Part shown: one piece after another, positions 1-64,000 of the stretch
Layout: each line of letters begins with the position of its first letter
Position numbering within the stretch: the stretch's first letter is position 1
DNA from: Phyllobacterium sophorae
Lineage (GTDB): Bacteria; Pseudomonadota; Alphaproteobacteria; Rhizobiales; Rhizobiaceae
DNA: 64,000 nt
Assembly (NCBI RefSeq): GCF_003010965.1
Contig: NZ_PGGM01000003.1
Coordinates: forward strand, 248,001-312,000
Direction: 5' to 3'
Notes under the pieces: generated by a model
Databases searched by the model: none
Seen by the model: the letters and a program-made list of their open reading frames with translations, nothing else
What the model was told of the DNA's origin: nothing
Made by a program: the position numbers and the translations under genes

Positions 1-21
1 GTCCTCTTTGTAAAGCATGGG

Positions 22-855
22 TCATCCCTTCACTGCGCCTTGGGTAAGGCCCCCGATGAGACGGCGTTGGACGAGAAGGAAAAGAAGGGTGGCAGGCAGT
101 GCACCGACGACACCGCCCGCGGCAAGCAGTCCCCACTCGATCTGATATTCGCCGATGAGGGTCTGGATTGCTACTGTAACGGGACGAACATTGCGGCCTC
201 CAAGCGTCAGGGCATAGAGGTATTCATTCCACGCGGTGATGAAGATATAGATGCCGGTTGAAATGATGCCCGGCATTGCCAGGGGCAGGACGATGCGCTG
301 CAAGGCCTGAAGCCGCGAACACCCATCTATCATCGCCGCCTCATCGAGGCTGCGCGGTATGGCACCAACGTAACTGGTGAGCATCCACACGGCGAAGGGA
401 ATGGCCACGGTCGAATTGGCAAGGATCAAGCCGATATGCGTATCGAGGATGCCGATCTTGCGAAACAGCACGAAGAGCGGCAGGATCAGAAGCACGATCG
501 GAAACATATTGACCAGCAGGAACTGCAGCATGACCACTTTGCGCCCTGGAAACCGGAAACGCGACAGTGCATAGGCAGCTGTGACGGACACCACGAGACC
601 GAGGATGACCGTCCCAGCGGCAATGATAAGGCTATGGAGCATATTAGCGAGGAACGACGTCTGTTTCAGCAACCGGACGTAATTATCCATACTCCATCCC
701 GCCGGTGACAATGACACCCCCGTTGCTGACAATTGCGCGGTTGGCGTCAGGGAGGTCAGGATCATCCAGGCGAAGGGCCCAATGGCAAGCAGGATGATCA
801 GGACAACAGGAATATCGGTCGTCAAAATGCGCCGCATCGTTGAGGGCTTGTTCAT
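22..855 (-). CDS. carbohydrate ABC transporter permease, MalG/UgpE type
   Basis: Inner-membrane permease of a CUT1-type sugar importer, 277 aa. It has an N-terminal membrane segment near residues 13-33, then the usual six-helix permease core and the cytoplasmic EAA loop (EAAMIDGCSR, followed by the LP helix) that docks on the ATPase. Length and layout are normal for MalG-type subunits. It is the last gene of a minus-strand operon (GntR, esterase, binding protein, permease, permease). Its ATG overlaps the stop of the preceding permease gene by 4 bases, which suggests translational coupling. The substrate cannot be read from the permease; a sugar or polyol is inferred from the family. Confidence 0.93.
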   Translation of the reverse strand: MNKPSTMRRILTTDIPVVLIILLAIGPFAWMILTSLTPTAQLSATGVSLSPAGWSMDNYVRLLKQTSFLANMLHSLIIAAGTVILGLVVSVTAAYALSRFRFPGRKVVMLQFLLVNMFPIVLLILPLFVLFRKIGILDTHIGLILANSTVAIPFAVWMLTSYVGAIPRSLDEAAMIDGCSRLQALQRIVLPLAMPGIISTGIYIFITAWNEYLYALTLGGRNVRPVTVAIQTLIGEYQIEWGLLAAGGVVGALPATLLFLLVQRRLIGGLTQGAVKG

Positions 856-1775
856 CGTTCCACCTCGCGCAAGGTGCGAACGATATAGACCGCAACAATC
901 GCCGCGAGCAGAATTGTGAAGGTGACGGCGATGGCGGTACCATAACCGAAATCGAGATTCTGCCGTGCCCTGATAAATGCATAGAGCGGCAGGGTATGCG
1001 TTGCATAGCCCGGACCGCCGCCGGTCATAACGAAAATCACATCCATCGAATTGGCGACCCAGATGATGCGCAGCAAACCCGCTGTCGCCAGAACCGGCGC
1101 GATGCCTGGCAGCGTTATGTGGACGAACTGGCGCCAGGTGCTTGCCCCGTCGATCGACGCGGCCTCGTATTGGCTCTGTGGAATGCCCTGCAGGCCGGCG
1201 AGGATCATTACCGCAAAGAACGGGAAGCCCTGCCAGGTCAGTGTTGCAATCACCGCATACAGTGCGAGTTGTGGATCAGCAAGCCACGGAACGGTCGTAT
1301 GGATGATCGACAGGTAAAGCAAAATATCATTCAGCACCCCAGTCGTTGGATCGTAGATCCAGCGCCACATGAGCGCGATGACGACGCTTGGCAGTGCCCA
1401 GGGGATGATGACCAGGGCGCGGGCCAGGCCGCGCCATGGGAATTCGCGATTGAGCAGCAGCGCGGCGATGAGACCGAGCCCCATTTGCAGCGGCACAGTT
1501 AAGCCGATCCAGATGGCGGTGTGGCCGAGTGAAGTCCAGAACACCGGGTCGCGCAGAAGCTTGATGTAGTTACCAAAGCCGACAAAGCGAGTGGCGTTGG
1601 GTTTCCACAAGACCAGGTCATAGAAGCTGGTAACAAGCGCCTGAAGCATCGGAAAGAACACAATGAACAATGTCACAAGCACCGCAGGTGCCAGCAACGC
1701 ATAGGGCATCAGCCTGCTGCGCAGCGGGCGAACCTGCGCAAGGTCGTGTGGTACGGGTGGTGCGAGCGTAGACAT
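852..1775 (-). CDS. carbohydrate ABC transporter permease, MalF/UgpA type
   Basis: First permease of the CUT1 importer, 307 aa. It has a hydrophobic N-terminal anchor (about residues 24-45), further membrane helices and an EAA loop (EAASIDGASTWRQF, followed by ITLPGIAPV). It pairs with the MalG-type subunit encoded immediately downstream with a 4-base overlap. The binding-protein gene lies 48 bases upstream on the same strand. Length fits the short MalF class that lacks the large periplasmic insertion of E. coli MalF. Only the family is certain, not the substrate. Confidence 0.93.
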   Translation of the reverse strand: MSTLAPPVPHDLAQVRPLRSRLMPYALLAPAVLVTLFIVFFPMLQALVTSFYDLVLWKPNATRFVGFGNYIKLLRDPVFWTSLGHTAIWIGLTVPLQMGLGLIAALLLNREFPWRGLARALVIIPWALPSVVIALMWRWIYDPTTGVLNDILLYLSIIHTTVPWLADPQLALYAVIATLTWQGFPFFAVMILAGLQGIPQSQYEAASIDGASTWRQFVHITLPGIAPVLATAGLLRIIWVANSMDVIFVMTGGGPGYATHTLPLYAFIRARQNLDFGYGTAIAVTFTILLAAIVAVYIVRTLREVER

Positions 1776-1823
1776 GAACTGACTTTCCGGCGGTCATCGA
1801 AAGGGGGTGTGGACCTGCTCGCG

Positions 1824-3023
1824 CTATTGCGCGAACAGGCTTTCGAGTTGCTCCATCATCTGCTGCGAGGTTATCTGGCCGGTCAGCGCCTGCTGCATCG
1901 AGGTCTGCCAGGCAGTGTTGACGAACTCCGCAGTTGCGGTGCTTTGCGGCAGCACGTGGGCGAAAGGCAGCGACTGAACCGTTGCGTCGACAAAGCGGCG
2001 TTCATGCAGCGTCCAATGTTCAGCTCCACTCTTTGTCACGGTCATCTGGCCAGTTGCCTTGTTGAAGGCCACGTTGTTCTCGCCTTCAGCCAGGAAGGAA
2101 ATCCACTTCCAAGCAGCGTCCTTCACCTGGGACGAAGAGAAAATCGCCAGGGACTCGTCGCCATAGGAGGTCCATTGGTTGCCAGCACATTTGGGGGCGG
2201 GAACCGCGGACACCTTGTCACCGAGCGCTTTGACCAAATCATTGGACGAGCCGATATGATGAATGGTCATGGCCGTCTTGCCGGCCTTGAATGCTGCGAC
2301 AATTTCCTGGAAACCGTCATTGGGGGCCGATGGCGGGATGACCTTGTCTTTCTGGAACAGATCGATCAACCACTGGTTAGCCGCCACAGCCTTGGCGTTG
2401 GTCAGGCCCCCTGGCTTCAGTTCAGCGCCTTGCGAAAAGACGAATGTCCCCCACTGGTCCCATCCACCCTTGCCGCCGCGCAAGCCAAAGCCATATGTAT
2501 CGGGTGCTTTGGTCAGTTTTTGGGCTGCTGTGCGGAATTCTTCGCATGTCGTTGGTGGATTGAGGCCCGCCTGCTTGAAAAGATCGGCGCGATAATAAAG
2601 ATAAAGGACCACATACTGGATCGGCAGATAATATTGCTGTCCATCCGGACCCTTGTTCAACTCCAGAAGATTGTCGAGAAGATCGGCCTTGCCGGGCCAG
2701 GCATTGATACGTTCGCCAATTGGCTCGAGCGCACCCATTTCTGTCAGTCGAGGCTGGGCAAAAAGCTTGACCATCCCAGCGTCCGGCGCGTTGCCGCCGA
2801 CCAGCGACGTGTAGAGATTGTCATAGTAACTGTTCCACGGAACATTTTCCGCCTCGATCTTGATGTCAGGGTTCTTCGCTTCAAATTTGGCCACGAGATC
2901 CGACATCGGATTTTCCGGATTGTCGAAATGGTACCAGAAGCGGACCGTTTCAGCCGCGTTGGCGGTGCTTACAGCAAGGCCGGCTGCGAACGCACAGATG
3001 CTCAGTTTCTTGAGAATGCTCAT
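1824..3023 (-). CDS. ABC transporter sugar-binding protein (family 1)
   Basis: Periplasmic binding protein of the CUT1 importer, 399 aa, with a Sec signal peptide ending near ANA at about residue 23. The mature start (ETVRFWYHFDNPENPM) is typical of UgpB/family-1 binding proteins. I chose ATG 3023 because GGAGGAAACA sits directly before it; the in-frame ATG 12 bases upstream overlaps that ribosome site. It lies between the esterase gene and the permeases, so it is expected to deliver a sugar, polyol or glycerophosphodiester-like ligand. The co-transcribed esterase hints at an acylated or esterified substrate, but that is inference. Confidence 0.92.
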   Translation of the reverse strand: MSILKKLSICAFAAGLAVSTANAAETVRFWYHFDNPENPMSDLVAKFEAKNPDIKIEAENVPWNSYYDNLYTSLVGGNAPDAGMVKLFAQPRLTEMGALEPIGERINAWPGKADLLDNLLELNKGPDGQQYYLPIQYVVLYLYYRADLFKQAGLNPPTTCEEFRTAAQKLTKAPDTYGFGLRGGKGGWDQWGTFVFSQGAELKPGGLTNAKAVAANQWLIDLFQKDKVIPPSAPNDGFQEIVAAFKAGKTAMTIHHIGSSNDLVKALGDKVSAVPAPKCAGNQWTSYGDESLAIFSSSQVKDAAWKWISFLAEGENNVAFNKATGQMTVTKSGAEHWTLHERRFVDATVQSLPFAHVLPQSTATAEFVNTAWQTSMQQALTGQITSQQMMEQLESLFAQ

Positions 3024-3050
3024 TGTTTCCTCCACCTTGGTTATGGTTCA

Positions 3051-4031
3051 TTAACTGCCGCGGATCATTCCTCGAACAGCCTCACCGGCCGCAGCAAGCG
3101 CCTCCCGCGCGGCGGCCAGTTCATTCGTGTTTTGCATGAATCCATGTGTTACTCCCGGCACCACGGTGACGGGATCATGGCGACCGACAGTCTTCAGCCG
3201 TTCAGCAAAGAGAAGCGTGTCGGATAATAGCGGATCGATGCCAGCCGCAACGAAATAGAGCCGCGGCAATGCGCGCAGCACAGTGTCACCGGCCCGAAGC
3301 GGCGCGGCGAAGGGATCGCGGCGCGCATGTTCATCCGGGCAATACCAGTTCCAGTATCGTTGCATCTTGCCGCGCGTCAGACCCGGCCCCTCGGCAAATC
3401 GTCCATATGATTGCGTATTGAAATCGGCATCAAAAGTGCCGTAGAAAAGCAGCATGCCTGACGGCAAACGGTACCCGGCCCTCTCTTCATGCATGACGGC
3501 TGCAAGCGCGAGATTGGCACCGGCCGAATCCCCTGAAACGATAAGCGGTCCGGCAGATACCCCCGCTTCTGAAGTTGCGGTGAATGCGCCACGCAGGCAA
3601 GCGACAACATCGTACAAGCCTGCTGGAAACGGATGTTCCGGTGCAAGACGATAGTCGGGAACAAGTACGGGCAGTCTGGTTTCATTGGCAAGAACGCGCG
3701 CACATCGTTCATGCGTCTCAGGACTGCAAAACGCGAAACCTCCGCCGTGAACGAACAGCACAGCACCGGCGCCCGCCCCATACGGTACAAGCACGCGCAT
3801 GCGACATGCGGAAGAGCCGATTCTTGCGTCAGCGGCAACAAGAACGTCTTCTGTTTGCGCCATAGGCGGCAGGTTTACATTATTGCGCTCGTTTATGCGC
3901 TCCGATTGCGCCCTTCCCTCTTGCGGCGGAAGCAATGTGGGATCGGGCTGCGGTCCCAACTCCTGTTCAACGCGGAGCAACAGTGCGCGCATTTCCGCTG
4001 AAAGTTCATTGGAAAAACCAGCGGGATTCAT
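3051..4031 (-). CDS. alpha/beta hydrolase, hormone-sensitive-lipase type esterase
   Basis: Carboxylesterase of the HSL/family IV group, 326 aa, probably cytoplasmic because no signal peptide is seen. The oxyanion-hole motif HGGG is at residues 95-98, the nucleophile elbow GDSAG at 167-171 (Ser169), and the probable catalytic Asp266 (GIDPL) and His296 (VTHGF) complete the triad. Its ATG overlaps the stop of the GntR gene by 4 bases, and the binding-protein gene follows after about 27 bases. It therefore probably hydrolyses an ester of the imported compound. The real substrate is unknown. Confidence 0.9.
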   Translation of the reverse strand: MNPAGFSNELSAEMRALLLRVEQELGPQPDPTLLPPQEGRAQSERINERNNVNLPPMAQTEDVLVAADARIGSSACRMRVLVPYGAGAGAVLFVHGGGFAFCSPETHERCARVLANETRLPVLVPDYRLAPEHPFPAGLYDVVACLRGAFTATSEAGVSAGPLIVSGDSAGANLALAAVMHEERAGYRLPSGMLLFYGTFDADFNTQSYGRFAEGPGLTRGKMQRYWNWYCPDEHARRDPFAAPLRAGDTVLRALPRLYFVAAGIDPLLSDTLLFAERLKTVGRHDPVTVVPGVTHGFMQNTNELAAAREALAAAGEAVRGMIRGS

Positions 4032-4720
4032 TGATCAGCGTCCGGAAACACGGTCGGTCCGAAGTCAACGATCGTCGCGATATGGTGATGCAAGGTCTGC
4101 GTTGCGGCGGAAACATCGCCCTGTTCGATGGCTTCAATTATGACCCGATGCCGCAGTGCTGTCGCCATGAGATCACGCGAACCGATACTTCTGGATATCT
4201 TGAAGCGATGATTATGAACGAGGCATCGGTGCAGGATCGGATCCAGCGCTGGAAGATCGGCGTCGCGAAAAATTCGCCGATGGAAATCCCGATCGAATGC
4301 CGCGAGTTGCAGTTCATCATCGCCCTTTGCCGCCTCGACCATATCGCTTGCAAGCGCGCGCAGATCGGAAACCAGCGTACGGCTCTTGTAGCGGAGAGCC
4401 CGGACAATACCATTGCATTCGATCTGCTGCCGCACGCGGAACATCTCGACCGCTTCATCAACGGTGCAAGCTGACACTTGTGTGCCGCGGTGACCCTGAC
4501 GTCGAACCAGTCCTTCTTCTTGTAGTAGCAGCAATGCTTCGCGAACTTTGCCTTGGCTACACTGGAACCGGGCTGCGAGATCAAGCTCCGTCAACAGCTC
4601 TCCGGCACGCAACTCGCCAAGCATGATGTCGCGCTTCAGCGAGTCGAACGCCACGGACGCTTTGGCGGCAACCGCATTGCGTGGCGGGCGGTCTGGCCGG
4701 GGAGCGATGGAGTCGGGCAC
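4028..4720 (-). CDS. GntR family regulator, FCD (FadR) subfamily
   Basis: Transcription factor, 230 aa. An N-terminal winged helix (about residues 20-85, containing LAARFQCSQGKVREALLLL and a GHRGTQVS wing) is followed by an all-helical FCD effector domain with the expected His/Asp metal-ligand pattern (FDRDFHRRIF). It is the first gene of the minus-strand operon, overlaps the esterase start by 4 bases, and is divergent from the ATPase gene. The palindrome at 4758-4785 in the shared intergenic region is the likely operator, so it probably controls both arms of the importer in response to a sugar acid or related ligand. Confidence 0.9.
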   Translation of the reverse strand: MPDSIAPRPDRPPRNAVAAKASVAFDSLKRDIMLGELRAGELLTELDLAARFQCSQGKVREALLLLQEEGLVRRQGHRGTQVSACTVDEAVEMFRVRQQIECNGIVRALRYKSRTLVSDLRALASDMVEAAKGDDELQLAAFDRDFHRRIFRDADLPALDPILHRCLVHNHRFKISRSIGSRDLMATALRHRVIIEAIEQGDVSAATQTLHHHIATIVDFGPTVFPDADQ

Positions 4721-4757
4721 TGCAGGCTCTCCTATGTGGGCTGAATGCGTTCAATTA

Positions 4758-4785
4758 TCATTATTGATATTGATATCGATAATGA
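4758..4785. promoter_or_regulatory. 28-bp imperfect palindrome, probable GntR operator
   Basis: The half site TCATTATTGATAT is mirrored by ATATCGATAATGA; only two of the fourteen base pairs fail to match. It lies between the divergent GntR gene (start 4720) and the ATPase gene (start 4818), so one bound dimer could regulate both operons. Assignment to the GntR protein is by position only. Confidence 0.55.
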
Positions 4786-4817
4786 AAGTCAATAAGGTAT
4801 CGGTGGAGGAACAATTT

Positions 4818-5975
4818 ATGACAGCAATCAGCCTGAAGCAGATCAAAAAGCTCTACGGGACGGTTCCCGTAATCCACGGCGTCGATATTGACATTGCGAG
4901 CGGTGAGTTTCTCGTTCTTGTCGGACCGTCCGGGTGCGGGAAGTCCACTTTGCTACGCATGATCGCCGGACTGGAGGAGATCAGCGCCGGAGAATTGAAA
5001 ATTGGCGACAAGGTGGTCAACGCCCTGCCGCCATCGGACCGAGACATAGCCATGGTCTTTCAGGACTACGCGCTCTACCCGCATATGAGCGTTGAAGAGA
5101 ATATGGCATTCGGACTGAAGATGCGCAGTGAGTCCTTGAGCGAGATTGACCGGCGCGTAACGGGCGCTGCCGATGTACTCAAACTTCAGGATTACCTCGA
5201 GCGGCGCCCCGGACAGCTGTCGGGCGGCCAGCGTCAGCGCGTAGCCATGGGCCGCGCCATTGTCCGCCGCCCGAAGGCCTTCCTGTTTGATGAGCCTTTG
5301 TCCAATCTCGATGCTGCACTCCGCGTCGAGATGCGCCTGGAAATTGCCAAGCTGCATCGCCGTATGAAGGCAACAACTGTTTACGTCACGCACGATCAAG
5401 TGGAAGCGATGACACTGGCCGATCGGATCGTCGTCATGAATGCGGGTGAAGTGGAACAGATCGGGCACCCGCTCGACCTTTACGGCAAACCGGCAAGTCT
5501 GTTTGTTGCACGTTTCATCGGTAGCCCGACGATGAATACCTTCCCAGTGAGCGTTGTTGAATCCGCTGGCAATAACATCATTGTGGAGTTGCCGGCCGGC
5601 AGAACGACGATCAAGAGTCAAAACGGGTTGTCCGAAGCAGCAAGGACAATAACCTTCGGCATTCGTCCGGAAGACTTGACGGTCTGTGACGCTGGCCAGG
5701 CATGGTTCAGCGGTGAAATGGTGGTCGTCGAAAGGCTTGGAAGCCAGACCTTTGGTTACCTCGACGCCGGCACAGAAAAACTGATCACAGTTGAGTTCCC
5801 GCGAACAGCAGAGGTTCAGGTCGGCGATCGGATATCGGTCAAAGGCGATAGTTCCAACGTTCATCTTTTTGATAGTGAAAAAGGACAACGGATCAATTTT
5901 ATCAAGCGACGCATAGTTAGGTCGGATTTACCCCAAAGAGTGCCTCAGACGGCGAAACAGTGCGGCGCAGGTTAA
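4818..5975 (+). CDS. sugar ABC transporter ATP-binding protein, UgpC/MalK type
   Basis: Cytoplasmic ATPase of the CUT1 importer, 385 aa. Walker A GPSGCGKST is at residues 36-44, the signature LSGGQ at 134-138, Walker B FLFDEP at 155-160 and the switch His at 192 (VTHDQ). A C-terminal TOBE/MalK regulatory region follows, including a FGIRPEDL motif. I chose ATG 4818 because GGAGGA lies 8-13 bases before it; the open frame continues 270 bases upstream into the divergent regulator, which is not plausible coding sequence. It is transcribed away from its partner permeases across a shared operator region. Confidence 0.93.
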   Translation: MTAISLKQIKKLYGTVPVIHGVDIDIASGEFLVLVGPSGCGKSTLLRMIAGLEEISAGELKIGDKVVNALPPSDRDIAMVFQDYALYPHMSVEENMAFGLKMRSESLSEIDRRVTGAADVLKLQDYLERRPGQLSGGQRQRVAMGRAIVRRPKAFLFDEPLSNLDAALRVEMRLEIAKLHRRMKATTVYVTHDQVEAMTLADRIVVMNAGEVEQIGHPLDLYGKPASLFVARFIGSPTMNTFPVSVVESAGNNIIVELPAGRTTIKSQNGLSEAARTITFGIRPEDLTVCDAGQAWFSGEMVVVERLGSQTFGYLDAGTEKLITVEFPRTAEVQVGDRISVKGDSSNVHLFDSEKGQRINFIKRRIVRSDLPQRVPQTAKQCGAG

Positions 5976-6333
5976 ATTCGCATAGAGCGCAGCCTGTTGT
6001 GACTGACCCGAGCGGGAGTGCGTGTTACCGATCCCTTGCGCAGGTGGATCCCCCCTCTGACAGTATTAGGAAATGAATATGGAACTATGAATGAAGTCGT
6101 TTAGGGATACTTGTTGTTTTGAAACTGTGCGCTCGGAAGCCAAGCTGTCGACCCGTCCGGAGGCACCGACATTCGGCAGCCCTTCGGAAGCGCCTTTCTC
6201 GCCAACGGATGTTCGTACGATCAACGCTGGAACCGAAACGGATGTTCATACGATCAACGTTGGAACAGGAGATGACAGTTGTGGGGGACCCAGCGACGCG
6301 GAAAGATCCGCGAAGGTCTCCAGCACCGATCCA
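5976..6333. other. intergenic stretch with a 33-bp tandem repeat
   Basis: 358 bases between the sugar ATPase and the DUF2188 gene, which converge here. No convincing gene or terminator is seen. A plus-strand open frame at 6091-6411 has no good ribosome site and runs antisense into the DUF2188 gene. The only structure I see is the two-copy repeat at 6206-6271. Confidence 0.5.
6206..6271 (+). repeat. two-copy 33-bp direct repeat
   Basis: Copies start at 6206 and 6239 with a period of 33 bases. Both contain CGGATGTTC followed by TACGATCAACG and TGGAAC, with a few substitutions. A period divisible by three suggests it could once have encoded an 11-residue repeat, but no complete gene is recognised around it. 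Confidence 0.6.
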
Positions 6334-6579
6334 TTAGTGTTCCTTGTCTTTCGGCGGATTGGGATCGTTTCCGCCACCGATTGTATCTTTGCTGCGAATT
6401 TGGCCGTCTAATCCTTTGACGGAAAGCTCGCCTCCTCCCGCGTTATCCAGCTTTTGTTTGGCGGATTTTATTGCCTCCTTTTGCGTGTCAAACAGGAAAC
6501 CACGCTCCGCATCGTCTCGTTTGTCCACCCATTTCTTGTCTTCACGACGATAGACCGTTCGGCTGTTCCTTTTGCCCAT
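6334..6579 (-). CDS. DUF2188 family small protein
   Basis: 81 aa if it starts at ATG 6579, which has GGGAG about 9 bases before it; a longer in-frame start at 6627 has no clear ribosome site. The layout fits DUF2188: a short beta-rich start (RTVYRREDKKWVDKRD), the block DTQKEAIKSAKQKLDNAGGGEL, then a charged tail containing GQIRSKDTIG. DUF2188 proteins are small, of unknown function, and common in bacterial accessory regions. It stands alone on the minus strand at the left edge of the orphan-gene island. No partner is evident. Confidence 0.75.
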   Translation of the reverse strand: MGKRNSRTVYRREDKKWVDKRDDAERGFLFDTQKEAIKSAKQKLDNAGGGELSVKGLDGQIRSKDTIGGGNDPNPPKDKEH

Positions 6580-6759
6580 TTCGCAAACTCCCTTGTCTAA
6601 GACGGTTACACTGTTCTCGTAGATCAATTGCTATTCCGGACGCGCTTGCGACGACGAACTGCTAGATGTTTAGGATAAACTATCGCCAACCTACAGAAAG
6701 TTTACAATGTTATATGGAAGACAGTAATAATAAGTCGCTTGTAAAGCCGGGGGGACGCG

Positions 6760-7707
6760 ATGACGGGGACGTTGCTGCTCATACTCAAATATATTGTGGC
6801 GGGCTTGTCATTTGGGGTCGCTTTCGCAGGAGCATGGTTCTTTGAGTATACGACCACCGACAAAGATACCGGCCGACGCAAGCTCACACACTGGGGAAAA
6901 CGCGCGATTGTTTTTACTGTGCTTGCGGCGATGATCGCTGGTCTTTCATCCATCGTGTCAGACCTGAGGGCGATGCGGTCAGCGGACGAAGCCCAACAAA
7001 AGTTGGCGCAATCGGAGGCTGCAACTGCAACAGAGCGAGCTAACGCTGAGCAGGAGCGAGTTGAAGCCGCCAAATTCAGGAATGAGGTGCTACCATCAAT
7101 AAGGGTTCTTTCGGCTAATCTTAAATACTTGCCCCCCCGAATCCAGGATGAAGCAAATAAAGCGTTGCAGCGTCTTAGCGGGGTTGCAGCCATCCGGAGA
7201 GACTACCCGGAGCTATACAGTCAGATGGTAAACGCGCGCTCGGTTGACGACGTCAGAAAAGCGTCGAATGAAGCGTACGTCCTAAGAACAGAGGACCGGC
7301 TTTCAAAAACGCCGGCATGCCAGGCTTTTTTTACAAGAACTATCGACCCATTCTCATTGACTGCGCGGGAAACGTTTCCCGAAAGCCGTAGCATTGAGAT
7401 AACTCTTGGCCCGGATGGGGTTAAATGGGATGTTGGAGATAATCGCGCGGAAGCTGGTTCGGTCGGTCTGAGCCGGGGCTATGTCTATCATTTCGATGAT
7501 GGTTCCAATCTCGGAATGCAGTGTGAAGGTACGCCGCTTTTTTCGAGTTGCGCCAATAACACAGCGTCGGGTCCCGAAGCGGTTTTCACATTCCGCGAGC
7601 TTCAAAATAAAACGATTGCGTCAATCGCGTACGACAACAAGACAATTGATTTTCCACCAGACATTGCCCAAAGGCTGCAACAGAAATTCGCATGCGTTGT
7701 ACCCTAG
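6760..7707 (+). CDS. hypothetical membrane protein with coiled coil
   Basis: 315 aa, family not recognised. Two hydrophobic segments (about residues 4-28 and 48-66) are followed by an alanine- and glutamate-rich heptad stretch (about 70-110, EAQQKLAQSEAATATERANAEQERVE in part) and a globular C-terminal half with paired cysteines near the end. The likely layout is a membrane-anchored protein with the rest on one side. The start ATG has GGGGGGA shortly before it. The upstream region contains TTTACA and TAATAA, a possible promoter. Base use is more AT-rich than in the flanking transporter genes, consistent with acquired DNA. It is convergent with the lipoprotein gene. Confidence 0.75.
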   Translation: MTGTLLLILKYIVAGLSFGVAFAGAWFFEYTTTDKDTGRRKLTHWGKRAIVFTVLAAMIAGLSSIVSDLRAMRSADEAQQKLAQSEAATATERANAEQERVEAAKFRNEVLPSIRVLSANLKYLPPRIQDEANKALQRLSGVAAIRRDYPELYSQMVNARSVDDVRKASNEAYVLRTEDRLSKTPACQAFFTRTIDPFSLTARETFPESRSIEITLGPDGVKWDVGDNRAEAGSVGLSRGYVYHFDDGSNLGMQCEGTPLFSSCANNTASGPEAVFTFRELQNKTIASIAYDNKTIDFPPDIAQRLQQKFACVVP

Positions 7708-7843
7708 ATGGTCGGTTACTGGTTTCGCGGGGTTGGCGTCTCCGCAGAACGAAAAGCATTCTCGCGCCAGCGCAAGATCGCACTCTTCTTCATGCGGCTG
7801 CCGTGCTCAACGAGGGACATGCGGCCAGCGCTCATCAGCTGAC

Positions 7844-8644
7844 TCACCGGTCATTGTTGATGCGGTCGAGTTGAAGCTGCTGGATAATTGCGCGATTTTG
7901 TTCAAGGTTTTCCTGGGGAATTCCGCCGAAAGACGGCTGTTGGACGACAGGTCTCCTTCTTGATGGCCTCTGGGCAACGCCGGGACCCGCAGCAGGGAAG
8001 TTGGTGACGACAACAGGCATTGGGCCAGCTGGCGGAGCCAATCGCGAGAATGCGAAATCGACAGTTTGCGTGAACTTGCTGCCGCCGCCGATGCTCGCTG
8101 CACCAGAAACTCGGCCGTCGTCAGCTTCCGACGTGACCCCGATTGACGCTTCGGTGGCAACCTCAATAGAATAGCCGAACGAATTGGCGGCTTTTGATGC
8201 GTTGGCAATTTTCTCTACCCAATCACCCACACGAAATTTTGCCCTGAAGTTTTGATCGTTTCGGGTAACTCGTTCGGGGCAAGCCACATTCTCGGCCAGC
8301 TTCAGACTGTACTCGGCTTTGGCGTTTCGGGTGGCAACGCGCGAGATCTCGCCTGCGCCACCGAAAACGAGCCGGTCAATATTTGCTGGGATAACCCATT
8401 TCAGGACATCGACGCCAGCTGCAGCCGTATCTTTCACATTGTTTGTGACCGTGTAGGTCACCGTCCAAACCTGAAAATCCATCGAATTTTTTGGCTGGAT
8501 TCGGTTGAAAGCAAACCTCAGTTCGCACTCTATCTCAGCAGACAGTTTGGAAATCGCATACGGGTCATTGATGACCCCGCCATTTATCGATGTGCACCCC
8601 GATTGAAGCAAAAGCGCTGCCGACAGAAAAACCCGAATTTTCAT
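7844..8644 (-). CDS. hypothetical lipoprotein
   Basis: 266 aa from ATG 8644; GGGGGGA lies just upstream, whereas the longer frame would need a TTG that overlaps it. The N-terminus (MKIRVFLSAALLLQSGC) is a short signal peptide ending in a lipobox-like LQSGC with Cys17 as the probable lipidated residue, although Gln at -3 is unusual. The mature part has a conserved-looking VTYTVTNNV...GVDVLKWVIP section, a central SIEVATEASIGV beta-rich section and a proline/arginine-rich tail. I do not recognise a family. It converges with the coiled-coil membrane protein gene. An envelope location is inferred from the signal. Confidence 0.72.
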   Translation of the reverse strand: MKIRVFLSAALLLQSGCTSINGGVINDPYAISKLSAEIECELRFAFNRIQPKNSMDFQVWTVTYTVTNNVKDTAAAGVDVLKWVIPANIDRLVFGGAGEISRVATRNAKAEYSLKLAENVACPERVTRNDQNFRAKFRVGDWVEKIANASKAANSFGYSIEVATEASIGVTSEADDGRVSGAASIGGGSKFTQTVDFAFSRLAPPAGPMPVVVTNFPAAGPGVAQRPSRRRPVVQQPSFGGIPQENLEQNRAIIQQLQLDRINNDR

Positions 8645-9041
8645 TTGACGTCCCCCCAATTACCGAAAATAACTGAGCGGTCGTCTGTCCACAATATTGG
8701 AGATCTTCTTTTAATTGCTTGTCGCCCCGTCAAAGTCGGAACCGCGAAGCAATAGTTCTCCCCGCGTGATCATTTCGCAATGGTCTATAAGCACTCGGGT
8801 CGCCGCTGTGGAGTAACCTTCCACTCCGACTAGCATCGTTGAAAATCGTGCTCATGATCTTGGCCACGGTTTCGTGCTCATGAACTTGGCCACGTTTTAT
8901 TGAAACAAGGCTGTGCAGCATCGCGAAGATAATGCTCACCCGGAAAAGCCCCTGCGCTGATCTCGCACTAGCACTCACAACTGACAACAACTATAAGGCT
9001 CACATTTGCAGCCGTGTGCCTGATTCTTGGGGGAAGAACTG
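8645..9041. other. intergenic region holding a 26-bp tandem repeat
   Basis: About 400 bases between the divergent lipoprotein gene and the nuclease gene. It must contain the promoters of both. No gene is seen. The notable structure is the two-copy repeat at 8847-8898. Confidence 0.5.
8847..8898. repeat. two-copy 26-bp tandem repeat
   Basis: Copies at 8847-8872 and 8873-8898 differ at only two of 26 positions; each carries CGTGCTCATGA and CTTGGCCACG. Tandem repeats of about this size occur at the ends of IS21-type elements, so this could be a fossil element end, but no transposase lies nearby and that reading is weak. Confidence 0.65.
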
Positions 9042-10106
9042 GTGTCGATCATCGAAACTCTGATGTCTGTCCCCGATGCCGTTGACGGGGGAAGGGTTGC
9101 CATCGAGAGACTCGACTATCAGACCGCGTGGGGGCTATCGAGAGCAATCGTTCTTCATACTGACGGCAAAGCCTATGCCGTAGGTTTCGAATTTCATGAT
9201 GATATTGTCGAACTCGATGACGCCGACAATCCGACCAAAGCCTCTTTCTACCAAATAAAGACGGACAAGACCAAAAACTGGTCGTTGAACCGTATCGCGG
9301 CCAGAAAGAAGGAAAAGGGAGTGCTTCAACCTTCCTTCGCCTGGCGGATGTTCGACAACGCCAACCGTTTTGGCGGTGCTGTCCATCGGCTTGTGTTCGT
9401 CAGCAATATGCCCTGCCCTTCACTCGGGTCTGATTACAAAGACTTCGCATTCTCATCCGCACCGGAACTGGACGTCGAAAAATTTATTAAGGCAATGCAG
9501 ACCGAAGACGGGTCCTTTAAAAGGGAGCACGTCGCGCTCTTCCACTTCTCCTATTCGCCTTTCAATCTAGGTAGTTTCGATAAAGCGCTATTGGGCGAAG
9601 TTGCCGACTTCATTCAAAGCGAGACCGGTCTTGAGCATGTGAATCCTAAGGCATTTGCTTTGATGCTGGTCGACCAATGCAACAAGCGTTCAAAGAAACT
9701 CTCTGATCTCAGTAGTTTCGACGCGTTGAAGTCCTCGAAGTTCGTCACGCGCGCCGACATGGACAAGTGGCTGGGCGAGTTGAAAGCCAAAAATGAGAAC
9801 CGGGTGCATTGGACAGAAGTAGCAGCCTGGTTTTCAAACATTCACGAAGCCCAAGCCATTAAGGCGCACTTCATCCAATATGAGAACGAGCGCAGGAGCC
9901 GACTGGGGGTCGCATCGCTGAAGTTTCAGGCCGAGGTGAAAAAACTTGTTGCCCCTCATATGGAGACCGGTCAGACTCTGACTGAAATGCTGAACGCCGC
10001 CCTTCCTGAAGTCAGAAATATCTCGCACCAATGGTCTGTCGAAGCGTCTGTGAATGACGACTACCTGCGCGCCATTATGCTCTACGAGTACTGCCATGTC
10101 GGATAG
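9042..10106 (+). CDS. DUF4297/Cap4-like nuclease-domain protein (defence effector candidate)
   Basis: 354 aa from GTG 9042, preceded by GGGGGAAG; a TTG 15 bases upstream is less likely. The N-terminal third fits the DUF4297 (Cap4-type) PD-(D/E)XK nuclease fold: GLSRAIVLH helix, acidic FEFHDDIVELDD (about residues 49-60), then FYQIKT (69-74) in which Gln-Ile-Lys supplies the catalytic QxK/ExK motif. The rest is helical and unrecognised. The next gene, 44 bases on, encodes an SMC/RecF-like ATPase. In known Lamassu and ABC-three-component systems a DUF4297 effector is controlled by such an ATPase and degrades DNA upon phage sensing. That role is inferred here. Confidence 0.75.
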   Translation: MSIIETLMSVPDAVDGGRVAIERLDYQTAWGLSRAIVLHTDGKAYAVGFEFHDDIVELDDADNPTKASFYQIKTDKTKNWSLNRIAARKKEKGVLQPSFAWRMFDNANRFGGAVHRLVFVSNMPCPSLGSDYKDFAFSSAPELDVEKFIKAMQTEDGSFKREHVALFHFSYSPFNLGSFDKALLGEVADFIQSETGLEHVNPKAFALMLVDQCNKRSKKLSDLSSFDALKSSKFVTRADMDKWLGELKAKNENRVHWTEVAAWFSNIHEAQAIKAHFIQYENERRSRLGVASLKFQAEVKKLVAPHMETGQTLTEMLNAALPEVRNISHQWSVEASVNDDYLRAIMLYEYCHVG

Positions 10107-10150
10107 CGAACACTTCAAAATCCTCGTCCGGAACCTGAGAAAACGACAGA

Positions 10151-11899
10151 ATGAAAAACTTGCGCTTCGAGAAGTTAGAACTCCTGTCAGTGGTGGAGAA
10201 GCGCGCACGGACGATCGAGTTCCACCCGCGCCTGACGGTGATCAAGGGCGAAAATGACGTCGGCAAATCTTCGGTTATCAAGAGTCTATATTGGGCCTTT
10301 GGTGCGGGATCGAAGATCCACCCCACTTGGAAGGACGCGAAAGTAAAGGCGCTTGTCACTTTTACGGTTGACGGTCATCATCATTTCATTCTGAGAGACG
10401 GCTCGCGGATTGCTCTGTTCGACGCCGCTGGCGAGTTGATGATTTCCACAACGAGCATTACCTCGGAGCTCGCGCCCGCCATCGGCAGGCTATTCGATTT
10501 CAAATTGATTCTGACTGATAACAATGGCGTTGCCGGAACACCGCCACCCGCTTTCGCCTTCCTTCCTTTCTATGTTGATCAGGACAACGGTTGGGGTCAG
10601 GCTCTTGAGTCATTTGACAATCTCCAGCAGTACCCAAAGTTTCGAAAGAATGTCATCGAGTTTCATTCCGGTATCCGGCCCAACGAGTTCTATGAGCTCA
10701 TGGCGGAGAAGCGCCAGGTCTCCCAAGTCAGGGACGAACTTGGCCGTGACCGAAAGGCTATTGAAAACGCGATCCACAAGCTCGGTTTGGAGGCCACATT
10801 TACCGGACTAGAGCTAAGCATGGCGGACCACGAGGCATCTATCGATCAGCTACTCGTGCGCCTGCGCGACCTTCGAAACGTTCGGCAAAAGCGTGCCATG
10901 GAACTGGCAGCACTTCTGCATGAACGAGAGATCGTCCGGGAGCAGATGGAGATCGCCAAGGCGGCGGCCAAGGAATTCGATCTGGATTTCAGGTGGCTGG
11001 CGCAAGTGGGCGATGATGGAATCCTTTGTCCAACATGCGGAACAACTCATCGGAATGACTTCGCCAACAGGTTTTCGATTGTTGATGATAGCGAAGCATG
11101 TGCAGAATTCGTCCGAGACTGCATTGATCGTTTGAGGGCTATCGCTGACCAAGTGGCGGCGATCGAGGCCGCTATGCGTCAAAATGACAGGACATCAGAC
11201 GAAATCTCCAGGATCCTTGCCGAAAAGAGAGGCGACGTTACGCTTGAAGAAGTGATCGAGTCTAAGGGCCGAACCAGTGCCCGAGCTTTGCTCAATTCGC
11301 AGCTTGATGAGATTTCCAAAGAGTTGGCCGCGTACGCCGGACAAATTGCCGCCATAGACGATAAACTGAAGGCATTTGAGAAAGGCACCAGAGATCGCAG
11401 GAAGCTTGTCGAGAAATATTATGCGCGTGAGATGTTGGCTTTCCTCAACAAGCTCGATGTCCGGAACATCGAGCACGCATCCGTGACCAAGATCGACAGG
11501 AAGATCCATGATACCGGCAGTGATCAACCTCGAGCTGTACTAGCTTACTATCTCGCGCTGATGAGGACTATCTTCGAATTCTCCAAATCGCTTACCGCGC
11601 CGATGGTAATCGACAGTCCCAACCAACAGGATCAGGATGCCAGCAATGTGGCTGCGATGATTGACCTGATCTTCTCATCACGCCCGGACAACGGCCAGAC
11701 CATCCTTGGTACAGTTTCCCTTCACGACCAGAATGTCAGCGATGGCAAGGTGATTGTGTTTGAGGACAAAAACGCCGTGCTGGTTGCCTCAGAGTACGAA
11801 GAAGTATCGAACAGGTTTCGTCCGTTTTTTGACAAGATGGTTTTAGGGGTTGGACCAAACGACCTGCAAACGCGGACGGATCCGGCAAAGCTGAATTGA
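10151..11899 (+). CDS. SMC/RecF-like AAA ATPase (LmuB-like)
   Basis: 582 aa. Walker A is GENDVGKSS at residues 33-41, near the N-terminus as in RecF/RecN/SMC proteins. A coiled-coil region (about 180-280 and 310-400) brackets a CPTCGTTH element at 293-300 that resembles a Rad50-type zinc hook. The C-terminus supplies Walker B (MVIDSPNQQDQD) and a later SLHD motif. The start ATG is followed by the expected NLRFEKLELL strand. It lies 44 bases after the DUF4297 gene in what is probably one operon, and the pair resembles Lamassu LmuA-LmuB. I found no clear middle component (LmuC). It stops one base before the convergent split gene. Confidence 0.8.
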   Translation: MKNLRFEKLELLSVVEKRARTIEFHPRLTVIKGENDVGKSSVIKSLYWAFGAGSKIHPTWKDAKVKALVTFTVDGHHHFILRDGSRIALFDAAGELMISTTSITSELAPAIGRLFDFKLILTDNNGVAGTPPPAFAFLPFYVDQDNGWGQALESFDNLQQYPKFRKNVIEFHSGIRPNEFYELMAEKRQVSQVRDELGRDRKAIENAIHKLGLEATFTGLELSMADHEASIDQLLVRLRDLRNVRQKRAMELAALLHEREIVREQMEIAKAAAKEFDLDFRWLAQVGDDGILCPTCGTTHRNDFANRFSIVDDSEACAEFVRDCIDRLRAIADQVAAIEAAMRQNDRTSDEISRILAEKRGDVTLEEVIESKGRTSARALLNSQLDEISKELAAYAGQIAAIDDKLKAFEKGTRDRRKLVEKYYAREMLAFLNKLDVRNIEHASVTKIDRKIHDTGSDQPRAVLAYYLALMRTIFEFSKSLTAPMVIDSPNQQDQDASNVAAMIDLIFSSRPDNGQTILGTVSLHDQNVSDGKVIVFEDKNAVLVASEYEEVSNRFRPFFDKMVLGVGPNDLQTRTDPAKLN

Positions 11900-12415
11900 C
11901 TATGTTGATTTGCACTGAGAAGTGAACCTGCATTGGAGTGAACCCCTCGGACTGGGATTCCCCGGCCCCGCAAGGATGGATTCACCCACCCTTTCGAAGT
12001 GGGCGACGCCCCCGAGGTATTCAAGCTCCGGTGCCGACTTTAGTGCCTTCTGGAGAAGCGACCGTTCCTCGGCAAGGACATGGAATGCCGCCATGGCGTG
12101 CTGACTGCGCATGTCGAAGACGTCAAAATACCACTCGTCATCCGACTCTGGCAGGTAGCCGGGTTGCACGAAGAAGCCCTTGAGCTGTGCGATCGCCGGT
12201 CCTTTGGCAAGGACTACAATGTAGAATTCCGCCCACAAGTCGATTTCACTTTCTGTAGTAAATTACACCCATTTTTCATTTTGGGTGCAATTTACTACAG
12301 CGCCCTCGGAGGTAGGGGGCAGCCTCCATTTGTGGTCGAGGATTATGCTGAGCCGCCGCTGCGGGTCCGCTTGAGTGATTACAGCTAGGATATTAGCTGA
12401 TTTTCGATTAGTCAT
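11900..12415 (-). pseudogene. hypothetical gene split in frame by a 48-bp palindrome
   Basis: Reading the minus strand from ATG 12415 (GAGG nine bases before it) gives a 50-residue frame (MTNRKSANILAVITQADPQ...) that stops at TAA 12265-12263. The same frame resumes directly and continues to 11900 as a protein-like sequence with blocks such as LWAEFYIVVLAKGP and DEWYFDVFDMRSQHAMAAF. The stop lies inside the 48-bp palindrome 12253-12300. Removing the 48 bases (16 codons) joins the halves without a shift into one 155-residue frame. The family is unknown. The downstream part alone has only a TTG (12238) as a start. Either the gene is broken or the palindrome has a regulatory role. Confidence 0.5.
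12253..12300. repeat. 48-bp near-perfect palindrome (19-bp arms, 10-bp loop)
   Basis: Left arm 12253-12271 begins CTGTAGTAAATT; right arm 12282-12300 ends AATTTACTACAG. Eighteen of 19 pairs match, and the AT-rich loop is 12272-12281. It sits inside an otherwise continuous minus-strand reading frame and contributes its stop codon. No target duplication is obvious. It could be a small palindromic mobile element or an operator/attenuator hairpin. Confidence 0.9.
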
Positions 12416-12615
12416 GCTCAATCGCCTCGTATATTAGCTGTTCGCCGACTTGATATTGCTTGGTAGGCTTTCGGCGAGAGATGATGATTTCAAGCCACCG
12501 ACCAACCTGATTCCGGCATATTAATTTATCAAACCTTTACAAGTCTTGACGTAACCGTCTACGCAGCGTCTCTCACCACTCGTTCATGTCATCAATTGGA
12601 AATCAGGAGGTGTCG

Positions 12616-13002
12616 GTGGCTCTTGTAGCGTTGCACATCGATCTAAACACAGCGCGCATCGTAATCCGTCGTCCCAATGGCAATGATGAGCTGACAATTA
12701 ATGCGAACCCAGATTTCATCTATTGGGTGCGAATTAATGGCGGTATCCTTCAGGGAAGAAATGCCGACGGTTTAGCGAAAGTTTTGGGCGAACTTGGAGA
12801 AATTGACCGCAAACGCCTACGCCGAATTGCCGATGAGATCTCGGCAATTGATCAGCTCTCTTTCGACGATAAGGAGATCGAAGCAAGGTTCTTCGACGAT
12901 CCACCTGTCTATGCTGTGAGGGACATAGGAGAAACCAGTCCAGAGGATTTCATAGATCTGGATCAATTAGCCAATCGGCTTGTCGCAGGATGGCGCTCCT
13001 GA
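12616..13002 (+). CDS. hypothetical protein
   Basis: 128 aa from GTG 12616, five bases after a consensus AGGAGG; an in-frame ATG at 12586 lies before this ribosome site. The product is soluble and acidic, with a beta-rich N-terminal half (VALHIDLNTARIVIRRPNG, then DFIYWVRINGGILQ) and a helical charged C-terminal half. No family is recognised. Its last 53 bases overlap the end of the convergent gene at 12950-13375. It stands alone on the plus strand inside the orphan-gene island. Confidence 0.6.
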   Translation: MALVALHIDLNTARIVIRRPNGNDELTINANPDFIYWVRINGGILQGRNADGLAKVLGELGEIDRKRLRRIADEISAIDQLSFDDKEIEARFFDDPPVYAVRDIGETSPEDFIDLDQLANRLVAGWRS

Positions 13003-13375
13003 CGTCTTGCGGTGCGTTTTTGGCATTCTCCAGGTGTTGAGCTGGAAATTGTTTGGGGTTGCGCGCAATCAACGCCGCAACTGATTTGTCCGCCAAGTCG
13101 AGTGCGCTCCCCTCCCCATAGCGTCTTTCAAATTGTTGCGCTCGTTCCAAGGATTGTCGCAGATCGCGAAAGCGAGACCGAAGTTCATTCTCCGGGCAGG
13201 AGTCAAATTCAGTTTTAGATTTTTGAATCCAATACCGCCACGCTGGCACATTGCCCATTCTTTGCGCTCCCTCGACAAGTCGTAGCAACCCCCGAAGCGA
13301 TTCTACTTGCCGTGTCGTCAATTCGTTGGTGGGCTTACTTTCATCGGCCGCAATTAGATCTTTTTCCCGTTTCAC
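12950..13375 (-). CDS. hypothetical charged helical protein
   Basis: 141 aa from GTG 13375, with GGAG about 8 bases before it. The sequence is helical and rich in Arg, Glu and Gln (TRQVESLRGLLRLVEGAQR and RSRFRDLRQSLERAQQFERR), with no signal peptide or membrane segment. No family is recognised. It overlaps the convergent gene at its 3' end by 53 bases, so at most one reading may be used in the overlap's full length, though convergent overlaps of this size do occur. Confidence 0.55.
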   Translation of the reverse strand: MKREKDLIAADESKPTNELTTRQVESLRGLLRLVEGAQRMGNVPAWRYWIQKSKTEFDSCPENELRSRFRDLRQSLERAQQFERRYGEGSALDLADKSVAALIARNPKQFPAQHLENAKNAPQDVRSAILRQADWLIDPDL

Positions 13376-13529
13376 GAGGCGCTCTCCTACATGTCATCTG
13401 GCTCGTCCACGTTTCAAGAACAGGGCGACTCCCAAGCATGCTGCTGTCCTGCTGCCGGCGCAATGTCTTCGTATAGACACCTGACCATCGCGTGCGACAC
13501 CGCAAGTAGACGACGTAGACCAAGCTTAC

Positions 13530-13562
13530 AAATGGGACGGCACATGCGGCAGTCCCATTTTT
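13530..13562 (+). terminator. hairpin with T-run, possible terminator or leader hairpin
   Basis: AAATGGGAC (13530-13538) pairs with GTCCCATTT (13552-13560) around a 13-base loop and runs into a short T stretch. It lies 31 bases before the small gene at 13594, with no plus-strand gene closely upstream, so it may attenuate that gene rather than end another transcript. Confidence 0.5.
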
Positions 13563-13593
13563 CCGCATCCACTGTTCCACTCTGGAGGTTTTT

Positions 13594-13767
13594 ATGGCTG
13601 TTCAGTCCAGCTTTTTTTCGCATAACTTTCCGAGCGATTCCACGGATTCCGTTTTGACGGCCCCGCGACTGGAGCCGCTGCCAATCCCAACGAATGGTCC
13701 AGATGGAGATGCATGGATTGGCCGGGACGCCTACTACAGAACGGGTGATCCTATCAACAAACCTTAA
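13594..13767 (+). CDS. small hypothetical protein, 57 aa
   Basis: A short gene with a strong ribosome site (GGAGG six bases before ATG 13594). The product starts MAVQSSFFSHNFPSDS, is proline-rich in the middle (EPLPIPTNGPDGD) and ends DAYYRTGDPINKP. It has no signal peptide or membrane segment. The stop codon overlaps the stop of the convergent nucleotidyltransferase-fold gene by 4 bases, an arrangement typical of real neighbouring genes. A hairpin lies just upstream. No family is recognised; reality rests on the ribosome site and the fit to its neighbour. Confidence 0.5.
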   Translation: MAVQSSFFSHNFPSDSTDSVLTAPRLEPLPIPTNGPDGDAWIGRDAYYRTGDPINKP

Positions 13768-14774
13768 TCGAGCGGCCTACTTTGAGCCGGGTCATGACCT
13801 ATATCCTTCATACCTTGTGTCAGACCTTCAAGGATGCTGGTTCGCAGATGCATATCATCTATCAATTTTATCCCGCGCTCGATGAATCCTCTCCATGTAT
13901 CGTTTCGGTTCCAGGCGGCTTCATACGCTTCAGCAAGATCCATCTGGCGCCGCACGCTTAACATTGCCTGCATGATGACAAGTGCACGTGTTCGGAAATA
14001 TTCCCTCTCAGAACTGCCTTGGTTCCCGCCCGCCCGGGCTGACATCATCAGCTCGTGGACGGCGTAACGCTCTGGCCTCGGAACCGTGACTACAATGCCG
14101 GATTTGTACAACATGACAGCCGCCGCCGGATCTTCAACAAGGTATGCCGTCATCAGAGTTGCGGCCGCCAGTTCAATGCTGAAGCCACTGTTATTTACGA
14201 AAAGAACATTGCCCTGCCGCTTGCCGGCCCGATCCTCACGAGCAAAGCTCCGGTCGAAAGTTTTCAAGACCTCCTCGACAGTGACAGCGTCCCCGGCCGC
14301 ATGACTGATCATGCTGATGCCAGCACGGTTATTCTCCCAAGGCACTTTAGGCAGCTCTACGCCCAGGAACGCCGCGAAACACTCGTAAGCGTTCTGTTCG
14401 ATCAGGACGCAACCCCTTCTGAAAATTCCAGCCTCGGCCAAGCCTCGAATAATCTTGCCCGCTAGCGGGTTGGGGGCAGGCAACTTAGCATCCCGCGTCA
14501 GCATCCGCACAATTTTACGGCGCGCGCTTGCGTCAGTCTTCAGCTCTCTAAATTGGGTCACCAACTGGCGTACTGTTTCGTCGCTATCAGGGCCGACGTA
14601 TTTCCGGACGCTGCCGCCGCGCGCACCGCGCATGTCAAAATACCAGTAGCGTCTACCCTTTACTGTGACGGGCACAAACCTTCCCTCGGTGTCGAACTTG
14701 CAGTCAGGCAACTCAGCAATCCGTTGGCCGAGTTCGGCCAACATGATCCGGAAAACGAAGTCGATAGAGTTCAT
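13764..14774 (-). CDS. GSU2403-type nucleotidyltransferase-fold protein
   Basis: 336 aa. The N-terminal part (GRRYWYFDMRGARGGSVRKYVGPDSDE) and the central block (GIFRRGCVLIEQNAYECFAAFLGVELP) match the pattern I associate with the GSU2403 family of nucleotidyltransferase-fold proteins, relatives of the AbiEii/MNT group found in toxin-antitoxin and defence contexts. The family's function is not established. No cognate antitoxin is seen next to it; the only close partner is the convergent 57-aa ORF. About 350 non-coding bases upstream probably carry its promoter. Function as an NTase toxin is inference. Confidence 0.65.
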   Translation of the reverse strand: MNSIDFVFRIMLAELGQRIAELPDCKFDTEGRFVPVTVKGRRYWYFDMRGARGGSVRKYVGPDSDETVRQLVTQFRELKTDASARRKIVRMLTRDAKLPAPNPLAGKIIRGLAEAGIFRRGCVLIEQNAYECFAAFLGVELPKVPWENNRAGISMISHAAGDAVTVEEVLKTFDRSFAREDRAGKRQGNVLFVNNSGFSIELAAATLMTAYLVEDPAAAVMLYKSGIVVTVPRPERYAVHELMMSARAGGNQGSSEREYFRTRALVIMQAMLSVRRQMDLAEAYEAAWNRNDTWRGFIERGIKLIDDMHLRTSILEGLTQGMKDIGHDPAQSRPLD

Positions 14775-15123
14775 TGGTTCACCAGACTGAAAAGCGAGAC
14801 TGCATATTATATCAAACTTTGCGTTTTAAGTATAACTGTTTATCTTTCAAATCATTAACGCAATTTCTTTCAGTTCGCCTTAACAGTTGCCCCAATGGCA
14901 TGCCGTAACCGGAGAGCTGCAACTCGTCTACGATTTCACCGGTCGTCGCTCCCCTATGAGATATTGCAACGCAATTGCCGGAAACTCTCCGGTGACAGAG
15001 GCGATCGACTCCCTACTTAAGTGTCACAATGTGAGGCATCGCTTATTGGATCGAAAAAATATGTCTCTGCCAAGTTCGTCGACGCGATTGAAGCGGGCAT
15101 CGAATTGCACATTTTCGACCATC
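14775..15123. other. non-coding stretch upstream of the nucleotidyltransferase-fold gene
   Basis: About 350 bases without a convincing gene. The first 80 are AT-rich and probably hold the promoter of the minus-strand gene ending at 14774. A small CCGGA/TCCGG hairpin occurs near 14980-14995. Nothing else is seen. Confidence 0.4.
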
Positions 15124-16920
15124 TCAGGATTTGAGCCGCACTTCCGCTAGGCGCACCTCCCCCCATTGTTCCACGATTTCGACTGCGAAGCCGTACCCAT
15201 GCAACTGCTCCGTACCCTCCGCATCCGTGAGCGCGAGCAGCAGCGGGTGGACGTCCAGCAGGTCGGACGCCGACGGCCCGAGATCTGTGGCGCGAGACGG
15301 TAAAATCGAGGTGTCCAGAGCAGCGAGATCATCCAAATCAAAGGTATCCACCACCTCGACATCCACGAGAGTGACCGTGGCCACCCCCGCCATTCGCGCG
15401 AGCTCCCTCACAAGTTGCAGCAAGACTGGCTTTAGCGCGGGGCGCATAGAGCCTGACACGTCCACCAGAAGCAGCGCCTGCCCCGTACTGGACCGCAGTC
15501 TACGTCGAACCGGATCGCCGACTGTCGCTCGAACAAGCTCCGCCAGATGTCCTCGGGCGTCACTGTCGCGCGATGTAAGGTGACCGATAGTCTCACACCG
15601 CGCCTTAAGGCCGTTGTCAAATCGGCCAGTGAAGACATCGCCCACCGGTCCATGGTTCACGAGCACCACCTTGGCCGTCATATGAGCGCGCGCATAATCC
15701 TGAAGCACGTCACCGAAGGACCGGTTTTTAGCGCGCTTGTAGTGCTTTACCTCGACGACCAACTGGCACTGCTCATTGGGGGCGTCGCCCGACCAAATCC
15801 CATAGTCGGGCTGCACGCCGCTCGTGCGACCGGCACCGATCGGGTCTTTGAGCTGCGAGCGACGCTCCGATATCAGGCGTCGCTCAGGGCGCGATGTCAG
15901 CACCCGCGCTACCACCGTTTCCTTGAATGCGAAAACGATGCGTCCGTTCTCATGATGCAGTTCCACTTCATGGTCAGGCAGTGCAGCAACAATTTCGGTG
16001 GCTATCCATACTGCGTACAATTCATGTCGGCGCTGCCATACTGGCAGAGACAATATCCGCTCAAGCTGGGTGGCATCCGCATTGTAATCCACGATCCGCC
16101 GCGGGCCCGCGAACTCCGCCTGCAAAGCTCGATCCACCACGTCACGCGCCGTCGGGGGTAATCGTAAAGCGTGAAGCAGCAGTTTGAGAATTGACCTGGT
16201 CCAAAAATCAGTCTCAGCCTGACTGACGCTAGCCGGATGAAATGGGTCGTGCTGCGGCATTTGCCAGCCGCGGCGAGCCTTAGACTGCATCATCGTTTCT
16301 CGGTCAACATAGATTTTGCGCAAAATGTTCACGCGAACAGCCAGTATCCGGCGCACATCTTCGAAACCTGGCGAAAAACTGAAACTACTTAGGATTTCTG
16401 GAAGATCAGGGAACTCACCGCGTCTGTACGCCTTCAGCCATGAAGCGATTTCCGGATTGCTTGCATCCGAGAAGAGGTCCACATCATCGGCAGCTTGAGC
16501 CGCTGTAAGGACTTTCCAAAGTCCTCCAAGATGCGCGTCCTGGAGATCCGGCACATCCAGCGTGCCGGGCACTTCTGAGACAGCAGAGATGAACTGTTCG
16601 AAATCCTCAAGCCCCAAGTGTTCTTCATCGATCCTGATTGACCAATTTTGTCGCCCTTCAGTCGCCCCCGCCGTCTTGAAGAACTCAAGCGTCGCACGGA
16701 ACATTTCCACGAATGGCGTGACCGCTTTAAACAGTGCTTGAACAAGATCGTCAGTGGTCGCTCTCGGGAGGGCATCCTCAAGCCGCAGTGCCAGAGGCTG
16801 GCCGATATGCGCCAAAATTTCTGCCTCCAGATCGTCGTCGCGGTCCGCCAGGTCAAGCCCGCCGACAGCTTTGAAGGCGTTCCAGGCCTCAAAAGCATTT
16901 CGATATACTTCAGTAGCCAT
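15124..16920 (-). CDS. predicted PD-(D/E)XK nuclease fused to a vWA domain
   Basis: 598 aa. Residues 1-290 are mostly helical and unrecognised. Residues about 298-425 look like a PD-(D/E)XK nuclease core: a helix HELYAVWIATEIV, strands VELHHENGRIVFAF, then PDYGI (PD at 371-372) and LVVEVKHYK (E390, K392), giving the Asp...Glu-x-Lys active-site spacing. Residues about 480-598 are a vWA-like domain with the MIDAS motif DVSGS at 487-491. I know of no named family with this exact architecture. No AAA+ MoxR partner, often found with vWA proteins, is adjacent. The nearest neighbour is a divergent putative zinc protein. A DNA-cleaving defence role is inferred. Confidence 0.6.
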   Translation of the reverse strand: MATEVYRNAFEAWNAFKAVGGLDLADRDDDLEAEILAHIGQPLALRLEDALPRATTDDLVQALFKAVTPFVEMFRATLEFFKTAGATEGRQNWSIRIDEEHLGLEDFEQFISAVSEVPGTLDVPDLQDAHLGGLWKVLTAAQAADDVDLFSDASNPEIASWLKAYRRGEFPDLPEILSSFSFSPGFEDVRRILAVRVNILRKIYVDRETMMQSKARRGWQMPQHDPFHPASVSQAETDFWTRSILKLLLHALRLPPTARDVVDRALQAEFAGPRRIVDYNADATQLERILSLPVWQRRHELYAVWIATEIVAALPDHEVELHHENGRIVFAFKETVVARVLTSRPERRLISERRSQLKDPIGAGRTSGVQPDYGIWSGDAPNEQCQLVVEVKHYKRAKNRSFGDVLQDYARAHMTAKVVLVNHGPVGDVFTGRFDNGLKARCETIGHLTSRDSDARGHLAELVRATVGDPVRRRLRSSTGQALLLVDVSGSMRPALKPVLLQLVRELARMAGVATVTLVDVEVVDTFDLDDLAALDTSILPSRATDLGPSASDLLDVHPLLLALTDAEGTEQLHGYGFAVEIVEQWGEVRLAEVRLKS

Positions 16921-17135
16921 GGCTAATTTCTCCCCATCACCTTAAACGGACCTTGGGCGTTTAGGCCGCCGTAATCCCGTTCGATATAGCATGGCGACCG
17001 ATGCATCGGATTCCCCCTGTTTCCACTGCGAGTCGTGTGGATACAGTGATTTTGGCTTGGTTAAAAGGTGAATCAGAATAGTATATCAGCAGTTCTCGGA
17101 AACTGATTCGAGACGAAACCGCCAGGGAGGAGTTG

Positions 17136-17207
17136 ATGGCAAAGCTTAGGGAAGAGATTCGCGATGAAATTGACTGCTCAGCATGCTGTAGAGTTTACAT
17201 TTCCTGA
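17136..17207 (+). CDS. short leader ORF overlapping the next gene
   Basis: A 23-codon frame (MAKLREEIRDEIDCSACCRV...) starts at ATG 17136 five bases or so after a very strong AGGGAGGAG. It ends at 17207, inside the following gene, which starts at 17164 in another frame. The strong ribosome site belongs to this frame rather than to the larger gene, which suggests translational coupling or a regulatory leader peptide. Confidence 0.4.
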   Translation: MAKLREEIRDEIDCSACCRVYIS

Positions 17208-18285
17208 AGAGTACACGAGCCACGCAACGTATCGCGAGGCACCCTATCACCTGGTTGAAGATTTTAAGGTTCACGTCAAAGAGACCAATACGCCTGAAAC
17301 GTTTCCTGGATTGTTTTGGGGTCGTCTGAACACCAGCGAACCTTTCGAAATACTCCACCAGTTTGCTGTGGATCGGAAGCGGCGGCCAGCGGGAGACTAC
17401 ACCCCCTGCCCCATGTGCAAACACAAAGAGAAATTTCTCGAAGGAATGCTTGTTTTCGTTTTTGCGCGACAGTGCATTGCGATCATCGGCCACGACTGCG
17501 CCTCTGCAGAAACCAGACATGTGGCGCTATCCAAGAAGAAGATGGACGATGCGCGCCGGCATCAGGAAAACTTCCTGATGTCCAAACTGCATCTCGTGCC
17601 GGTGACGTTGCGTTTATTGGAAGGTCTGAAGCCGATCGCGACGGAGATCGATGGCATTTACAACATGTTCAAGCGTGGGGCACCGCGTATCCAAAAGGCG
17701 CTCCGTCAAGCCCAGAAAGGTGGAGGAAGACTTGTTCTGACCGAACTCGTAGACAACCAAGCTGCTTCGTACGACGACAGAGCTCCTAGGAAGGTTGCCC
17801 GGGAATACCACTTCGGCAACCTGAGAGGTGAAACGCTTGTCCGGACGAACGTGAGATTTCTGACGGATCTGAATATCGTCGAGCAGTTGCTCCTGCCGTT
17901 TGCAGATTGCGAGAACGAAGAACAGGCGCTTGAGATGACGGTTTATATCATGGAGCGCGGCGAAGGCCTGAAGGCGGTTGAATGCATCGGCTCGGCTGGC
18001 AAGAAGCTGGCCAAGCTGCGTTGGGAGATGGCACGTTGCTGCTCGTTCTTTGCCGACAACAACATCGAAGATATACGGGAGTGGGCGCGACACGGCCTCC
18101 AGCCGCTAGCTTTCGACGTCACCCGGCAAAGCAGGGGAGATGGCATCGCCGTTATCTTCTCCCGCTCATCCGGCAACGATGAGCAGCGGGAATACGCCAG
18201 GCTGTTTCTGCCCAACAGAGTTGCGGAATGGGCTGAGAAGAACGGCGATCTGCCTGATCTTGAAATGCTGGTCGCGGCAGGCTAG
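17164..18285 (+). CDS. hypothetical protein with putative zinc site
   Basis: 373 aa, family unknown. Cys82-x2-Cys85 (CPMC) and His110-x-Cys112 (GHDC) form a plausible zinc site of CCHC type. Surrounding sequence contains a basic patch (VDRKRRPAGD) and a hydrophobic strand (GMLVFVFARQCIAIIG). The remainder is mixed helical with no membrane segment. It may be translated by coupling to the short leader ORF that overlaps its start. It is divergent from the nuclease-vWA gene, with 243 bases between the two starts, and is the last intact gene before a zone of broken genes. A functional link to the nuclease-vWA protein is possible but unproven. Confidence 0.65.
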   Translation: MKLTAQHAVEFTFPEEYTSHATYREAPYHLVEDFKVHVKETNTPETFPGLFWGRLNTSEPFEILHQFAVDRKRRPAGDYTPCPMCKHKEKFLEGMLVFVFARQCIAIIGHDCASAETRHVALSKKKMDDARRHQENFLMSKLHLVPVTLRLLEGLKPIATEIDGIYNMFKRGAPRIQKALRQAQKGGGRLVLTELVDNQAASYDDRAPRKVAREYHFGNLRGETLVRTNVRFLTDLNIVEQLLLPFADCENEEQALEMTVYIMERGEGLKAVECIGSAGKKLAKLRWEMARCCSFFADNNIEDIREWARHGLQPLAFDVTRQSRGDGIAVIFSRSSGNDEQREYARLFLPNRVAEWAEKNGDLPDLEMLVAAG

Positions 18286-18343
18286 GGCCTGCCAGTCCGG
18301 AATCTCTGACTTTTCGTCTTCGTTCGTTTCACCAATTCGATAA

Positions 18344-18590
18344 TCATGTCGAAGTGTGGTTTGTTGCTATGAGAGGACGGAATGGAATCAGAACGGCCTT
18401 GCGTGTCAACGCAGTGTGCCAGGCGAGTAGTAGTGGCACGCCAACGAGTTCGGCAACGATAGCCGCATTCAGCGCGCGCCCCGGCAAGCCGAATTGCAAC
18501 GCCGCTGCGCCGCGTGCCAGACCACTCAAAAACAGGATGCCGAGAAGGCCGCGAAACCAGCCTGCATTCACCCGAAGATCCTCGCTTGTG
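18344..18590 (-). pseudogene. DUF4345-like membrane protein remnant
   Basis: The minus strand encodes a two-helix fragment (LRVNAGWFRGLLGILFLSGL, ALNAAIVAELVGVPLLLAW) with the look of the C-terminal half of DUF4345 membrane proteins. Upstream of about 18590 the similarity ends and the DNA instead reads as a LysR fragment on the other strand. The N-terminal half is missing, so the gene is broken by a rearrangement. Confidence 0.5.
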
Positions 18591-18818
18591 CGCCAGCTCG
18601 TTCTGGCCGGGATCGGGCTAGGCCGTCTCGCGGCCTTCCATGTCGCCGAGGACATCGCGGCCGGAAGGCTGGTGCAGGTCCTTACAGATCACGAGGCGGA
18701 TGATCCGGAGGAAGTCCATGCGGTCTTTGTCGACAAGCGGCATATGGCGGGCCGGCTGCGGGCCTTCATCGACTTTCTCGTCGAGAAGGTCACACCCGCA
18801 CTTTGCAGGCGCTATTAG
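18585..18818 (+). pseudogene. LysR regulator C-terminal remnant
   Basis: Plus-strand reading gives RQLVLAGIGLGRLAAFHV, then DIAAGRLVQVL and a tail with VFVDKRHMAGRLRAFIDFLVEKV. This is the usual C-terminal end of a LysR-family effector domain. The DNA-binding domain and most of the effector domain are absent. The remnant abuts the DUF4345 fragment head to head, marking a deletion or insertion junction at about 18585-18590. Confidence 0.7.
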
Positions 18819-18861
18819 ATTTGCCACAGACATGGCCGATACACACTCGTATCCTTATAGC

Positions 18862-18904
18862 GTTAAGTGACAAAATATCGGACTATCTGTACGCTGTAAA
18901 GATT
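18862..18904. promoter_or_regulatory. upstream element shared by the TetR and SDR genes
   Basis: GTTAAGT at 18862-18868 and CTGTAAAGATT at 18894-18904 precede the TetR gene. The same two words occur upstream of the SDR gene at 21531-21537 and 21563-21573. A common operator for the TetR protein is the simplest explanation. Confidence 0.4.
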
Positions 18905-18939
18905 CGTACTTATAATCTGAAGAGTTGATGGAATTCTGA

Positions 18940-19548
18940 ATGCACTACATCCGTTACCACCATGGAGATTTACCGGCTGCCTTAATCCGAGCGACCGATG
19001 AAATACTCGCCGAACGTGGTTTGGAAAAATTCACGTTGCGCGAAGCTGCCAGGCGTGCCGGCGTTTCACCTGCAGCGCCAGCTCATCATTTCGGCAGCTC
19101 AGCCGGGCTGCTGACAGAGGTTGCGATTCTGGGATTTGATGAATTGACCCGGCACATCAGCATCGATCCCTCGGCAGGCGGACCGACTGATCGGTTGAAG
19201 ATGCAGGGGGCAGGATATGTTCGCTTCGCATTGGCATTTCCCGGCCGCTTCCACCTGATGTTCCGCCACGACCTGCTCCTCCCGGACGACAAGCGATTGG
19301 AACTCGCTGGTGAGCGGGCATGGAGCGCGCTAGCTGAGACTGTAAGAGCACTGCGCTCAGTGCCGGATGATCACCCGTTTGACGCGGAGTTACGTGCCAC
19401 GCTTCTGGCAGCTTGGTCGACGGTTCACGGCTTTGCACATCTCGCGCTCGACGGGAAATTTTCCCGCCTCTATCCCGATACTTCAAGCGATCATCTGCTG
19501 TCGCAGCTTCTGCCCGAGGTCCTCGGTGCCATCTGGCCACAACGTTAG
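18940..19548 (+). CDS. TetR/AcrR family transcriptional regulator
   Basis: 202 aa. The N-terminal helix-turn-helix is clear: ILAERGLEKFTLREAARRAGVSPAAPAHHFGSSAGLL (about residues 23-60 in full). The C-terminal part (about 90-190) is a ligand-binding helical domain with HLMFRHDLL and a WSTVHGFAHLALDG block typical of the TetR_C_33 (WHG) group. Upstream DNA contains GTTAAGT and CTGTAAAGATT, which also occur upstream of the SDR gene at 21481, so it probably represses itself and the SDR/methyltransferase operon. The inducer is unknown. Confidence 0.9.
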   Translation: MHYIRYHHGDLPAALIRATDEILAERGLEKFTLREAARRAGVSPAAPAHHFGSSAGLLTEVAILGFDELTRHISIDPSAGGPTDRLKMQGAGYVRFALAFPGRFHLMFRHDLLLPDDKRLELAGERAWSALAETVRALRSVPDDHPFDAELRATLLAAWSTVHGFAHLALDGKFSRLYPDTSSDHLLSQLLPEVLGAIWPQR

Positions 19549-19898
19549 AACGCTGGACATCGAAGCTCAAGATCGATCTCACATAACCAATTAGGCATCC
19601 TTCTTCAGCCGTTCTTCAGCGCCTGGGTCCGAGTATGCTCCGCTCAGGCTGTTTTAAATGTTGCAGACGTTGTGATCCGCTGCAGATCGCCAGCGCGTTC
19701 TAAGCGACTTTGCTTGTGGCGTCCGGTCTATTATTTAATTGATGACATCAACATTGTCATACGGTCAGTCGCCTCGATTGCTGGTGCTATCAACTCTGTT
19801 AGTGAGCCGCCCTGCAGGTTGGTTTCATCATCCTGCTGTAGAATTCGGCCGCATTCATCACAGTCTGCATCTGCGCTTCGCGGATTGGATTTTGTCGG
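19549..19898. other. non-coding stretch between convergent genes
   Basis: 350 bases between the TetR gene and the end of the methyltransferase gene. I see no gene, no strong terminator and no repeat here. Confidence 0.4.
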
Positions 19899-20546
19899 TC
19901 ACAACCAAACAGCGTTGAGCGCCTGCTCTAACTGATTTGACGCGATCGATTGGGGCCGCGCCGTAGCAAGCCGGGAGGGAGATCGCCGTGAAATCCGATA
20001 GACGGCGGCGGGCGGCAAATTCAAGAATGTGCGCCCAGTTCGTGTCGCCTTCAGGCCGAGCCGATCAAGTAACGGGCGTGGCACCGGACACCGCGGCCCG
20101 TATGTGAATTGGTAGAAGGCTGCATCGGCCCGCATGTGCTGAAAGGCCCCGGCCAAAATCGCCAGTATTTTCCGTGGTGGCATGGAGAGGAGCGGTAGTC
20201 CGCTAACAACAGCTCCCACTGGTAAACCGTCAAAAAGCGCTACCCGGCCGAGCCGTGCAGCATCCATCTGGAGAATCCGAGCAGATGGAAATCTGTCGTT
20301 CAACAGCTTGGCAAAGCCACTGCCGTACTCGACAAGCGTAAGGTTCTTCTCTTCGACACCCCGAGCCAGAAGCGCTCTCGTAAAAACCCCGGTCCCCGGC
20401 CCGAGTTCCAGGACTGGACCTGTCCGTGGCGAAATCTCCATGGTGATGAGATTTGCAAGCATACGGCTTGATGGTGCGACTGCGGCCACCTGTAGTGGAT
20501 TTGAGGCCCACGCTCTGAGAAAGGAAAGGCTGTCAACGGCGCTCAT
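19899..20546 (-). CDS. PmtA-like SAM-dependent methyltransferase
   Basis: 215 aa from ATG 20546, which overlaps the SDR stop codon as ATGA. The N-terminus (SFLRAWASNPLQVAAVAPSS) is characteristic of the rhizobial phospholipid N-methyltransferase group, and the SAM-binding motif I is VLELGPGTG at residues 45-53. PmtA methylates phosphatidylethanolamine towards phosphatidylcholine at the cytoplasmic membrane face. This is a divergent homologue with an unusually serine/arginine-rich tail, and it sits behind an SDR gene rather than in a lipid locus, so its lipid substrate is unsure. Confidence 0.78.
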   Translation of the reverse strand: MSAVDSLSFLRAWASNPLQVAAVAPSSRMLANLITMEISPRTGPVLELGPGTGVFTRALLARGVEEKNLTLVEYGSGFAKLLNDRFPSARILQMDAARLGRVALFDGLPVGAVVSGLPLLSMPPRKILAILAGAFQHMRADAAFYQFTYGPRCPVPRPLLDRLGLKATRTGRTFLNLPPAAVYRISRRSPSRLATARPQSIASNQLEQALNAVWL

Positions 20547-21481
20547 CCGACTTGCTCCGACAACGTGCCTAAGTCTGGGCGCACGTTTGTCAGTTCCTCG
20601 GAAAGTCGCCAAAGCCGACCAGCGTCCGCTATGTCCTGTGCGGCCCCAATTGGTTGAACGAGTGTCGGATAGCCCTTCATCTCGTTCCGCCCGTCAGGTC
20701 CGATGAATTGGCCGCTTTCGACACCCGGTTCCGTTGCAGCATAGAGTTGGTTTAGTACCCCCATTTCTGCGCTCTGAGCGATGAACCGGTTGCCTATGCG
20801 CATGAAAACGTTGAGAAACCCGGTCGGCCCACTCAGCTGCAGGTTAGTGGCGGCGTAGCCGGGATGCGCAAGGAGGCTGCGAACTGGATTTCCGACCGCG
20901 CGAAGACGCCTGTCAAGTTCGAGCCCAAATAGGGTGTTAGCGAACTTTGATTGAGCATAGAAAGAAATCCGTCCGTACTTCTTTGCCCCGTCCAAGTCTT
21001 CGTAGTGAATTCTTCCACGCTTGTGCAAATCTGAACTCAACGTAACCACGCGGGGATCGTTGCCCTTCTGCAGCCGCTCGATCAGCAGTGCCGTGAGGGC
21101 GAAATGAGCGAGGTGATTGACGCCAAACTGCATTTCGAACCCCTGCCGCGTCAACGACCTCGGCGGCATCATCACACCAGCATTGTTGACCAGAACATCG
21201 ACAGGCGTCCCATCATCGATAATCTGTTGTGCAAAGCTCTTCACTGCTGCTAGATCGGCGAGGTCCAGAAGGCGCAGTTCGACTTTCGCGTCTGGAACAA
21301 GCGAGCGAATCCGCTGGATCGCCTGGATTCCCTTGGTCTGGTTTCGAGCCGTCATCAGAACGTGAGCGCCGCGGCGGGCCACCTCCAAGCTGGTCAGGTA
21401 GCCAAGCCCACTATTCGCACCGGTCACCAAGAACGTCCGGCCAGTCTGATCCGCGATATCTCTTGTGGTCCAGAATGCCAT
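20543..21481 (-). CDS. short-chain dehydrogenase/reductase
   Basis: 312 aa NAD(P)-dependent oxidoreductase of the retinol-dehydrogenase-like SDR group. The cofactor motif TGANSGLG is at residues 20-27, NNAG at 99-102, and the catalytic Tyr175-x3-Lys179 (YAQSK) is intact, with the preceding Ser pair at 149-150. It is the first gene of a two-gene operon with the methyltransferase. The promoter region (21482-21580) contains the 13-base palindrome TTAACAGTGTTAA and motifs shared with the TetR promoter, so TetR control is likely. The substrate is unknown. Confidence 0.92.
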   Translation of the reverse strand: MAFWTTRDIADQTGRTFLVTGANSGLGYLTSLEVARRGAHVLMTARNQTKGIQAIQRIRSLVPDAKVELRLLDLADLAAVKSFAQQIIDDGTPVDVLVNNAGVMMPPRSLTRQGFEMQFGVNHLAHFALTALLIERLQKGNDPRVVTLSSDLHKRGRIHYEDLDGAKKYGRISFYAQSKFANTLFGLELDRRLRAVGNPVRSLLAHPGYAATNLQLSGPTGFLNVFMRIGNRFIAQSAEMGVLNQLYAATEPGVESGQFIGPDGRNEMKGYPTLVQPIGAAQDIADAGRLWRLSEELTNVRPDLGTLSEQVG

Positions 21482-21522
21482 TCCAAACTCCTTCCATGCG
21501 AGAGGCGTTACTCTATCCGAAT

Positions 21523-21573
21523 TTAACAGTGTTAAGTTGGTTCATGCCATATAAATTGAACACTGTAAAGATT
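21523..21573. promoter_or_regulatory. SDR promoter region with palindrome and TetR-shared motifs
   Basis: TTAACAGTGTTAA (from 21523) is a perfect 13-base palindrome. It overlaps GTTAAGT at 21531-21537 and is followed by CTGTAAAGATT at 21563-21573, the two words also present upstream of the TetR gene. GAACACTGT near 21558 partly repeats the palindrome core. Confidence 0.45.
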
Positions 21574-21666
21574 GACGATCATAGGGGTGACTGCGCAGAT
21601 CACTTGTCACCATCACAATGGGAACCAGCTTAATTCCCGCCTGAAATCACCCGAGGAGGAGATGCC

Positions 21667-22140
21667 ATGAGTTCAAGACCAGCGATCGAATCACAACCTC
21701 TTGCCGACGTTTTCATTTAGCGAGCCGTCGATTGCGTTCACTGCCGCCTATAAAGAATACTTCGTGCCGATCATGACGAGCCCCGAAAGCATCCTGTGTC
21801 GAATAATCACCGAAAACGTGGACCCGATTGCTAGCCTTGTGAACGTCGTACAAATACGCCGTGGACCTGCTCCTCGTTTCCAGCGAAACGATATTTCCAG
21901 AATTTCGGCGATTGGTTTCTCGCCAAGCCTGCGCGGTCAAGGCTTGGGCCGCCGCTATTGAAGGCGCAAGACAGCGTGGTGTCAGTCGAATACTGTTGGA
22001 GCTATTACCGTCAATGAGTCCGTCGTGGCGCTTTATCGGGCATCGCTCGAGCTCACCGGTTACAAATTTTACCGCCACCATCCTAAAACAGAGGGATACG
22101 TCCAGAACGACCGAAATGATCGCACGCGTCTCAGATACGA
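21667..22140 (+). pseudogene. broken GNAT acetyltransferase gene
   Basis: Fragments of one GNAT protein lie in successive frames. ATG 21667 with GAGGAG before it opens a short frame (MSSRPAIESQPLADVFI). A later frame reads GFSPSLRGQGLG, the acetyl-CoA motif A (to about 21952). Another gives AWAAAIEGARQRGVSRILLEL, and after a one-base shift ITVNESVVALYRASLELTGY follows, the usual motif B region. At least two frameshifts are therefore present. Each fragment is too short to work alone. Confidence 0.65.
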
Positions 22141-22314
22141 ATTTGCCTTGGCAGCTGCAACCAGCATCGTTTGCGGCTTTAGGTGAACCGGCCAAGATCT
22201 TCACATTTCGAGGTGATCCGGCGGACGCAGCATAAGCGCTTGCGCACCGGGCAACCGGCATATGGCGTGCCGCAAACGCTGCGTTGCACGGTCATGAAGA
22301 CCAGGGGACCTGAG

Positions 22315-23331
22315 CTACAGTCTGACAAGAAGCTTACCGAAATTCTTTCCTTGAAGCATACCGATAAAGGCCTCTGGAGCTTGCTCCAGACCATCGACGA
22401 TATCTTCCTTGTATTTGATGACCCCTTGGGTGAGCCAATCGGCCATCTCGTTATAGAATACGGGCCTTTGATCAGCAAAATCGCGTTGGATAAAGCCACG
22501 CACAGTCAGGCTTTTGGAAAGCACGCTCGCCATGACAAGAGGCAAACGGTCCGGTCCGTCGAATGGGCCGCTATCGTTATATTGGGAAATCAGGCCACAC
22601 ACAGGTATCCGCGCGAATTTGTTCAGAAGCGGAAAGACGCCATCCCACACCTTGCCCCCGACGTTCTCGAAATAAACATCGACGCCATTCGGGCAGGCTT
22701 CCCGCAGTCGTGCATCAAAATCGGGCGACGTGTGATCGATCACGGAGTCAAAGCCGAAAGTGTTTTTTGCGAATTCGCACTTTCTTTGTCCCCCGGCAAT
22801 CCCGACCGCCCGAGCGCCCTTGATCCGGGCAATCTGACCGACAACGGAGCCGACCGGGCCACTGGCAGCGGCGACGACGACGGTTTCACCGGTTGCAGGC
22901 TGTCCGATATTGAGAAGGCCAGAGTATGCCGCGAACCCTGGCATGCCGAATACACCAAGTGCGGTGGTCACCGGTACAAGATCCGGGTCGAGTTTCCGCA
23001 GTCCTGCCCCGTGTTCGGCCGCGTATGTTTGCCAGCCTGAATGGGAAAGGACGATCTCCCCAATCCGGTAGTCGGGGTTCTTGGTCGCCACGACCTCTGC
23101 AACCGTTCCGCCCTCCATCACACCGCCGATTTCCACGGGCGTTGCGTAGGACTTGGCTGCACTCATGCGCCCGCGCATGTAAGGATCCAAAGAAAGGTAC
23201 CGGATTTTCAGCAGCACCTGACCTTCTTCAAGTGATGGAATCGCCGTCCGCTCAATCCGGAAATTGTCCAACGCGGGCAAGCTGACGGGCCTTGATGCCA
23301 GCACGATCCGACGATTACTGTCTTCGGTCAT
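22315..23331 (-). CDS. NADP-dependent oxidoreductase, zinc-free MDR (PTGR/YncB type)
   Basis: 338 aa from ATG 23331, with GAGAGGA nearby; an in-frame ATG 24 bases upstream has no ribosome site. It carries the N-terminal GroES-like fold (YLSLDPYMRGRMSAAKSY) and the Rossmann region (ETVVVAAASGPVGSVVGQIA) of medium-chain reductases that lack structural zinc. Relatives reduce alpha,beta-unsaturated aldehydes, ketones or curcumin-like compounds with NADPH in the cytoplasm. It is a single gene here. CTGTAAGAG just upstream slightly resembles the TetR-linked motif of the neighbouring operon. Confidence 0.92.
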   Translation of the reverse strand: MTEDSNRRIVLASRPVSLPALDNFRIERTAIPSLEEGQVLLKIRYLSLDPYMRGRMSAAKSYATPVEIGGVMEGGTVAEVVATKNPDYRIGEIVLSHSGWQTYAAEHGAGLRKLDPDLVPVTTALGVFGMPGFAAYSGLLNIGQPATGETVVVAAASGPVGSVVGQIARIKGARAVGIAGGQRKCEFAKNTFGFDSVIDHTSPDFDARLREACPNGVDVYFENVGGKVWDGVFPLLNKFARIPVCGLISQYNDSGPFDGPDRLPLVMASVLSKSLTVRGFIQRDFADQRPVFYNEMADWLTQGVIKYKEDIVDGLEQAPEAFIGMLQGKNFGKLLVRL

Positions 23332-23391
23332 CGTAGGTCCTCTCTTACAGTACACATCCGATGGGTCGCTGAAAATGAGCGGTTGGACAAG

Positions 23392-23593
23392 CTAGGCATA
23401 CACAGCGTCTTCGCCAATCACGATCGGCAGGCCAACGTTCCGAGCGCAGCAGTTGCACTTTCCCGTGCATAGGAACGCCGCGAACCGTGACGCCAACGCC
23501 GCCGGCAACAGCTGCCTGGATGCCCAATACGCTTCGCGTCGTGCAAGCCGCAAATCGATGACCGAAGAGCAGATTGTCTGCATGGAGCCCGAG
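23392..23593 (-). pseudogene. possible LysR effector-domain remnant
   Basis: Downstream of the choline-binding protein the minus strand reads GIQAAVAGGVGVTV with KVQLLRSE, then after a shift GLPIVIGEDAVYA. This resembles the late part of a LysR effector domain (AAVAAGLGVTVLPR... LPxxEIALY). It is short, frameshifted and without a start. The call is tentative. Confidence 0.3.
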
Positions 23594-24535
23594 TTAGATC
23601 CCGAGCGCGGCTCGAACCGCTTCCAACCCCGGTGCCCCCTCAACCGTCTTTACGTCTTTCAGCCAGATATCGAGTTGTCCCGGGTTCGCTTTGATCCATT
23701 CTTTGGCTGCTGCTCTGCCCTCTTCGCCTTCATCCAATATCTTGCCCATCAACGCGTTCTCGATGTTCAAATCGAAGACGAGATTCGAAAACAACTTGGC
23801 CGCATTTGGACATTCGCTCGCCCAACCCGTGCGGGCTAGCGTGTTGACTTCGGCACCACCGAAGTTGGCCCCGAAATAATCGTCGCCGCCTGACAAATAT
23901 GTCAGCTCAAATTTGGTGTTCATGGGGTGTGGTGCCCAAGCAAGAAACACAACCCACTTCTGCGTGCGTGCGGCGCGCTCTACTTGCGCAAGCATGGCCT
24001 GTTCGCCGGATTCCACCAGTTTCCATCCATTCAATCCAAACTTTTCATCTGATATTATCTTCTCAATATTCTGGTTCGCAGGGGCTCCCGGCTCAATGCC
24101 GTAAATGCGGTTTTCAAACTTGTCAGCGTTGGTCGCCAAGTCGACAAAGCTCTTTACGCCCTGCGCCGCTACGTAACTTGGCACCGCCAGAGTAAACTTT
24201 GCACCAGTCAAGTTGGTAACGATCAGTTCAGCTGATTTGGATTTGTCGAGATCGTCGCGGAACTTTTGCTGGGCTGGCATCCAGTTGCCAAGGAATACGT
24301 CCGTTTCCTTGTTCTTCAGCGCCTCATAGCCGATTGGCACTGACATCGTCTTCACGTCAGCCTTGTAGCCCAGACTTTCGAGGAGCACGCTGGCGACCGA
24401 ATTTGTCGAGGTGATGTCGGTCCAGCCCGGATCGGACAGCTTGACTGTTCTGCAGGCAGTGCTGTCGGCAAACGCATGCCGTCCGCCAAGGAGGGTGATT
24501 GCCAAAACGAAAGTTGTCGTTGCCAGCTTTTTCAT
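23594..24535 (-). CDS. choline/betaine ABC transporter substrate-binding protein (ChoX/ProX family)
   Basis: 313 aa from ATG 24535, with CAGGAGACC before it. A Sec signal peptide ends near AFA at residue 23. The mature chain (TVKLSDPGWTDITSTNSVASVLLESLGY) is the classic OpuAC/ChoX start, and aromatic residues such as GNWMP and FLAWAPHPMN contribute the quaternary-ammonium box. It should bind choline, acetylcholine or betaine in the periplasm. Unlike the usual choXWV operon, no permease or ATPase gene follows, so it is an orphan that must share a transporter encoded elsewhere. Confidence 0.88.
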   Translation of the reverse strand: MKKLATTTFVLAITLLGGRHAFADSTACRTVKLSDPGWTDITSTNSVASVLLESLGYKADVKTMSVPIGYEALKNKETDVFLGNWMPAQQKFRDDLDKSKSAELIVTNLTGAKFTLAVPSYVAAQGVKSFVDLATNADKFENRIYGIEPGAPANQNIEKIISDEKFGLNGWKLVESGEQAMLAQVERAARTQKWVVFLAWAPHPMNTKFELTYLSGGDDYFGANFGGAEVNTLARTGWASECPNAAKLFSNLVFDLNIENALMGKILDEGEEGRAAAKEWIKANPGQLDIWLKDVKTVEGAPGLEAVRAALGI

Positions 24536-24811
24536 CGAGGTCTCCTGAGGGTGTCGTGTCGTTCGCTCAGATACCGTAACGCCTGCATGGGGGGACAGCT
24601 TCAATGAACCAATTTGCCATCCAAAAGTGGAAAAGCGTTCTCAAAGGCACGGCATAATTTGCCCTTCAAACGATCATCCCCGCCTCAAAACGCTATCTGT
24701 CCTGCAGGAAAAATCAGGTCATCGTAACGGAGGTAGGGAATCTGCCGGAGCCCTTCTGGACGTCACCAGCTGCAGACACATCGTTCCAAGATTTATCCAT
24801 TACCCAGGGAT

Positions 24812-25353
24812 TGCTGGGCACATGCCCGTCGCAAGCTGGTGGAGATCACCCGCAACGGACCTGCGCCGATTGCCGAGGAAGGCGTAAAGTGGATCGGCGA
24901 ACTTTACCGGATCGAGGCCGAACTACGAGGACTTGATCCGGAAACCCGCCTGGCTGCGCGACAGGAGCGAGCAAAACCCATGATCGCCGACATGGGAACA
25001 TAGCTCGCCCATCACCGGCCCGCGTTGCCGCCAAATCCCCGCCCGGCGAAGCCCTGAACTACATCGCCAAATACTGGGACGGCCTGTGCCTCTTCCTGAC
25101 CGACGGCCGCATCGAGATCGACAACAGCAGCGTCGAAAGAACTATCCAGCCGATTGCGCTGAACCGCAAGAACGCACTCTTTGCAGGGCACGACGCCGAG
25201 GCCGAAAACTGGGCCACCATCGCCTCGCTCGTGGAGACCTGCAAACTCAACGCGGTCGATCCGCAGGCCTATTTGACCAGCACGCTCACCGCCATCGTCA
25301 ACGGCCATAAGCAGAGCCGGATCGATAAACTCCTACCGTGGAATCATCCGGTC
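24812..25353 (+). mobile_element. IS66-family transposase (TnpC) remnant
   Basis: The frame from 24812 reads CWAHARRKLVEITRNGPAPI and continues to a stop near 25004. In another frame LNYIAKYWDGLCLFLTDGRI, EIDNSSVERTIQPIALNRKN, a LFAGHDAEAENWATIASLVE stretch and DKLLPWN follow. This is the C-terminal half of an IS66 TnpC with its DDE-end and terminal LLPWN motif, broken by a frameshift or stop. TnpA, TnpB, the N-terminal half and terminal repeats are missing, so it is a dead fragment. Confidence 0.85.
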
Positions 25354-25377
25354 TTATGTCGCAAGTGCCCAAACCGG

Positions 25378-26835
25378 TCATGCCGACCGGAATTTAGATC
25401 GGTAGACCTGTACTAGGTCATCTACACCCTTTCCAATCAGCGCAACGGGCATGGAGGCGTATCCGAATATGAACCCCGCACGTTGATCTGTTGGGGCCGC
25501 AAACAGACGCGAGATTGGGTAGATGCCAACACCTTCTTGCCTCGCGCAGCCGGCGAAACGCTCTTCATAGCTGGCAGTGAGGTGGTTGAACCACACGACG
25601 ACATGGAGGCCCGCCGACGTTCCAACGATGTCGACCTCTTCGCCTAACGCTTCGGCCATTGCATTCAGGAATACCGCACGCCTTTCGGCGTTCAGTCGCC
25701 TCATTTTTCGAACGTGGCTTTCATATGCGCCCGTTTCGATCATTGAAGCGAGAGCCTCTTGGTCGAAGCTCGAGCTGTGTCGATCGGTGATCTGCTTGCA
25801 TCGGACAAAGGGCTCCGCAAGCGTGCCAGGCAGCACCATGTAGCCAAGGCGGAGCGTTGGCGACAGCGTCTTGGATACGGTGCCGACATAGATGACCCGA
25901 CCTTGACCGGTCATCCACAGCGGCGGAATCGGACGCACGTCATATCGATACTCCCCGTCGTAGTCGTCCTCGATGATGTAGGTGTTCCCGGCGATCGCCC
26001 ATTCGATCAGGGCCTTGCGACGTCCGGACGGTAGGACGCCGCCCAGCGGAAACTGATGGCTGGGCGTCACAAATGCCAGGGCTATATCCTTAGGATCGGG
26101 AAGCCGAGAGGTGTCCATTCCATCCTTGTCGCACGTGATGGCGACGGGCATTGCTCCTGTAGCAAGCATCACGTTACGTGCCATCGCGTAGCAGGGCTCC
26201 TCGAGGACAACCTGGCCTCCCGGATCGACAAGCACCCGCGCACACAGGTCCAACGCCTGCTGGGAACCGCTGACAATGATGATCTGGGCGACATCGCATT
26301 CAATGCCACGGGCTCGCCAGAGGTAGCCTTGCAAGGCACGACGAAGTGCCAGGTTACCGGCTGGATGCTCATAGCCAAGCCGTTCTCGGTACGCCAAGAC
26401 TGCCCCGTTCAGGGCACGCCGCCAAGCCAGCTTGGGAAAGTCCGACGAAGCGACGTCGCCGTACCGGAAGTCGTATTGAAGCGCTGCCTGTTCCGCGCTG
26501 ATGTTCTTCGGCAATGCCATTGCACGCAAGGCATAGGCGGACACCTGGGGAGTGGTTTCCTGTGCTTGCGATACGGGTCTGGTGTACGGATGTCGTCCTT
26601 CGGACGTGACCGTCGGCTTCGCGCCCTGCCGCACCTGAATGTACCCCTCCGACATCAACTGGTCATAGGCGGCCGTCACCGTGGTCCTGGAAACGCCGAG
26701 TTCGTCCGCAAGCGCGCGGCTCGAGGGCAATCTCTCACCCGCATCGTAGACGCCAGACGTAATCTGGCCACGCAAAGACAGGTAAATGCGGCGGGTCGCG
26801 CCGCTCTTTCGTGAGCTCTTGACTAACTGGACCAA
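25378..26835 (-). CDS. MocR/PdxR-type GntR-aminotransferase regulator
   Basis: 485 aa from TTG 26835, with GGAA seven bases before it; the open frame upstream of this runs through the operator palindrome and has no good start. A GntR winged helix (about residues 12-80, LPSSRALADELGVSRTTVTA) is joined to a fold-type-I aminotransferase domain with EDDYDGEY and the PLP lysine in VSKTLSP. MocR proteins sense PLP or amino compounds and control a divergent gene. Here that gene is the PaiB-type flavin protein, with a perfect 9-bp inverted repeat between them. Confidence 0.92.
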   Translation of the reverse strand: MVQLVKSSRKSGATRRIYLSLRGQITSGVYDAGERLPSSRALADELGVSRTTVTAAYDQLMSEGYIQVRQGAKPTVTSEGRHPYTRPVSQAQETTPQVSAYALRAMALPKNISAEQAALQYDFRYGDVASSDFPKLAWRRALNGAVLAYRERLGYEHPAGNLALRRALQGYLWRARGIECDVAQIIIVSGSQQALDLCARVLVDPGGQVVLEEPCYAMARNVMLATGAMPVAITCDKDGMDTSRLPDPKDIALAFVTPSHQFPLGGVLPSGRRKALIEWAIAGNTYIIEDDYDGEYRYDVRPIPPLWMTGQGRVIYVGTVSKTLSPTLRLGYMVLPGTLAEPFVRCKQITDRHSSSFDQEALASMIETGAYESHVRKMRRLNAERRAVFLNAMAEALGEEVDIVGTSAGLHVVVWFNHLTASYEERFAGCARQEGVGIYPISRLFAAPTDQRAGFIFGYASMPVALIGKGVDDLVQVYRSKFRSA

Positions 26836-26847
26836 TGAAATATTCCA

Positions 26848-26875
26848 AAAGTGGCAGTGTATCTTGTGCCACTTT
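26848..26875. promoter_or_regulatory. inverted repeat, probable MocR operator
   Basis: AAAGTGGCA (26848-26856) and TGCCACTTT (26867-26875) are exact inverted copies separated by ten bases. It lies 12 bases upstream of the MocR TTG and 35 bases upstream of the PaiB-type start, so it can act on both promoters. Confidence 0.7.
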
Positions 26876-26910
26876 GATGTGAATAATGCGCTCACGTCAA
26901 GGAGATGCTT

Positions 26911-27534
26911 ATGTACACCCCGCCAGCCTTCGCCGTGGAAGACACGACCGAGCTTTACGAAATGATGCGGCAATGTCGCCTTGCCAATTTCGTGACGGCT
27001 ACACCCGATGGTCCGATGGCCACCCCCTTACCTATGTTCCTCGATGAGGCGGAGGGAGAAAGGGGCATCCTCTATGCGCATCTGGCGCGGCCGAACCCGC
27101 AGTGGCAGGCTCCTGTCATCGGACATGGACTTGCAGTCTTTATGGGACCGGACGCCTATGTGACGCCGTCCTGGTACGCCTCAAAAGCCGAGCATGGGAA
27201 GGTAGTCCCAACGTGGAACTACACAGCCGTCCATGCGAGCGGGCCGGTCGAGTTCTTCGAAGAAGCCGAACGACTATTTGAGGTGGTGTCGCGCCTCACG
27301 GGCATTCACGAGGTGTCACGCTCGCTACCTTGGGCAGTCACTGACGCTCCCGAAGCCTACATCAAGGCTCAGCTCCGCGGCATTGTCGGTGTTCGCATGC
27401 CCGTCGTTTCGCTGCAGGGGAAGCGCAAGATGAGCCAAAATCGCCCTGAGGCCGATCGCAAAGGGGTGAAACAGGGACTTGGCGATAGCCGCAGCCCTAC
27501 CGATCAGATCGTTTCTGACATGATCCGGGTCTGA
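26911..27534 (+). CDS. PaiB-family FMN-binding protein
   Basis: 207 aa from ATG 26911, seven bases after AAGGAG; the ATG at 26905 overlaps the ribosome site. It begins MYTPPAFAVEDTTELYEMMR and contains TPDGPMATPLPMFLD and KVVPTWNYTAVHASGPV, the diagnostic blocks of the PaiB (protease-production regulator) flavin-binding split-barrel fold. Such proteins bind FMN or haem and act in polyamine or stress regulation, with uncertain biochemistry. It is divergent from the MocR gene across a shared operator and is followed by a B3/B4-domain gene 44 bases on. Confidence 0.9.
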   Translation: MYTPPAFAVEDTTELYEMMRQCRLANFVTATPDGPMATPLPMFLDEAEGERGILYAHLARPNPQWQAPVIGHGLAVFMGPDAYVTPSWYASKAEHGKVVPTWNYTAVHASGPVEFFEEAERLFEVVSRLTGIHEVSRSLPWAVTDAPEAYIKAQLRGIVGVRMPVVSLQGKRKMSQNRPEADRKGVKQGLGDSRSPTDQIVSDMIRV

Positions 27535-27578
27535 GACGAGCAATTGGGTTTTGAGTGGAATTCTGGAGTTAGCAATAG

Positions 27579-28262
27579 ATGTTTGAATCACCCGTGATCG
27601 ACGAACGGATCAAGGAAATCGCCCCCGGTTTCAGAGCGATGAGCATTCATGTCGATGCGACAAATGCCGGAGAAGGAAGCCTTCCCACAGGGCTTCTGAC
27701 AGATGCCTGCGATTACGTCTTGCGGGGCGGCCCAGCATGGGCGGACGCCCATTTGACCAGTTGGGCCGACGCCTATACCCGGTTCGGAGCCAAGCCCAAT
27801 CGGACACCCTGTTCGTCGCAAGCACTGAGAAAGCGGGTGTTGAAGGACGGAATGATTCCTTCGATCAATCCTGTCGTCGATCTCTATAACGCCGTCAGTC
27901 TCAAATATGCCATTCCCGTTGGCGGCGAGAACTACGATGCCTATGCTGGGCGTCCGCTTCTTACCGTGGCCGACGGACGCGAACCATTCGAAACAGTCAT
28001 GAACGGCGAAGTGGTGATCGAGAAGCCGCTCCCTGGAGAGGTCATCTGGCGAGACGATGCGGGCGTCACATGCCGGCGTTGGAACTGGCGGCAGGGCACG
28101 CGCACCCGACTGGAGGCAGCCGATGGTCGAATGTGGTTTGTGTTGGAAAGCCTTGAGACAATGCCAGAAGGCGCGCTTGCAGAAGCGTCGGACATGCTGG
28201 TTGAAGGGCTAAATACGCTGATGCCCGATTGTTTGGTGTTCGCTCAGAGAATCGCCGTCTGA
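27579..28262 (+). CDS. B3/B4 tRNA-binding domain protein (PheRS-beta-like)
   Basis: 227 aa. It consists of a stand-alone B3/B4 domain, as in the editing region of phenylalanyl-tRNA synthetase beta: GAKPNRTPCSSQALRKRVLK, then PSINPVVDLYNAVSLKYAIPVGG, YAGRPLLTVADG and GEVIWRDDAG. Free-standing versions may clear misacylated tRNA or bind free amino acids; the function is not established. It probably forms an operon with the PaiB-type gene and so falls under MocR control, which hints at an amino-compound response. Confidence 0.88.
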   Translation: MFESPVIDERIKEIAPGFRAMSIHVDATNAGEGSLPTGLLTDACDYVLRGGPAWADAHLTSWADAYTRFGAKPNRTPCSSQALRKRVLKDGMIPSINPVVDLYNAVSLKYAIPVGGENYDAYAGRPLLTVADGREPFETVMNGEVVIEKPLPGEVIWRDDAGVTCRRWNWRQGTRTRLEAADGRMWFVLESLETMPEGALAEASDMLVEGLNTLMPDCLVFAQRIAV

Positions 28263-28527
28263 GGATGACTTGTCCGCTGATGGCGCAAAGTTGCCATAGC
28301 GCTCCATGGCCGGTCACATTTGATACCGAATCCCGGAATTATCTCGCCGAGGTGTGAGTGGCACACCGCTTACGGTAAATCCGCCTGTGCAGGCAGCATT
28401 TGACGGAAGGCCGCTAGCGAAGAAAAAAGGATTGTTATCATGGCTGTTTGGAAAATAACCTTTTAACCGCCTACAGCTGCGGTCCACTCAGTCGGCAGCC
28501 TATATCGTAGGCAAACCGGTTTCAGAA

Positions 28528-29432
28528 TTATTGGGTGTGGCCAGCTGATGGAGCAATGATTGTTTTGGAATATACTCTCCGCCCATCAGCTGCCTTCGGC
28601 GAAAGCTGGTACCCGACCTTCTCTAAAAACTGGTGTGCAGAAGTCCAATACTCTTCTGTGCCCGCCACAAGCGTCGATGCTCTGCCTTCGCAAATGGAAA
28701 GCGCGGCTTCAAGCAGTGCGCTGCCAACACCAATTCTACGCGAACTTGGTTCAACGCAAAGATGGGCCAGTTCCGCTTTCTGGTTTCTCGACCCCCGTAC
28801 AAAGACCCATCCTACGATGTCCCCGTCCCTCAATGCGACCCGAATCTGGTGCTTATCGGCACCGACTGAAGACCGCCAAGACGCGAAATCTGCAATCATT
28901 GGGCTTTCTTGATTCGGAAAGGCAGGTACTCGCGGGCGTGAATGATGGAGTGCCGGTGGATTACCCACCCGAGCTCACCATTCCTCGGCTCCCTTACAAT
29001 TGTCTTGCCATCGCCGCTGTATCCGACAGTACCAAGAACTGATCGAATCTCGTCCATGGATTCGAGCAGGCGTCGCTTCCCGGATGCAGACAGATTGCCA
29101 ATTACAGCGTCCAGTGCGGCATTCAAGTTCTTCAAGAACGGCGTGTCCTTGATCAGACAAGTTGATTAGCTGCCGTTTCGCGTTCCAGTCGTCCGCAGCT
29201 TTTTCCACAAGGCCGAGCGAGAGCATTCTCGAAAGAATCCGGCTGATCTGGGCCCTATCCATCGCCAAGCTTGATCCCAGCAGCGTTGCTGTTGTGGTTC
29301 CAGCCGCCGCGATTTCGGACGCGATCCTGTGCATTGCAATCGTGTAACCGCTTTTTGAGTACGTTCGGTCAGCAATCCGAATTTGGCTGTATAGAAGCCG
29401 TTGAAGCGCCGTATCTCTTTTGTTGATTGCAT
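28528..29432 (-). pseudogene. broken MarR-GNAT fusion gene
   Basis: Four consecutive fragments on the minus strand, each in a new frame, add up to one MarR/GNAT fusion protein. They are MQSTKEIRRFNGFYTAKFGL from ATG 29432 (AGAGGA upstream); IAMHRIASEIAAAGTTTATL with DRAQISRILSRMLSLGLVEK, the winged helix; LGWVIHRHSIIHAREYLPF, the linker signature of this family; and AELAHLCVEPSSRRIGVGSA, the acetyl-CoA motif. The intact family is about 310 aa. At least three frameshifts make it inactive unless they are sequencing errors. Confidence 0.75.
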
Positions 29433-29640
29433 CAACAATATTCCTCTGGATGGACCGGAACTATGATTTATGATGATGCTATCAACATATCGTAAACGTC
29501 GGCGGGCCACCTGACCGCATCCCTTCATTAGTCGACCATGATTTGGCGCGCTTTGTTCGCAGGATGGTAGCTCAACCGGTTCCCTGTAGATTAGCGAGAA
29601 CCCGTGAGATCAGAGCCAGCGGATCTGGGTGCCGTCGCCC

Positions 29641-30885
29641 TCACTTGTGCTCCATGGCGATCAAGCGCCCACGTAGGAAAACAACACCGATCAAGGTAAT
29701 CATCGCAAATGCTGCCCCCGTCAGGAACGTGCTCTGCGCGCCCAGCAGTTCCCATACGCCACCCGCGATGATGCTGGCGGCAAGAAGCGCCAGTCCGGTG
29801 AATAGATTGAACATGCCAAAAGCGGTTCCGCGGAGTTCCTCGGGTGCGGTGTCAGCAATCAGTGTGGCAAGTAACCCTTGTGCACACCCCATATGCAGCC
29901 CCCACAGAGCCACACCCACGCCGACCCAAAGGATGTCCGTCGCAAATGCCAGAACCACATCGGCAACCAGCAGTAGCACCAGACCGACGGCGAGGAGTGG
30001 AATCCGGTCGATACGATCCGACAGGATGCCCATCGGAAACGCCGACACCGAATAGGCAATGTTCATGATCACCAGAACGACAGGAACCAGCATCAGGGGC
30101 AGACCGATCGACTGTGCCCGAAGCACCAGAAATGCCTCACTGAATCTTGCCAAGGTGAACACGACTGCGATGGCGACGACCCACCAATAGGCTGTGCCCA
30201 GCCGCCTCAGTTTACTGCGATGCAATGGCATGGCAACGCGGCGCAGACTTCTTGGGCGCTCCGGTTCGCGGACAGCCACGACAAGTACCCCGACCGACAA
30301 AAATGCCGGAATGACGGCAATCCAGAAAACCGCTGGGAATTGGTCCGCCGTCATCCACATCAGGCCGATGGCTAAAACCGGTCCGAGGAAAGCCCCAACC
30401 GTATCGAGCGACTGCCTGAGGCCAAAACTGGCTCCGCGCAAATGAACAGGGCTGATGTCGGCAACAAGCGCGTCTCTGGGCGCTCCCCGAATGCCTTTGC
30501 CGATACGGTCAATGAACCGGGCCGCAATCAGCCATTCAACCGAGGCAGCGAGCGGGAAGATCGGCTTGGTTAATGCCGCCAAACCATAGCCGATTACGGC
30601 CAGGAGCTTGCGCTTGCCAAGCCAATCGCTCAGCGCACCCGAAAAGACCTTGGTGACCGAGGCGGTCGCTTCGGCAATGCCTTCGATAATGCCGACGGTC
30701 AGCGCCGACGTGCCGAGCACCGTCACCATATAGACAGGCAACAGCGCATGAATCATCTCCGAAGAGATGTCCATCAGCAGGGAAACGAATCCGAGCGCCC
30801 ACACACCTGCCGGAAGATTGCGCCATGTCGCCTGCGGCGTTGCAATGTTGACTGTCATCGGATGCTGCCGATCTTCCAGTTTCAT
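29641..30885 (-). CDS. MFS transporter
   Basis: 414 aa with about twelve hydrophobic segments. The loop between helices 2 and 3 carries the MFS motif (GALSDWLGKRK), and RIGKGIRGAPRDALVADISP is a strong signature of a bacterial MFS subgroup often found next to ChrB-like genes. Its ATG overlaps the stop of the ChrB-N gene as ATGA, so the two are co-translated. It is expected to export a small compound at the inner membrane; chromate or another stress-related solute is suggested only by the neighbour. Confidence 0.9.
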   Translation of the reverse strand: MKLEDRQHPMTVNIATPQATWRNLPAGVWALGFVSLLMDISSEMIHALLPVYMVTVLGTSALTVGIIEGIAEATASVTKVFSGALSDWLGKRKLLAVIGYGLAALTKPIFPLAASVEWLIAARFIDRIGKGIRGAPRDALVADISPVHLRGASFGLRQSLDTVGAFLGPVLAIGLMWMTADQFPAVFWIAVIPAFLSVGVLVVAVREPERPRSLRRVAMPLHRSKLRRLGTAYWWVVAIAVVFTLARFSEAFLVLRAQSIGLPLMLVPVVLVIMNIAYSVSAFPMGILSDRIDRIPLLAVGLVLLLVADVVLAFATDILWVGVGVALWGLHMGCAQGLLATLIADTAPEELRGTAFGMFNLFTGLALLAASIIAGGVWELLGAQSTFLTGAAFAMITLIGVVFLRGRLIAMEHK

Positions 30886-31424
30886 TTGTTTTCATCGTGG
30901 GCATCGAAGACGCGCTGTGCATAGCTTTCCAGCAACGCCTCGCAGCCCCGAAGCCTTTCGGCAGCCTCGTCAGCCAATGTGGCTCCGTAAAAATCAAGCT
31001 TTCGGATCTTTTCCAGCCAGCCCTGGAGCTTCTTCAGGTCCGTATCTTCTTCCTCGAGCTCCGCGTAGGTGAATTTGTTGATCGCGATCTCCTTGGCGAT
31101 CTCGGCTTCAAAATCGGCGCATCGGCCAAGAAATTCACGATACTGCTCGTCCCGGTCGTCCTTGAAGCGGGCTACGACCTTGTCTTCCTGACTGCGATCC
31201 AATGCGACAGTCTCCAAAATCACTGCCTCACCGCGCATCTCGGCAATATCGTTCCCGAGCATCTTGAGCCGTCGAACATGGTCGTCGGCCTTGGGCAGCA
31301 GGCAAACACCGTTCTGCAGATATATCGCCCCCATACCCTTTAGCCGACGCCATAGCGCGACCCGTTTGGAGGCCGGATCCGGCGGGACCTTATAGGTGAG
31401 CAGCAGCCAAGTGATTTTTACCAT
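30882..31424 (-). CDS. ChrB N-terminal-domain protein
   Basis: 180 aa from ATG 31424. It starts KITWLLLTYKVPPDPASKRV and continues with ALWRRLKGMGAIYLQNGVCL, the hallmark of the ChrB N-terminal domain of chromate-resistance regulators. The C-terminal ChrB domain (rhodanese-like) is absent, so this is a stand-alone N domain with a helical tail. In canonical loci ChrB activates chrA, but here it is co-translated with an MFS gene instead. A regulatory or sensing role for that transporter is inferred. Confidence 0.82.
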   Translation of the reverse strand: MVKITWLLLTYKVPPDPASKRVALWRRLKGMGAIYLQNGVCLLPKADDHVRRLKMLGNDIAEMRGEAVILETVALDRSQEDKVVARFKDDRDEQYREFLGRCADFEAEIAKEIAINKFTYAELEEEDTDLKKLQGWLEKIRKLDFYGATLADEAAERLRGCEALLESYAQRVFDAHDENK

Positions 31425-31678
31425 GGCTACTTCATAATGTAACGGTCGTAACAAATCAATTGGACGGAATGATGCAAATCAATTGCACACCGCGGACGAC
31501 AACCAATGCTTTGGAAGAACTAACAGCTACCCCGTCCAGCTTAGTTGGGGCAAATAATTCCCTTATGGGATCGTTCTTGAGAAATGGGTGCCCGGCATTG
31601 CCCTGAAGAACGTGATGTACTGACAGACTTGAATCGATGCGACTGCCTCACTGAGTGCAGCCCCGGGAGCTTCGTGCA

Positions 31679-31915
31679 ATGGCGATCTTTTCTGACATCG
31701 AGGTTCACGACGAATTTCGAGAAATGCTTCAGCGGCTAGGAACCATCGAAGGCAATAATGCAGTCGGCCGACATGAACTGGATGTGCTGCGGAATGTGCT
31801 CGCCTTCTCCATGGCGCGACTTCGCAAACCGCGTGCGGATGAATCCACGAACGATAATCGAGCCAATCCAGGGAGCGGAGCGTGCAATGCTGCTTCTCTG
31901 AAATGTGAACAATAA
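31679..31915 (+). CDS. small hypothetical protein
   Basis: 78 aa from ATG 31679 with GGGAG about ten bases upstream. The N-terminal part (MAIFSDIEVHDEFREMLQRL, then ELDVLRNVLAFSMARLRK) looks like an amphipathic helical protein; the tail is low-complexity. No family is recognised. It lies before another small plus-strand gene, so a pair of small genes is possible. Support is limited to the ribosome site and protein-like composition. Confidence 0.35.
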   Translation: MAIFSDIEVHDEFREMLQRLGTIEGNNAVGRHELDVLRNVLAFSMARLRKPRADESTNDNRANPGSGACNAASLKCEQ

Positions 31916-31983
31916 GGCGTGCATCCCATTGGGGTGGAGACAACCAATCAAAGTTTGGAGACATTGTTGCAGGGAGAGACGCC

Positions 31984-32169
31984 GTGACGGAAGAACTCAT
32001 AGCAAGTCTAAAATCGGAAGCTGAATCTGTCCGCGAACAAATCCTGGTTGTCAGAGAAAGTCACGGTGACGAGCCGATAGACCATCTCAACGCGTCTCTC
32101 GAAGCGCTCGAGCAAAGACTCGCGGATGTGGAAAACCGCCTCCAGCTGATCACCTATAGAGCCCTTTGA
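31984..32169 (+). CDS. small coiled-coil protein, 61 aa
   Basis: Starts at GTG 31984, six bases after GGGAGAG. The product is one long amphipathic helix with heptad spacing (LIASLKSEAESVREQILVV and LEALEQRLADVENRLQLI), predicted to form a coiled coil. No family is recognised. It ends 31 bases before the convergent DUF982 gene. Short heptad proteins like this are common and rarely characterised. Confidence 0.5.
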   Translation: MTEELIASLKSEAESVREQILVVRESHGDEPIDHLNASLEALEQRLADVENRLQLITYRAL

Positions 32170-32199
32170 GCACCGCGCTGTCGGTGGAGCTTTCCGGCG

Positions 32200-32478
32200 T
32201 TATTCCTCACGCGGCGTCGCGGCGGCCTTGATAGGATAGTCTACGAGAATTCCTGCTTCCTTTGCAGCCTCTATAAAGGCGGATCGTGCAGCGGCGGTGC
32301 TTGTTTTTGCCTCCAATGCATCAAAGCAATGCTGACGGGCAAGCTTCAACTTCGGACCATCATAGGTTGGCCACTTCATCAGGAGAAATTCCGCCGCTTC
32401 CGTGACTGAGCAGACATTCTTTGGTCTGCCCAGTCGGGCCGCTTCGATTGTCACAGGAGGAAATGGATAGGTCATCAT
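32200..32478 (-). CDS. DUF982 family protein
   Basis: 92 aa from ATG 32478 (or the adjacent ATG 32475), with AAGGA about eight bases before it. The sequence fits DUF982: PVTIEAARLGRPKNVCSVTE, AAEFLLMKWP and a conserved CFDALEAK block with a helical end. These small proteins are abundant in rhizobia, often in many copies, and have no known function. It follows the FMN reductase gene on the same strand after 65 bases but need not share its role. Confidence 0.82.
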   Translation of the reverse strand: MMTYPFPPVTIEAARLGRPKNVCSVTEAAEFLLMKWPTYDGPKLKLARQHCFDALEAKTSTAAARSAFIEAAKEAGILVDYPIKAAATPREE

Positions 32479-32543
32479 GGAAATCGTCCTTCTGTCGGTA
32501 AAATCCCGTGGGAGCCTGCAAAGGCCGACGGTGCGCGCGGCGC

Positions 32544-33104
32544 TCACTCCGCAGCGCTTGTGATGGCATCTCGAGGATTGAGAAATGGCCGGACTTCACG
32601 CACAGCCTGCGCGATTCTGGAACCAATATGTTCGGTCACAATCTCATAGTCCTGGAAATCGCGATCGATGGCGAAGATGCCGGTGGGCAGGGTATGAGCC
32701 ATGAAAAAGCCGAACAGCGGACGCAATTGATGCTCGATGATCAGGGCGTGGCGATCACTTCCTCCTGTCGCCGTCAACAATACAGGCTTACCTTGCAGAG
32801 CAAACGGGTCGAGCAGGTCAATGACGTGCTTGAACAATCCCGTGTAGCTGCCCTTGTACGTCGGGGTTCCGACAACCAGGACGTCAGCTGCCAATATTCT
32901 TGCAATAATTCGCTCACCGGCATCATCGAGATTTCCCGCATGGCGGGCAGATCCAAGCGTATCGCCAAAATCGATCAGATCATATACCTCTGACGCCAGT
33001 CCGTACTGCTTGCCGATACGGCCGACCACGTCGGCGACGAGTGATCTGCTCTTCGATGGGCGCTGGAAATTCCCAGAAATGCCGACAACCGCCGGATTGG
33101 GCAT
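32544..33104 (-). CDS. NAD(P)H-dependent FMN reductase, MsuE type
   Basis: 186 aa flavodoxin-fold reductase. GNFQRPSKSRSLVADV at residues about 11-26 is the FMN phosphate loop, and LVVGTPTYKGSYTGLFKHVIDLLDP is the second FMN-binding signature, characteristic of the MsuE/SsuE sulfur-starvation reductases. It would supply reduced FMN in the cytoplasm to two-component flavin monooxygenases. Three complete luciferase-like monooxygenase genes and the start of a fourth lie within 31 kb, with no other flavin reductase in view, so it is the likely partner. Its gene is 222 bases beyond the dipeptide-type permease operon. Confidence 0.9.
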   Translation of the reverse strand: MPNPAVVGISGNFQRPSKSRSLVADVVGRIGKQYGLASEVYDLIDFGDTLGSARHAGNLDDAGERIIARILAADVLVVGTPTYKGSYTGLFKHVIDLLDPFALQGKPVLLTATGGSDRHALIIEHQLRPLFGFFMAHTLPTGIFAIDRDFQDYEIVTEHIGSRIAQAVREVRPFLNPRDAITSAAE

Positions 33105-33326
33105 GAGACTGTATCCTTTTGTTTATGACGCCGCAGCTGCGGCAATGCTCGAACAATATCAAGTCTTTGAAGGGAGCGAAGGAAACAGGCGTCCAACTAT
33201 GCCGGATTACGGGCAATTAATTCGCGGACTTTAGCATGCTCAAGGTAAGAAAGCCTCCGTGCCTGATCTCCGCCCTCGCCTGGAAAACTCATCCCAAGTC
33301 AAGGCCGGCGAGCCGCTCCTCCGAAA

Positions 33327-34205
33327 TCAAGGACTATCTTCAAAAGCGCCCAAGCTGTGGGCGATGAGATTGGTGGCCAGGACGAGCGAGACGATTGCGC
33401 CTGAGTTGAACAGCACGACCCACCACATCCCGCCCGTCAGAAAGCCGTATCCCTCGGCAATCGCCAGCCCCCAGTCGGCCGATGGCGGCTGTATCCCCAA
33501 GCCGAGAAAACTCAACGTCGCAACCGCAAAAAATGCGTATCCCAAGCGCGTGACGAGTTCGACCATGATCGTTTCCCGTACGTTGGGCAGAATTTCCAGG
33601 AACATGATGCTCAACGCGTTCTCGCCGCTCAACCGGGCTGCGCTGATGTAATCCTGCTCACGCTGCTCACGCACTGCACTGCGTACTGTTCTCGCAACCA
33701 GGGGCGTGTACGCCAGCCCAATCACCGTAATCACAGTGATGTTCGATGGTCCGATTGCGACGAGGGTCATCATCACCACCACAACGAACGGCAATGCCAT
33801 GAAGGCATCGAGGATCCGCCCTCCGACAATATCGGTCAATCCGCCGACATAGCCGAGAATGAGTCCCACTAAACTGCCCGACACAACGCCGAGCAATGTG
33901 GCAAGCGGGGCTATAAGCAGAATATCGCGCGAGCCCACGATAATCCTGGAGAGCACATCCCGACCAAGCTGGTCCGTCCCGAACCAATGTAGACCGTCCG
34001 GCGGAGTGAGTGTCGACAGCAGATCGTCGGCGTAGGGATCGAATGGTACGAAAGCATTGCCGAACAGCGCACAAGCGAGCCAAAAGAGCAGGACTGACGC
34101 GCCGATGACGACTGGAGGCTTTGCGAATCGTTCGACAACGCGGCGGATCGAAGTGGCTCGATCGACCGGGGCTTGTCTCGCGGCAAGGCTCATATCACCG
34201 GTCAT
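33327..34205 (-). CDS. dipeptide-type ABC transporter permease, DppC family
   Basis: 292 aa. The N-terminal cytoplasmic part and first helix (VVIGASVLLFWLACALFGNAF) are followed by the family motif DGLHWFGTDQLGRDVLSRII, six membrane segments and an EAA-type loop (ISAARLSGENALSIMFLEIL). This is the second permease of an importer for peptides, nickel or other small oligomers. The start overlaps the DppB-type stop by 4 bases. With its partner permease, a binding protein and the divergent double ATPase it forms a complete importer beside a luciferase-like monooxygenase. Confidence 0.93.
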   Translation of the reverse strand: MTGDMSLAARQAPVDRATSIRRVVERFAKPPVVIGASVLLFWLACALFGNAFVPFDPYADDLLSTLTPPDGLHWFGTDQLGRDVLSRIIVGSRDILLIAPLATLLGVVSGSLVGLILGYVGGLTDIVGGRILDAFMALPFVVVVMMTLVAIGPSNITVITVIGLAYTPLVARTVRSAVREQREQDYISAARLSGENALSIMFLEILPNVRETIMVELVTRLGYAFFAVATLSFLGLGIQPPSADWGLAIAEGYGFLTGGMWWVVLFNSGAIVSLVLATNLIAHSLGAFEDSP

Positions 34206-35161
34206 TGGAAACCCCGGCGTCTTTGTCTTGGATCGAGCGCCACCTGCAGCAAGTCGCCTATGGCGGCGGTGACCACGAATATCGCCGCCATGACAATAAC
34301 GCCCGCCTCAAGCATGGGAAAATCCCGCGCCTTGGCGGCGTTCAAGACCAGGCTGCCCAACCCTTGTACACCGAAAAGCGCTTCGATAACGACGAGACCA
34401 CCTAGAAGGAAACCGGTCTGAGTCGCCAAAACCGCAACCGTCGTCGCAAGCGCGTTTCTCAAGATGTGTCGAAAAATGACCTTATGGTTGTCCAGCCCCT
34501 TGAGAATTGCGGAGCGCGTGTAATCGGCTTGCTTTGCCTGAACAACGCCGGTTCTCGTCATTCGGGCCACATAACCTGTCAGGTTCAACACAAGAGGTAG
34601 TGCAGGTAAGACAAGATAGTAGCCTGTCGTCCAGAATCCCGCACCGTCAGGAGCCGCGCCGGTGATTGGAAACCAACTCAACCACAGCCCGAACACCATG
34701 AGCAGGATCAACCCGGATACGAAGTCCGGGATGATTGCCAGACATGCACCGGCCAGCACAATGAACCGGTCTGCGAAGCTGTTGGGTTTCAATCCGGCAA
34801 CAATGCCTGAACCGACGCCCAAGGGAACGAGAAACACCAACACGACGGCGGCAAGGGCCGCGGAGTTTTTAAGGCTCTCAAGTACCAAGGGCGCTACGGG
34901 CGCGCGCATCGCAAAAGAGGTTCCGAAATCACCGACGAGGGCATGACTGAGCCAATCCCAGTATTGAACAAGAATAGGCCTGTCTGTTCCGAGCCGCCGG
35001 TTCAATTCGGCTACCGCATCTGTATCGGCGAACGGACCAAGCATCGCCCTGCCGACGTCCCCTGGGAGCACTTGGCCTGCAAGAAAAATGGCAACGCTGA
35101 CCAGCCACAGGGTCAGTATCAGCGTGCCTGCACGTGTGCAGAGATATCGTATCGGCTTCAC
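34202..35161 (-). CDS. dipeptide-type ABC transporter permease, DppB family
   Basis: 319 aa. It has the N-terminal helix (AGTLILTLWLVSVAIFLAGQ), the conserved RLGTDRPILVQYWDWLSHAL block of DppB proteins, further helices and the EAA loop near YTRSAILKGLDNHKVIFRHI. It lies 17 bases after the binding-protein gene and overlaps the DppC-type start. The gene order binding protein, B, C is standard; the ATPases come from the divergent gene at 39204. The substrate is not readable from sequence. Confidence 0.93.
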   Translation of the reverse strand: MKPIRYLCTRAGTLILTLWLVSVAIFLAGQVLPGDVGRAMLGPFADTDAVAELNRRLGTDRPILVQYWDWLSHALVGDFGTSFAMRAPVAPLVLESLKNSAALAAVVLVFLVPLGVGSGIVAGLKPNSFADRFIVLAGACLAIIPDFVSGLILLMVFGLWLSWFPITGAAPDGAGFWTTGYYLVLPALPLVLNLTGYVARMTRTGVVQAKQADYTRSAILKGLDNHKVIFRHILRNALATTVAVLATQTGFLLGGLVVIEALFGVQGLGSLVLNAAKARDFPMLEAGVIVMAAIFVVTAAIGDLLQVALDPRQRRRGFQ

Positions 35162-35178
35162 TGCCTGCGGCCGTTCGA

Positions 35179-36822
35179 TCAGGCGAATGAGACACGATCA
35201 AGAAGGAGGTGGGATATCGCGGTGAACCGGACTCCGTCGACCTTCGAGCTCGTGATGCGACTGTACTGCGAGAAATAACTGATGATCAGTGGCGTCTCAT
35301 CGAGGAGCAGATTTTGAATCTTGCCTGCCGCGATGCGCTGCGCCTGCAGGTCCCGCGCCTTGCTGTAATCCAGCAGCAGCGCGTCATAGGTGGGGTTGTT
35401 GAAATGGGCGGCATTCCATGTTCCTGAACTCTTCAGCGTTGCATTGAGGAATATATCGGGCGTGCCGCGATGCCCGAAATCGGTAATGCCCAGAACCGAG
35501 TCAAGCCATGGCGAGTTGCCGAAGGTTGCCGAGCCGTAGTAGGCATCCTGCGGCAGCACGTTCAGTTTGATATCAATACCCGCCTTCTTGGCAAAGTTCT
35601 GAATGAGAACGGCATAGTCCGGAATGTCGTAGGCGCGCTCAGTCGTGAGGGTCACCTCAAAGCCGTTCGCCACACCCGCCTCGCCAAGCAGTCGTTTGGC
35701 TTCTCCAATGTCCTGCTTACGCTGCGGTACTGATGGATCGGTCGACGAAAACACCGGTGCAAAGGGGCTGTCGTTGCCGACGATCGCACGCCCCTTGAGC
35801 AGCCCCTTTACGATTGCCTCCCGGTCGATGGTAAGTGCCAGCGCGCGGCGCACCCGTTTGTCTTCGAATACCGGCTGATCAGTTCGCAGATGCACTTCAT
35901 CATGGGTGCTCGCCTGAACGCTGATGATTTTGTAGGCCGGATTGCTGCCGACCGCCAAAGCTGACCGCGGTGTATAGGGGATGACGTCGAGCTGTCCTGC
36001 CTGCAGCGCAAGAACCTGGGCCTGGGGATCGTTGTAGAACTTGATCTCCACCCGGTCCGGCAGGGCCTTCTCTCCCCAATAATCCGCATTGCGCACGAAG
36101 CTTGCCCCCTGCTTCGGGAGGAAGGCGTCAAGCTTGAACGGACCGGTGCCGATGAATGTCTTTTCGAAGTCACCCTTGTAGTCTGCGGGCAATATAACGG
36201 CATTTACCACATCCGACGACACATAGAACGGGAAATTGCTATTGGGAGAGTCGAGGTCGAAAGCGACGGTCTGTTCGTCAACGTAGCGTGTGCCCCCCTT
36301 GGAGAGTAAGCCCTTGTAGGCCGACAATGCGGACGAGCCGCTGGCTGGATCGACAAGTCTTTCGAACGTCGCCACAACATCCTTTGCTGTGACAAACCGG
36401 CCATCGTGGAATTTGACGCCCTGCCGCAGTTTGAACGTCCAGGTCTTGGCCGTTTCGTCGGCTTCCCAAGACAAGGCGAGTTTGGGTAACAGTCCGTCCT
36501 TCGGATCGTCCAGCAACAGATACTCGCCGACCTGGCTGATGAGTGCGATGCTTGCGGGATCAGTCACGAGAATTGGATCGATCGCAGCCGTTGGCTGGTC
36601 GAGCGCGACACGGACCGTACCGCCCTGTTGCCCGCCGGCTGCTCGCGCAGAACCGGAAATGCCCAATCCTTGCGAAGTGGCGAATCCGGTCAGGCCGATC
36701 AGAGCGGCATATTTCAGAAGATCGCGGCGTTTGAGGAAACCTTTTTCGTATTCATCCACGGCGACATTCCAGATGTCGCCTGAGAGGTCGCGCAAGGTAC
36801 TGATATCAGAACGCTCGGTCAT
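35179..36822 (-). CDS. ABC transporter substrate-binding protein, family 5 (DppA type)
   Basis: 547 aa. After a 30-residue N-terminal extension comes KRRDLLKYAALIGLTGFATS, which looks like a twin-arginine (Tat) signal with RR at 32-33, cleaved near SARAAG. Tat export of a family-5 binding protein is less common and implies folding before export. The mature protein contains the family pattern TWTFKLRQGVKFHDGRFVTAKDV. It is followed by dppBC-type genes and preceded by a DUF427 gene, in one operon with a luciferase-like monooxygenase. Confidence 0.92.
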   Translation of the reverse strand: MTERSDISTLRDLSGDIWNVAVDEYEKGFLKRRDLLKYAALIGLTGFATSQGLGISGSARAAGGQQGGTVRVALDQPTAAIDPILVTDPASIALISQVGEYLLLDDPKDGLLPKLALSWEADETAKTWTFKLRQGVKFHDGRFVTAKDVVATFERLVDPASGSSALSAYKGLLSKGGTRYVDEQTVAFDLDSPNSNFPFYVSSDVVNAVILPADYKGDFEKTFIGTGPFKLDAFLPKQGASFVRNADYWGEKALPDRVEIKFYNDPQAQVLALQAGQLDVIPYTPRSALAVGSNPAYKIISVQASTHDEVHLRTDQPVFEDKRVRRALALTIDREAIVKGLLKGRAIVGNDSPFAPVFSSTDPSVPQRKQDIGEAKRLLGEAGVANGFEVTLTTERAYDIPDYAVLIQNFAKKAGIDIKLNVLPQDAYYGSATFGNSPWLDSVLGITDFGHRGTPDIFLNATLKSSGTWNAAHFNNPTYDALLLDYSKARDLQAQRIAAGKIQNLLLDETPLIISYFSQYSRITSSKVDGVRFTAISHLLLDRVSFA

Positions 36823-36834
36823 GTTGGTCTCGCT

Positions 36835-37641
36835 TCAATTTGGTGATGAGGTTGCGGGCCACGAAACAGGTGTGCCATCGAGATGGATGCGATCCACGGC
36901 CTGCGGATAGAAAGCGATCAGGCCCTTGATCTTCGGAATTTCGGGAATGGGATCCTTATAACTCCACGCGACATTTTCACGGACAGAGCCATCCCTCAGC
37001 GGCGCGGACCAATATGACGCCACGCCTTTGTAGGGGCATCGCGTCGTCAATTCCGACGGAACCAACCTGTCAAGGCGCACATCCGACGCAGGCAGATAAA
37101 ATCGGGTCGGCAGATGTGTTTCGAACAAGAGCACAGGACGGCGGCTGTCGGCGATCAGTTCACTTTCCAGCCATACCTGGACGTGGCTTGAGCTGTGCAG
37201 TGCGTCGATGCGCGCATACGGGTCGCGCGGATGAACGAAAACCTCCTCGTCTTCTTCGAACCAGTGGTCAACGCTTTTCCAGTCGAACGCCACCCGGCCC
37301 ACGAGCGGCGCGAATGTTTCGTTGGGCGGCGTCACAAAGGACCATGCTGCGCCCTCGGAAAACCTCTCTCCCGTATCGAGGTCCCAGGATCTTGTCTCGC
37401 CGCCAGCAACATGCTGCTTTTTGTAACCGGAAGCTTTGAGCAACGACTGCTTCACCGCGTCGGCGGGAAAGAAATATGTCGGCAGGAACTGGTTCGACCT
37501 CAGCACAAGAACATCGCGGCTGTCGGCGATCGTTTTCCCGGCAAATTCAACGCGAATGCGCTTGGGGCTGTGCAGAACGTTGACAAGCTGCGGTGTGAGC
37601 GGTTCCCGCGGCTGAAGCTTGGGCGAAGGGTCGGTGGTCAT
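36835..37641 (-). CDS. protein with two DUF427 domains
   Basis: 268 aa from ATG 37641; a longer frame overlaps the monooxygenase gene and lacks a ribosome site. Two copies of the same DUF427 unit are visible: NQFLPTYFFPADAVKQSLLK with GVAYWS-like context in the first half, and THLPTRFYLPASDVRLDRLV with CPYKGVASYWS in the second. DUF427 proteins are small beta-rich proteins of unknown function. Here the gene sits between a luciferase-like monooxygenase and a binding protein in one operon, which suggests a role in handling the same substrate. Confidence 0.85.
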   Translation of the reverse strand: MTTDPSPKLQPREPLTPQLVNVLHSPKRIRVEFAGKTIADSRDVLVLRSNQFLPTYFFPADAVKQSLLKASGYKKQHVAGGETRSWDLDTGERFSEGAAWSFVTPPNETFAPLVGRVAFDWKSVDHWFEEDEEVFVHPRDPYARIDALHSSSHVQVWLESELIADSRRPVLLFETHLPTRFYLPASDVRLDRLVPSELTTRCPYKGVASYWSAPLRDGSVRENVAWSYKDPIPEIPKIKGLIAFYPQAVDRIHLDGTPVSWPATSSPN

Positions 37642-37666
37642 GGTCGAACGATGCTCCGTCAGGATT

Positions 37667-39025
37667 TCACGAGACTGCGCGGGCGCGATCGCGCGCTTCG
37701 GCAAAGCGGTTTGCCGGACGCGTCAAGCCAAGGCGGTCACGCAACGTTCCGGGCTCGTACTCGGTGCGGAATAAGCCTCTCCTCTGCAATTCGGGCACCA
37801 CCTTCTCGGCGAAATTGTTCCAATCCTCGGGAAGCAGCGGGAACATCAGGTTGAATCCATCGGCGGCACCCGAAACGAACCAGTCCTCAAGCTGGTCGGC
37901 GATTTGCTCCGGTGGGCCGACGGCGGTCGGCACCGAGCCGCTGTTTGCGAGCTTTCGGGCGATTTCGCGCAAGGTGAGGTTCTGTTTCGACCATTCCTTG
38001 ACACGATTGAGTGACGTGCGCCCGCCATTGAAGGTGCTCTCGTCGGGCAGCGGCGGCAGCGGTCCGTCCGGCGGGTATGAGGAAAGATCGACACCGCTCC
38101 AGCTCGAAAGAAGATCAATGCCGACCTGGTCTGGCAGCAGCGTCTGCAGGTACTCCTGCTTCTCCCTTCCTTCGGCCTCGGATGCGGCGACAATGGGAAG
38201 GACACCCGGCAGGATCCTGAAGCTCTCTGGACGCCTGCCGTGGCGGGCAAGTCTTTGGTTGATATCCTTGCGGTATTGGACGCCCTCTTCCTTGGTGCGG
38301 AATATGGCGAAGTGCACGTCCGCATGTTCAGTGGCGAAATCCTTTCCGGATTCAGACGACCCGGCCTGAACGATCAGCGGGTGCCCCTGCGGCGGGCGCG
38401 GCACGTTCAAAGGCCCGCGAACTTTCAGATGCGGCCCCCTGTGATTGATCGGGTGAACTTTGTCGGGATCGGCGAAATATCCGGATTCTTTGTCGACAAG
38501 CAGGGCGTCATCTTCCCAGCTGTCCCATAGCGCTTTTACAGTGTCGAGAAATTCAGCCCCGCGCTCGTAGCGGTGCGCATGCTCGATGTTTCCATCCCGG
38601 CCGAAATTCTGCGCCTCTTCGTCCATGGCGGACGTAACAACATTCCACGACGCCCTGCCCTTGCTGATGTGGTCGAGTGAGGCAAACATCCGCGCGACGT
38701 TGTAGGGCTCGCTGTAGGAACTGGACGCCGTCGCAATGAGACCGATATGACGGGTCACGCCGGCAAGAGCCGACAGAAGTGTGAGAGGCTCGAGACGGGC
38801 ATTGGCATAGTGAGCAACGCCGCTCCTTACCGAATCCCAGATCGCGACATGATCGGCAAGAAACAGGGTGTCTATCTTCGCCCGTTCTGCCACCAGTGCG
38901 AGTTCGCGGTAGTAGTCGAAATCAAAAACCTCACGTCCGGGTGCCCGAGGATGCCGCCATGACATTCTGTGGTCACCCTGCGGATTGAAGAAAAAAGCGC
39001 TGAGGATCATGTGGTTGAGGGCCAT
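37667..39025 (-). CDS. LLM-class flavin monooxygenase, NtaA/SnaA/DszA family
   Basis: 452 aa luciferase-like TIM-barrel enzyme. The family pattern is complete: FFFNPQGDHRMSWRHPRAP at the start, SSSYSEPYNVARMFASLDHI, SKGRASWNVVTS, and the long insertion and WNNF...VPELQRRGLFR end typical of nitrilotriacetate monooxygenase component A and related enzymes. These use FMNH2 and O2 to cleave C-N or C-S bonds. It is the first gene of the operon with DUF427, binding protein and permease genes, so it probably attacks the compound that the importer delivers. Reduced flavin probably comes from the MsuE-type reductase. Confidence 0.93.
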   Translation of the reverse strand: MALNHMILSAFFFNPQGDHRMSWRHPRAPGREVFDFDYYRELALVAERAKIDTLFLADHVAIWDSVRSGVAHYANARLEPLTLLSALAGVTRHIGLIATASSSYSEPYNVARMFASLDHISKGRASWNVVTSAMDEEAQNFGRDGNIEHAHRYERGAEFLDTVKALWDSWEDDALLVDKESGYFADPDKVHPINHRGPHLKVRGPLNVPRPPQGHPLIVQAGSSESGKDFATEHADVHFAIFRTKEEGVQYRKDINQRLARHGRRPESFRILPGVLPIVAASEAEGREKQEYLQTLLPDQVGIDLLSSWSGVDLSSYPPDGPLPPLPDESTFNGGRTSLNRVKEWSKQNLTLREIARKLANSGSVPTAVGPPEQIADQLEDWFVSGAADGFNLMFPLLPEDWNNFAEKVVPELQRRGLFRTEYEPGTLRDRLGLTRPANRFAEARDRARAVS

Positions 39026-39203
39026 GGCAATTCCTTCCCTGTTGTTCGGGATAAGAACGCCCTGCGAAAACGCAGAAAGAGGTCAAATAATCTCCCGATA
39101 CGAAAAAGATAGAACGCCGCAAACCTTAACACGAGTAATATTGTCGAGTTAATTTGGCACAAGGTTAGAAGCGATTACCCCTTGAAGGCATAGGGAGAAG
39201 AAT

Positions 39204-41000
39204 GTGGTTCCGAACAGCCATGAGCGCCCGCCGGTGCTGCAGATTGACCGGCTCTTCGTGACCTACGGCAGCGGTCAGAAGAGTCTCAGGGCCGTAAACG
39301 ATGTTTCACTGAGCATCGGAGCGGGTGAGGCCTTCGGACTGGTGGGCGAGTCGGGCTCCGGCAAGAGTACGGTCGCGCTTGCCGCCTTGCGGTACCTGCC
39401 GAGCAACGCCCGGTTTCAGTCTGCAGCGCTGAACTTCCAGGGACTCGACCTTTACGGCCTCTCGGCTCCCCAACTGCGCCGACTACGCGGGAACAGTATT
39501 GCCGCGGTCTATCAGCATCCGGGGTCGGCGCTCAATCCCAGCATGACCATAGGCGCACAGATCGTCGAAACGATCGTGCAGCATGCCAAGGTCGGCCGCG
39601 ACGCTGCTCATGAGCGCGCGCTATCGCTCCTTGAACGTGTCGGAATTATCAACCCAGGGCGGGTCGCACGGCTATATCCCCACGAACTGTCCGGCGGCAT
39701 GCAGCAGCGCGCAAGCATTGCGATTGCCATATCGCTCGATCCCGCGCTCTTGATCATGGATGAGCCCACCACCGCCCTCGACGCCAGCATTCAGTCCGAA
39801 ATCATCGCGATCCTCCGCGAACTGAGGTCGAGCAAGGACACAAGCATCCTGGTCATCAGCCACGACATCAATCTCATCCGGCAATCCTGTGATCGCGTGG
39901 CCGTGATGCAGGCGGGTGCCGTCGTTGAGACCGGCAACACCAGCGAGGTCTTCACAAGACCGCGGCACCTCTACACAAAAACCCTGCTAGCCAGCATCCC
40001 AAGGTCGAACCGCGGAAGACAATTGCCCGGCGAGCTTGCGCAGATGGGCGGAAACATCAGCGCTACGACAGAGGCGGTCGCCGTAAAGTGCCATGGCATC
40101 AGCCAGAATTTCGGCAGCCACCCCGTCCTCCACGACATCGACCTCGAAATAGGTCAAGGCGAAACATTCGGCCTCATTGGCGAGTCCGGATCCGGAAAAT
40201 CCACGTTAGCCAGGATAATCATGGGGTTGCAGCCTCCCTCTTCCGGATCGGTCCAGCTTTTTGGCACTCGTGTTGCCGACCGGGTCGAGCGGCGCAGGTT
40301 CGCCGAACGGCGTGACGCCCAAATGGTGTTCCAGTCGCCCGACCGCACGCTCAATCCTCGCCACAAGCTCAAACGGATTCTGGGCCGCCCGTTGAGGCGT
40401 CTCGCTGGCGCACGCCGCGCAGACTTGCAGGCGCAAGTCGGTCGCCTGCTGAACGCGGTCCGCCTCTCGTCCCTTGGTACAGACCAGAAACCACGGTCGC
40501 TGTCGGGCGGACAGCGCCAGCGGATCGCTATTGCCCGCGCATTTGCCGGGTCGCCAAGACTGGTCGTGCTCGATGAGCCGACCTCAGCCCTCGACGTTTC
40601 TGTTCAGGCAACGGTGCTCAACCTTCTCAACGAATTGCAGCGTGAGCGAAAAACCGCGTACCTCTTCATCAGTCACGACTTGCGGGTCATCCGCTACATG
40701 GCCGATCGGATCGGCGTTCTCTACCGCGGCCACCTTGTCGAAGTCGGTGCCGCTGACGCCATTTTTCACGGACCAAACCATCCCTACACGAAGAAGCTTC
40801 TTGCAGCGTCAGCCGAAAGCCCAGCACCGGCTCCCTCAGCGCTGAGGATGGCTGCTGCTAAGGGGCGTGAAGGAAGGGGCTGTATCTACGTGGCTCAGTG
40901 CCCCTGCAGTCTCCTTGTATGCGGCACGTCGCTTCCTCCCGTAAGGACGGTGGATCAGAGCCACAGTATCGCCTGCTGGAGGGACCCGACTGAATTGTGA
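39204..41000 (+). CDS. dipeptide-type ABC transporter double ATPase (DppD-DppF fusion)
   Basis: 598 aa from GTG 39204, eight bases after AGGGAG. Two complete nucleotide-binding domains are fused: Walker A GESGSGKST, LSGGMQQR and LLIMDEPTTALD in the first, GESGSGKST, LSGGQRQR and LVVLDEPTSALD in the second (about residues 310-575). Fusion of the D and F subunits is common in rhizobia. The C-terminal cysteine-rich end seen in oligopeptide ATPases is present but degenerate (CIYVAQCPCSLLVC). It is divergent from the monooxygenase operon, 178 bases away, and should energise the DppBC-type permeases at 33327-35161. Confidence 0.93.
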   Translation: MVPNSHERPPVLQIDRLFVTYGSGQKSLRAVNDVSLSIGAGEAFGLVGESGSGKSTVALAALRYLPSNARFQSAALNFQGLDLYGLSAPQLRRLRGNSIAAVYQHPGSALNPSMTIGAQIVETIVQHAKVGRDAAHERALSLLERVGIINPGRVARLYPHELSGGMQQRASIAIAISLDPALLIMDEPTTALDASIQSEIIAILRELRSSKDTSILVISHDINLIRQSCDRVAVMQAGAVVETGNTSEVFTRPRHLYTKTLLASIPRSNRGRQLPGELAQMGGNISATTEAVAVKCHGISQNFGSHPVLHDIDLEIGQGETFGLIGESGSGKSTLARIIMGLQPPSSGSVQLFGTRVADRVERRRFAERRDAQMVFQSPDRTLNPRHKLKRILGRPLRRLAGARRADLQAQVGRLLNAVRLSSLGTDQKPRSLSGGQRQRIAIARAFAGSPRLVVLDEPTSALDVSVQATVLNLLNELQRERKTAYLFISHDLRVIRYMADRIGVLYRGHLVEVGAADAIFHGPNHPYTKKLLAASAESPAPAPSALRMAAAKGREGRGCIYVAQCPCSLLVCGTSLPPVRTVDQSHSIACWRDPTEL

Positions 41001-41185
41001 ATCCACGTGACCTACGTAAACGTCGGCACCGGGTTCCTGCCCGCATTGGAGAGAACTCCGAATCCACTGCAAAGAAGTTCTAGACAAGGGTCGAACATTG
41101 AAAGCCTATTCCTAGTCAAAAATGTGTTGTTCGCGAATGATAGGCACCGGGCTTGACGGCAGTAACAGGAATGGAACCAGTGCAT

Positions 41186-41323
41186 ATGAACGACCTATCC
41201 AGATATGACGATCTAGACGGAGACGACGAGGCAGCGTGGTCTTGTCACTCTTGTCCCATCAAATATCTGACCGTATTGGCCATAGGAGTTGCGTTCGCGG
41301 TTTTGGTGGCCAAGATACTTTAA
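41186..41323 (+). CDS. small single-helix membrane protein, 45 aa
   Basis: Starts at ATG 41186 with GGAA nine bases before it. An acidic N-terminal half (MNDLSRYDDLDGDDE) is followed by a CHSC pair and one membrane helix (YLTVLAIGVAFAVLVAKIL). An in-frame ATG at 41171 would add five residues but has no room for a ribosome site. No family is known to me. The likely orientation puts the acidic part outside the membrane core. Confidence 0.45.
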   Translation: MNDLSRYDDLDGDDEAAWSCHSCPIKYLTVLAIGVAFAVLVAKIL

Positions 41324-41473
41324 GAGAACGGCTCTAAGTAACAGAAATCTTTGCCAGCAAACGACGCATGACGAGGTTGAGCGGGAGACGGCTTGCAGCC
41401 GCACGTTGCCGACAACTGCTCCCTGTTGTTATGATGCGGTTGGACGAGCTGAATGGCTTTATTGGAGATTGCC

Positions 41474-41869
41474 ATGACATCCGGAACCAGCAAGACGGAC
41501 AGCGAGGCTTATGAGTTGGCAAGCAGGACAGCTGATGCACAGCGAGCAAAGCTTCACGAGTGGCAGCGCAATCAAATCAGTGAAGTCGACATGCAAACCG
41601 GAGAAACCTGGTTTGTTTGGGGCTTTTATAGCGCAATGACGGATGACATCGAACGCCGGAGACGATTGCTGGTGACCCACTTGAACAAAGAGTTTCCACA
41701 CGGGCAAGATAATAAACAACGCGTCGACGAAATCGTCAAAACAGCGGACGAAGAAAACCGTTTGTTCGATGCGATAGCGGCCGCGGGCCGTCAAGCGTAC
41801 CGGGAGGGCGGCGACAGCCATCTGGCAAGCATCGCGACAATCTTTTTGAACGTCATCAGAAACCATTAA
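41474..41869 (+). CDS. hypothetical helical protein
   Basis: 131 aa from ATG 41474, six bases after GGAG. The sequence is hydrophilic and helical (YELASRTADAQRAKLHEWQR, then ERRRRLLVTHLNKEF and DEIVKTADEENRLFDAIAAA), with no signal peptide. No family is recognised. It is convergent with the orphan binding-protein gene, with an inverted repeat between the two ends. A start 21 bases upstream is possible but has a poorer ribosome site. Confidence 0.55.
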   Translation: MTSGTSKTDSEAYELASRTADAQRAKLHEWQRNQISEVDMQTGETWFVWGFYSAMTDDIERRRRLLVTHLNKEFPHGQDNKQRVDEIVKTADEENRLFDAIAAAGRQAYREGGDSHLASIATIFLNVIRNH

Positions 41870-41880
41870 GCGTTTGTACT

Positions 41881-41947
41881 GGAGATCCGAACGCCCTCAA
41901 AAATTACCGCGTGGTAGAAGCGGGTCCGTGATAGTACGCGGATCTCC
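41881..41947. repeat. widely spaced inverted repeat between convergent genes
   Basis: GGAGATCCG (41881-41889) and CGGATCTCC (41939-41947) are exact inverted copies with 49 bases between. The loop is long for a terminator; a transcript hairpin at the ends of both genes is still possible. Confidence 0.4.
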
Positions 41948-41953
41948 TGCTGG

Positions 41954-43585
41954 TCATTTTGAAATGGTCGACAACGGATTGGGGCCGAACGAGGCCAACT
42001 TGTAATCGTGAAGATTCGACCTGTATGCCGCTACTTCGGTTTGCTGGAAAAGCACCACGAAGGGACTGGTGGCGAGAACCTGCCTCTGAAGTTCCCGATA
42101 GGCCTCTGCCCTCTTGGAGCCATTCGATTCCAGCAATGCGGTTTTGGTTTCCTTGGTCAGGTCAGGCACATCCCAGGCATTGCGCCAAGCCAGGGTCTTG
42201 TTGGTACCTTCGTCCGAATTGTTTGGGTTGTTGGTGAAAGTATCGGCATTGGAGTTCGGATCCCAGTAATCCGTTCCCCAGGGTCCAATGAAGATGTCGT
42301 GTGTGCGGGCGCGGTACTTGGTCAGCGTCTGCTTGCCGTCCCCGGGAATGATGTCCAGTTTGACGCCTCCTTGGGCGAACGTCTGCTGCAAGGATTCGGC
42401 TATGCCCGTGACTGGCTGGGTGTTTCGGGCATCGATGGTGACCGAAAAACCGTCTTTCAGCCCTGCCTTCGCGAGGAGCGCCTTGGCCTTCTGGACATCG
42501 AGCTTGTAGGGGTTATCATCGAGTTCGCCGAGGATGCCTTTGGGCAGAAAGGTCTGATGGATCTCACCAATGCCCTTGATCAGTTTTTCGCCGATCGCGT
42601 CATAATCCACGAGATATTTCAAGGCTTGGCGCACTTCCGGCTTGGCGAGGTTGCGGTTCTTCTGGTTGAGGCTGAAATAGTAGATCGTGCCCTTTGGCGC
42701 GCTGGTCGTGGCAATGTTCTTGTTTTTGACGACCTGCTCCAGGTCGTTCGACTCGAGATTGCGCGCAACATCGATATCACCCTTTTCAAGAAGCAGGCGT
42801 TGGGCGGCACTTTCCTTGACGTGACGGTAAATGACACGGTTGAGGGGTGCTTTGGTGCCGTAATAATTGTCGTTGCGTTCAAGAACGATGATTTCGTTTG
42901 CACGCCAGTCGCGGATCTTCCAAGCTCCGGAGCCAGCATATCCCGTCTTGAGCCAAGCGTTGCCGAAATCGTCATTGACGACATGCTCGGAGGCCAGCTT
43001 CTTGTCGACGACCGAAGCAACGGTCGCAGTGAGGCAATTCAGGACGAAGCTTGGCGCATAGGGCTGATCAACCGTGAAGACAAAGGTCGAAGGATCGGTT
43101 GCCTTGGCCTTTTCAGTGACATTGTCGGCCTTCAAGCCGAACTGGGCCAGGATGAGCGCCGGGCTCTTGTCGAGCTTGATAGCGCGCTCAAAGGACCAGG
43201 CGACATCTTCCGCGGTGATCGGATTGCCGGAGGCGAATTTCAGGCCCGGCTTGAGCTTGAACGTATAGGTCAGACCGTCGTCGGAAACCGTCCAGCTGTC
43301 GGCGATATCAGCCACGATCTTCGAAGGATCGTTAATGTCCAGCCGCACAAGCCGGTCATAGGAGTTGCCAGTAATTTCCCCGGAAGAGACTTCGAACGCC
43401 TCGGCCGGATCAAGCGTAATGAGTTCATCAAGCGCAAAGGCTTCTACAAGAGTATCAGGGGGCGTCTCCGCCACTGCTGGGGTGTAAGATGCTGACAAGA
43501 AAATGGTGGCGGCTGATACGGCTGCTAACAAAGCACTCGCTCGGCGTAGCAATCGTTTTCGTGACTTTGAATCAGAATATGTCAT
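41954..43585 (-). CDS. orphan ABC substrate-binding protein, family 5
   Basis: 543 aa from ATG 43585, with AAGGAAG before it. The N-terminus (KSRKRLLRRASALLAAVSAA, cleaved near AVAE) is a Sec-type signal with a long basic region. The mature chain has TYTFKLKPGLKFASGNPITA and other family-5 features, and ends FGPNPLSTISK. No permease or ATPase gene belongs to it directly: the genes upstream on the same strand are amino-acid permeases. It may feed one of the two dipeptide-type importers in the region. A palindrome lies upstream at 43677-43700. Confidence 0.9.
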   Translation of the reverse strand: MTYSDSKSRKRLLRRASALLAAVSAATIFLSASYTPAVAETPPDTLVEAFALDELITLDPAEAFEVSSGEITGNSYDRLVRLDINDPSKIVADIADSWTVSDDGLTYTFKLKPGLKFASGNPITAEDVAWSFERAIKLDKSPALILAQFGLKADNVTEKAKATDPSTFVFTVDQPYAPSFVLNCLTATVASVVDKKLASEHVVNDDFGNAWLKTGYAGSGAWKIRDWRANEIIVLERNDNYYGTKAPLNRVIYRHVKESAAQRLLLEKGDIDVARNLESNDLEQVVKNKNIATTSAPKGTIYYFSLNQKNRNLAKPEVRQALKYLVDYDAIGEKLIKGIGEIHQTFLPKGILGELDDNPYKLDVQKAKALLAKAGLKDGFSVTIDARNTQPVTGIAESLQQTFAQGGVKLDIIPGDGKQTLTKYRARTHDIFIGPWGTDYWDPNSNADTFTNNPNNSDEGTNKTLAWRNAWDVPDLTKETKTALLESNGSKRAEAYRELQRQVLATSPFVVLFQQTEVAAYRSNLHDYKLASFGPNPLSTISK

Positions 43586-43676
43586 TTGAACTTCCTTGTG
43601 CTTTGAACGGAATAGGGCCGAGCAAGCGCCCAACAAACAACGTATCATTCACAAAGAACCTTTCGAGGATTTAAAA

Positions 43677-43700
43677 GCCTAAGTATCAGTATACTTAGGC
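43677..43700 (-). terminator. perfect 10-bp inverted repeat, terminator or operator
   Basis: GCCTAAGTAT and ATACTTAGGC flank a four-base centre. On the minus strand the hairpin follows the amino-acid permease gene and runs into TTTT, which fits a terminator for the amino-acid importer operon. It also sits about 90 bases upstream of the orphan binding-protein gene and could be its operator. Confidence 0.5.
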
Positions 43701-43767
43701 AAATATTTCTTTTTATACTTGTGAAACGCAATTATGCATCCTGAATCAGCCTCGGAAGACGTAGGCT

Positions 43768-44847
43768 TTAAGATTTGACCGCGCGCAGATGTCTTTCGAG
43801 CCAGAGGCTGTAGCGGGAAGCCGAATAGCAAAGGCTAAAATAAATCAGGCCCACAAAGATATAGCTTTCGTCATAGAAACCGAGCCAGACCGGATCGTTC
43901 GCTGCGTTTTTTGCAGCGTTCAGCAGGTCAAAGATGCCGATGACCGCAACGAGAGTCGAATTGAGCAATATACCGATGGCGAGATTGACCAGAGCTGGAA
44001 TGACCGCGCGAAGCGCTTGCGGCAATACGATCAGCCGGACAATGTGCCAATAGCCGAATCCTAACGCGGAGGCAGCTTCGGCCTGGCCGTGCGGCACCGA
44101 CTGCAATCCCGCCCGTATAACTTCCGCCAAATACGCCGCAACGAATAGAGTAAGTCCGATCTGTGCACGTACCAGAGCATCCGGCGAAAATCCTGCAGGC
44201 AGCATCATCGGTACCAACAACATAGCGACGTAGAGAATGGCGATCATCGGTACGCCGCGGACCGTCTCGATAAACAGGATGGACAATGTTCGCAGACCGC
44301 CCATTTTGGAGCGTCTGGCCAACGCCAGAAGAATTGCGATCGGAAAAGCGCAGGCGAAGCCCACGACTGATATCAGCAATGTCAGCGCCAATCCGCCCCA
44401 GCGGCTAGTGGGCACCTTTGGCCCGACAAGTGTTCCTGCCATCAGCATCCACATGAGGATGACTACTCCTATCCATAGATAGACGAGATGTCTGGTCCAG
44501 AACTTCGGCGTCCCGGTTATCACCAATAACGAAGCAAGAAGCCCAATTACCAATGTAGGACGCCAATCCAGTTCGGGTGGATATAGGGCAAAAAGGATAA
44601 ATCGAAGTTTCGCACCGATGAATGCCCAGCAAGCGCCTGTGTTCGAGGCGCAGTCCTTGGCGCTACCCGTCCAAGTGGCGTCAAGGAAGAGCCAACGTAA
44701 GAGAGATGGGACAGTCCAGAACAGCAAGGCAACTACGAACACGGTGATCAACGTGTTGAGGGGCGTGCCGAACAGACCATAAAGCCATTTCTGCCAAATT
44801 TGCCGCCATTTCATTTTCCTGGCGAGAGGATCAACCGCTGAATTCAT
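43768..44847 (-). CDS. polar-amino-acid ABC transporter permease, AapM type
   Basis: 359 aa. Like AapM it has an extended N-terminal half with extra helices before the standard HisMQ-type core, which contains FIETVRGVPMIAILY and EAASALGFGYWHIVRLIVLP. It is the last gene of the operon binding protein, AapQ-type, AapM-type; the start overlaps the previous stop by 4 bases. The ATPase gene (aapP) that normally follows is missing, and a hairpin follows instead. It should import a polar amino acid or an S-substituted cysteine derivative, the latter inferred from the neighbouring salvage genes. Confidence 0.92.
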   Translation of the reverse strand: MNSAVDPLARKMKWRQIWQKWLYGLFGTPLNTLITVFVVALLFWTVPSLLRWLFLDATWTGSAKDCASNTGACWAFIGAKLRFILFALYPPELDWRPTLVIGLLASLLVITGTPKFWTRHLVYLWIGVVILMWMLMAGTLVGPKVPTSRWGGLALTLLISVVGFACAFPIAILLALARRSKMGGLRTLSILFIETVRGVPMIAILYVAMLLVPMMLPAGFSPDALVRAQIGLTLFVAAYLAEVIRAGLQSVPHGQAEAASALGFGYWHIVRLIVLPQALRAVIPALVNLAIGILLNSTLVAVIGIFDLLNAAKNAANDPVWLGFYDESYIFVGLIYFSLCYSASRYSLWLERHLRAVKS

Positions 44848-46049
44848 CGTGGGAGAAATCCCCGGCTTTCGATGCGCTGGTTATAACGATTCATGATTGC
44901 TGACACCGCAAGATTAAGCGTGAGATAGGACACCACGATAATCGCAAGTGCCTCGAGGACCTGACCGCTCTGGTTGGCAGTGGTGTTGAGTACGCTGACA
45001 AGATCGGGAAAACCGATGGCGACGGCGAGGCTGGAATTCTTTGTGAGGTCGAGATAACTCGATGTCATCAATGGGATGATGACCCTCAGCGCTTGCGGCA
45101 AGATCACCAGCCGCATGATCTTCCCCGGCTGCAACCCGAGCGAACGCGCAGCCTCCCACTGCCCTGCGGGTACCGACTGGATCCCGCTCCGGACAATTTC
45201 AGCTATCGTCGCGGACGAATTTACCACCAGTCCGATCAGCAGCGCGGCAAATTCGGGGGTGAGATTAAGACCACCGGTTATGTTGAAACCACGAAGTGCC
45301 GGAACGTCGATGTTCGCCTGCGCTCCTCCGAAGAGGAACGCCACGACGAAACCCAGTAACGCAAGAAACACAACACCCCAAGGTCCGATGCGTTCTATTG
45401 GCTTCCCTGTCCGGTAGCGTGCAAGAGAAAGGGCCGCCGCAAAAACGATTAAGATCGACAGCACGACAGCCGATATCGAAAGGCCCTCTACTCGCAGACT
45501 CGGAACCGAGATACCGCGGTTGCTTAAAAAGATCACGCCAAACGGGTTGAACGCCTGGCGCGGTGCGGGGAACGCATGTGTGACGGCACTCCAGAAAAAC
45601 AACTGCAGCAAAAGCGGTGTGTTTCGCACGACTTCGACATACCAGCGGACCAGGCCTGCCAGGAGAAAATTGCCGGAAAGCCGCGCTATCCCAAGAGAGA
45701 CGCCGACTACCGTAGCCAGAACACATCCGGAGAGAGCTATTGCGATAGTATTCAATAGTCCCGCTAGCGCGGCTCGCCCGAAAGTGTCGCTCGGCGCATA
45801 GGCGATCAAGCTTTCTCCAATCGCAAAATTGGCGCTTTGATGCAGGAAGCCGAAACCCGGTGTGATACCCAACCGGTGCATGGTCTGGACCGTGTTCGAT
45901 CCCATCGCCCAGAATATCGCCAGCAGCCCGATAAGGACCGCAAACTGGGTCACCGGATAATGGCCCCACCAACTCATAAACGCGTTGAAAATGCCGGAGC
46001 CTTTCGGACCCGGCATTGATTGCTTCAGTGTCGTTGAATCCGCAGACAT
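44844..46049 (-). CDS. polar-amino-acid ABC transporter permease, AapQ type
   Basis: 401 aa from ATG 46049; the frame extends about 180 bases further into the binding-protein gene without a plausible start. The long N-terminal region with helices (FAVLIGLLAIFWAMGSNTVQ) and the core with VRNTPLLLQLFFW and EAARSLGLQPGKIMRLVILP match AapQ. It lies 19 bases after the binding-protein gene and is co-translated with the AapM-type gene. Aap transporters have broad amino-acid specificity; the specificity here is not known. Confidence 0.9.
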   Translation of the reverse strand: MSADSTTLKQSMPGPKGSGIFNAFMSWWGHYPVTQFAVLIGLLAIFWAMGSNTVQTMHRLGITPGFGFLHQSANFAIGESLIAYAPSDTFGRAALAGLLNTIAIALSGCVLATVVGVSLGIARLSGNFLLAGLVRWYVEVVRNTPLLLQLFFWSAVTHAFPAPRQAFNPFGVIFLSNRGISVPSLRVEGLSISAVVLSILIVFAAALSLARYRTGKPIERIGPWGVVFLALLGFVVAFLFGGAQANIDVPALRGFNITGGLNLTPEFAALLIGLVVNSSATIAEIVRSGIQSVPAGQWEAARSLGLQPGKIMRLVILPQALRVIIPLMTSSYLDLTKNSSLAVAIGFPDLVSVLNTTANQSGQVLEALAIIVVSYLTLNLAVSAIMNRYNQRIESRGFLPR

Positions 46050-46068
46050 TCTACTGCGAGCATCCGTC

Positions 46069-47112
46069 TCAGCGGAACGGCGGCGAATAAAGCAATCCGC
46101 CCTGCGTCCAGGGCTGGTTATAGCCGCGCTCAAAGCCGACAGGCGATCCCTTGCCGATGGTGCGATCAAAAATCTCGCCGTAATTGCCGAGGGTCTTGAC
46201 GATATTATAGGCGAACTTGGGATCAAGGCCGATGGCTTCTCCGAGCGAAGGATCTGTGCCCAGGAAGCGGCTGATCGCGGGATCTTCGCTGTTCAGGAAT
46301 GTGTCGACATTGTCCTTGGTAATGCCGAACTCTTCGGCCTGGATGGTCGCATAGACAGTCCAGTTGACAATCTCCAGCCAGCGGTCGTCGCCGGCGGCGA
46401 TTGCCGGAGCCAGCGGTTCTTTCGACAGGCGTTCCGGGAGGAGGACATAGTCATCCGGTTTTGCCAGCAGCGTGCGTCTCAAAGCGAGGTCGGAAGCATC
46501 CTGCGTCAACGCATCCACCCGGCCAGACTCAAGTGCCTTCAAGAATTCATTGCTGTCCTCGATCGTCACCGGGGTGAATTTATGTCCAGTCTTGCGGAAG
46601 AAGTCAGCGATATTCAGTTCACCCGTCGTTCCACTTTGCACACCGATCGTCGCGCCGTCGAGTTCGCTGCCTTTGGTAACGCCGAGCGACTTGTTCACCA
46701 GTAACCCCTGCCCGTCATAGAAGATCGTCGGACCAAAATGGAAGCCGAGTTTGAAGGCGCGGGTGACCGTCTGAGTAACCCCGGAAAGCAAGATATCGAA
46801 CTCACCCGACTGAAGTGCGGGCAGACGCTGTTGCGGCGACGACGATGTGAATTCAACCTTGTCGGGATCATTGAAGACAGTGATTGCCAGAGCCCTGCCG
46901 AACTCGACAAAGAACCCCTGCCACTTGCCGTTGCTGTCGGGCGCAAAAAATCCGGGCGACGTGCCCACACCGACCTTGATTGTGCCACGCTCCTTGATCT
47001 TGTCGAGCGTTGGCCCCGCCTGAACACCGTTGGCAAATAACGTTGCGATGGCCACCAGGCCTGCCGCTGCTGTTGCTCGCCATACCCTGTGGCGTCCGTT
47101 TTCTGTTCGCAT
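46069..47112 (-). CDS. polar-amino-acid ABC transporter substrate-binding protein, AapJ type
   Basis: 347 aa from ATG 47112, shortly after GGAGAG. A Sec signal peptide ends near VQAG at about residue 33. The chain fits family-3 amino-acid binding proteins of the AapJ size class: IKERGTIKVGVGTSPGFFAP, a GATIGVQSGTTGELNIADFF hinge region, and the C-terminal NYGEIFDRTIGKGSPVG motif. It is the first gene of its operon. The AT-rich region 47260-47340 probably carries the promoter. Its ligand may be an S-modified or acetylated amino acid given the salvage genes immediately upstream. Confidence 0.91.
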   Translation of the reverse strand: MRTENGRHRVWRATAAAGLVAIATLFANGVQAGPTLDKIKERGTIKVGVGTSPGFFAPDSNGKWQGFFVEFGRALAITVFNDPDKVEFTSSSPQQRLPALQSGEFDILLSGVTQTVTRAFKLGFHFGPTIFYDGQGLLVNKSLGVTKGSELDGATIGVQSGTTGELNIADFFRKTGHKFTPVTIEDSNEFLKALESGRVDALTQDASDLALRRTLLAKPDDYVLLPERLSKEPLAPAIAAGDDRWLEIVNWTVYATIQAEEFGITKDNVDTFLNSEDPAISRFLGTDPSLGEAIGLDPKFAYNIVKTLGNYGEIFDRTIGKGSPVGFERGYNQPWTQGGLLYSPPFR

Positions 47113-47367
47113 TATCCATCTCTCCAGTTGGCAATTTTTTGACGGGTCAGACAAGTTTGGATCGTGCGATCCCCCGCGGTGCCCCGATCGATAGAGTAAT
47201 GAAGTCACTGCCGGACAGGAGACATGGTTTTGCGATTGCAGCGTGCGACTTGCATTAACTTGCTCGCAAAATACGATAAAATCGATTTAATTTTTCACTT
47301 TAAAAAATACGTATAACTTTTATTTTTATCTGAACAAATGCCGTCCAAGAGTACTTGCTCTGAATTC
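47113..47367. promoter_or_regulatory. AT-rich promoter region of the amino-acid importer operon
   Basis: 255 non-coding bases between the GNAT gene end and the binding-protein start. Positions 47260-47340 are strikingly AT-rich, with runs such as AATTTTTCACTTT and TTTTATTTTTAT. No gene is seen. A promoter directed into the minus-strand operon is likely. Confidence 0.4.
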
Positions 47368-47910
47368 TCAAGCGGCATGCGTCTTTAATATGTCCGTTCC
47401 TTCGCTCGCCATCAGGCAGCCTTCGGTAAAGTGGCTAATGTCCTTTTCAAAAGCCAGGTGGCCATAGATTTCCGGGTCGACGTTGACGTCAAAAAGAGCG
47501 GTATAGCCGGAACGGAGGTATAGCTGGGTGGCCTCCGGCTGGCGGAATCCCGTGGTGAGATAGATGCGGGAATAGCCCTGGCGCGCCGCTTGTGCCTCCA
47601 GCTCATAGACCACTTTGCGGGCCAATCCCTGCTGGCGCAGATCGGCATGGGTCCAGATGCGCTTCAACTCCGCTGTCCGGCCGTCATAACGCTTGAACGC
47701 ACCGCCGCCGATGGTCTCGCCGTCGCGGATCAGCAGGAGAAAAGCGCCGTGCGGCGGGGCAAAATATTCGGCCGGGTAACGGCTGAGCTCATTGCGGGCC
47801 GGTTCGCCGAAATAATCGCCGTAGCGGCTTTCATATTCGTGGATCAAAGCCTCGATGAGCGGCTGGGAGCGCTCGTCGTCTGGAGTCGTGTAAACAAAGA
47901 CATCAGTCAT
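47368..47910 (-). CDS. GNAT N-acetyltransferase, candidate S-modified-cysteine acetylase
   Basis: 180 aa. The acetyl-CoA fold is clear: LLLIRDGETIGGGAFKRYD, then ELKRIWTHADLRQQGLARKV (motif A) and the C-terminal TQLYLRSGYTALFDVNV. It is the last gene of an operon with an M20 hydrolase and two luciferase-like monooxygenases. The same set occurs in the Bacillus ytm/ytn module, where the GNAT proteins SnaA/SnaB acetylate S-methyl- or S-succinyl-cysteine. By that analogy it would N-acetylate an imported S-substituted cysteine in the cytoplasm. Activity is inferred from context. Confidence 0.85.
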   Translation of the reverse strand: MTDVFVYTTPDDERSQPLIEALIHEYESRYGDYFGEPARNELSRYPAEYFAPPHGAFLLLIRDGETIGGGAFKRYDGRTAELKRIWTHADLRQQGLARKVVYELEAQAARQGYSRIYLTTGFRQPEATQLYLRSGYTALFDVNVDPEIYGHLAFEKDISHFTEGCLMASEGTDILKTHAA

Positions 47911-47934
47911 GATTGCCTCGTGCCGTTTAGAAAT

Positions 47935-49116
47935 TCAGGATGGATTATTGGAGAGGTATTGCTCGGCCAGTTTGACCCAGTAGCGGGACGCCGGGCCGAT
48001 GATCTCGTCGTTGAAGTTATAAAGCGGACTATGCAGAGGCGCGCTGTCGCCATTGCCGATGAAGAGGTAGCTGCCGGGAATTTCCTGCAGCATGAAGGCG
48101 AAATCCTCGCTGGCGGAAATCGGTCGGAACTCGTTCTCGACCCGTGAGGCACCGAAGTGGTCAAGCGCCACCTGCCGCGCAAATTCGGTCTCGTCCGGGT
48201 GATTGACGAGGACAGGATAGCCGCTCGGGTAGTCGATCTCGGCGGTTGCTCCGTAGCTTTCTGCCTGCGCCGTGGCCAGTGCCTTGATGCGGGCCCTGAT
48301 CTTTTCGCGCACTTCCGAGCGAAAGGTGCGGACCGTCAGTTCGAGTTCGACTCTGTCGGGAATGACGTTCGGCGCGATGCCCGCATGAATGGTGCCAACT
48401 GTGATGACGGCCGCATCCAGCGGATCGATGTTGCGCGCGACGATGCTCTGCAGCGCCATGATCAGCGAGGCGCTGGCGACGACAGGATCAACTGTTTCCT
48501 GTGGCCGTGCTCCATGACCGCCCTTGCCGACAATGCGTATGGTGACCTTATCAACGGAGGCCATGGCGGGACCGGTGATGAAGCCGAACTGCCCCGCCGG
48601 CACGCCTGGCCAATTGTGCAGGCCGAACACCGCGTCACAGGGAAAGCGCTTGAACAGCCCATCCCTGATCATGCTGCGTGCGCCAGCGCCGCCCTCTTCC
48701 GCCGGCTGGAAAATCAGATTGAGCGTCCCGGAGAAATCGCGGGTTTCGGCGAGATAGCGCGCACTGGTTAGAAGGATAGACGTGTGGCCGTCATGCCCGC
48801 AGGCATGCATTTTTCCCGCATTGCCGCTGGCATAGGAAAGACCTGTCGCCTCGGCAATGGGCAGGGCATCCATATCGGCGCGAATGCCAAGGCGTCTGGT
48901 GCCGTTGCCGCTTTGCAGCGTTCCGACGACGCCGGTGCCACCAACGCCCCTGGTAACCTGATAGCCCCAGGCGCTCAGTCTGTCGGCAACGAGTTCGCTG
49001 GTCCGGTGTTCGTTATAGGCGAGTTCCGGATGGCGATGCAGGTCGCGGCGAAGCGCGACCGCCTCATCGAGATAGTCGCCGATCTTCGCTTCCGCGTCGT
49101 CCGCTTGTCGTCCCAT
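47935..49116 (-). CDS. M20 family amidohydrolase (HipO/SndA-like deacetylase)
   Basis: 393 aa metallo-amidohydrolase of the M20D group. Metal ligands are in HACGHDGH (residues 104-111), the PAEEGG motif gives Glu140-Glu141, and GLHNWP, GKGGHGARP (dimerisation domain) and SASEDFAF complete the pattern. Such enzymes remove acyl groups from N-acyl amino acids. Its start overlaps the stop of the monooxygenase gene (TGATG), and the GNAT gene follows after 24 bases. In the Bacillus pathway the equivalent enzyme deacetylates N-acetylcysteine after oxidation, so the same role is proposed here. Confidence 0.92.
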   Translation of the reverse strand: MGRQADDAEAKIGDYLDEAVALRRDLHRHPELAYNEHRTSELVADRLSAWGYQVTRGVGGTGVVGTLQSGNGTRRLGIRADMDALPIAEATGLSYASGNAGKMHACGHDGHTSILLTSARYLAETRDFSGTLNLIFQPAEEGGAGARSMIRDGLFKRFPCDAVFGLHNWPGVPAGQFGFITGPAMASVDKVTIRIVGKGGHGARPQETVDPVVASASLIMALQSIVARNIDPLDAAVITVGTIHAGIAPNVIPDRVELELTVRTFRSEVREKIRARIKALATAQAESYGATAEIDYPSGYPVLVNHPDETEFARQVALDHFGASRVENEFRPISASEDFAFMLQEIPGSYLFIGNGDSAPLHSPLYNFNDEIIGPASRYWVKLAEQYLSNNPS

Positions 49117-50474
49117 CAGGCTGCATTCTCCTTGACGGCAGCACGTTCCGGTGCTGCTTCCGGTTGTCTCGCATAGCGGCTTTCGCGGAACGGGAGACCA
49201 AGGTTTTCCCGTAAGGTGGTGCCCGGCAAAACGGAACGGTGATGACCTCGCTCCTCAAGGATGGGCAGGACGAACTGGGTGAAATCATCGAGCCCGGCCG
49301 CCAGAATCTGAAAACCGAGAATGAAACCGTCAGCAGCTTCGGTCTCGATCCAGCGGATCAGCTCATCGGCGATCTTTTCCGGCGTGCCGGTGAACGCATT
49401 GCGCGGTGTTGTCACTTCCAGCGCGACCTCACGCAGGGTCTGGTTTTTCGCCTTGGCGTTGCGCTTGATGCGATCCGTCGTCGAGCGGAAATTATTCTTG
49501 CCAATATCACCTAGCTCGGGAAATGGAGCGTCGAGCGGGTAGGCGCTGAAATCGTGGTGATCGAAGAAGCGGCCGAGATAGGCCAGCGCCTCGTCGACCG
49601 TGACAAGATCGCGGATCTCGCGATATTTCGCTTCGGCTTCCTCTTCCGTGGAGCCGACGATGGGCGCGATGCCCGGGAAGATCAGCACGTCGCCGGGCTT
49701 GCGCCCATGCGCCACGGCACTCTCCTTGACGCGGCGGTAGAAGGTCTGTGCTTCCTCGATCGGCACATGATTGGTAAAGACGCCATCGGCGTGCTTGCCG
49801 GCAAGATCGATGCCGTCATCGGACGAGCCGGCCTGGAAAACCACGGGCTGGCCCTGCGGCGAGCGGCCAATATTGAGCGGGCCCTCCGAGGTGAAGAACC
49901 GGCCGTGATGGTTGAGCTTGTGCAGCTTGGCCTTGACGAAGAACTGACCGGTTGCGCGGTCGCGGATGAAGGCATCATCGTCCCAGGAATCCCACAGCCC
50001 CTTGACCACATCGAGGTGCTCTTCGGCGATATCGTAGCGCAGCGCGTGGTCAGGATGCTCGCGGCCGTAATTCTTGCCGGAGCCTTCCAGCGGCGAGGTG
50101 ACGGCGTTCCACCCTGCCCGCCCGTTGCTGATCTTGTCGATCGATCCGAACTGCCGGGCGACGGTGAAAGGGTCGCTGTAGGACGTCGACAATGTGCCGA
50201 CCAGACCGAGTTTCGAGGTTGTCGCGGCCAGTGCCGAAAGGATCGCGATCGGTTCGAAGCGGTTGAGAAAATGCGGAATGGATTTCTCGTTGATGTAGAG
50301 CCCGTCAGCGATGAAGGCGAAGGCAATGCCGGCGGCTTCCGCCTTTTGCGCCTGTTCCACATAGAAACGGAAGTTGACGCTTGCGTCTGGCGGTGAACTT
50401 GGATGCTTCCACGAGTTCATGTGGCTACCCGGGCCCTGCAGCATGATTCCGAACCGGACAGGTTTCTTGCTCAT
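49116..50474 (-). CDS. LLM-class flavin monooxygenase, NtaA/SnaA/DszA family (CmoJ-like)
   Basis: 452 aa luciferase-like monooxygenase. Key blocks are [20 protein letters not shown] at the start, [40 protein letters not shown] and [20 protein letters not shown]. It resembles YtnJ (CmoJ) of Bacillus, which opens S-substituted N-acetylcysteines by oxidation using FMNH2 and O2. It is co-translated with the M20 gene and follows a second luciferase-like gene by 16 bases. The ribosome site AAGGAG precedes its ATG. The exact bond attacked is not shown by sequence. Confidence 0.93.
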
Positions 50475-50490
50475 CTGAGAATCTCCTTGG

Positions 50491-51498
50491 TCATGCGGCC
50501 GCGGCGGCGAATTGTGCCTGCGCCAGCAGTTCGATCGATGCTAGCCGCTGTGCAGCATCGTTAATCGGGGTATCGATGATGAATTCGCGGATACCGTATA
50601 GCTCATGCAGACGGCCAAGCTCGCTGGCCACTTTTTCTGCCGAACCACGGATCACGTTCGCGACCTTGTTTTCAACGTGATAGTCACGCACTCCTGCCTG
50701 ACGCACATATTCGTCGACCTGTTCCAAACTGCCGACCGTGACGCTTTGACCATTCCTCACATGGATCTTGAAATGTTGGAGATCACCCGCCAGCCGTTCC
50801 GCCTCGGCATCGGTTTCGGCAGCAACGACGCCAAGGGCCAGTAATGGTGCGCGCCCGGCAGTCTGCTCGCGGTAGGCAGCGAGTGTTTCCCTCAAGACTT
50901 CTTCATCTCCATTCAAGTGACTGGCAAACACGAAATCCCAGCCTTGCGCGGCGGCAAGTTCTGCGCTGTCGATACTCGCGCCAAGTAAGAAACGCTGTGG
51001 GGATACGGTCGGCCGCGGCGTTGCTTGTACTCCCGTAAGCGGGTGAGCGGACGGCAAGGTATTGTCGAGAAAAGCATTCAGCTGAGCCAGCTGCGCGGCG
51101 AAATCCTGCTTCTCGGGCCGGGGAAGCAATCCTTGGAGAGCGCGTGTCGAGAAGGGCAAGCCGCCGGGTGCTTTGCCCACGCCAAGATCAACCCGGTCAG
51201 AGCCAAGCGCTGCCAGAACGTTGAAATTCTCTGCCACCTTGTAGGGGCTGTAATGCTGCAGCATTACGCCGCCGGAGCCGATGCGGATTCGCGATGTATT
51301 GGCCAGCAGAAAGGCGATCAGAACTTCCGGCGATGAACTTGCGACGCGCAACGTATCGTGATGTTCGGCAACCCAGAAGCGGTGGAATCCCCACTGTTCA
51401 GCCTTTCGGGCTAAAGCAACAGTGCGTTTGAGGGCGGCGCTTGCCGTCTCTCCTTCGAATATCGGACTCTTGTCGAGCAGACTGAGCGAATAACTCAT
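50491..51498 (-). CDS. LLM-class oxidoreductase, MsnO8/YtmO (CmoO) type
   Basis: 335 aa from ATG 51498, which has GGAGG about eleven bases upstream; two further in-frame starts lie within 102 bases. It begins [20 protein letters not shown] and contains [20 protein letters not shown] and [20 protein letters not shown], the single-domain luciferase-like pattern of the MsnO8 group to which Bacillus YtmO belongs. It opens the minus-strand operon monooxygenase, monooxygenase, M20, GNAT. The divergent gene is a 2-oxoglutarate oxygenase. Flavin dependence comes from family knowledge. Confidence 0.9.
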
Positions 51499-51982
51499 CT
51501 GGATAGCGGCCTCCATTGCATTAGGACGCGGTCCAGCCTCGATGCGGCGGGTGCGTCGTCTTGAGGCCGTAAGACTCCATCCAGAATCGATTTCGGTCAA
51601 AGAACAGATTGCTAAAATGACGCATCGGGTTGGAAATCCATTAACAGCGAGGTCGTTTTCGCAACTCGATAGCGAGCGGTTCTCGTCTAGTCCTAGCGAA
51701 GGACAGCTTGGCTCATTCTTCCGGACTGAATGACATTCGAGGCGTTGCAGGTGCGATTCTGAATCAGTGTTTACACATGGGCCTCATGTTTATTTTTTAT
51801 ATTTCGTTAGCGGACAAACCGCTTATTTCTATGGGCAGCTTTCCTGTAGGAATGACGTACCTCCTTATCCACGTCCCGGTTTCGTAGAGTAGCAAACGGC
51901 GTAAATCGTATGCCGCGCGGCCCGAGATTTCTTAACTTGGATGCCAAGGCCACACCAAAGATCGAACGATGGAGTTCTTAAC
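51499..51982. other. divergent promoter region, monooxygenase operon and oxygenase gene
   Basis: 484 non-coding bases. A T-rich tract at about 51787-51808 (including TTTATTTTTTATATTTCG in part) is the best promoter-like stretch. TTCTTAACTTG occurs twice, at about 51929 and 51975, the second directly at the oxygenase start. No gene or clear palindrome is seen. Confidence 0.4.
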
Positions 51983-53020
51983 TTGCCAGTCTCACCTCAA
52001 TCCTTGCCCGTTCTCGACTTGAGACGGTTCGCACCGGATCATCCGGAACGCGACATCGCTCTCACGGAGTTGCGCGGCATCGCCCGAACGGTGGGCTTCT
52101 TCTATCTGGACGGACATGGCGTTCCCCAGAATCAAATCGACGGCATCCTCAGTCTTTCACGCCGTTTTTTCTCGCTGCCGGAAGCAGCCAAGCTCGAAAT
52201 CGAGATGCGCAAGTCGTCCCATTTCCGCGGTTACAACCGCGCGGGTCTGGAATTTACCAGAGGAACGCAGGATTGGCGCGAGCAGGTCGACTTCGGCGCA
52301 GAACGGGAAAAGCCTGATATCAAGGCCGGCGACGCACCGTGGAAAAGGTTGATCGGGCCCAATCAGTTTCCGTCTGCTCTGCCCGAACTTAAACCAGCCG
52401 TCCTTGAGTGGATCAGCATTGTCACCAAGCTGGGTATTCAGGTCATTGAAATATTCTCCGAGGCGCTCGGTCAACGTCCCGATGTTTTCGAACCCATCTA
52501 TCGCGAAGGCCCAAACCAGCTCTTGAAAATCATCCGCTATCCCGGTCGCGACAAGACGGAAACCGATCAGGGAGTTGGCGCGCACAAAGACGGTGGCTTC
52601 GTGACTATCCTCTTGCAGGACGTTGTCGGAGGACTTCAGGTAGACGACGGCAACGGTGGCTGGATCAGTGCGCCACCAAAGCGCGGGACATTCGTAATCA
52701 ATGTCGGTGAACTCCTCGAATTGGCATCGAACGGTTATCTGCGCGCCAATATCCACCGCGTTGTGACACCGCCGGCAGGCGGAGATCGCCTTTCCGTTGC
52801 GTTTTTCCTTGGGGCCAACCTGGCATCAACGATTCCTGTATTGGACCTACCGGCCGAGTTTGCTGCCGAAGTCCGGGGTGTAACCCATGACCCGCTCAAC
52901 CCTCTTTTCCATGAAGTCGGTCGCAACGCCCTAAAATCGCGACTACGGTCGCACCCGGACGTAGCCGCCGCGCACCATTCCGATCTTTTGGAGCAACAGA
53001 ACGCCGCCGTTCCAGTCTGA
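51983..53020 (+). CDS. 2-oxoglutarate/Fe(II) oxygenase, isopenicillin-N-synthase-like
   Basis: 345 aa from TTG 51983, eight bases after GGAG; an ATG at 51941 would add 14 residues of poor quality. The N-terminal DIOX_N region (LPVLDLRRFAPDHPERD, GFFYLDGHGVP) is followed by the double-stranded beta-helix core. The iron ligands are His201-x-Asp203 (HKD) and His258 (NIHRV), and Arg269-x-Ser271 binds 2-oxoglutarate. It is intact and divergent from the monooxygenase operon. Bacterial members hydroxylate or cleave small molecules, including sulfonates and N- or S-alkyl compounds; the substrate here is unknown. Confidence 0.9.
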   Translation: MPVSPQSLPVLDLRRFAPDHPERDIALTELRGIARTVGFFYLDGHGVPQNQIDGILSLSRRFFSLPEAAKLEIEMRKSSHFRGYNRAGLEFTRGTQDWREQVDFGAEREKPDIKAGDAPWKRLIGPNQFPSALPELKPAVLEWISIVTKLGIQVIEIFSEALGQRPDVFEPIYREGPNQLLKIIRYPGRDKTETDQGVGAHKDGGFVTILLQDVVGGLQVDDGNGGWISAPPKRGTFVINVGELLELASNGYLRANIHRVVTPPAGGDRLSVAFFLGANLASTIPVLDLPAEFAAEVRGVTHDPLNPLFHEVGRNALKSRLRSHPDVAAAHHSDLLEQQNAAVPV

Positions 53021-53088
53021 GAAAGTTATCAGCGATCGACGCAAAGAACATTCAGACGTCCTTGAGAACATGAGCTCTAACGCCTGGC

Positions 53089-54051
53089 CTACTGCATTTT
53101 GATTGGAGAGTTGCTCCCCCAATCAGGCATTTTGCTTGGGCTATCGCGACTCGCGCTGATGGCGGAGATGTGTTCCGGACCTATGCCGCAGCACCCGCCG
53201 ACGATAGTCGCGCCTTGTTCCACCCACCGGCCGACCCATTTCAGGTAGTTGTCCGGATCGAGATCCGCCCTGATTTCGGATATGCCCGCGTAGGGTTCGT
53301 CCGAAGGCGGTTCGGGCATAAAGGCATTGGCGTAGACGCCGAGACCTGCCGACGTATTTGACGATGCATCGATAACGCGGCGCGCCGCAAGAATGGCTTC
53401 GCTCATCACCTCAGGCTGACTGCAGTTGAAAAGAACAGCGTTTGCGCCTGCATCAAGGGTCACTGCAACAGCTTCCGCTACCGTTTCGCCTGACCGGAGT
53501 TCCGGCGGACCTGTCCGACCGTGCTCGTCCTTCAACGTATAGGACACGAAGATCGGAAGCCCACTATCCTTGACAACCGCGAGCGCCGTCAGGGCTTCCA
53601 AGGTGGAGCTTTGCGTTTCGATCAGCCAGACGTCGACGTGCGGAGCCAGACCTGCAACAAGGCTTGACAGAATGCGGGGTGCATCTTCGGCAATGAAATT
53701 GTCGGGCCGGTAGCTTTCAAAAAGCGGCGGCAAGGAACCCGCGACCAGCACGTTGTGCGGCGCGTTGTCCGCGACCTCACGTGCTAACCGGCCTGCCCTG
53801 TCAGCAAGCAGGCGGCCCTCATCCGCGAAGCGTTGCTCCCCGATCATGTGCGGCACCAAGCCGTAAGAATTGGTCGTGATGATCTCTGCTCCACTCTCCA
53901 CGTAGGCAGTATGTGCCCGGGTCACAAACGAGGGCGCTTCGATCAGTGACAGTGCCGACCACTCCGGCAGGCGGAACGGAGCACCAAGGCGTTCGAGCAG
54001 GCGACCCATGCCTCCGTCCAGGATAGTGAAGCCAATTTGCTTATTAGTCAT
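53089..54051 (-). CDS. homocysteine S-methyltransferase family protein
   Basis: 320 aa from ATG 54051, shortly after GGAGG. The barrel begins FTILDGGMGRLLERLG, and the zinc cysteines are present: Cys210 (FNCSQPE) and Cys287-Cys288 (GGCCG). This is the MmuM/BHMT type that methylates homocysteine from S-methylmethionine or a similar donor. It is the third gene of a minus-strand operon with an amino-acid binding protein and permease, which suggests that the operon imports a methylated sulfur amino acid such as S-methylmethionine. That substrate is inferred. Confidence 0.9.
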   Translation of the reverse strand: MTNKQIGFTILDGGMGRLLERLGAPFRLPEWSALSLIEAPSFVTRAHTAYVESGAEIITTNSYGLVPHMIGEQRFADEGRLLADRAGRLAREVADNAPHNVLVAGSLPPLFESYRPDNFIAEDAPRILSSLVAGLAPHVDVWLIETQSSTLEALTALAVVKDSGLPIFVSYTLKDEHGRTGPPELRSGETVAEAVAVTLDAGANAVLFNCSQPEVMSEAILAARRVIDASSNTSAGLGVYANAFMPEPPSDEPYAGISEIRADLDPDNYLKWVGRWVEQGATIVGGCCGIGPEHISAISASRDSPSKMPDWGSNSPIKMQ

Positions 54052-54061
54052 TTTTCCTCCG

Positions 54062-54916
54062 TCAAGCCCGCACAGTGAAATGGCCACGCCCGAATTTGAG
54101 TTCAAGCTTGTACTGCACGAGTTCGAGTGCAATCGAGAGCACCCAGTATATTGCCGCAGCGGTCAGCAGCATTTCCATATAATGATAGGTCGCCCGCCCG
54201 TAGGATTGGGCGAGAAAGTTCAATTCCCATAGGCCCATGATCGACACGAGCGACGAATCCTTCAGCATCGAGATAAACTGGGCTCCCGCCGGCGGTATGA
54301 TGACGCGCATGGCTTGAGGCGCAACAATCTTCCAGGCAATCAGACGGCCCGACAGGCCAAGCGCCATCGCCGCCTCACGTTGCCCTAGCGGCACGGAGGT
54401 AATGCCCGCGCGTATCGTTTCTGCGAGATAGGCGGCGTAGTTGAATGACAACGCCAATATTCCCGATGTCAGTCCGGAAAGAATGATGCCGAACTGCGGT
54501 AGCGCCAGATAGATCAGCAGCACCTGTACCAGGAGCGGAGTGCCGCGGAAGAAAGAGGCGTAGAACGTCGCCACCCCAAACGCGACAGGATTGGACGACA
54601 AACGTCCTAGTGCCGTCAGCACCGCTACCAGCAAGGCAAACACCATCGAAACAGCTGTAATTAGCAGTGTCAGCATCATCCCCTGCAGAAACCCGTCAGG
54701 AGACAGATGCAAGCCGAGCATGAACGGCAGCTTCTGTCCGATCAAGCCGAAGTCGAGCCCGAAATGTCCGAGCGCGGTCCCGAGTAATACCAGAAGCGAA
54801 CCCCAGGTAAGCCAAACCTTAAATCGGAAATTCGATGCGCTTGCTCCATGCGGAGACAGGAGCAATGCCGCCTCTCTTCCCTGCGCCGTCACGACGGACG
54901 TGGCTTCACTCGGCAT
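54062..54916 (-). CDS. polar-amino-acid ABC transporter permease, HisM/GlnP type
   Basis: 284 aa. After a cytoplasmic N-terminal extension the helices start at about residue 32. The HisMQ core shows FFRGTPLLVQVLLIYL and EAAMALGLSGRLIAWKIVAP. It overlaps the binding-protein gene by 11 bases and precedes the methyltransferase gene by 10 bases. Only one permease gene is present, so it probably acts as a homodimer. No ATPase gene is in the operon or elsewhere in the window for this family. Confidence 0.92.
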   Translation of the reverse strand: MPSEATSVVTAQGREAALLLSPHGASASNFRFKVWLTWGSLLVLLGTALGHFGLDFGLIGQKLPFMLGLHLSPDGFLQGMMLTLLITAVSMVFALLVAVLTALGRLSSNPVAFGVATFYASFFRGTPLLVQVLLIYLALPQFGIILSGLTSGILALSFNYAAYLAETIRAGITSVPLGQREAAMALGLSGRLIAWKIVAPQAMRVIIPPAGAQFISMLKDSSLVSIMGLWELNFLAQSYGRATYHYMEMLLTAAAIYWVLSIALELVQYKLELKFGRGHFTVRA

Positions 54917-55733
54917 ATTTTGTGATGTCCACGTGGAACCACTTATGCGATATCTTCGCCAGCGTTCCGTCGGCTTTAAGTTCGGTAATTACGCGCTTGA
55001 CCTCCGCATCCCATTCCGGATCGCCCTTGTCCGTCACCACGGCATTGGGTTCGGCAAAGAGCGGTTCTCCAAGCACTTTGATCTTGTGCGTGGCATCGAT
55101 CTGGCCCTGGGCGGTGCCGAGCGAGGCGACGATTGCGTCAAGACGTACGCCAGGGCCGAGTGCCAGGTTCTGAAAGTTGACGGTCTCATCACCGGGAACT
55201 GCCTGAACATCGCTGAAAGGAAACTCGACGGGCGGTTTGCCCGGAATAACGAAGTTCCGGTTGACATAAGCCTCATAGGACGAGCCTGTACCAACGCCGA
55301 CGCGCTTTCCTGAAATATCGGCAACCGACTTTATTTGATTTTCATCCTTGTTGACGACGAGCACTGCCGGAACGCTATAATAGACAACCGGGAAGTTCAC
55401 GACTTTCGCGCGCTCCTCGGTTGGCGTGGCCGACGAAATCGCCACGTCCCAGCGCCCAGCCCACTTGCCGCTGATGATGGTTTCCCAGCCCGGGGTCTCC
55501 AGCTTCAGCTTTACGCCCAACCGGTCGGCAAAGGCTTTCGCGACGTCCACATCGAAACCATCGAGTTCGTTCTTGTCGTTGATATAGCCAAAGGGAGGAT
55601 AGTCGTTGACCAGCACATCGACCACGACACCATTCTTGCGCACACGGTCCAGCGTCTCGCCGGCTAGAGCACTCGATGCCGAAAGGCCAGCGATCAAGAT
55701 GCCGAGTTGTAGTGCAGATCCAAATTTGCGCAT
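54906..55733 (-). CDS. amino-acid ABC transporter substrate-binding protein (family 3)
   Basis: 275 aa with a Sec signal peptide (MRKFGSALQLGILIAGLSAS, cleaved near ALAG). The family-3 pattern is clear: VDVLVNDYPPFGYINDKNEL, GFDVDVAKAFADRLGVKLKL, and GKRVGVGTGSSYEAYV in the hinge. It is first in the operon binding protein, permease, homocysteine methyltransferase. It should bind an amino acid in the periplasm; a methylated sulfur amino acid is a reasonable guess from the methyltransferase gene. Confidence 0.92.
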   Translation of the reverse strand: MRKFGSALQLGILIAGLSASSALAGETLDRVRKNGVVVDVLVNDYPPFGYINDKNELDGFDVDVAKAFADRLGVKLKLETPGWETIISGKWAGRWDVAISSATPTEERAKVVNFPVVYYSVPAVLVVNKDENQIKSVADISGKRVGVGTGSSYEAYVNRNFVIPGKPPVEFPFSDVQAVPGDETVNFQNLALGPGVRLDAIVASLGTAQGQIDATHKIKVLGEPLFAEPNAVVTDKGDPEWDAEVKRVITELKADGTLAKISHKWFHVDITKYAE

Positions 55734-56194
55734 TATCCGTCAACCCCTTTTGGCTATGAAACTCCGATCAACAAGCAATCGGCTCAGTCATGAGTTGATA
55801 GGCATCTGCAAATTCCAATAGAAGAACAGATTTTCCAGAATGATTGAAGTTCTTGAAAAAGCTGTCTGATTGTCCAGAACAACGACACGAGCAAAACACG
55901 CCCTTTTGCCTTCATCCGTGCCCGAAGAGCTGCAGGAGCCGTCGCCGATTCTACGCTCCTTGCAGAAGTTCCAGATCACGGATCTGAGGCAACAGTGAAT
56001 ACCGAAGTCTTGGCGAAGCTAGAAATCCCCGGCTCTTCCCGATCAAAGAACTCTCTCAATTTTTCTAGCATTGCCACGTGATCTGAAACAGATTTCCTTC
56101 AATCACAACGCTCCACTCAATATCGTTAGATCAGTGTTGTTCGCCAATTCGGTGCAACCATCCGAGAGTCGGCGCAATCTTACCGGAGTGAGCG
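55734..56194. other. divergent intergenic region
   Basis: 461 bases between the minus-strand binding protein and the plus-strand GNAT gene. It must hold the promoters of both operons. TTCCAGAATGATTGAAGTTC and TGTCCAGAAC around 55830-55885 share CCAGAA, but I see no strong palindrome and no gene. Confidence 0.4.
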
Positions 56195-56815
56195 ATGAAC
56201 ATAAGTGTAGTGAGGGAGCCAAGCGATCCTGGCGGCATTTCCAGCGCGCCCAAAAACGAGTTGATCCGCGTTGCCGGCGACCGCGATGCGCCCGCGTTGC
56301 TGGAACTTCTCCTCACTGCGTATGAGCCCCTTCGGGAAATGCAAATCCGCTTTTCCGCGACAACAGCCGATATCGAATTGGTACAGCGCACCATCAGACG
56401 TCACACGACCTTTGTTATCGAGCGCCACGGAACGATCATCGGAACTGTCTCAGTACGATTTCCCTGGCCGATGGGCGAAACCCATTTGACCAGCTACCCG
56501 TTCATCCACTGGTTTGCCGTGGCCCCGACGTTCAAGCGCCAGGCTGTCGGAACGACACTCCTCGATCATGTAGAGCTCAATTTTCTGCGCGATCAGATTA
56601 AGGCCCCCGCCGTTTATCTCGCTACGGCAACCCGCCATCCTTGGCTCGTGGGGCTTTACGAAAGGCGTGGATATGAAGGGTTCCACAAGCAAGTGAACCG
56701 GGGTGATGAGGTGCTCTACCTGCGAAAAATTCTCAACCCTGAAATCTATGACGACCTGGAAGTCCGCGAACACAAACACTTTGGCATCCATACCCCGACG
56801 GCGCTGCAAGCGTAA
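56195..56815 (+). CDS. GNAT N-acetyltransferase
   Basis: 206 aa from ATG 56195, four bases after GGAGTGAG. A single acetyltransferase domain with FVIERHGTIIGTVSVRFPW, IHWFAVAPTFKRQAVGTTLL (motif A) and LVGLYERRGYEGFHKQ at the end. It heads a plus-strand cluster with two binding proteins, two permeases, a double ATPase and a luciferase-like monooxygenase. Pairing of GNAT and luciferase-like genes recalls the S-cysteine salvage modules, so an imported amino compound may be acetylated before oxidation. The substrate is unknown. Confidence 0.85.
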   Translation: MNISVVREPSDPGGISSAPKNELIRVAGDRDAPALLELLLTAYEPLREMQIRFSATTADIELVQRTIRRHTTFVIERHGTIIGTVSVRFPWPMGETHLTSYPFIHWFAVAPTFKRQAVGTTLLDHVELNFLRDQIKAPAVYLATATRHPWLVGLYERRGYEGFHKQVNRGDEVLYLRKILNPEIYDDLEVREHKHFGIHTPTALQA

Positions 56816-56858
56816 CCGGCATCCGTGCGGCCACCATCTCGAACGAGGAAAACTGTGA

Positions 56859-58496
56859 ATGCCTATGAACAGACATCGCCTGAGTCCAGCCGCAGCAGTG
56901 CTAGCTGTTTCTCTCTCGCTTTTGGTCACCTCGGACATCCGAGCAGATACGGCCGGATCACCGGTCGAAGGAGGATCATTGACTTGGGGTGTTGAGACCG
57001 AACCAGCAACACTCAATCCTCATCTCAACGGACAAGCCAAGACCAAACTGCTGCTGCGTAACGTGTTCGAGTCGCTGCTTGCCCGAACCGCGGACGGCGG
57101 TTACGTGCCCTGGCTTGCCACCGGTTACAAGATTTCCGATGACGGACAGACATATGTCTTCAACCTTCGCGGCGACGTAAAATTCAGCGATGGCACTAAG
57201 TTAGATGCTGGGGCGGTGGTAACGAACCTGGTCAAACTCAAGGACCCGGCTTACTCTGGGAGCATCAGCGCTGGGCCCATCTCTCACTTGGCAGAGGCTA
57301 AAGCCCTGGATGATCTGACTATCGAATTAACTCTCAAGCAGCCCTACGCGCCCTTCCTTGAATTTGCATCAAGTCTTGAGATTGTCTCGCCTGCGGCATT
57401 TGCCTCGACACAGATGAAGTCAGGCGGGCCTGGCGTTGCAGGTACAGGACCCTTTATCCTCGATCGCTACACCAAGGGTCAGGAAATCCATTTCGTCAAA
57501 AATCCGGACTATCGGTGGGCACCCTCGACGGCTGCCCATCAAGGTCCAGCCTATCTCGATGAAGTCACGTATCGCTTTCTGCCGGAATCGTCCGTGCGCA
57601 CCGGGGCCCTCACGTCGGGACAAGTCGATTTGATAGAAGGAATTTCAGGAAACGATGCTTCGCTGTTCCGCGACAATTCCGAATTCAGCTATCAGAGCGC
57701 CTTGAACACAGGCACCCCCTATTCACTGTTCCTCAACTCGACTTTTGGGCCGACTGCGGATGTCAGGGTACGCAAGGCACTGATCGCCTCAGTCGACCTC
57801 AAGGCGGTACTGAAGTCGGTTTATCGCGGTGAACGAAAGCGGGCATGGGGAATTACCTCGCCGATCGACACGAAACTCTACGATGCCAGCATCGAGAGCA
57901 GCTACGGCAACGATCCAAAACTCGCTAATCAACTGCTCGACGACGCAGGTTGGACTGTACGTGACACTGGGGGTTATCGAAGCAAGGACGGCGAGCGACT
58001 GACAATCGAAATTGTGCAAGCGCAAGCCACGGTGCGCGACCAGCGCGATGTTTTATTGCTGGCATTGCAAGCTCAAGCGAAACAGCAGGCGGGCATTGAC
58101 CTACGCATTGCCTATGTCGACGCCGGAACTTACGCCGACCGTCGTTCCAGCGGAAAATTCGGCTCCATTCCCAATTCAAGGACTCCGGCTGGGGATGGAT
58201 ATGACATCGAATATCATTACCTGCCAATCGATCAGGGTGGATCGGTTAATTACAGCCGCGCTGCAGCTCCGGAGCTTTTGAATTGGCTGCAGGCTGCGTC
58301 ATCGACCTTGGATCAGAAGACGCGTTTTGACCTGTACGCACGCCTGCAGCGCTTCGCCATCATCGACCAGGGATATGCGCTGCCGCTTTATGTGCCTGAC
58401 GACCAGATCGCCGCTGCCGTCGCGGTACAGGGCGAAGGGTTTCGCCCGTTCCACCAACTGCCCGAAAATGCCTACGACATCTGGTTGAAACGGTAG
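56859..58496 (+). CDS. ABC substrate-binding protein, family 5 (first of a tandem pair)
   Basis: 545 aa with a Sec signal peptide (LSPAAAVLAVSLSLLVTSDI, cleaved near RADT). The mature start VEGGSLTWGVETEPATLNPH and TYVFNLRGDVKFSDGTKLDA are typical of DppA/NikA-like proteins. The next gene encodes a close paralogue: most of the two mature sequences is identical when aligned by eye. It lies 43 bases after the GNAT gene and is followed by the second copy and by dppBC/DF-type genes. The ATG chosen has GAGGAAA upstream; a second ATG six bases later is possible. Confidence 0.92.
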   Translation: MPMNRHRLSPAAAVLAVSLSLLVTSDIRADTAGSPVEGGSLTWGVETEPATLNPHLNGQAKTKLLLRNVFESLLARTADGGYVPWLATGYKISDDGQTYVFNLRGDVKFSDGTKLDAGAVVTNLVKLKDPAYSGSISAGPISHLAEAKALDDLTIELTLKQPYAPFLEFASSLEIVSPAAFASTQMKSGGPGVAGTGPFILDRYTKGQEIHFVKNPDYRWAPSTAAHQGPAYLDEVTYRFLPESSVRTGALTSGQVDLIEGISGNDASLFRDNSEFSYQSALNTGTPYSLFLNSTFGPTADVRVRKALIASVDLKAVLKSVYRGERKRAWGITSPIDTKLYDASIESSYGNDPKLANQLLDDAGWTVRDTGGYRSKDGERLTIEIVQAQATVRDQRDVLLLALQAQAKQQAGIDLRIAYVDAGTYADRRSSGKFGSIPNSRTPAGDGYDIEYHYLPIDQGGSVNYSRAAAPELLNWLQAASSTLDQKTRFDLYARLQRFAIIDQGYALPLYVPDDQIAAAVAVQGEGFRPFHQLPENAYDIWLKR

Positions 58497-58548
58497 ATCG
58501 AGGCCCAATTCAAAATCTCACTCTCATCTGCGTACAGGGAATTTCATC

Positions 58549-60183
58549 ATGGACCTTATCAAACACTCATTCAGGCTCGCTGCGGCTACGTTTGCGGTCT
58601 CAGCTTTGGTTTTTAGTACTTTCAACGCCAACGCCGCAGCGGACGGTCCCCCAGTACAGGGCGGTTCGCTTATTTGGGGCGTCGAAACGGAACCGGCGAC
58701 GCTCAATCCGCATCTCAATGGTCAGGACAAGACAAAACTGCTGCTGCGCAATGTCTTCGAAACACTCCTGGCACGAACCAAGGACGGTGGTTACCTGCCG
58801 TGGCTTGCAACTGGCTACAAGATTTCGGACGACGGCAAGACCTACACCTTCACACTCCGCGATGACGTTACATTCAGCAATGGAGAGAAGCTCGACGCCG
58901 CCGCAGTTGTGACAAACTTCACCAAGCTCAAAGATCCGGCCTATTCCGGCAGCGCCAGTTCAGGGCCAGTCTCCCGTCTGGCAGATGCCAAGGCATTGGA
59001 CGAACGGACGGTCGAACTGAGCCTCAAGGAGGTCTATGCGCCGTTCCTCGACTTCGCGTCGGGCCTCGAAATCATTTCTCCCGCATCATTTGCCTCGCCC
59101 CAAATAAAGTCAGGCGGTACCGAGATTACCGGTACTGGTCCATTCATCCTTGACCGCTATGCGAAGGGTCAGGAGATACACTTTGTCAAGAATCCGAAAT
59201 ACCAATGGGCTCCCTCAACAGCGGCGCATCGGGGTCCAGCATATCTTGACGAGGTGACTTACCGCTTCCTCTCCGAGTCCTCAGTTCGTGCCGGAGCCTT
59301 GACGTCAGGACAGGTGAACTTGATTGAAGGCGTCTCGGGTAACGATGCCGGATTGTTTCGCGATGATCCCGAATACAGCTACCAAAGCGCCCTGAACACC
59401 GGAACACCCTATTCGTTGTTCCTCAATACCACCTTTGGACCGACACAGGATGTGAAGGTTCGTAAGGCTTTGATCGCCGCGATCGATGTCGATGCTGTCC
59501 TGAAGTCGGTTTACCGGGGGGAACGCACTCGTGCGTGGGGCATTACCTCGCCGGTTGATACGCAACTCTACGACGCGAGTATTGAGAAGAGCTATGGCAA
59601 CGATCCCCAGCTCTCCAACCAGCTCCTCGACCAAGCGGGTTGGACCGCGCGAGACGCTGACGGCTATCGCACCAGGGACGGCCAGCGCCTGACGATCGAA
59701 GTGGTGCAGGCCCAAGCCACGGTCCGTGATCAGCGCGATGTGTTGCTGCAGGCGCTTCAGGCCCAGGCAAAACAGAAGGCGGGTATCGATCTGACGATTT
59801 CGTACGTCGACGCCGGCACATACACTGATCGGCGCGCTACCGGGAAATTCGGTTCCATTGCGAACTCCAATACACCGACCGATGGGATCGACATCGAATA
59901 TCACTACCTGCCAATCAAGCAGGGCGGTTCGATCAACTACAGCCGTGCATCGGCTCCGGAACTGTTGGGGTGGTTGCGGGCAGCCGCCTCGACACTCGAC
60001 CAGAAGAAACGTTTCGATCTCTACGCGCGCCTGCAGCGCTTCGCCATCATCGATCAGGCCTATGCTTTTCCGCTCTACGAGCCGGAAGATCAGATCGCCG
60101 CTTCCTCGCAGGTGCAGGGAGTGAGCTTCCGGCCCTTCAAGCAACTGCCGGAGAGCGCCTACGATGTCTGGCTTAGCAAGTAG
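58549..60183 (+). CDS. ABC substrate-binding protein, family 5 (second of a tandem pair)
   Basis: 544 aa, a paralogue of the preceding gene product over its full mature length; the signal peptides differ (FRLAAATFAVSALVFSTFNA, cleaved near ANAA). Shared blocks include WGVETEPATLNPHLNGQ, VTYRFL, YSLFLN and DLYARLQRFAIIDQ. The two proteins therefore probably bind related ligands and use the same permease. It follows its twin by 52 bases and precedes the DppB-type permease by 67 bases. Duplication with divergence is the simplest explanation. Confidence 0.92.
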   Translation: MDLIKHSFRLAAATFAVSALVFSTFNANAAADGPPVQGGSLIWGVETEPATLNPHLNGQDKTKLLLRNVFETLLARTKDGGYLPWLATGYKISDDGKTYTFTLRDDVTFSNGEKLDAAAVVTNFTKLKDPAYSGSASSGPVSRLADAKALDERTVELSLKEVYAPFLDFASGLEIISPASFASPQIKSGGTEITGTGPFILDRYAKGQEIHFVKNPKYQWAPSTAAHRGPAYLDEVTYRFLSESSVRAGALTSGQVNLIEGVSGNDAGLFRDDPEYSYQSALNTGTPYSLFLNTTFGPTQDVKVRKALIAAIDVDAVLKSVYRGERTRAWGITSPVDTQLYDASIEKSYGNDPQLSNQLLDQAGWTARDADGYRTRDGQRLTIEVVQAQATVRDQRDVLLQALQAQAKQKAGIDLTISYVDAGTYTDRRATGKFGSIANSNTPTDGIDIEYHYLPIKQGGSINYSRASAPELLGWLRAAASTLDQKKRFDLYARLQRFAIIDQAYAFPLYEPEDQIAASSQVQGVSFRPFKQLPESAYDVWLSK

Positions 60184-60250
60184 CGTGCCTTATTGATCAC
60201 ACCGCTTCCGCCAATTCTATTGACGGGGATCCGTACTGGAGCAAGACATC

Positions 60251-61252
60251 ATGACATTGGATAACCCAGCATTTATTGACGAGCTTCCATTAGGGTCCCC
60301 CAGCCGCATTGTTCGCTTCCGTCATTCGTTATGGTCGCGAGTACTGGGCCGCGTAGGATCAGGGGTTGTTGTCCTGTGGGCAGCAGTCACTCTGTCCTTT
60401 GCCAGTCTCCAGATAGCCCCTGGCAACATCGTCAACCTGCTGGTCGGTGACCAGCTTCCTACGCCTGAAGTGGAAGCGGCAATTCGTGCTGAATGGGGCC
60501 TGGATGAGCCGTTGATCGTCCAGTATCTGCGCTATCTGTGGCGGATTCTCCATGGTGATTTTGGTCGCTCATATGTCCTGCAAAGCGATGTTACGTCGTT
60601 GATATTGTCACAGCTTTGGCCAACCTTGAAGTTGACCAGTGCTGCCCTGGTTGTAGCCATTGTCTTTGCGGTCACCGCTGCTGTTCTCACTGCAGGGCGG
60701 CGCTGGCCGCGGCGTCTTGCGAGCGCGGCCGAGCTTGTGCTGGTCTCCACACCATCTTTTTGGCTCGGCATCGTCCTGCTTTTCGTTTTCAGTTTCACGC
60801 TCAAACTGTTTCCTGTCGCGGGCGATAAGAATTTTTCCTCGCTTGTGCTGCCCGCGCTCTCCTTGGGGTTGTCACTTGGTGCTGTTGTCAGCCAGGTCCT
60901 GCGCCAGGGACTTGAGAACGCCTTGGAGGAACCGTTTGCGTTGACGGTTCGCAGTTGGGGTTGCAGCGATTTAACGCTGCGGCTCAGGCACTGTTTGCGG
61001 CACGCGTCGCTTCCCGCAGTGACGTTAACTGGATGGCTGGTCGGTGGTTTGTTGAGTGGGGCGGTGATTACCGAACAGGTGTTCGGACGCCCTGGACTTG
61101 GCAAAGTGACCGTCGATGCGGTTCTTGGAAAGGACCTTCCGGTGGTCTTGGCTGTCGCGATCTTCTCCGCGTTGATCTACGTGGTGCTCAGCACCCTGGT
61201 CGACCTTCTCTATCTGTTTCTGGATCCGCGCCTGCGGACACGCAACCGCTGA
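60251..61252 (+). CDS. dipeptide-type ABC transporter permease, DppB family
   Basis: 333 aa. A cytoplasmic start of about 30 residues is followed by the first helix (VVLWAAVTLSFASLQIAPGN), the conserved RAEWGLDEPLIVQYLRYLWR block and the EAA-like loop near LTVRSWGCSDLTLRLRHCL. It is part of the plus-strand cluster GNAT, binding protein twice, B, C, DF, monooxygenase. The next permease gene starts 9 bases after its stop. Length and layout are normal. Confidence 0.92.
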   Translation: MTLDNPAFIDELPLGSPSRIVRFRHSLWSRVLGRVGSGVVVLWAAVTLSFASLQIAPGNIVNLLVGDQLPTPEVEAAIRAEWGLDEPLIVQYLRYLWRILHGDFGRSYVLQSDVTSLILSQLWPTLKLTSAALVVAIVFAVTAAVLTAGRRWPRRLASAAELVLVSTPSFWLGIVLLFVFSFTLKLFPVAGDKNFSSLVLPALSLGLSLGAVVSQVLRQGLENALEEPFALTVRSWGCSDLTLRLRHCLRHASLPAVTLTGWLVGGLLSGAVITEQVFGRPGLGKVTVDAVLGKDLPVVLAVAIFSALIYVVLSTLVDLLYLFLDPRLRTRNR

Positions 61253-61261
61253 GGATCCGAC

Positions 61262-62125
61262 ATGACCTTCCAAACGAGCGTCTCCCGGAAGCACCGCTGG
61301 CATGTACTTCCACTCCTGCTGAATAATGCTGGCCTGATCGCGTCGTTTATCTTTTTGGTGCTAGTGGCATCGGTAACGATCTCACCTGATTTGTTAAGTA
61401 GCTATGATCCGATCGCTGCCGATCCGATCCAGGCACAACTGCCGCCAACCTATGAGCATTGGTTTGGTACAGATCATCTCGGCAGGGATGTTTTCTCCCG
61501 AGTGCTCCATGGGGCACGTTATTCCCTGCTTATTGGCGTCAGTGCGATGTTGATCGCCGTTGTCGTCGGATCACTGCTTGGTCTGCTTTCCGGCCTTGCA
61601 CGCGGGTTTGTTGACGAGATCATCACGCGTTTTCTTGACGTGGTCTCGGCGTTCCCTGACTTGCTGTTGGCCCTGGTTCTGATATCGTTCACGGGTCCCG
61701 GCACCTTCAACCTGATTTTCGCCCTTGGTGTCGCGTCCATTCCCCGCTTCGCCAGAGTCGTACGCGGCCAGACATTTGTTGTCGCCGAATCCGGTTATGT
61801 GGAACAAGCGAAGACGTTCGGCCTGTCACGCACAACATTAATCTGGCGTCACATCCTGCCACATGCGATCGAACAGGTCCCAATTCTGGCTACAATTGGC
61901 CTTGGAACCGCGATCATCAGTGCGGCGGGGCTCAGTTTTCTTGGTATGGGACCGCAGCCGCCCACCCCTGAGTGGGGAGCCATGCTGTCGGAAGGCCGCA
62001 ACTATCTGCGCAACGCCTGGTGGATCGGCGTATGGCCCGGCCTTGCTATCACACTCACGGTTATCTCGGTAAGCGTGGTCGGCCGCAGATGGCAGGCGGC
62101 TTTTGAAGGACGGAGGCTGGTATGA
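61262..62125 (+). CDS. dipeptide-type ABC transporter permease, DppC family
   Basis: 287 aa. The DppC motif PTYEHWFGTDHLGRDVFSRVL follows the first helix (NNAGLIASFIFLVLVASVTI), and the EAA loop reads EQAKTFGLSRTTLIWRHILP. Its stop overlaps the start of the double-ATPase gene as ATGA. It completes the membrane part of the second dipeptide-type importer in the window. The substrate is not visible from sequence. Confidence 0.92.
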   Translation: MTFQTSVSRKHRWHVLPLLLNNAGLIASFIFLVLVASVTISPDLLSSYDPIAADPIQAQLPPTYEHWFGTDHLGRDVFSRVLHGARYSLLIGVSAMLIAVVVGSLLGLLSGLARGFVDEIITRFLDVVSAFPDLLLALVLISFTGPGTFNLIFALGVASIPRFARVVRGQTFVVAESGYVEQAKTFGLSRTTLIWRHILPHAIEQVPILATIGLGTAIISAAGLSFLGMGPQPPTPEWGAMLSEGRNYLRNAWWIGVWPGLAITLTVISVSVVGRRWQAAFEGRRLV

Positions 62126-63789
62126 ACTCGCCCCGCCCCTTCCTCTATATCCGCAACTTGACCATTCGCTTCCCTGGCCCCAACGGCCCAACTGAAGTGG
62201 TACGCGGCCTTGACCTGACGGTATATCCCGGTGAGTCAGTCGCGCTGGTGGGTGAATCGGGTTCAGGCAAGTCCGTCACCGCCCGCGCTCTCATCGGACT
62301 GGCAGGAACTTACGCCGACGTTAAGGCCGACGTGTTCGAGATTAACGGCGAAGACGTTCTTCAGTATCGGGAACGCGACTGGCGTCGGCTCAGGGGCAGC
62401 AAGATCGGTTTCGTCCTGCAGGATGCGCTGGTATCCCTTGATCCGCTTCGCCGCATCGGACAGCAATTGTCGGACGCATTTGGCGAACGACAGGACCTGC
62501 CAGCCAAGTATGACCGCAGCCTCGATATTCTGCAATCCGTAGGCATCAAGGATCCCGAACGCCGTCTTTCCCAATACCCGCACCAGCTTTCGGGCGGCCT
62601 CAGGCAACGGGCATTGATCGCTACTGCGATTGCCCAACAACCGTCATTGGTGATTGCCGACGAACCTACAACCGCCCTTGATGTAACTGTTCAACGACAG
62701 GTTCTGGATCTTCTCAAACAACGACAGCGCGCCGGCAACACCTTGCTCATCATCAGCCACGATCTGTCGGTGGTCTCGCAACTTGCAGACCAAGTCTTGG
62801 TGATGAGGAATGGCGAAGTTGTCGAGCAGGGCAAAACAGCAGAGGTGCTTTCCGGGCCATCTCATCCCTACACCCGACAATTGCTGGATGCGATTCCCAC
62901 AGCAAGCTCTCGCGGCTATCGTCTTTCACCAGTGGCGCTTGAACATTCCGACGAGATATCCCTCATTGCTCCTGCCGCCGCGCCCAATGTCAGAATTGCA
63001 CTGCCCCAAAAACAAATAGACGCCGGACGCCATGTCCTGGTCGTTGATCGTCTGCAAAAACGATACGGGCGCAGCACCACCGGTCCGCTCGCGGTCAACA
63101 ACGTCTCGTTTGAACTGGCAGCCGGCGAGGCACTCGGCATCGTCGGGGAGTCGGGATCGGGGAAAACAACGGTGGCCAAGATGGTCCTGGGCCTCGTCGA
63201 TCCTGATGCGGGCAACGTATGGATCAATGGTCAGCCTTGGAGTCGAATGGATGAATCGCAGCGCCGACCCCATCGCGCCGGAATCCAATTGATCGCACAG
63301 GATTCTCTCAGTTCCTTCGATCCTCGCTACAATGTCGAGAAACTCATAGGCGAGAGCCTGGATGCCGTTGGGATCTTTGGCGACAACCGAAGACGCAGGG
63401 TACTGGAAGTACTGGATGCAGTGCGTCTGGGCCCTACCTTCTTAAACCGCCATCCACGCGAGCTATCCGGCGGTCAACGCCAAAGGGTTGCCATCGCGCG
63501 CGCTTTTGCACCACGGCCCCAGCTTTTGGTTGCTGATGAGCCCGTAAGCGCACTCGATGTTTCAATCCAGGCACAAGTGCTGGACCTGCTGGCCGAACTC
63601 CAGGCTGAATTCGGAGCGTCGTTGCTCTTCATCTCCCACGATCTGGGAGTAGTGCATCATCTCACGGACAAAGTCATCGTTATGAAAGCTGGCCAAGTGG
63701 TTGAAAGCGGCGACGTGGAGAAAGTGTTTGCGGGTCCCCGCCACAGCTACACGCAGGAACTATTAGCCGCGAGGCCCTCCTTGAATTGA
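62122..63789 (+). CDS. dipeptide-type ABC transporter double ATPase (DppD-DppF fusion)
   Basis: 555 aa with two nucleotide-binding domains. The first has GESGSGKSV, LSGGLRQR and LVIADEPTTALD; the second (from about residue 310) has GESGSGKTT, LSGGQRQR and LLVADEPVSALD. It overlaps the DppC-type gene by 4 bases and ends about 105 bases before a luciferase-like monooxygenase gene. Unlike the related protein at 39204 it stops soon after the second domain and lacks a cysteine-rich tail. Confidence 0.93.
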   Translation: MNSPRPFLYIRNLTIRFPGPNGPTEVVRGLDLTVYPGESVALVGESGSGKSVTARALIGLAGTYADVKADVFEINGEDVLQYRERDWRRLRGSKIGFVLQDALVSLDPLRRIGQQLSDAFGERQDLPAKYDRSLDILQSVGIKDPERRLSQYPHQLSGGLRQRALIATAIAQQPSLVIADEPTTALDVTVQRQVLDLLKQRQRAGNTLLIISHDLSVVSQLADQVLVMRNGEVVEQGKTAEVLSGPSHPYTRQLLDAIPTASSRGYRLSPVALEHSDEISLIAPAAAPNVRIALPQKQIDAGRHVLVVDRLQKRYGRSTTGPLAVNNVSFELAAGEALGIVGESGSGKTTVAKMVLGLVDPDAGNVWINGQPWSRMDESQRRPHRAGIQLIAQDSLSSFDPRYNVEKLIGESLDAVGIFGDNRRRRVLEVLDAVRLGPTFLNRHPRELSGGQRQRVAIARAFAPRPQLLVADEPVSALDVSIQAQVLDLLAELQAEFGASLLFISHDLGVVHHLTDKVIVMKAGQVVESGDVEKVFAGPRHSYTQELLAARPSLN

Positions 63790-63894
63790 ACCCGCTTTCC
63801 CGACGCGCCCGGATTATGCGCGGCGTTCAACCACCGGAACCGTCCTTCCCTCAACGGACATTTTCTGAACTTCACGTACCCAAGGAAGACAACA

Positions 63895-64000
63895 ATGAGT
63901 AAGCAAAGCAACCCTGGCAGACGTCGGCAGATTAGGCTTGGCGCGATTATCCAGGGGCCGGGGGGCAACATGGCTGCCTGGAGGCACAGGGATGCCGTAG
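63895..64000 (+). CDS. LLM-class flavin monooxygenase, NtaA/SnaA/DszA family (partial)
   Basis: Only the first 35 codons are in the window. The start has AAGGAAG upstream, and the sequence RLGAIIQGPGGNMAAWRH is the N-terminal signature of the same monooxygenase family as the genes at 37667 and 49116. The gene runs off the right end. Its position behind a complete importer mirrors the 33-41 kb cluster, where the same enzyme type accompanies a dipeptide-type transporter. Confidence 0.85.
   Translation, partial: MSKQSNPGRRRQIRLGAIIQGPGGNMAAWRHRDAV

Follow-up and report, generated by a model that had tools for sequence, protein, structure and literature searches.

A four-gene operon of Phyllobacterium sophorae as a probable variant of the Bacillus S-alkyl-cysteine salvage pathway

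Within a 64,000-nt stretch of a Phyllobacterium sophorae contig (the window, analyzed at its whole length), two flavin monooxygenases, an M20 amidohydrolase, and a GNAT acetyltransferase lie side by side, which raises the question of whether they form a module for the salvage of S-substituted cysteines like that of Bacillus and, if so, how closely they follow it. ORF analysis and family profiles placed the predicted four-gene set on the minus strand at positions 47368-51498, in the order CmoO-like, CmoJ/YtnJ-like, M20, and GNAT, with intergenic gaps of only 16, -1, and 24 bases (Table 1). The host bacterium is plant-associated. Taken together, our analyses indicate that the four genes are likely an S-alkyl-cysteine salvage operon acting through N-acetylation, S-oxygenation, C-S cleavage, and deacetylation. 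Judged from the sequences, this set is very probably a variant of the known pathway in which the first step is carried out by an unrelated enzyme and from which the importer of its relatives is missing.

Table 1. Coordinates of the operon, its upstream element, the neighboring importer genes, and the second module in the window.
Feature	Position	Strand	Basis
CmoO/YtmO-like MsnO8-family flavin monooxygenase	50491..51498 (ATG at 51498)	-	TIGR03558, YtmO similarity
CmoJ/YtnJ-like NtaA-family flavin monooxygenase	49116..50474	-	TIGR03860, YtnJ similarity, CmoJ clade
M20 amidohydrolase, proposed N-acetylcysteine deacetylase	47935..49116	-	TIGR01891, YtnL similarity
GNAT acetyltransferase of the GNAT-A type, proposed to N-acetylate S-substituted cysteines	47368..47910	-	Pfam Acetyltransf_1, gene neighborhood
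Conserved element TTTTAGCAANNNNTTCTTTGAC, putative promoter or regulator site	51596..51617	-	~119 bases upstream of CmoO
aapJ-like amino-acid substrate-binding protein, neighbor outside the conserved module	46069..47112	-	SBP_bac_3; ATG checked
aapQ-like permease, neighbor	44844..46049 (listed ORF to 46226; ATG 46049 used)	-	BPD_transp_1
aapM-like permease, neighbor	43768..44847	-	family profile
GNAT2, YtmI/YxeL (SnaA/SnaB) family acetyltransferase, start of second module	56195..56815	+	blastp
Second module: two OppA-type binding proteins plus DppB, DppC, DppDF peptide importer	56859..63789	+	ORFs, neighborhood

Three of the four proteins scored well above the curated NCBIfam cut-offs of their families: CmoO with TIGR03558 (347 versus 167 bits), CmoJ with TIGR03860 (513 versus 280 bits), and M20 with TIGR01891 (357 versus 154 bits). 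CmoO shares 45% identity over 324 aa with YtmO of the Bacillus inaquosorum operon and is the sole strong copy in the genome, the runner-up reaching 35%. CmoJ is 58% identical to YtnJ and 47% to YxeK, so that the anticipated pair of one CmoJ/YtnJ-like and one CmoO/YtmO-like monooxygenase was borne out. Phylogenetically, the window CmoJ, a second copy (CmoJ2), and Bacillus CmoJ formed one clade (support 98/96) with YxeK outside it. Among PDB entries, CmoJ matched YtnJ (1yw1) with 563 bits and DszA with 243 bits, but its top match, with 660 bits, was 3sdo, whose deposit title reads nitrilotriacetate monooxygenase and which counts against our preferred assignment. YtnL was the best of the seven matches of M20 in the B. 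inaquosorum genome (43%, 295 bits); identity to YxeP is 39%, and M20 and YxeP (1ysj) have the MHACGHD and QPAEE stretches in common. Both the M20 family and the GNAT family are broad, which likewise weighs against a specific reading. At the level of sequence, the assignment of CmoO, CmoJ, and M20 to the Bacillus ytm/ytn pathway of S-alkyl-cysteine salvage is supported.

The acetyltransferase departs from this pattern. The core GNAT passes the Pfam profile Acetyltransf_1, but blastp within a small GNAT set gave no significant match between it and either YtmI or YxeL of Bacillus (E 1.2 and 0.03, respectively), and orthology to either was rejected. The original prediction had taken it for the acetyltransferase (sna) of the Bacillus module; the member of that family in the window is instead GNAT2, with 43% identity to YtmI (over 167 aa) and to YxeL (over 161 aa). 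Most likely, the core GNAT belongs to a separate acetyltransferase subfamily that stands in for YtmI/YxeL, and we propose, from its gene neighborhood only, that it is an S-substituted-cysteine N-acetyltransferase. The GNATs found beside CmoJ in Paenibacillus and Psychrobacillus (L148, L149) make up a third group: the Paenibacillus protein is 56% identical to both Psychrobacillus GNATs, and this group matched the window GNAT at E 8e-4 or worse and aligned to GNAT2 with 19-21% identity. If the core GNAT does acetylate S-alkyl-cysteines, the protecting step would have been recruited more than once from unrelated GNAT subfamilies.

GNAT2 opens the second module, on the opposite strand, where it is followed by the peptide importer and by CmoJ2, which falls in the CmoJ clade, begins at position 63895, and runs beyond the edge of the window; NtaA3 follows it past the edge. 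The acetyltransferase of this Opp module is GNAT2 in the window and in the same-genus genome G357, and of the GNAT-A type in three other loci (L134, L038, L040). Since the Opp module elsewhere carries the core-type enzyme, the core GNAT and GNAT2 may perform the same step.

The search for the four-gene set across relatives, proposed with the original prediction, was run on the 30 other genomes with a GNAT match at E<=1e-30 (own genome excluded); weak matches in G052 and G261, which lack core genes, and second GNAT copies in G519, G567, G576, and G581 were left out. The order CmoO-CmoJ-M20-GNAT on one strand was kept in 27 of these 30 genomes, and therefore the arrangement is more than chance. 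The exceptions, which count against our preferred reading, were G366 and G569, in which an FMN reductase replaces M20, and G567, with no CmoO in the stretch. GNAT lay beside CmoJ in all 30, and in every one of them a full-length permease/ATPase fusion, 66-92% identical to the copy on pRL10, came directly after GNAT. Among 11 plasmid regions hand-picked from 311 records with a match, all four genes lay within 6 kb in eight, and the remaining three had a GNAT-A type gene without M20 within 6 kb, a further point against that reading. Upstream of CmoO, exact copies of the element TTTTAGCAANNNNTTCTTTGAC were found in the window and in four further loci (L033, L035, L111, L112), and the remaining upstream stretches matched at best 9-12 of 18 positions; the element occurs once in the genome with up to two mismatches permitted. 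A second motif, TCTA-N9-TAGA, was absent upstream of the window CmoO and exact in 12 of 44 rhizobial CmoO upstream stretches (shuffles, mean 0.2), a count that is not independent because the genomes are related.

The genes that follow the operon had been described as a polar-amino-acid importer, and the operon as a possibly streamlined Bacillus module. The first description holds insofar as an SBP_bac_3 protein and two permeases follow on the same strand; these genes are not part of the conserved module. No ATPase gene comes after the two permeases in the window, as predicted. The aapQ and aapM products are 72% and 83% identical to those of G357, compared with 29-37% between the window permeases and TcyL. 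The GNAT-aapJ spacer measures 255 bases, with 42% GC when the ATG is counted in, and its ~150 bases on the aapJ side match the aapJ upstream region of one relative, G357, whose aapJ has no Cmo core before it. In a consensus scan, the number of promoter-like sites was close to that in shuffled sequence, and terminator-like sites exceeded the shuffle mean (11 versus 5.0, sd 2.3). On the minus strand of this gap, the scan detected neither kind of site, which counts against aapJ as a unit of its own. For comparison, the neighborhoods of 8 of the 17 aapJ matches outside the own genome were examined. In the five other sampled genomes with both the GNAT and a close aapJ (G357, G381, G445, G504, G558), the two were on different contigs or ~44 kb apart. 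The permease/ATPase fusion itself gave only partial matches of 36-39% in the window and no close copy in the genome, where the best near-full-length match reached 43%. Since all 30 other genomes have the fusion after GNAT and the sampled relatives carry aapJQM elsewhere, the importer is not a trimmed Bacillus type and the idea of streamlining was rejected: the ATPase-less aapJQM beside the core is a swap of neighbors. For uptake, the core probably relies on other amino-acid importers, perhaps on the aapJQM next to it, driven by an ATPase from one of the genome's two complete aap loci (L143, L144).

In Bacillus, the chemistry of CmoO and CmoJ has been published, CmoJ acts on a sulfoxide, and the pathway is drawn with S-benzylcysteine as substrate (PMC10863075); YtnL is an N-acetylcysteine deacetylase (PMC12757645). 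Transferred by homology from Bacillus, the steps in P. sophorae would be as follows. The GNAT would acetylate the amino group of an S-alkyl-cysteine, and CmoO, with reduced FMN, would oxidize the resulting N-acetyl-S-alkylcysteine to the sulfoxide. CmoJ would then split the sulfoxide at its C-S bond to give an aldehyde and N-acetylcysteine sulfenic acid, which cellular thiols or another reductase would convert to N-acetylcysteine, and the M20 enzyme would finally free cysteine from it.

Other readings of the locus were weighed against this pathway. The set could use plant S-alkyl-cysteine sulfoxides (e.g., S-methylcysteine sulfoxide) directly, with acetylation by GNAT, cleavage by CmoJ, and CmoO as an auxiliary; this overlaps our preferred explanation and, as a separate one, we regard it as unlikely. 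It agrees with the action of CmoJ on a sulfoxide and with the presence of the set on a Pantoea agglomerans plasmid from an onion bulb (L036). However, CmoO is kept in 29 of the 30 genomes, so thioether oxidation matters, and among the best 40 of the 311 plasmid records nearly all those naming a plant host name a legume. A similarly low probability attaches to the view, again overlapping the preferred one, that the module handles foreign electrophile-cysteine conjugates (mercapturates) rather than a natural sulfur source. The S-benzylcysteine of the Bacillus scheme would suit such a role, as would the ChaC-like gene (PF04752) that lies downstream in many Rhizobium plasmids (distances compared by hand in 19 records and p42c), but no ChaC homologue was found in the window, and the amino-acid-type importer beside the core in 30 of 30 genomes is in keeping with a nutrient taken up from outside. 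Enzymes of the NtaA/DmoA family have many different substrates. With 11 NtaA-family members above the cut-off in this genome (one of them just as two joined stretches), GNAT and M20 might act on non-cysteine compounds while the two monooxygenases obtain sulfur from organosulfur compounds of another kind; the conserved co-occurrence with a CmoJ-clade enzyme, a YtnL-like M20, and an amino-acid-type importer makes this improbable. Least probable by our estimate is a yxe/scm-type operon for the breakdown of S-(2-succino)cysteine to oxaloacetate and N-acetylcysteine, whose acetylate-cleave-deacetylate logic is alike (PMC12757645) and to which the identities of M20 to YxeP and CmoJ to YxeK would point, but CmoJ is closer to YtnJ with YxeK outside its clade, which also makes the originally suggested S-succinyl-cysteine a less likely substrate, CmoO is present with no homologue in the yxe region (L185), and the core GNAT is not of the YxeL type.

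The salvage pathway for S-alkyl-cysteines separates into a fixed part (CmoO, CmoJ, and the N-acetylcysteine deacetylase) and exchanged parts (the acetyltransferase and the importer). It also yields a nutrition hypothesis for common rhizobial plasmids, since common bean stores S-methylcysteine mostly as a gamma-glutamyl dipeptide (PMC6572574) and the operon is present on p42c of Rhizobium etli CFN 42; among the open PMC papers searched, none dealt with the operon in rhizobia. More tentatively, GNAT-A could be an unrecognised S-substituted-cysteine N-acetyltransferase that replaces YtmI/YxeL in rhizobia and Pantoea, among others. The plasmid operon could likewise be a plant-niche trait that feeds rhizobia on legume S-methylcysteine and gamma-glutamyl-S-methylcysteine, the dipeptide being opened by the linked ChaC-like enzyme.

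Among known systems, the B. subtilis ytm/ytn (sna/cmo/snd/tcy) module shares with the window CmoO, CmoJ, and the YtnL-like deacetylase, and in both cases an acetyltransferase and an importer for amino acids belong to the set or lie close to it. The claim of nearly identical gene content therefore stands for these three enzymes but not for the GNAT, which comes from another subfamily, nor for the adjacent importer, which is aapJQM without an ATPase and not of the TcyJKLMN type with one. No homologue of YtnI, RibR, YtnM, or YtlI was found in the window; specifically, CmoI/YtnI gave no tblastn match at E<=1e-3 there or in 14 other loci, in agreement with the predicted absence of the glutaredoxin-like gene. 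The Bacillus yxe/scm system (YxeK, YxeL, YxeMNO, YxeP) has in common the logic of acetylation, cleavage, and deacetylation, an NtaA-family monooxygenase, and an M20 enzyme, but the window has CmoJ rather than YxeK, an additional CmoO, and no YxeL-type GNAT in the operon. The Rhizobium plasmid operon (pRL10, p42c) has all four genes in an identical order, with GNATs 68-70% identical, and reads CmoO-CmoJ-M20-GNAT-permease/ATPase-SBP-SBP-LLM3-DsbA-MsuE ... ChaC, whereas the window lacks the fused importer and, beside the core, the genes downstream of it. Finally, the Pantoea plasmid clusters (L036, L042) unite CmoO, M20, CmoJ, a GNAT-A type enzyme, and an amino-acid importer, although in another gene order and with permease and ATPase as separate genes, and the CmoJ of L036 groups with the window CmoJ2.

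The four enzyme genes of the core set lie on the minus strand at 47368-51498, as originally predicted, with spacings of 16, -1 and 24 bases from CmoO to GNAT, and family models agree with each assignment. The 6.35 Mb genome holds a single strong CmoO, and the nearest plasmid relatives of the core are from Phyllobacterium, with DNA 77-79% identical across ~4 kb. Since it was present in 11 of 297 genomes of the order (E<=1e-15) and 25 of 297 of the family (E<=1e-30), own genome included, the core GNAT is a minority gene. When the four-gene set was sought across relatives, the same-strand order CmoO-CmoJ-M20-GNAT was recovered in 27 of 30 different other genomes with a GNAT match at E<=1e-30. The exceptions were G567, whose stretch is without CmoO, and G366 and G569, in which an FMN reductase replaces M20. 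The latter two are small genomes (1.9 and 2.4 Mb) that read CmoO-CmoJ-FMN reductase-GNAT (L122, L131), and the flavin reductase is MsuE-like. GNAT matches were found in 311 of 72,556 plasmid records at E<=1e-5 (153 with at least 60% identity), most commonly in Rhizobium (128) and Pantoea (75). Among 11 hand-chosen plasmid regions, six had the strict order (R. johnstonii pRL10, R. etli p42c, S. fredii, A. vitis, and two Phyllobacterium) and eight had all four genes inside 6 kb; no M20 was found within 6 kb in those of Streptomyces, A. ampelinum, and R. leguminosarum Gr 12/7.

Features of the window, with positions and strands
Feature	Position	Strand	Remarks
CmoO-like	50491-51498	minus	TIGR03558 above cut-off
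CmoJ-like	49116-50474	minus	TIGR03860 above cut-off
M20	47935-49116	minus	TIGR01891 above cut-off
GNAT	47368-47910	minus	Pfam GNAT
aapJQM	43768-47112	minus	Binding protein, two permeases
GNAT2, two OppA, DppBCDF	56195-63789	plus	Second, organosulfur module; GNAT2 at 56195-56815
Element TTTTAGCAANNNNTTCTTTGAC	51596-51617	minus	~-119 of CmoO
2OG-Fe(II) dioxygenase	51941-53020	plus	Head-to-head with CmoO
Homocysteine S-methyltransferase-like gene, amino-acid permease, binding protein	53089-55733	minus	No ATPase gene listed between
Further NtaA-family monooxygenase, DUF427 protein, OppA-type binding protein, two permeases, fused DppDF ATPase	33327-41000		
Two adjoining genes	9027-11899	plus	May belong to an ABC-three-component type defence system

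In all 30 other genomes a full-length permease/ATPase fusion lies immediately 3' of GNAT, followed by one or two binding proteins in stretches long enough to show them, and 19 of the 30 carry a third luciferase-like monooxygenase inside 9 kb. No close copy of the fusion was found in the window's genome, where the top near-full-length match is 43%. The original prediction took the missing transporter ATPase as a sign that the module may be streamlined, a view contradicted by the fusion being kept in all 30 of those genomes and by aapJQM being a separate unit with relatives located elsewhere. GNAT and aapJ are never adjacent in the five sampled genomes having both; in G357, of the same genus, they lie on contigs C22 and C15 (aapJ 91%). 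About 150 bases 5' of the window's aapJ (from ~47265) match the DNA 5' of aapJ in G357, and similarity to GNAT loci stops near 47430, inside the GNAT gene. With this one relative as the basis, aapJQM probably has a promoter of its own and became a neighbour of the core through rearrangement. For 16 other aapJ relatives the match is confined to the gene, and a consensus scan of the GNAT-aapJ gap revealed no promoter-like or terminator-like site on the minus strand. In none of the eight aapJQM loci fetched is aapM immediately succeeded by an ATPase gene in the same orientation; fusion matches in four of them (L139-L142) are 35-45%, the nearest on the same strand at least ~2 kb past aapM (L140). 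The complete aap loci of the window's genome (L143 and L144) have an ATPase gene directly after aapM (50% to the fusion).

The second module continues over the window edge, where the monooxygenases CmoJ2 (CmoJ clade) and NtaA3 come after DppBCDF (L053 3896-6593). The order aapJQM-CmoO-GNAT2-OppA-OppA-DppB in G357 (L135) suggests the origin of the window's aapJQM. G581 (L134), A. ampelinum (L038), and R. leguminosarum Gr 12/7 (L040) share this transporter module, together with NtaA3 (63-81% identical), next to CmoO and a gene of the core GNAT type (GNAT-A); GNAT2 was not found at these loci. Because one slot in this module is filled by either acetyltransferase, the best evidence here, there is a circumstantial case that GNAT2 and GNAT-A perform one and the same step. 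The nearest CmoJ-like gene in L038 and L040 is only 36% to CmoJ2, and the L038 copy falls outside the CmoJ clade. Since the window's second module lacks a separate CmoO and just one strong copy exists in the genome, both modules may share that copy.

Element TTTTAGCAANNNNTTCTTTGAC is single in the genome and exact in four near relatives. An operator-like inverted repeat, TCTA-N9-TAGA, at -44 to -63 of CmoO is exact in 12 of 44 upstream stretches (L032, L034, L048, L050, L113, L114, L116, L117, L119, L121, L125, and L128). A 61% homologue of the 2OG-Fe(II) dioxygenase in G203 (L049) is likewise divergent, 5' of CmoO. The homocysteine S-methyltransferase-like gene group may serve S-methylmethionine use. 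NtaA-family matches above cut-off number 11 in the genome, several clustered. On a plasmid of Phyllobacterium zundukense (L035), a system annotated as ABC-three-component type is located close to the core.

As outlined for Bacillus, S-alkyl-cysteine is acetylated, CmoO yields the sulfoxide, CmoJ splits this into an aldehyde and a sulfenic acid through a flavin-dependent Pummerer rearrangement, and the sulfenic acid is reduced and deacetylated (PMC10863075); YtnL, YhaA, and ScmP are named as N-acetylcysteine deacetylases (PMC12757645). From its gene neighbourhood, the core GNAT would acetylate S-alkyl-cysteine; from homology, CmoO would convert the product to the sulfoxide, CmoJ would cleave its C-S bond to give aldehyde and sulfenic acid and, after reduction of the latter, M20 would remove the acetyl group. 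Common bean accumulates gamma-glutamyl-S-methylcysteine, plus some free S-methylcysteine (PMC6572574). A ChaC-like gene (PF04752) lies on the same strand 8-13 kb 3' of GNAT in pRL10, p42c, and 18 other Rhizobium plasmids, those hand-matched between GNAT and ChaC listings, and its product could cleave gamma-glutamyl compounds or conjugates of glutathione. The window holds no ChaC-like gene, and therefore the bean-substrate idea concerns the rhizobial operon and extends to the window by analogy only. The pathway was to be expected in an alphaproteobacterium, since a 2023 paper already describes it as widely distributed in soil bacteria (PMC10863075). No description of the rhizobial operon or of its unrelated acetyltransferase was found in the open PMC papers searched.

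The reference for comparison was Bacillus inaquosorum, whose ytm/ytn operon (L145) was retrieved via the 1yw1 (YtnJ) sequence; on unannotated loci, the genes we take to be YtmO, YtmI, YtnL, YxeK, YxeL, and YxeP were named by their order and by known maps of these operons. YtmI and YxeL share 44% identity, and GNAT2 is 43% identical to both. The core GNAT resembles these two no more than expected by chance (E 1.2 and 0.03, small set) and does not fit their type; its best relative in three Bacillales genomes (E<=0.01) reached only 33% across 79 residues. Judged by the 45 invariant columns of a 16-sequence alignment (rhizobia, Pantoea, and Streptomyces), GNAT-A is well conserved as a type of its own. 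The predicted likeness to ytm/ytn does not extend to the GNAT but holds for CmoO (45% identity to YtmO), CmoJ (58% to YtnJ), and M20 (42-43% to YtnL). The glutaredoxin-like gene of Bacillus is indeed absent, no YtnI homologue being found within the window. YtnL was the top of seven M20 matches in the B. inaquosorum genome (295 bits versus 258 for the copy at the yxe locus, L185, the S-(2-succino)cysteine operon), and CmoJ scored 551 bits to YtnJ versus 451 to YxeK. In a 37-row tree, the window's CmoJ and CmoJ2 grouped with Bacillus, Pantoea, and rhizobial CmoJ and one copy each from Paenibacillus and Psychrobacillus (support 98/96), and YxeK fell outside. Of the S-methyl- and S-succinyl-cysteine substrates first proposed, this clade favours S-alkyl over S-succinyl compounds.
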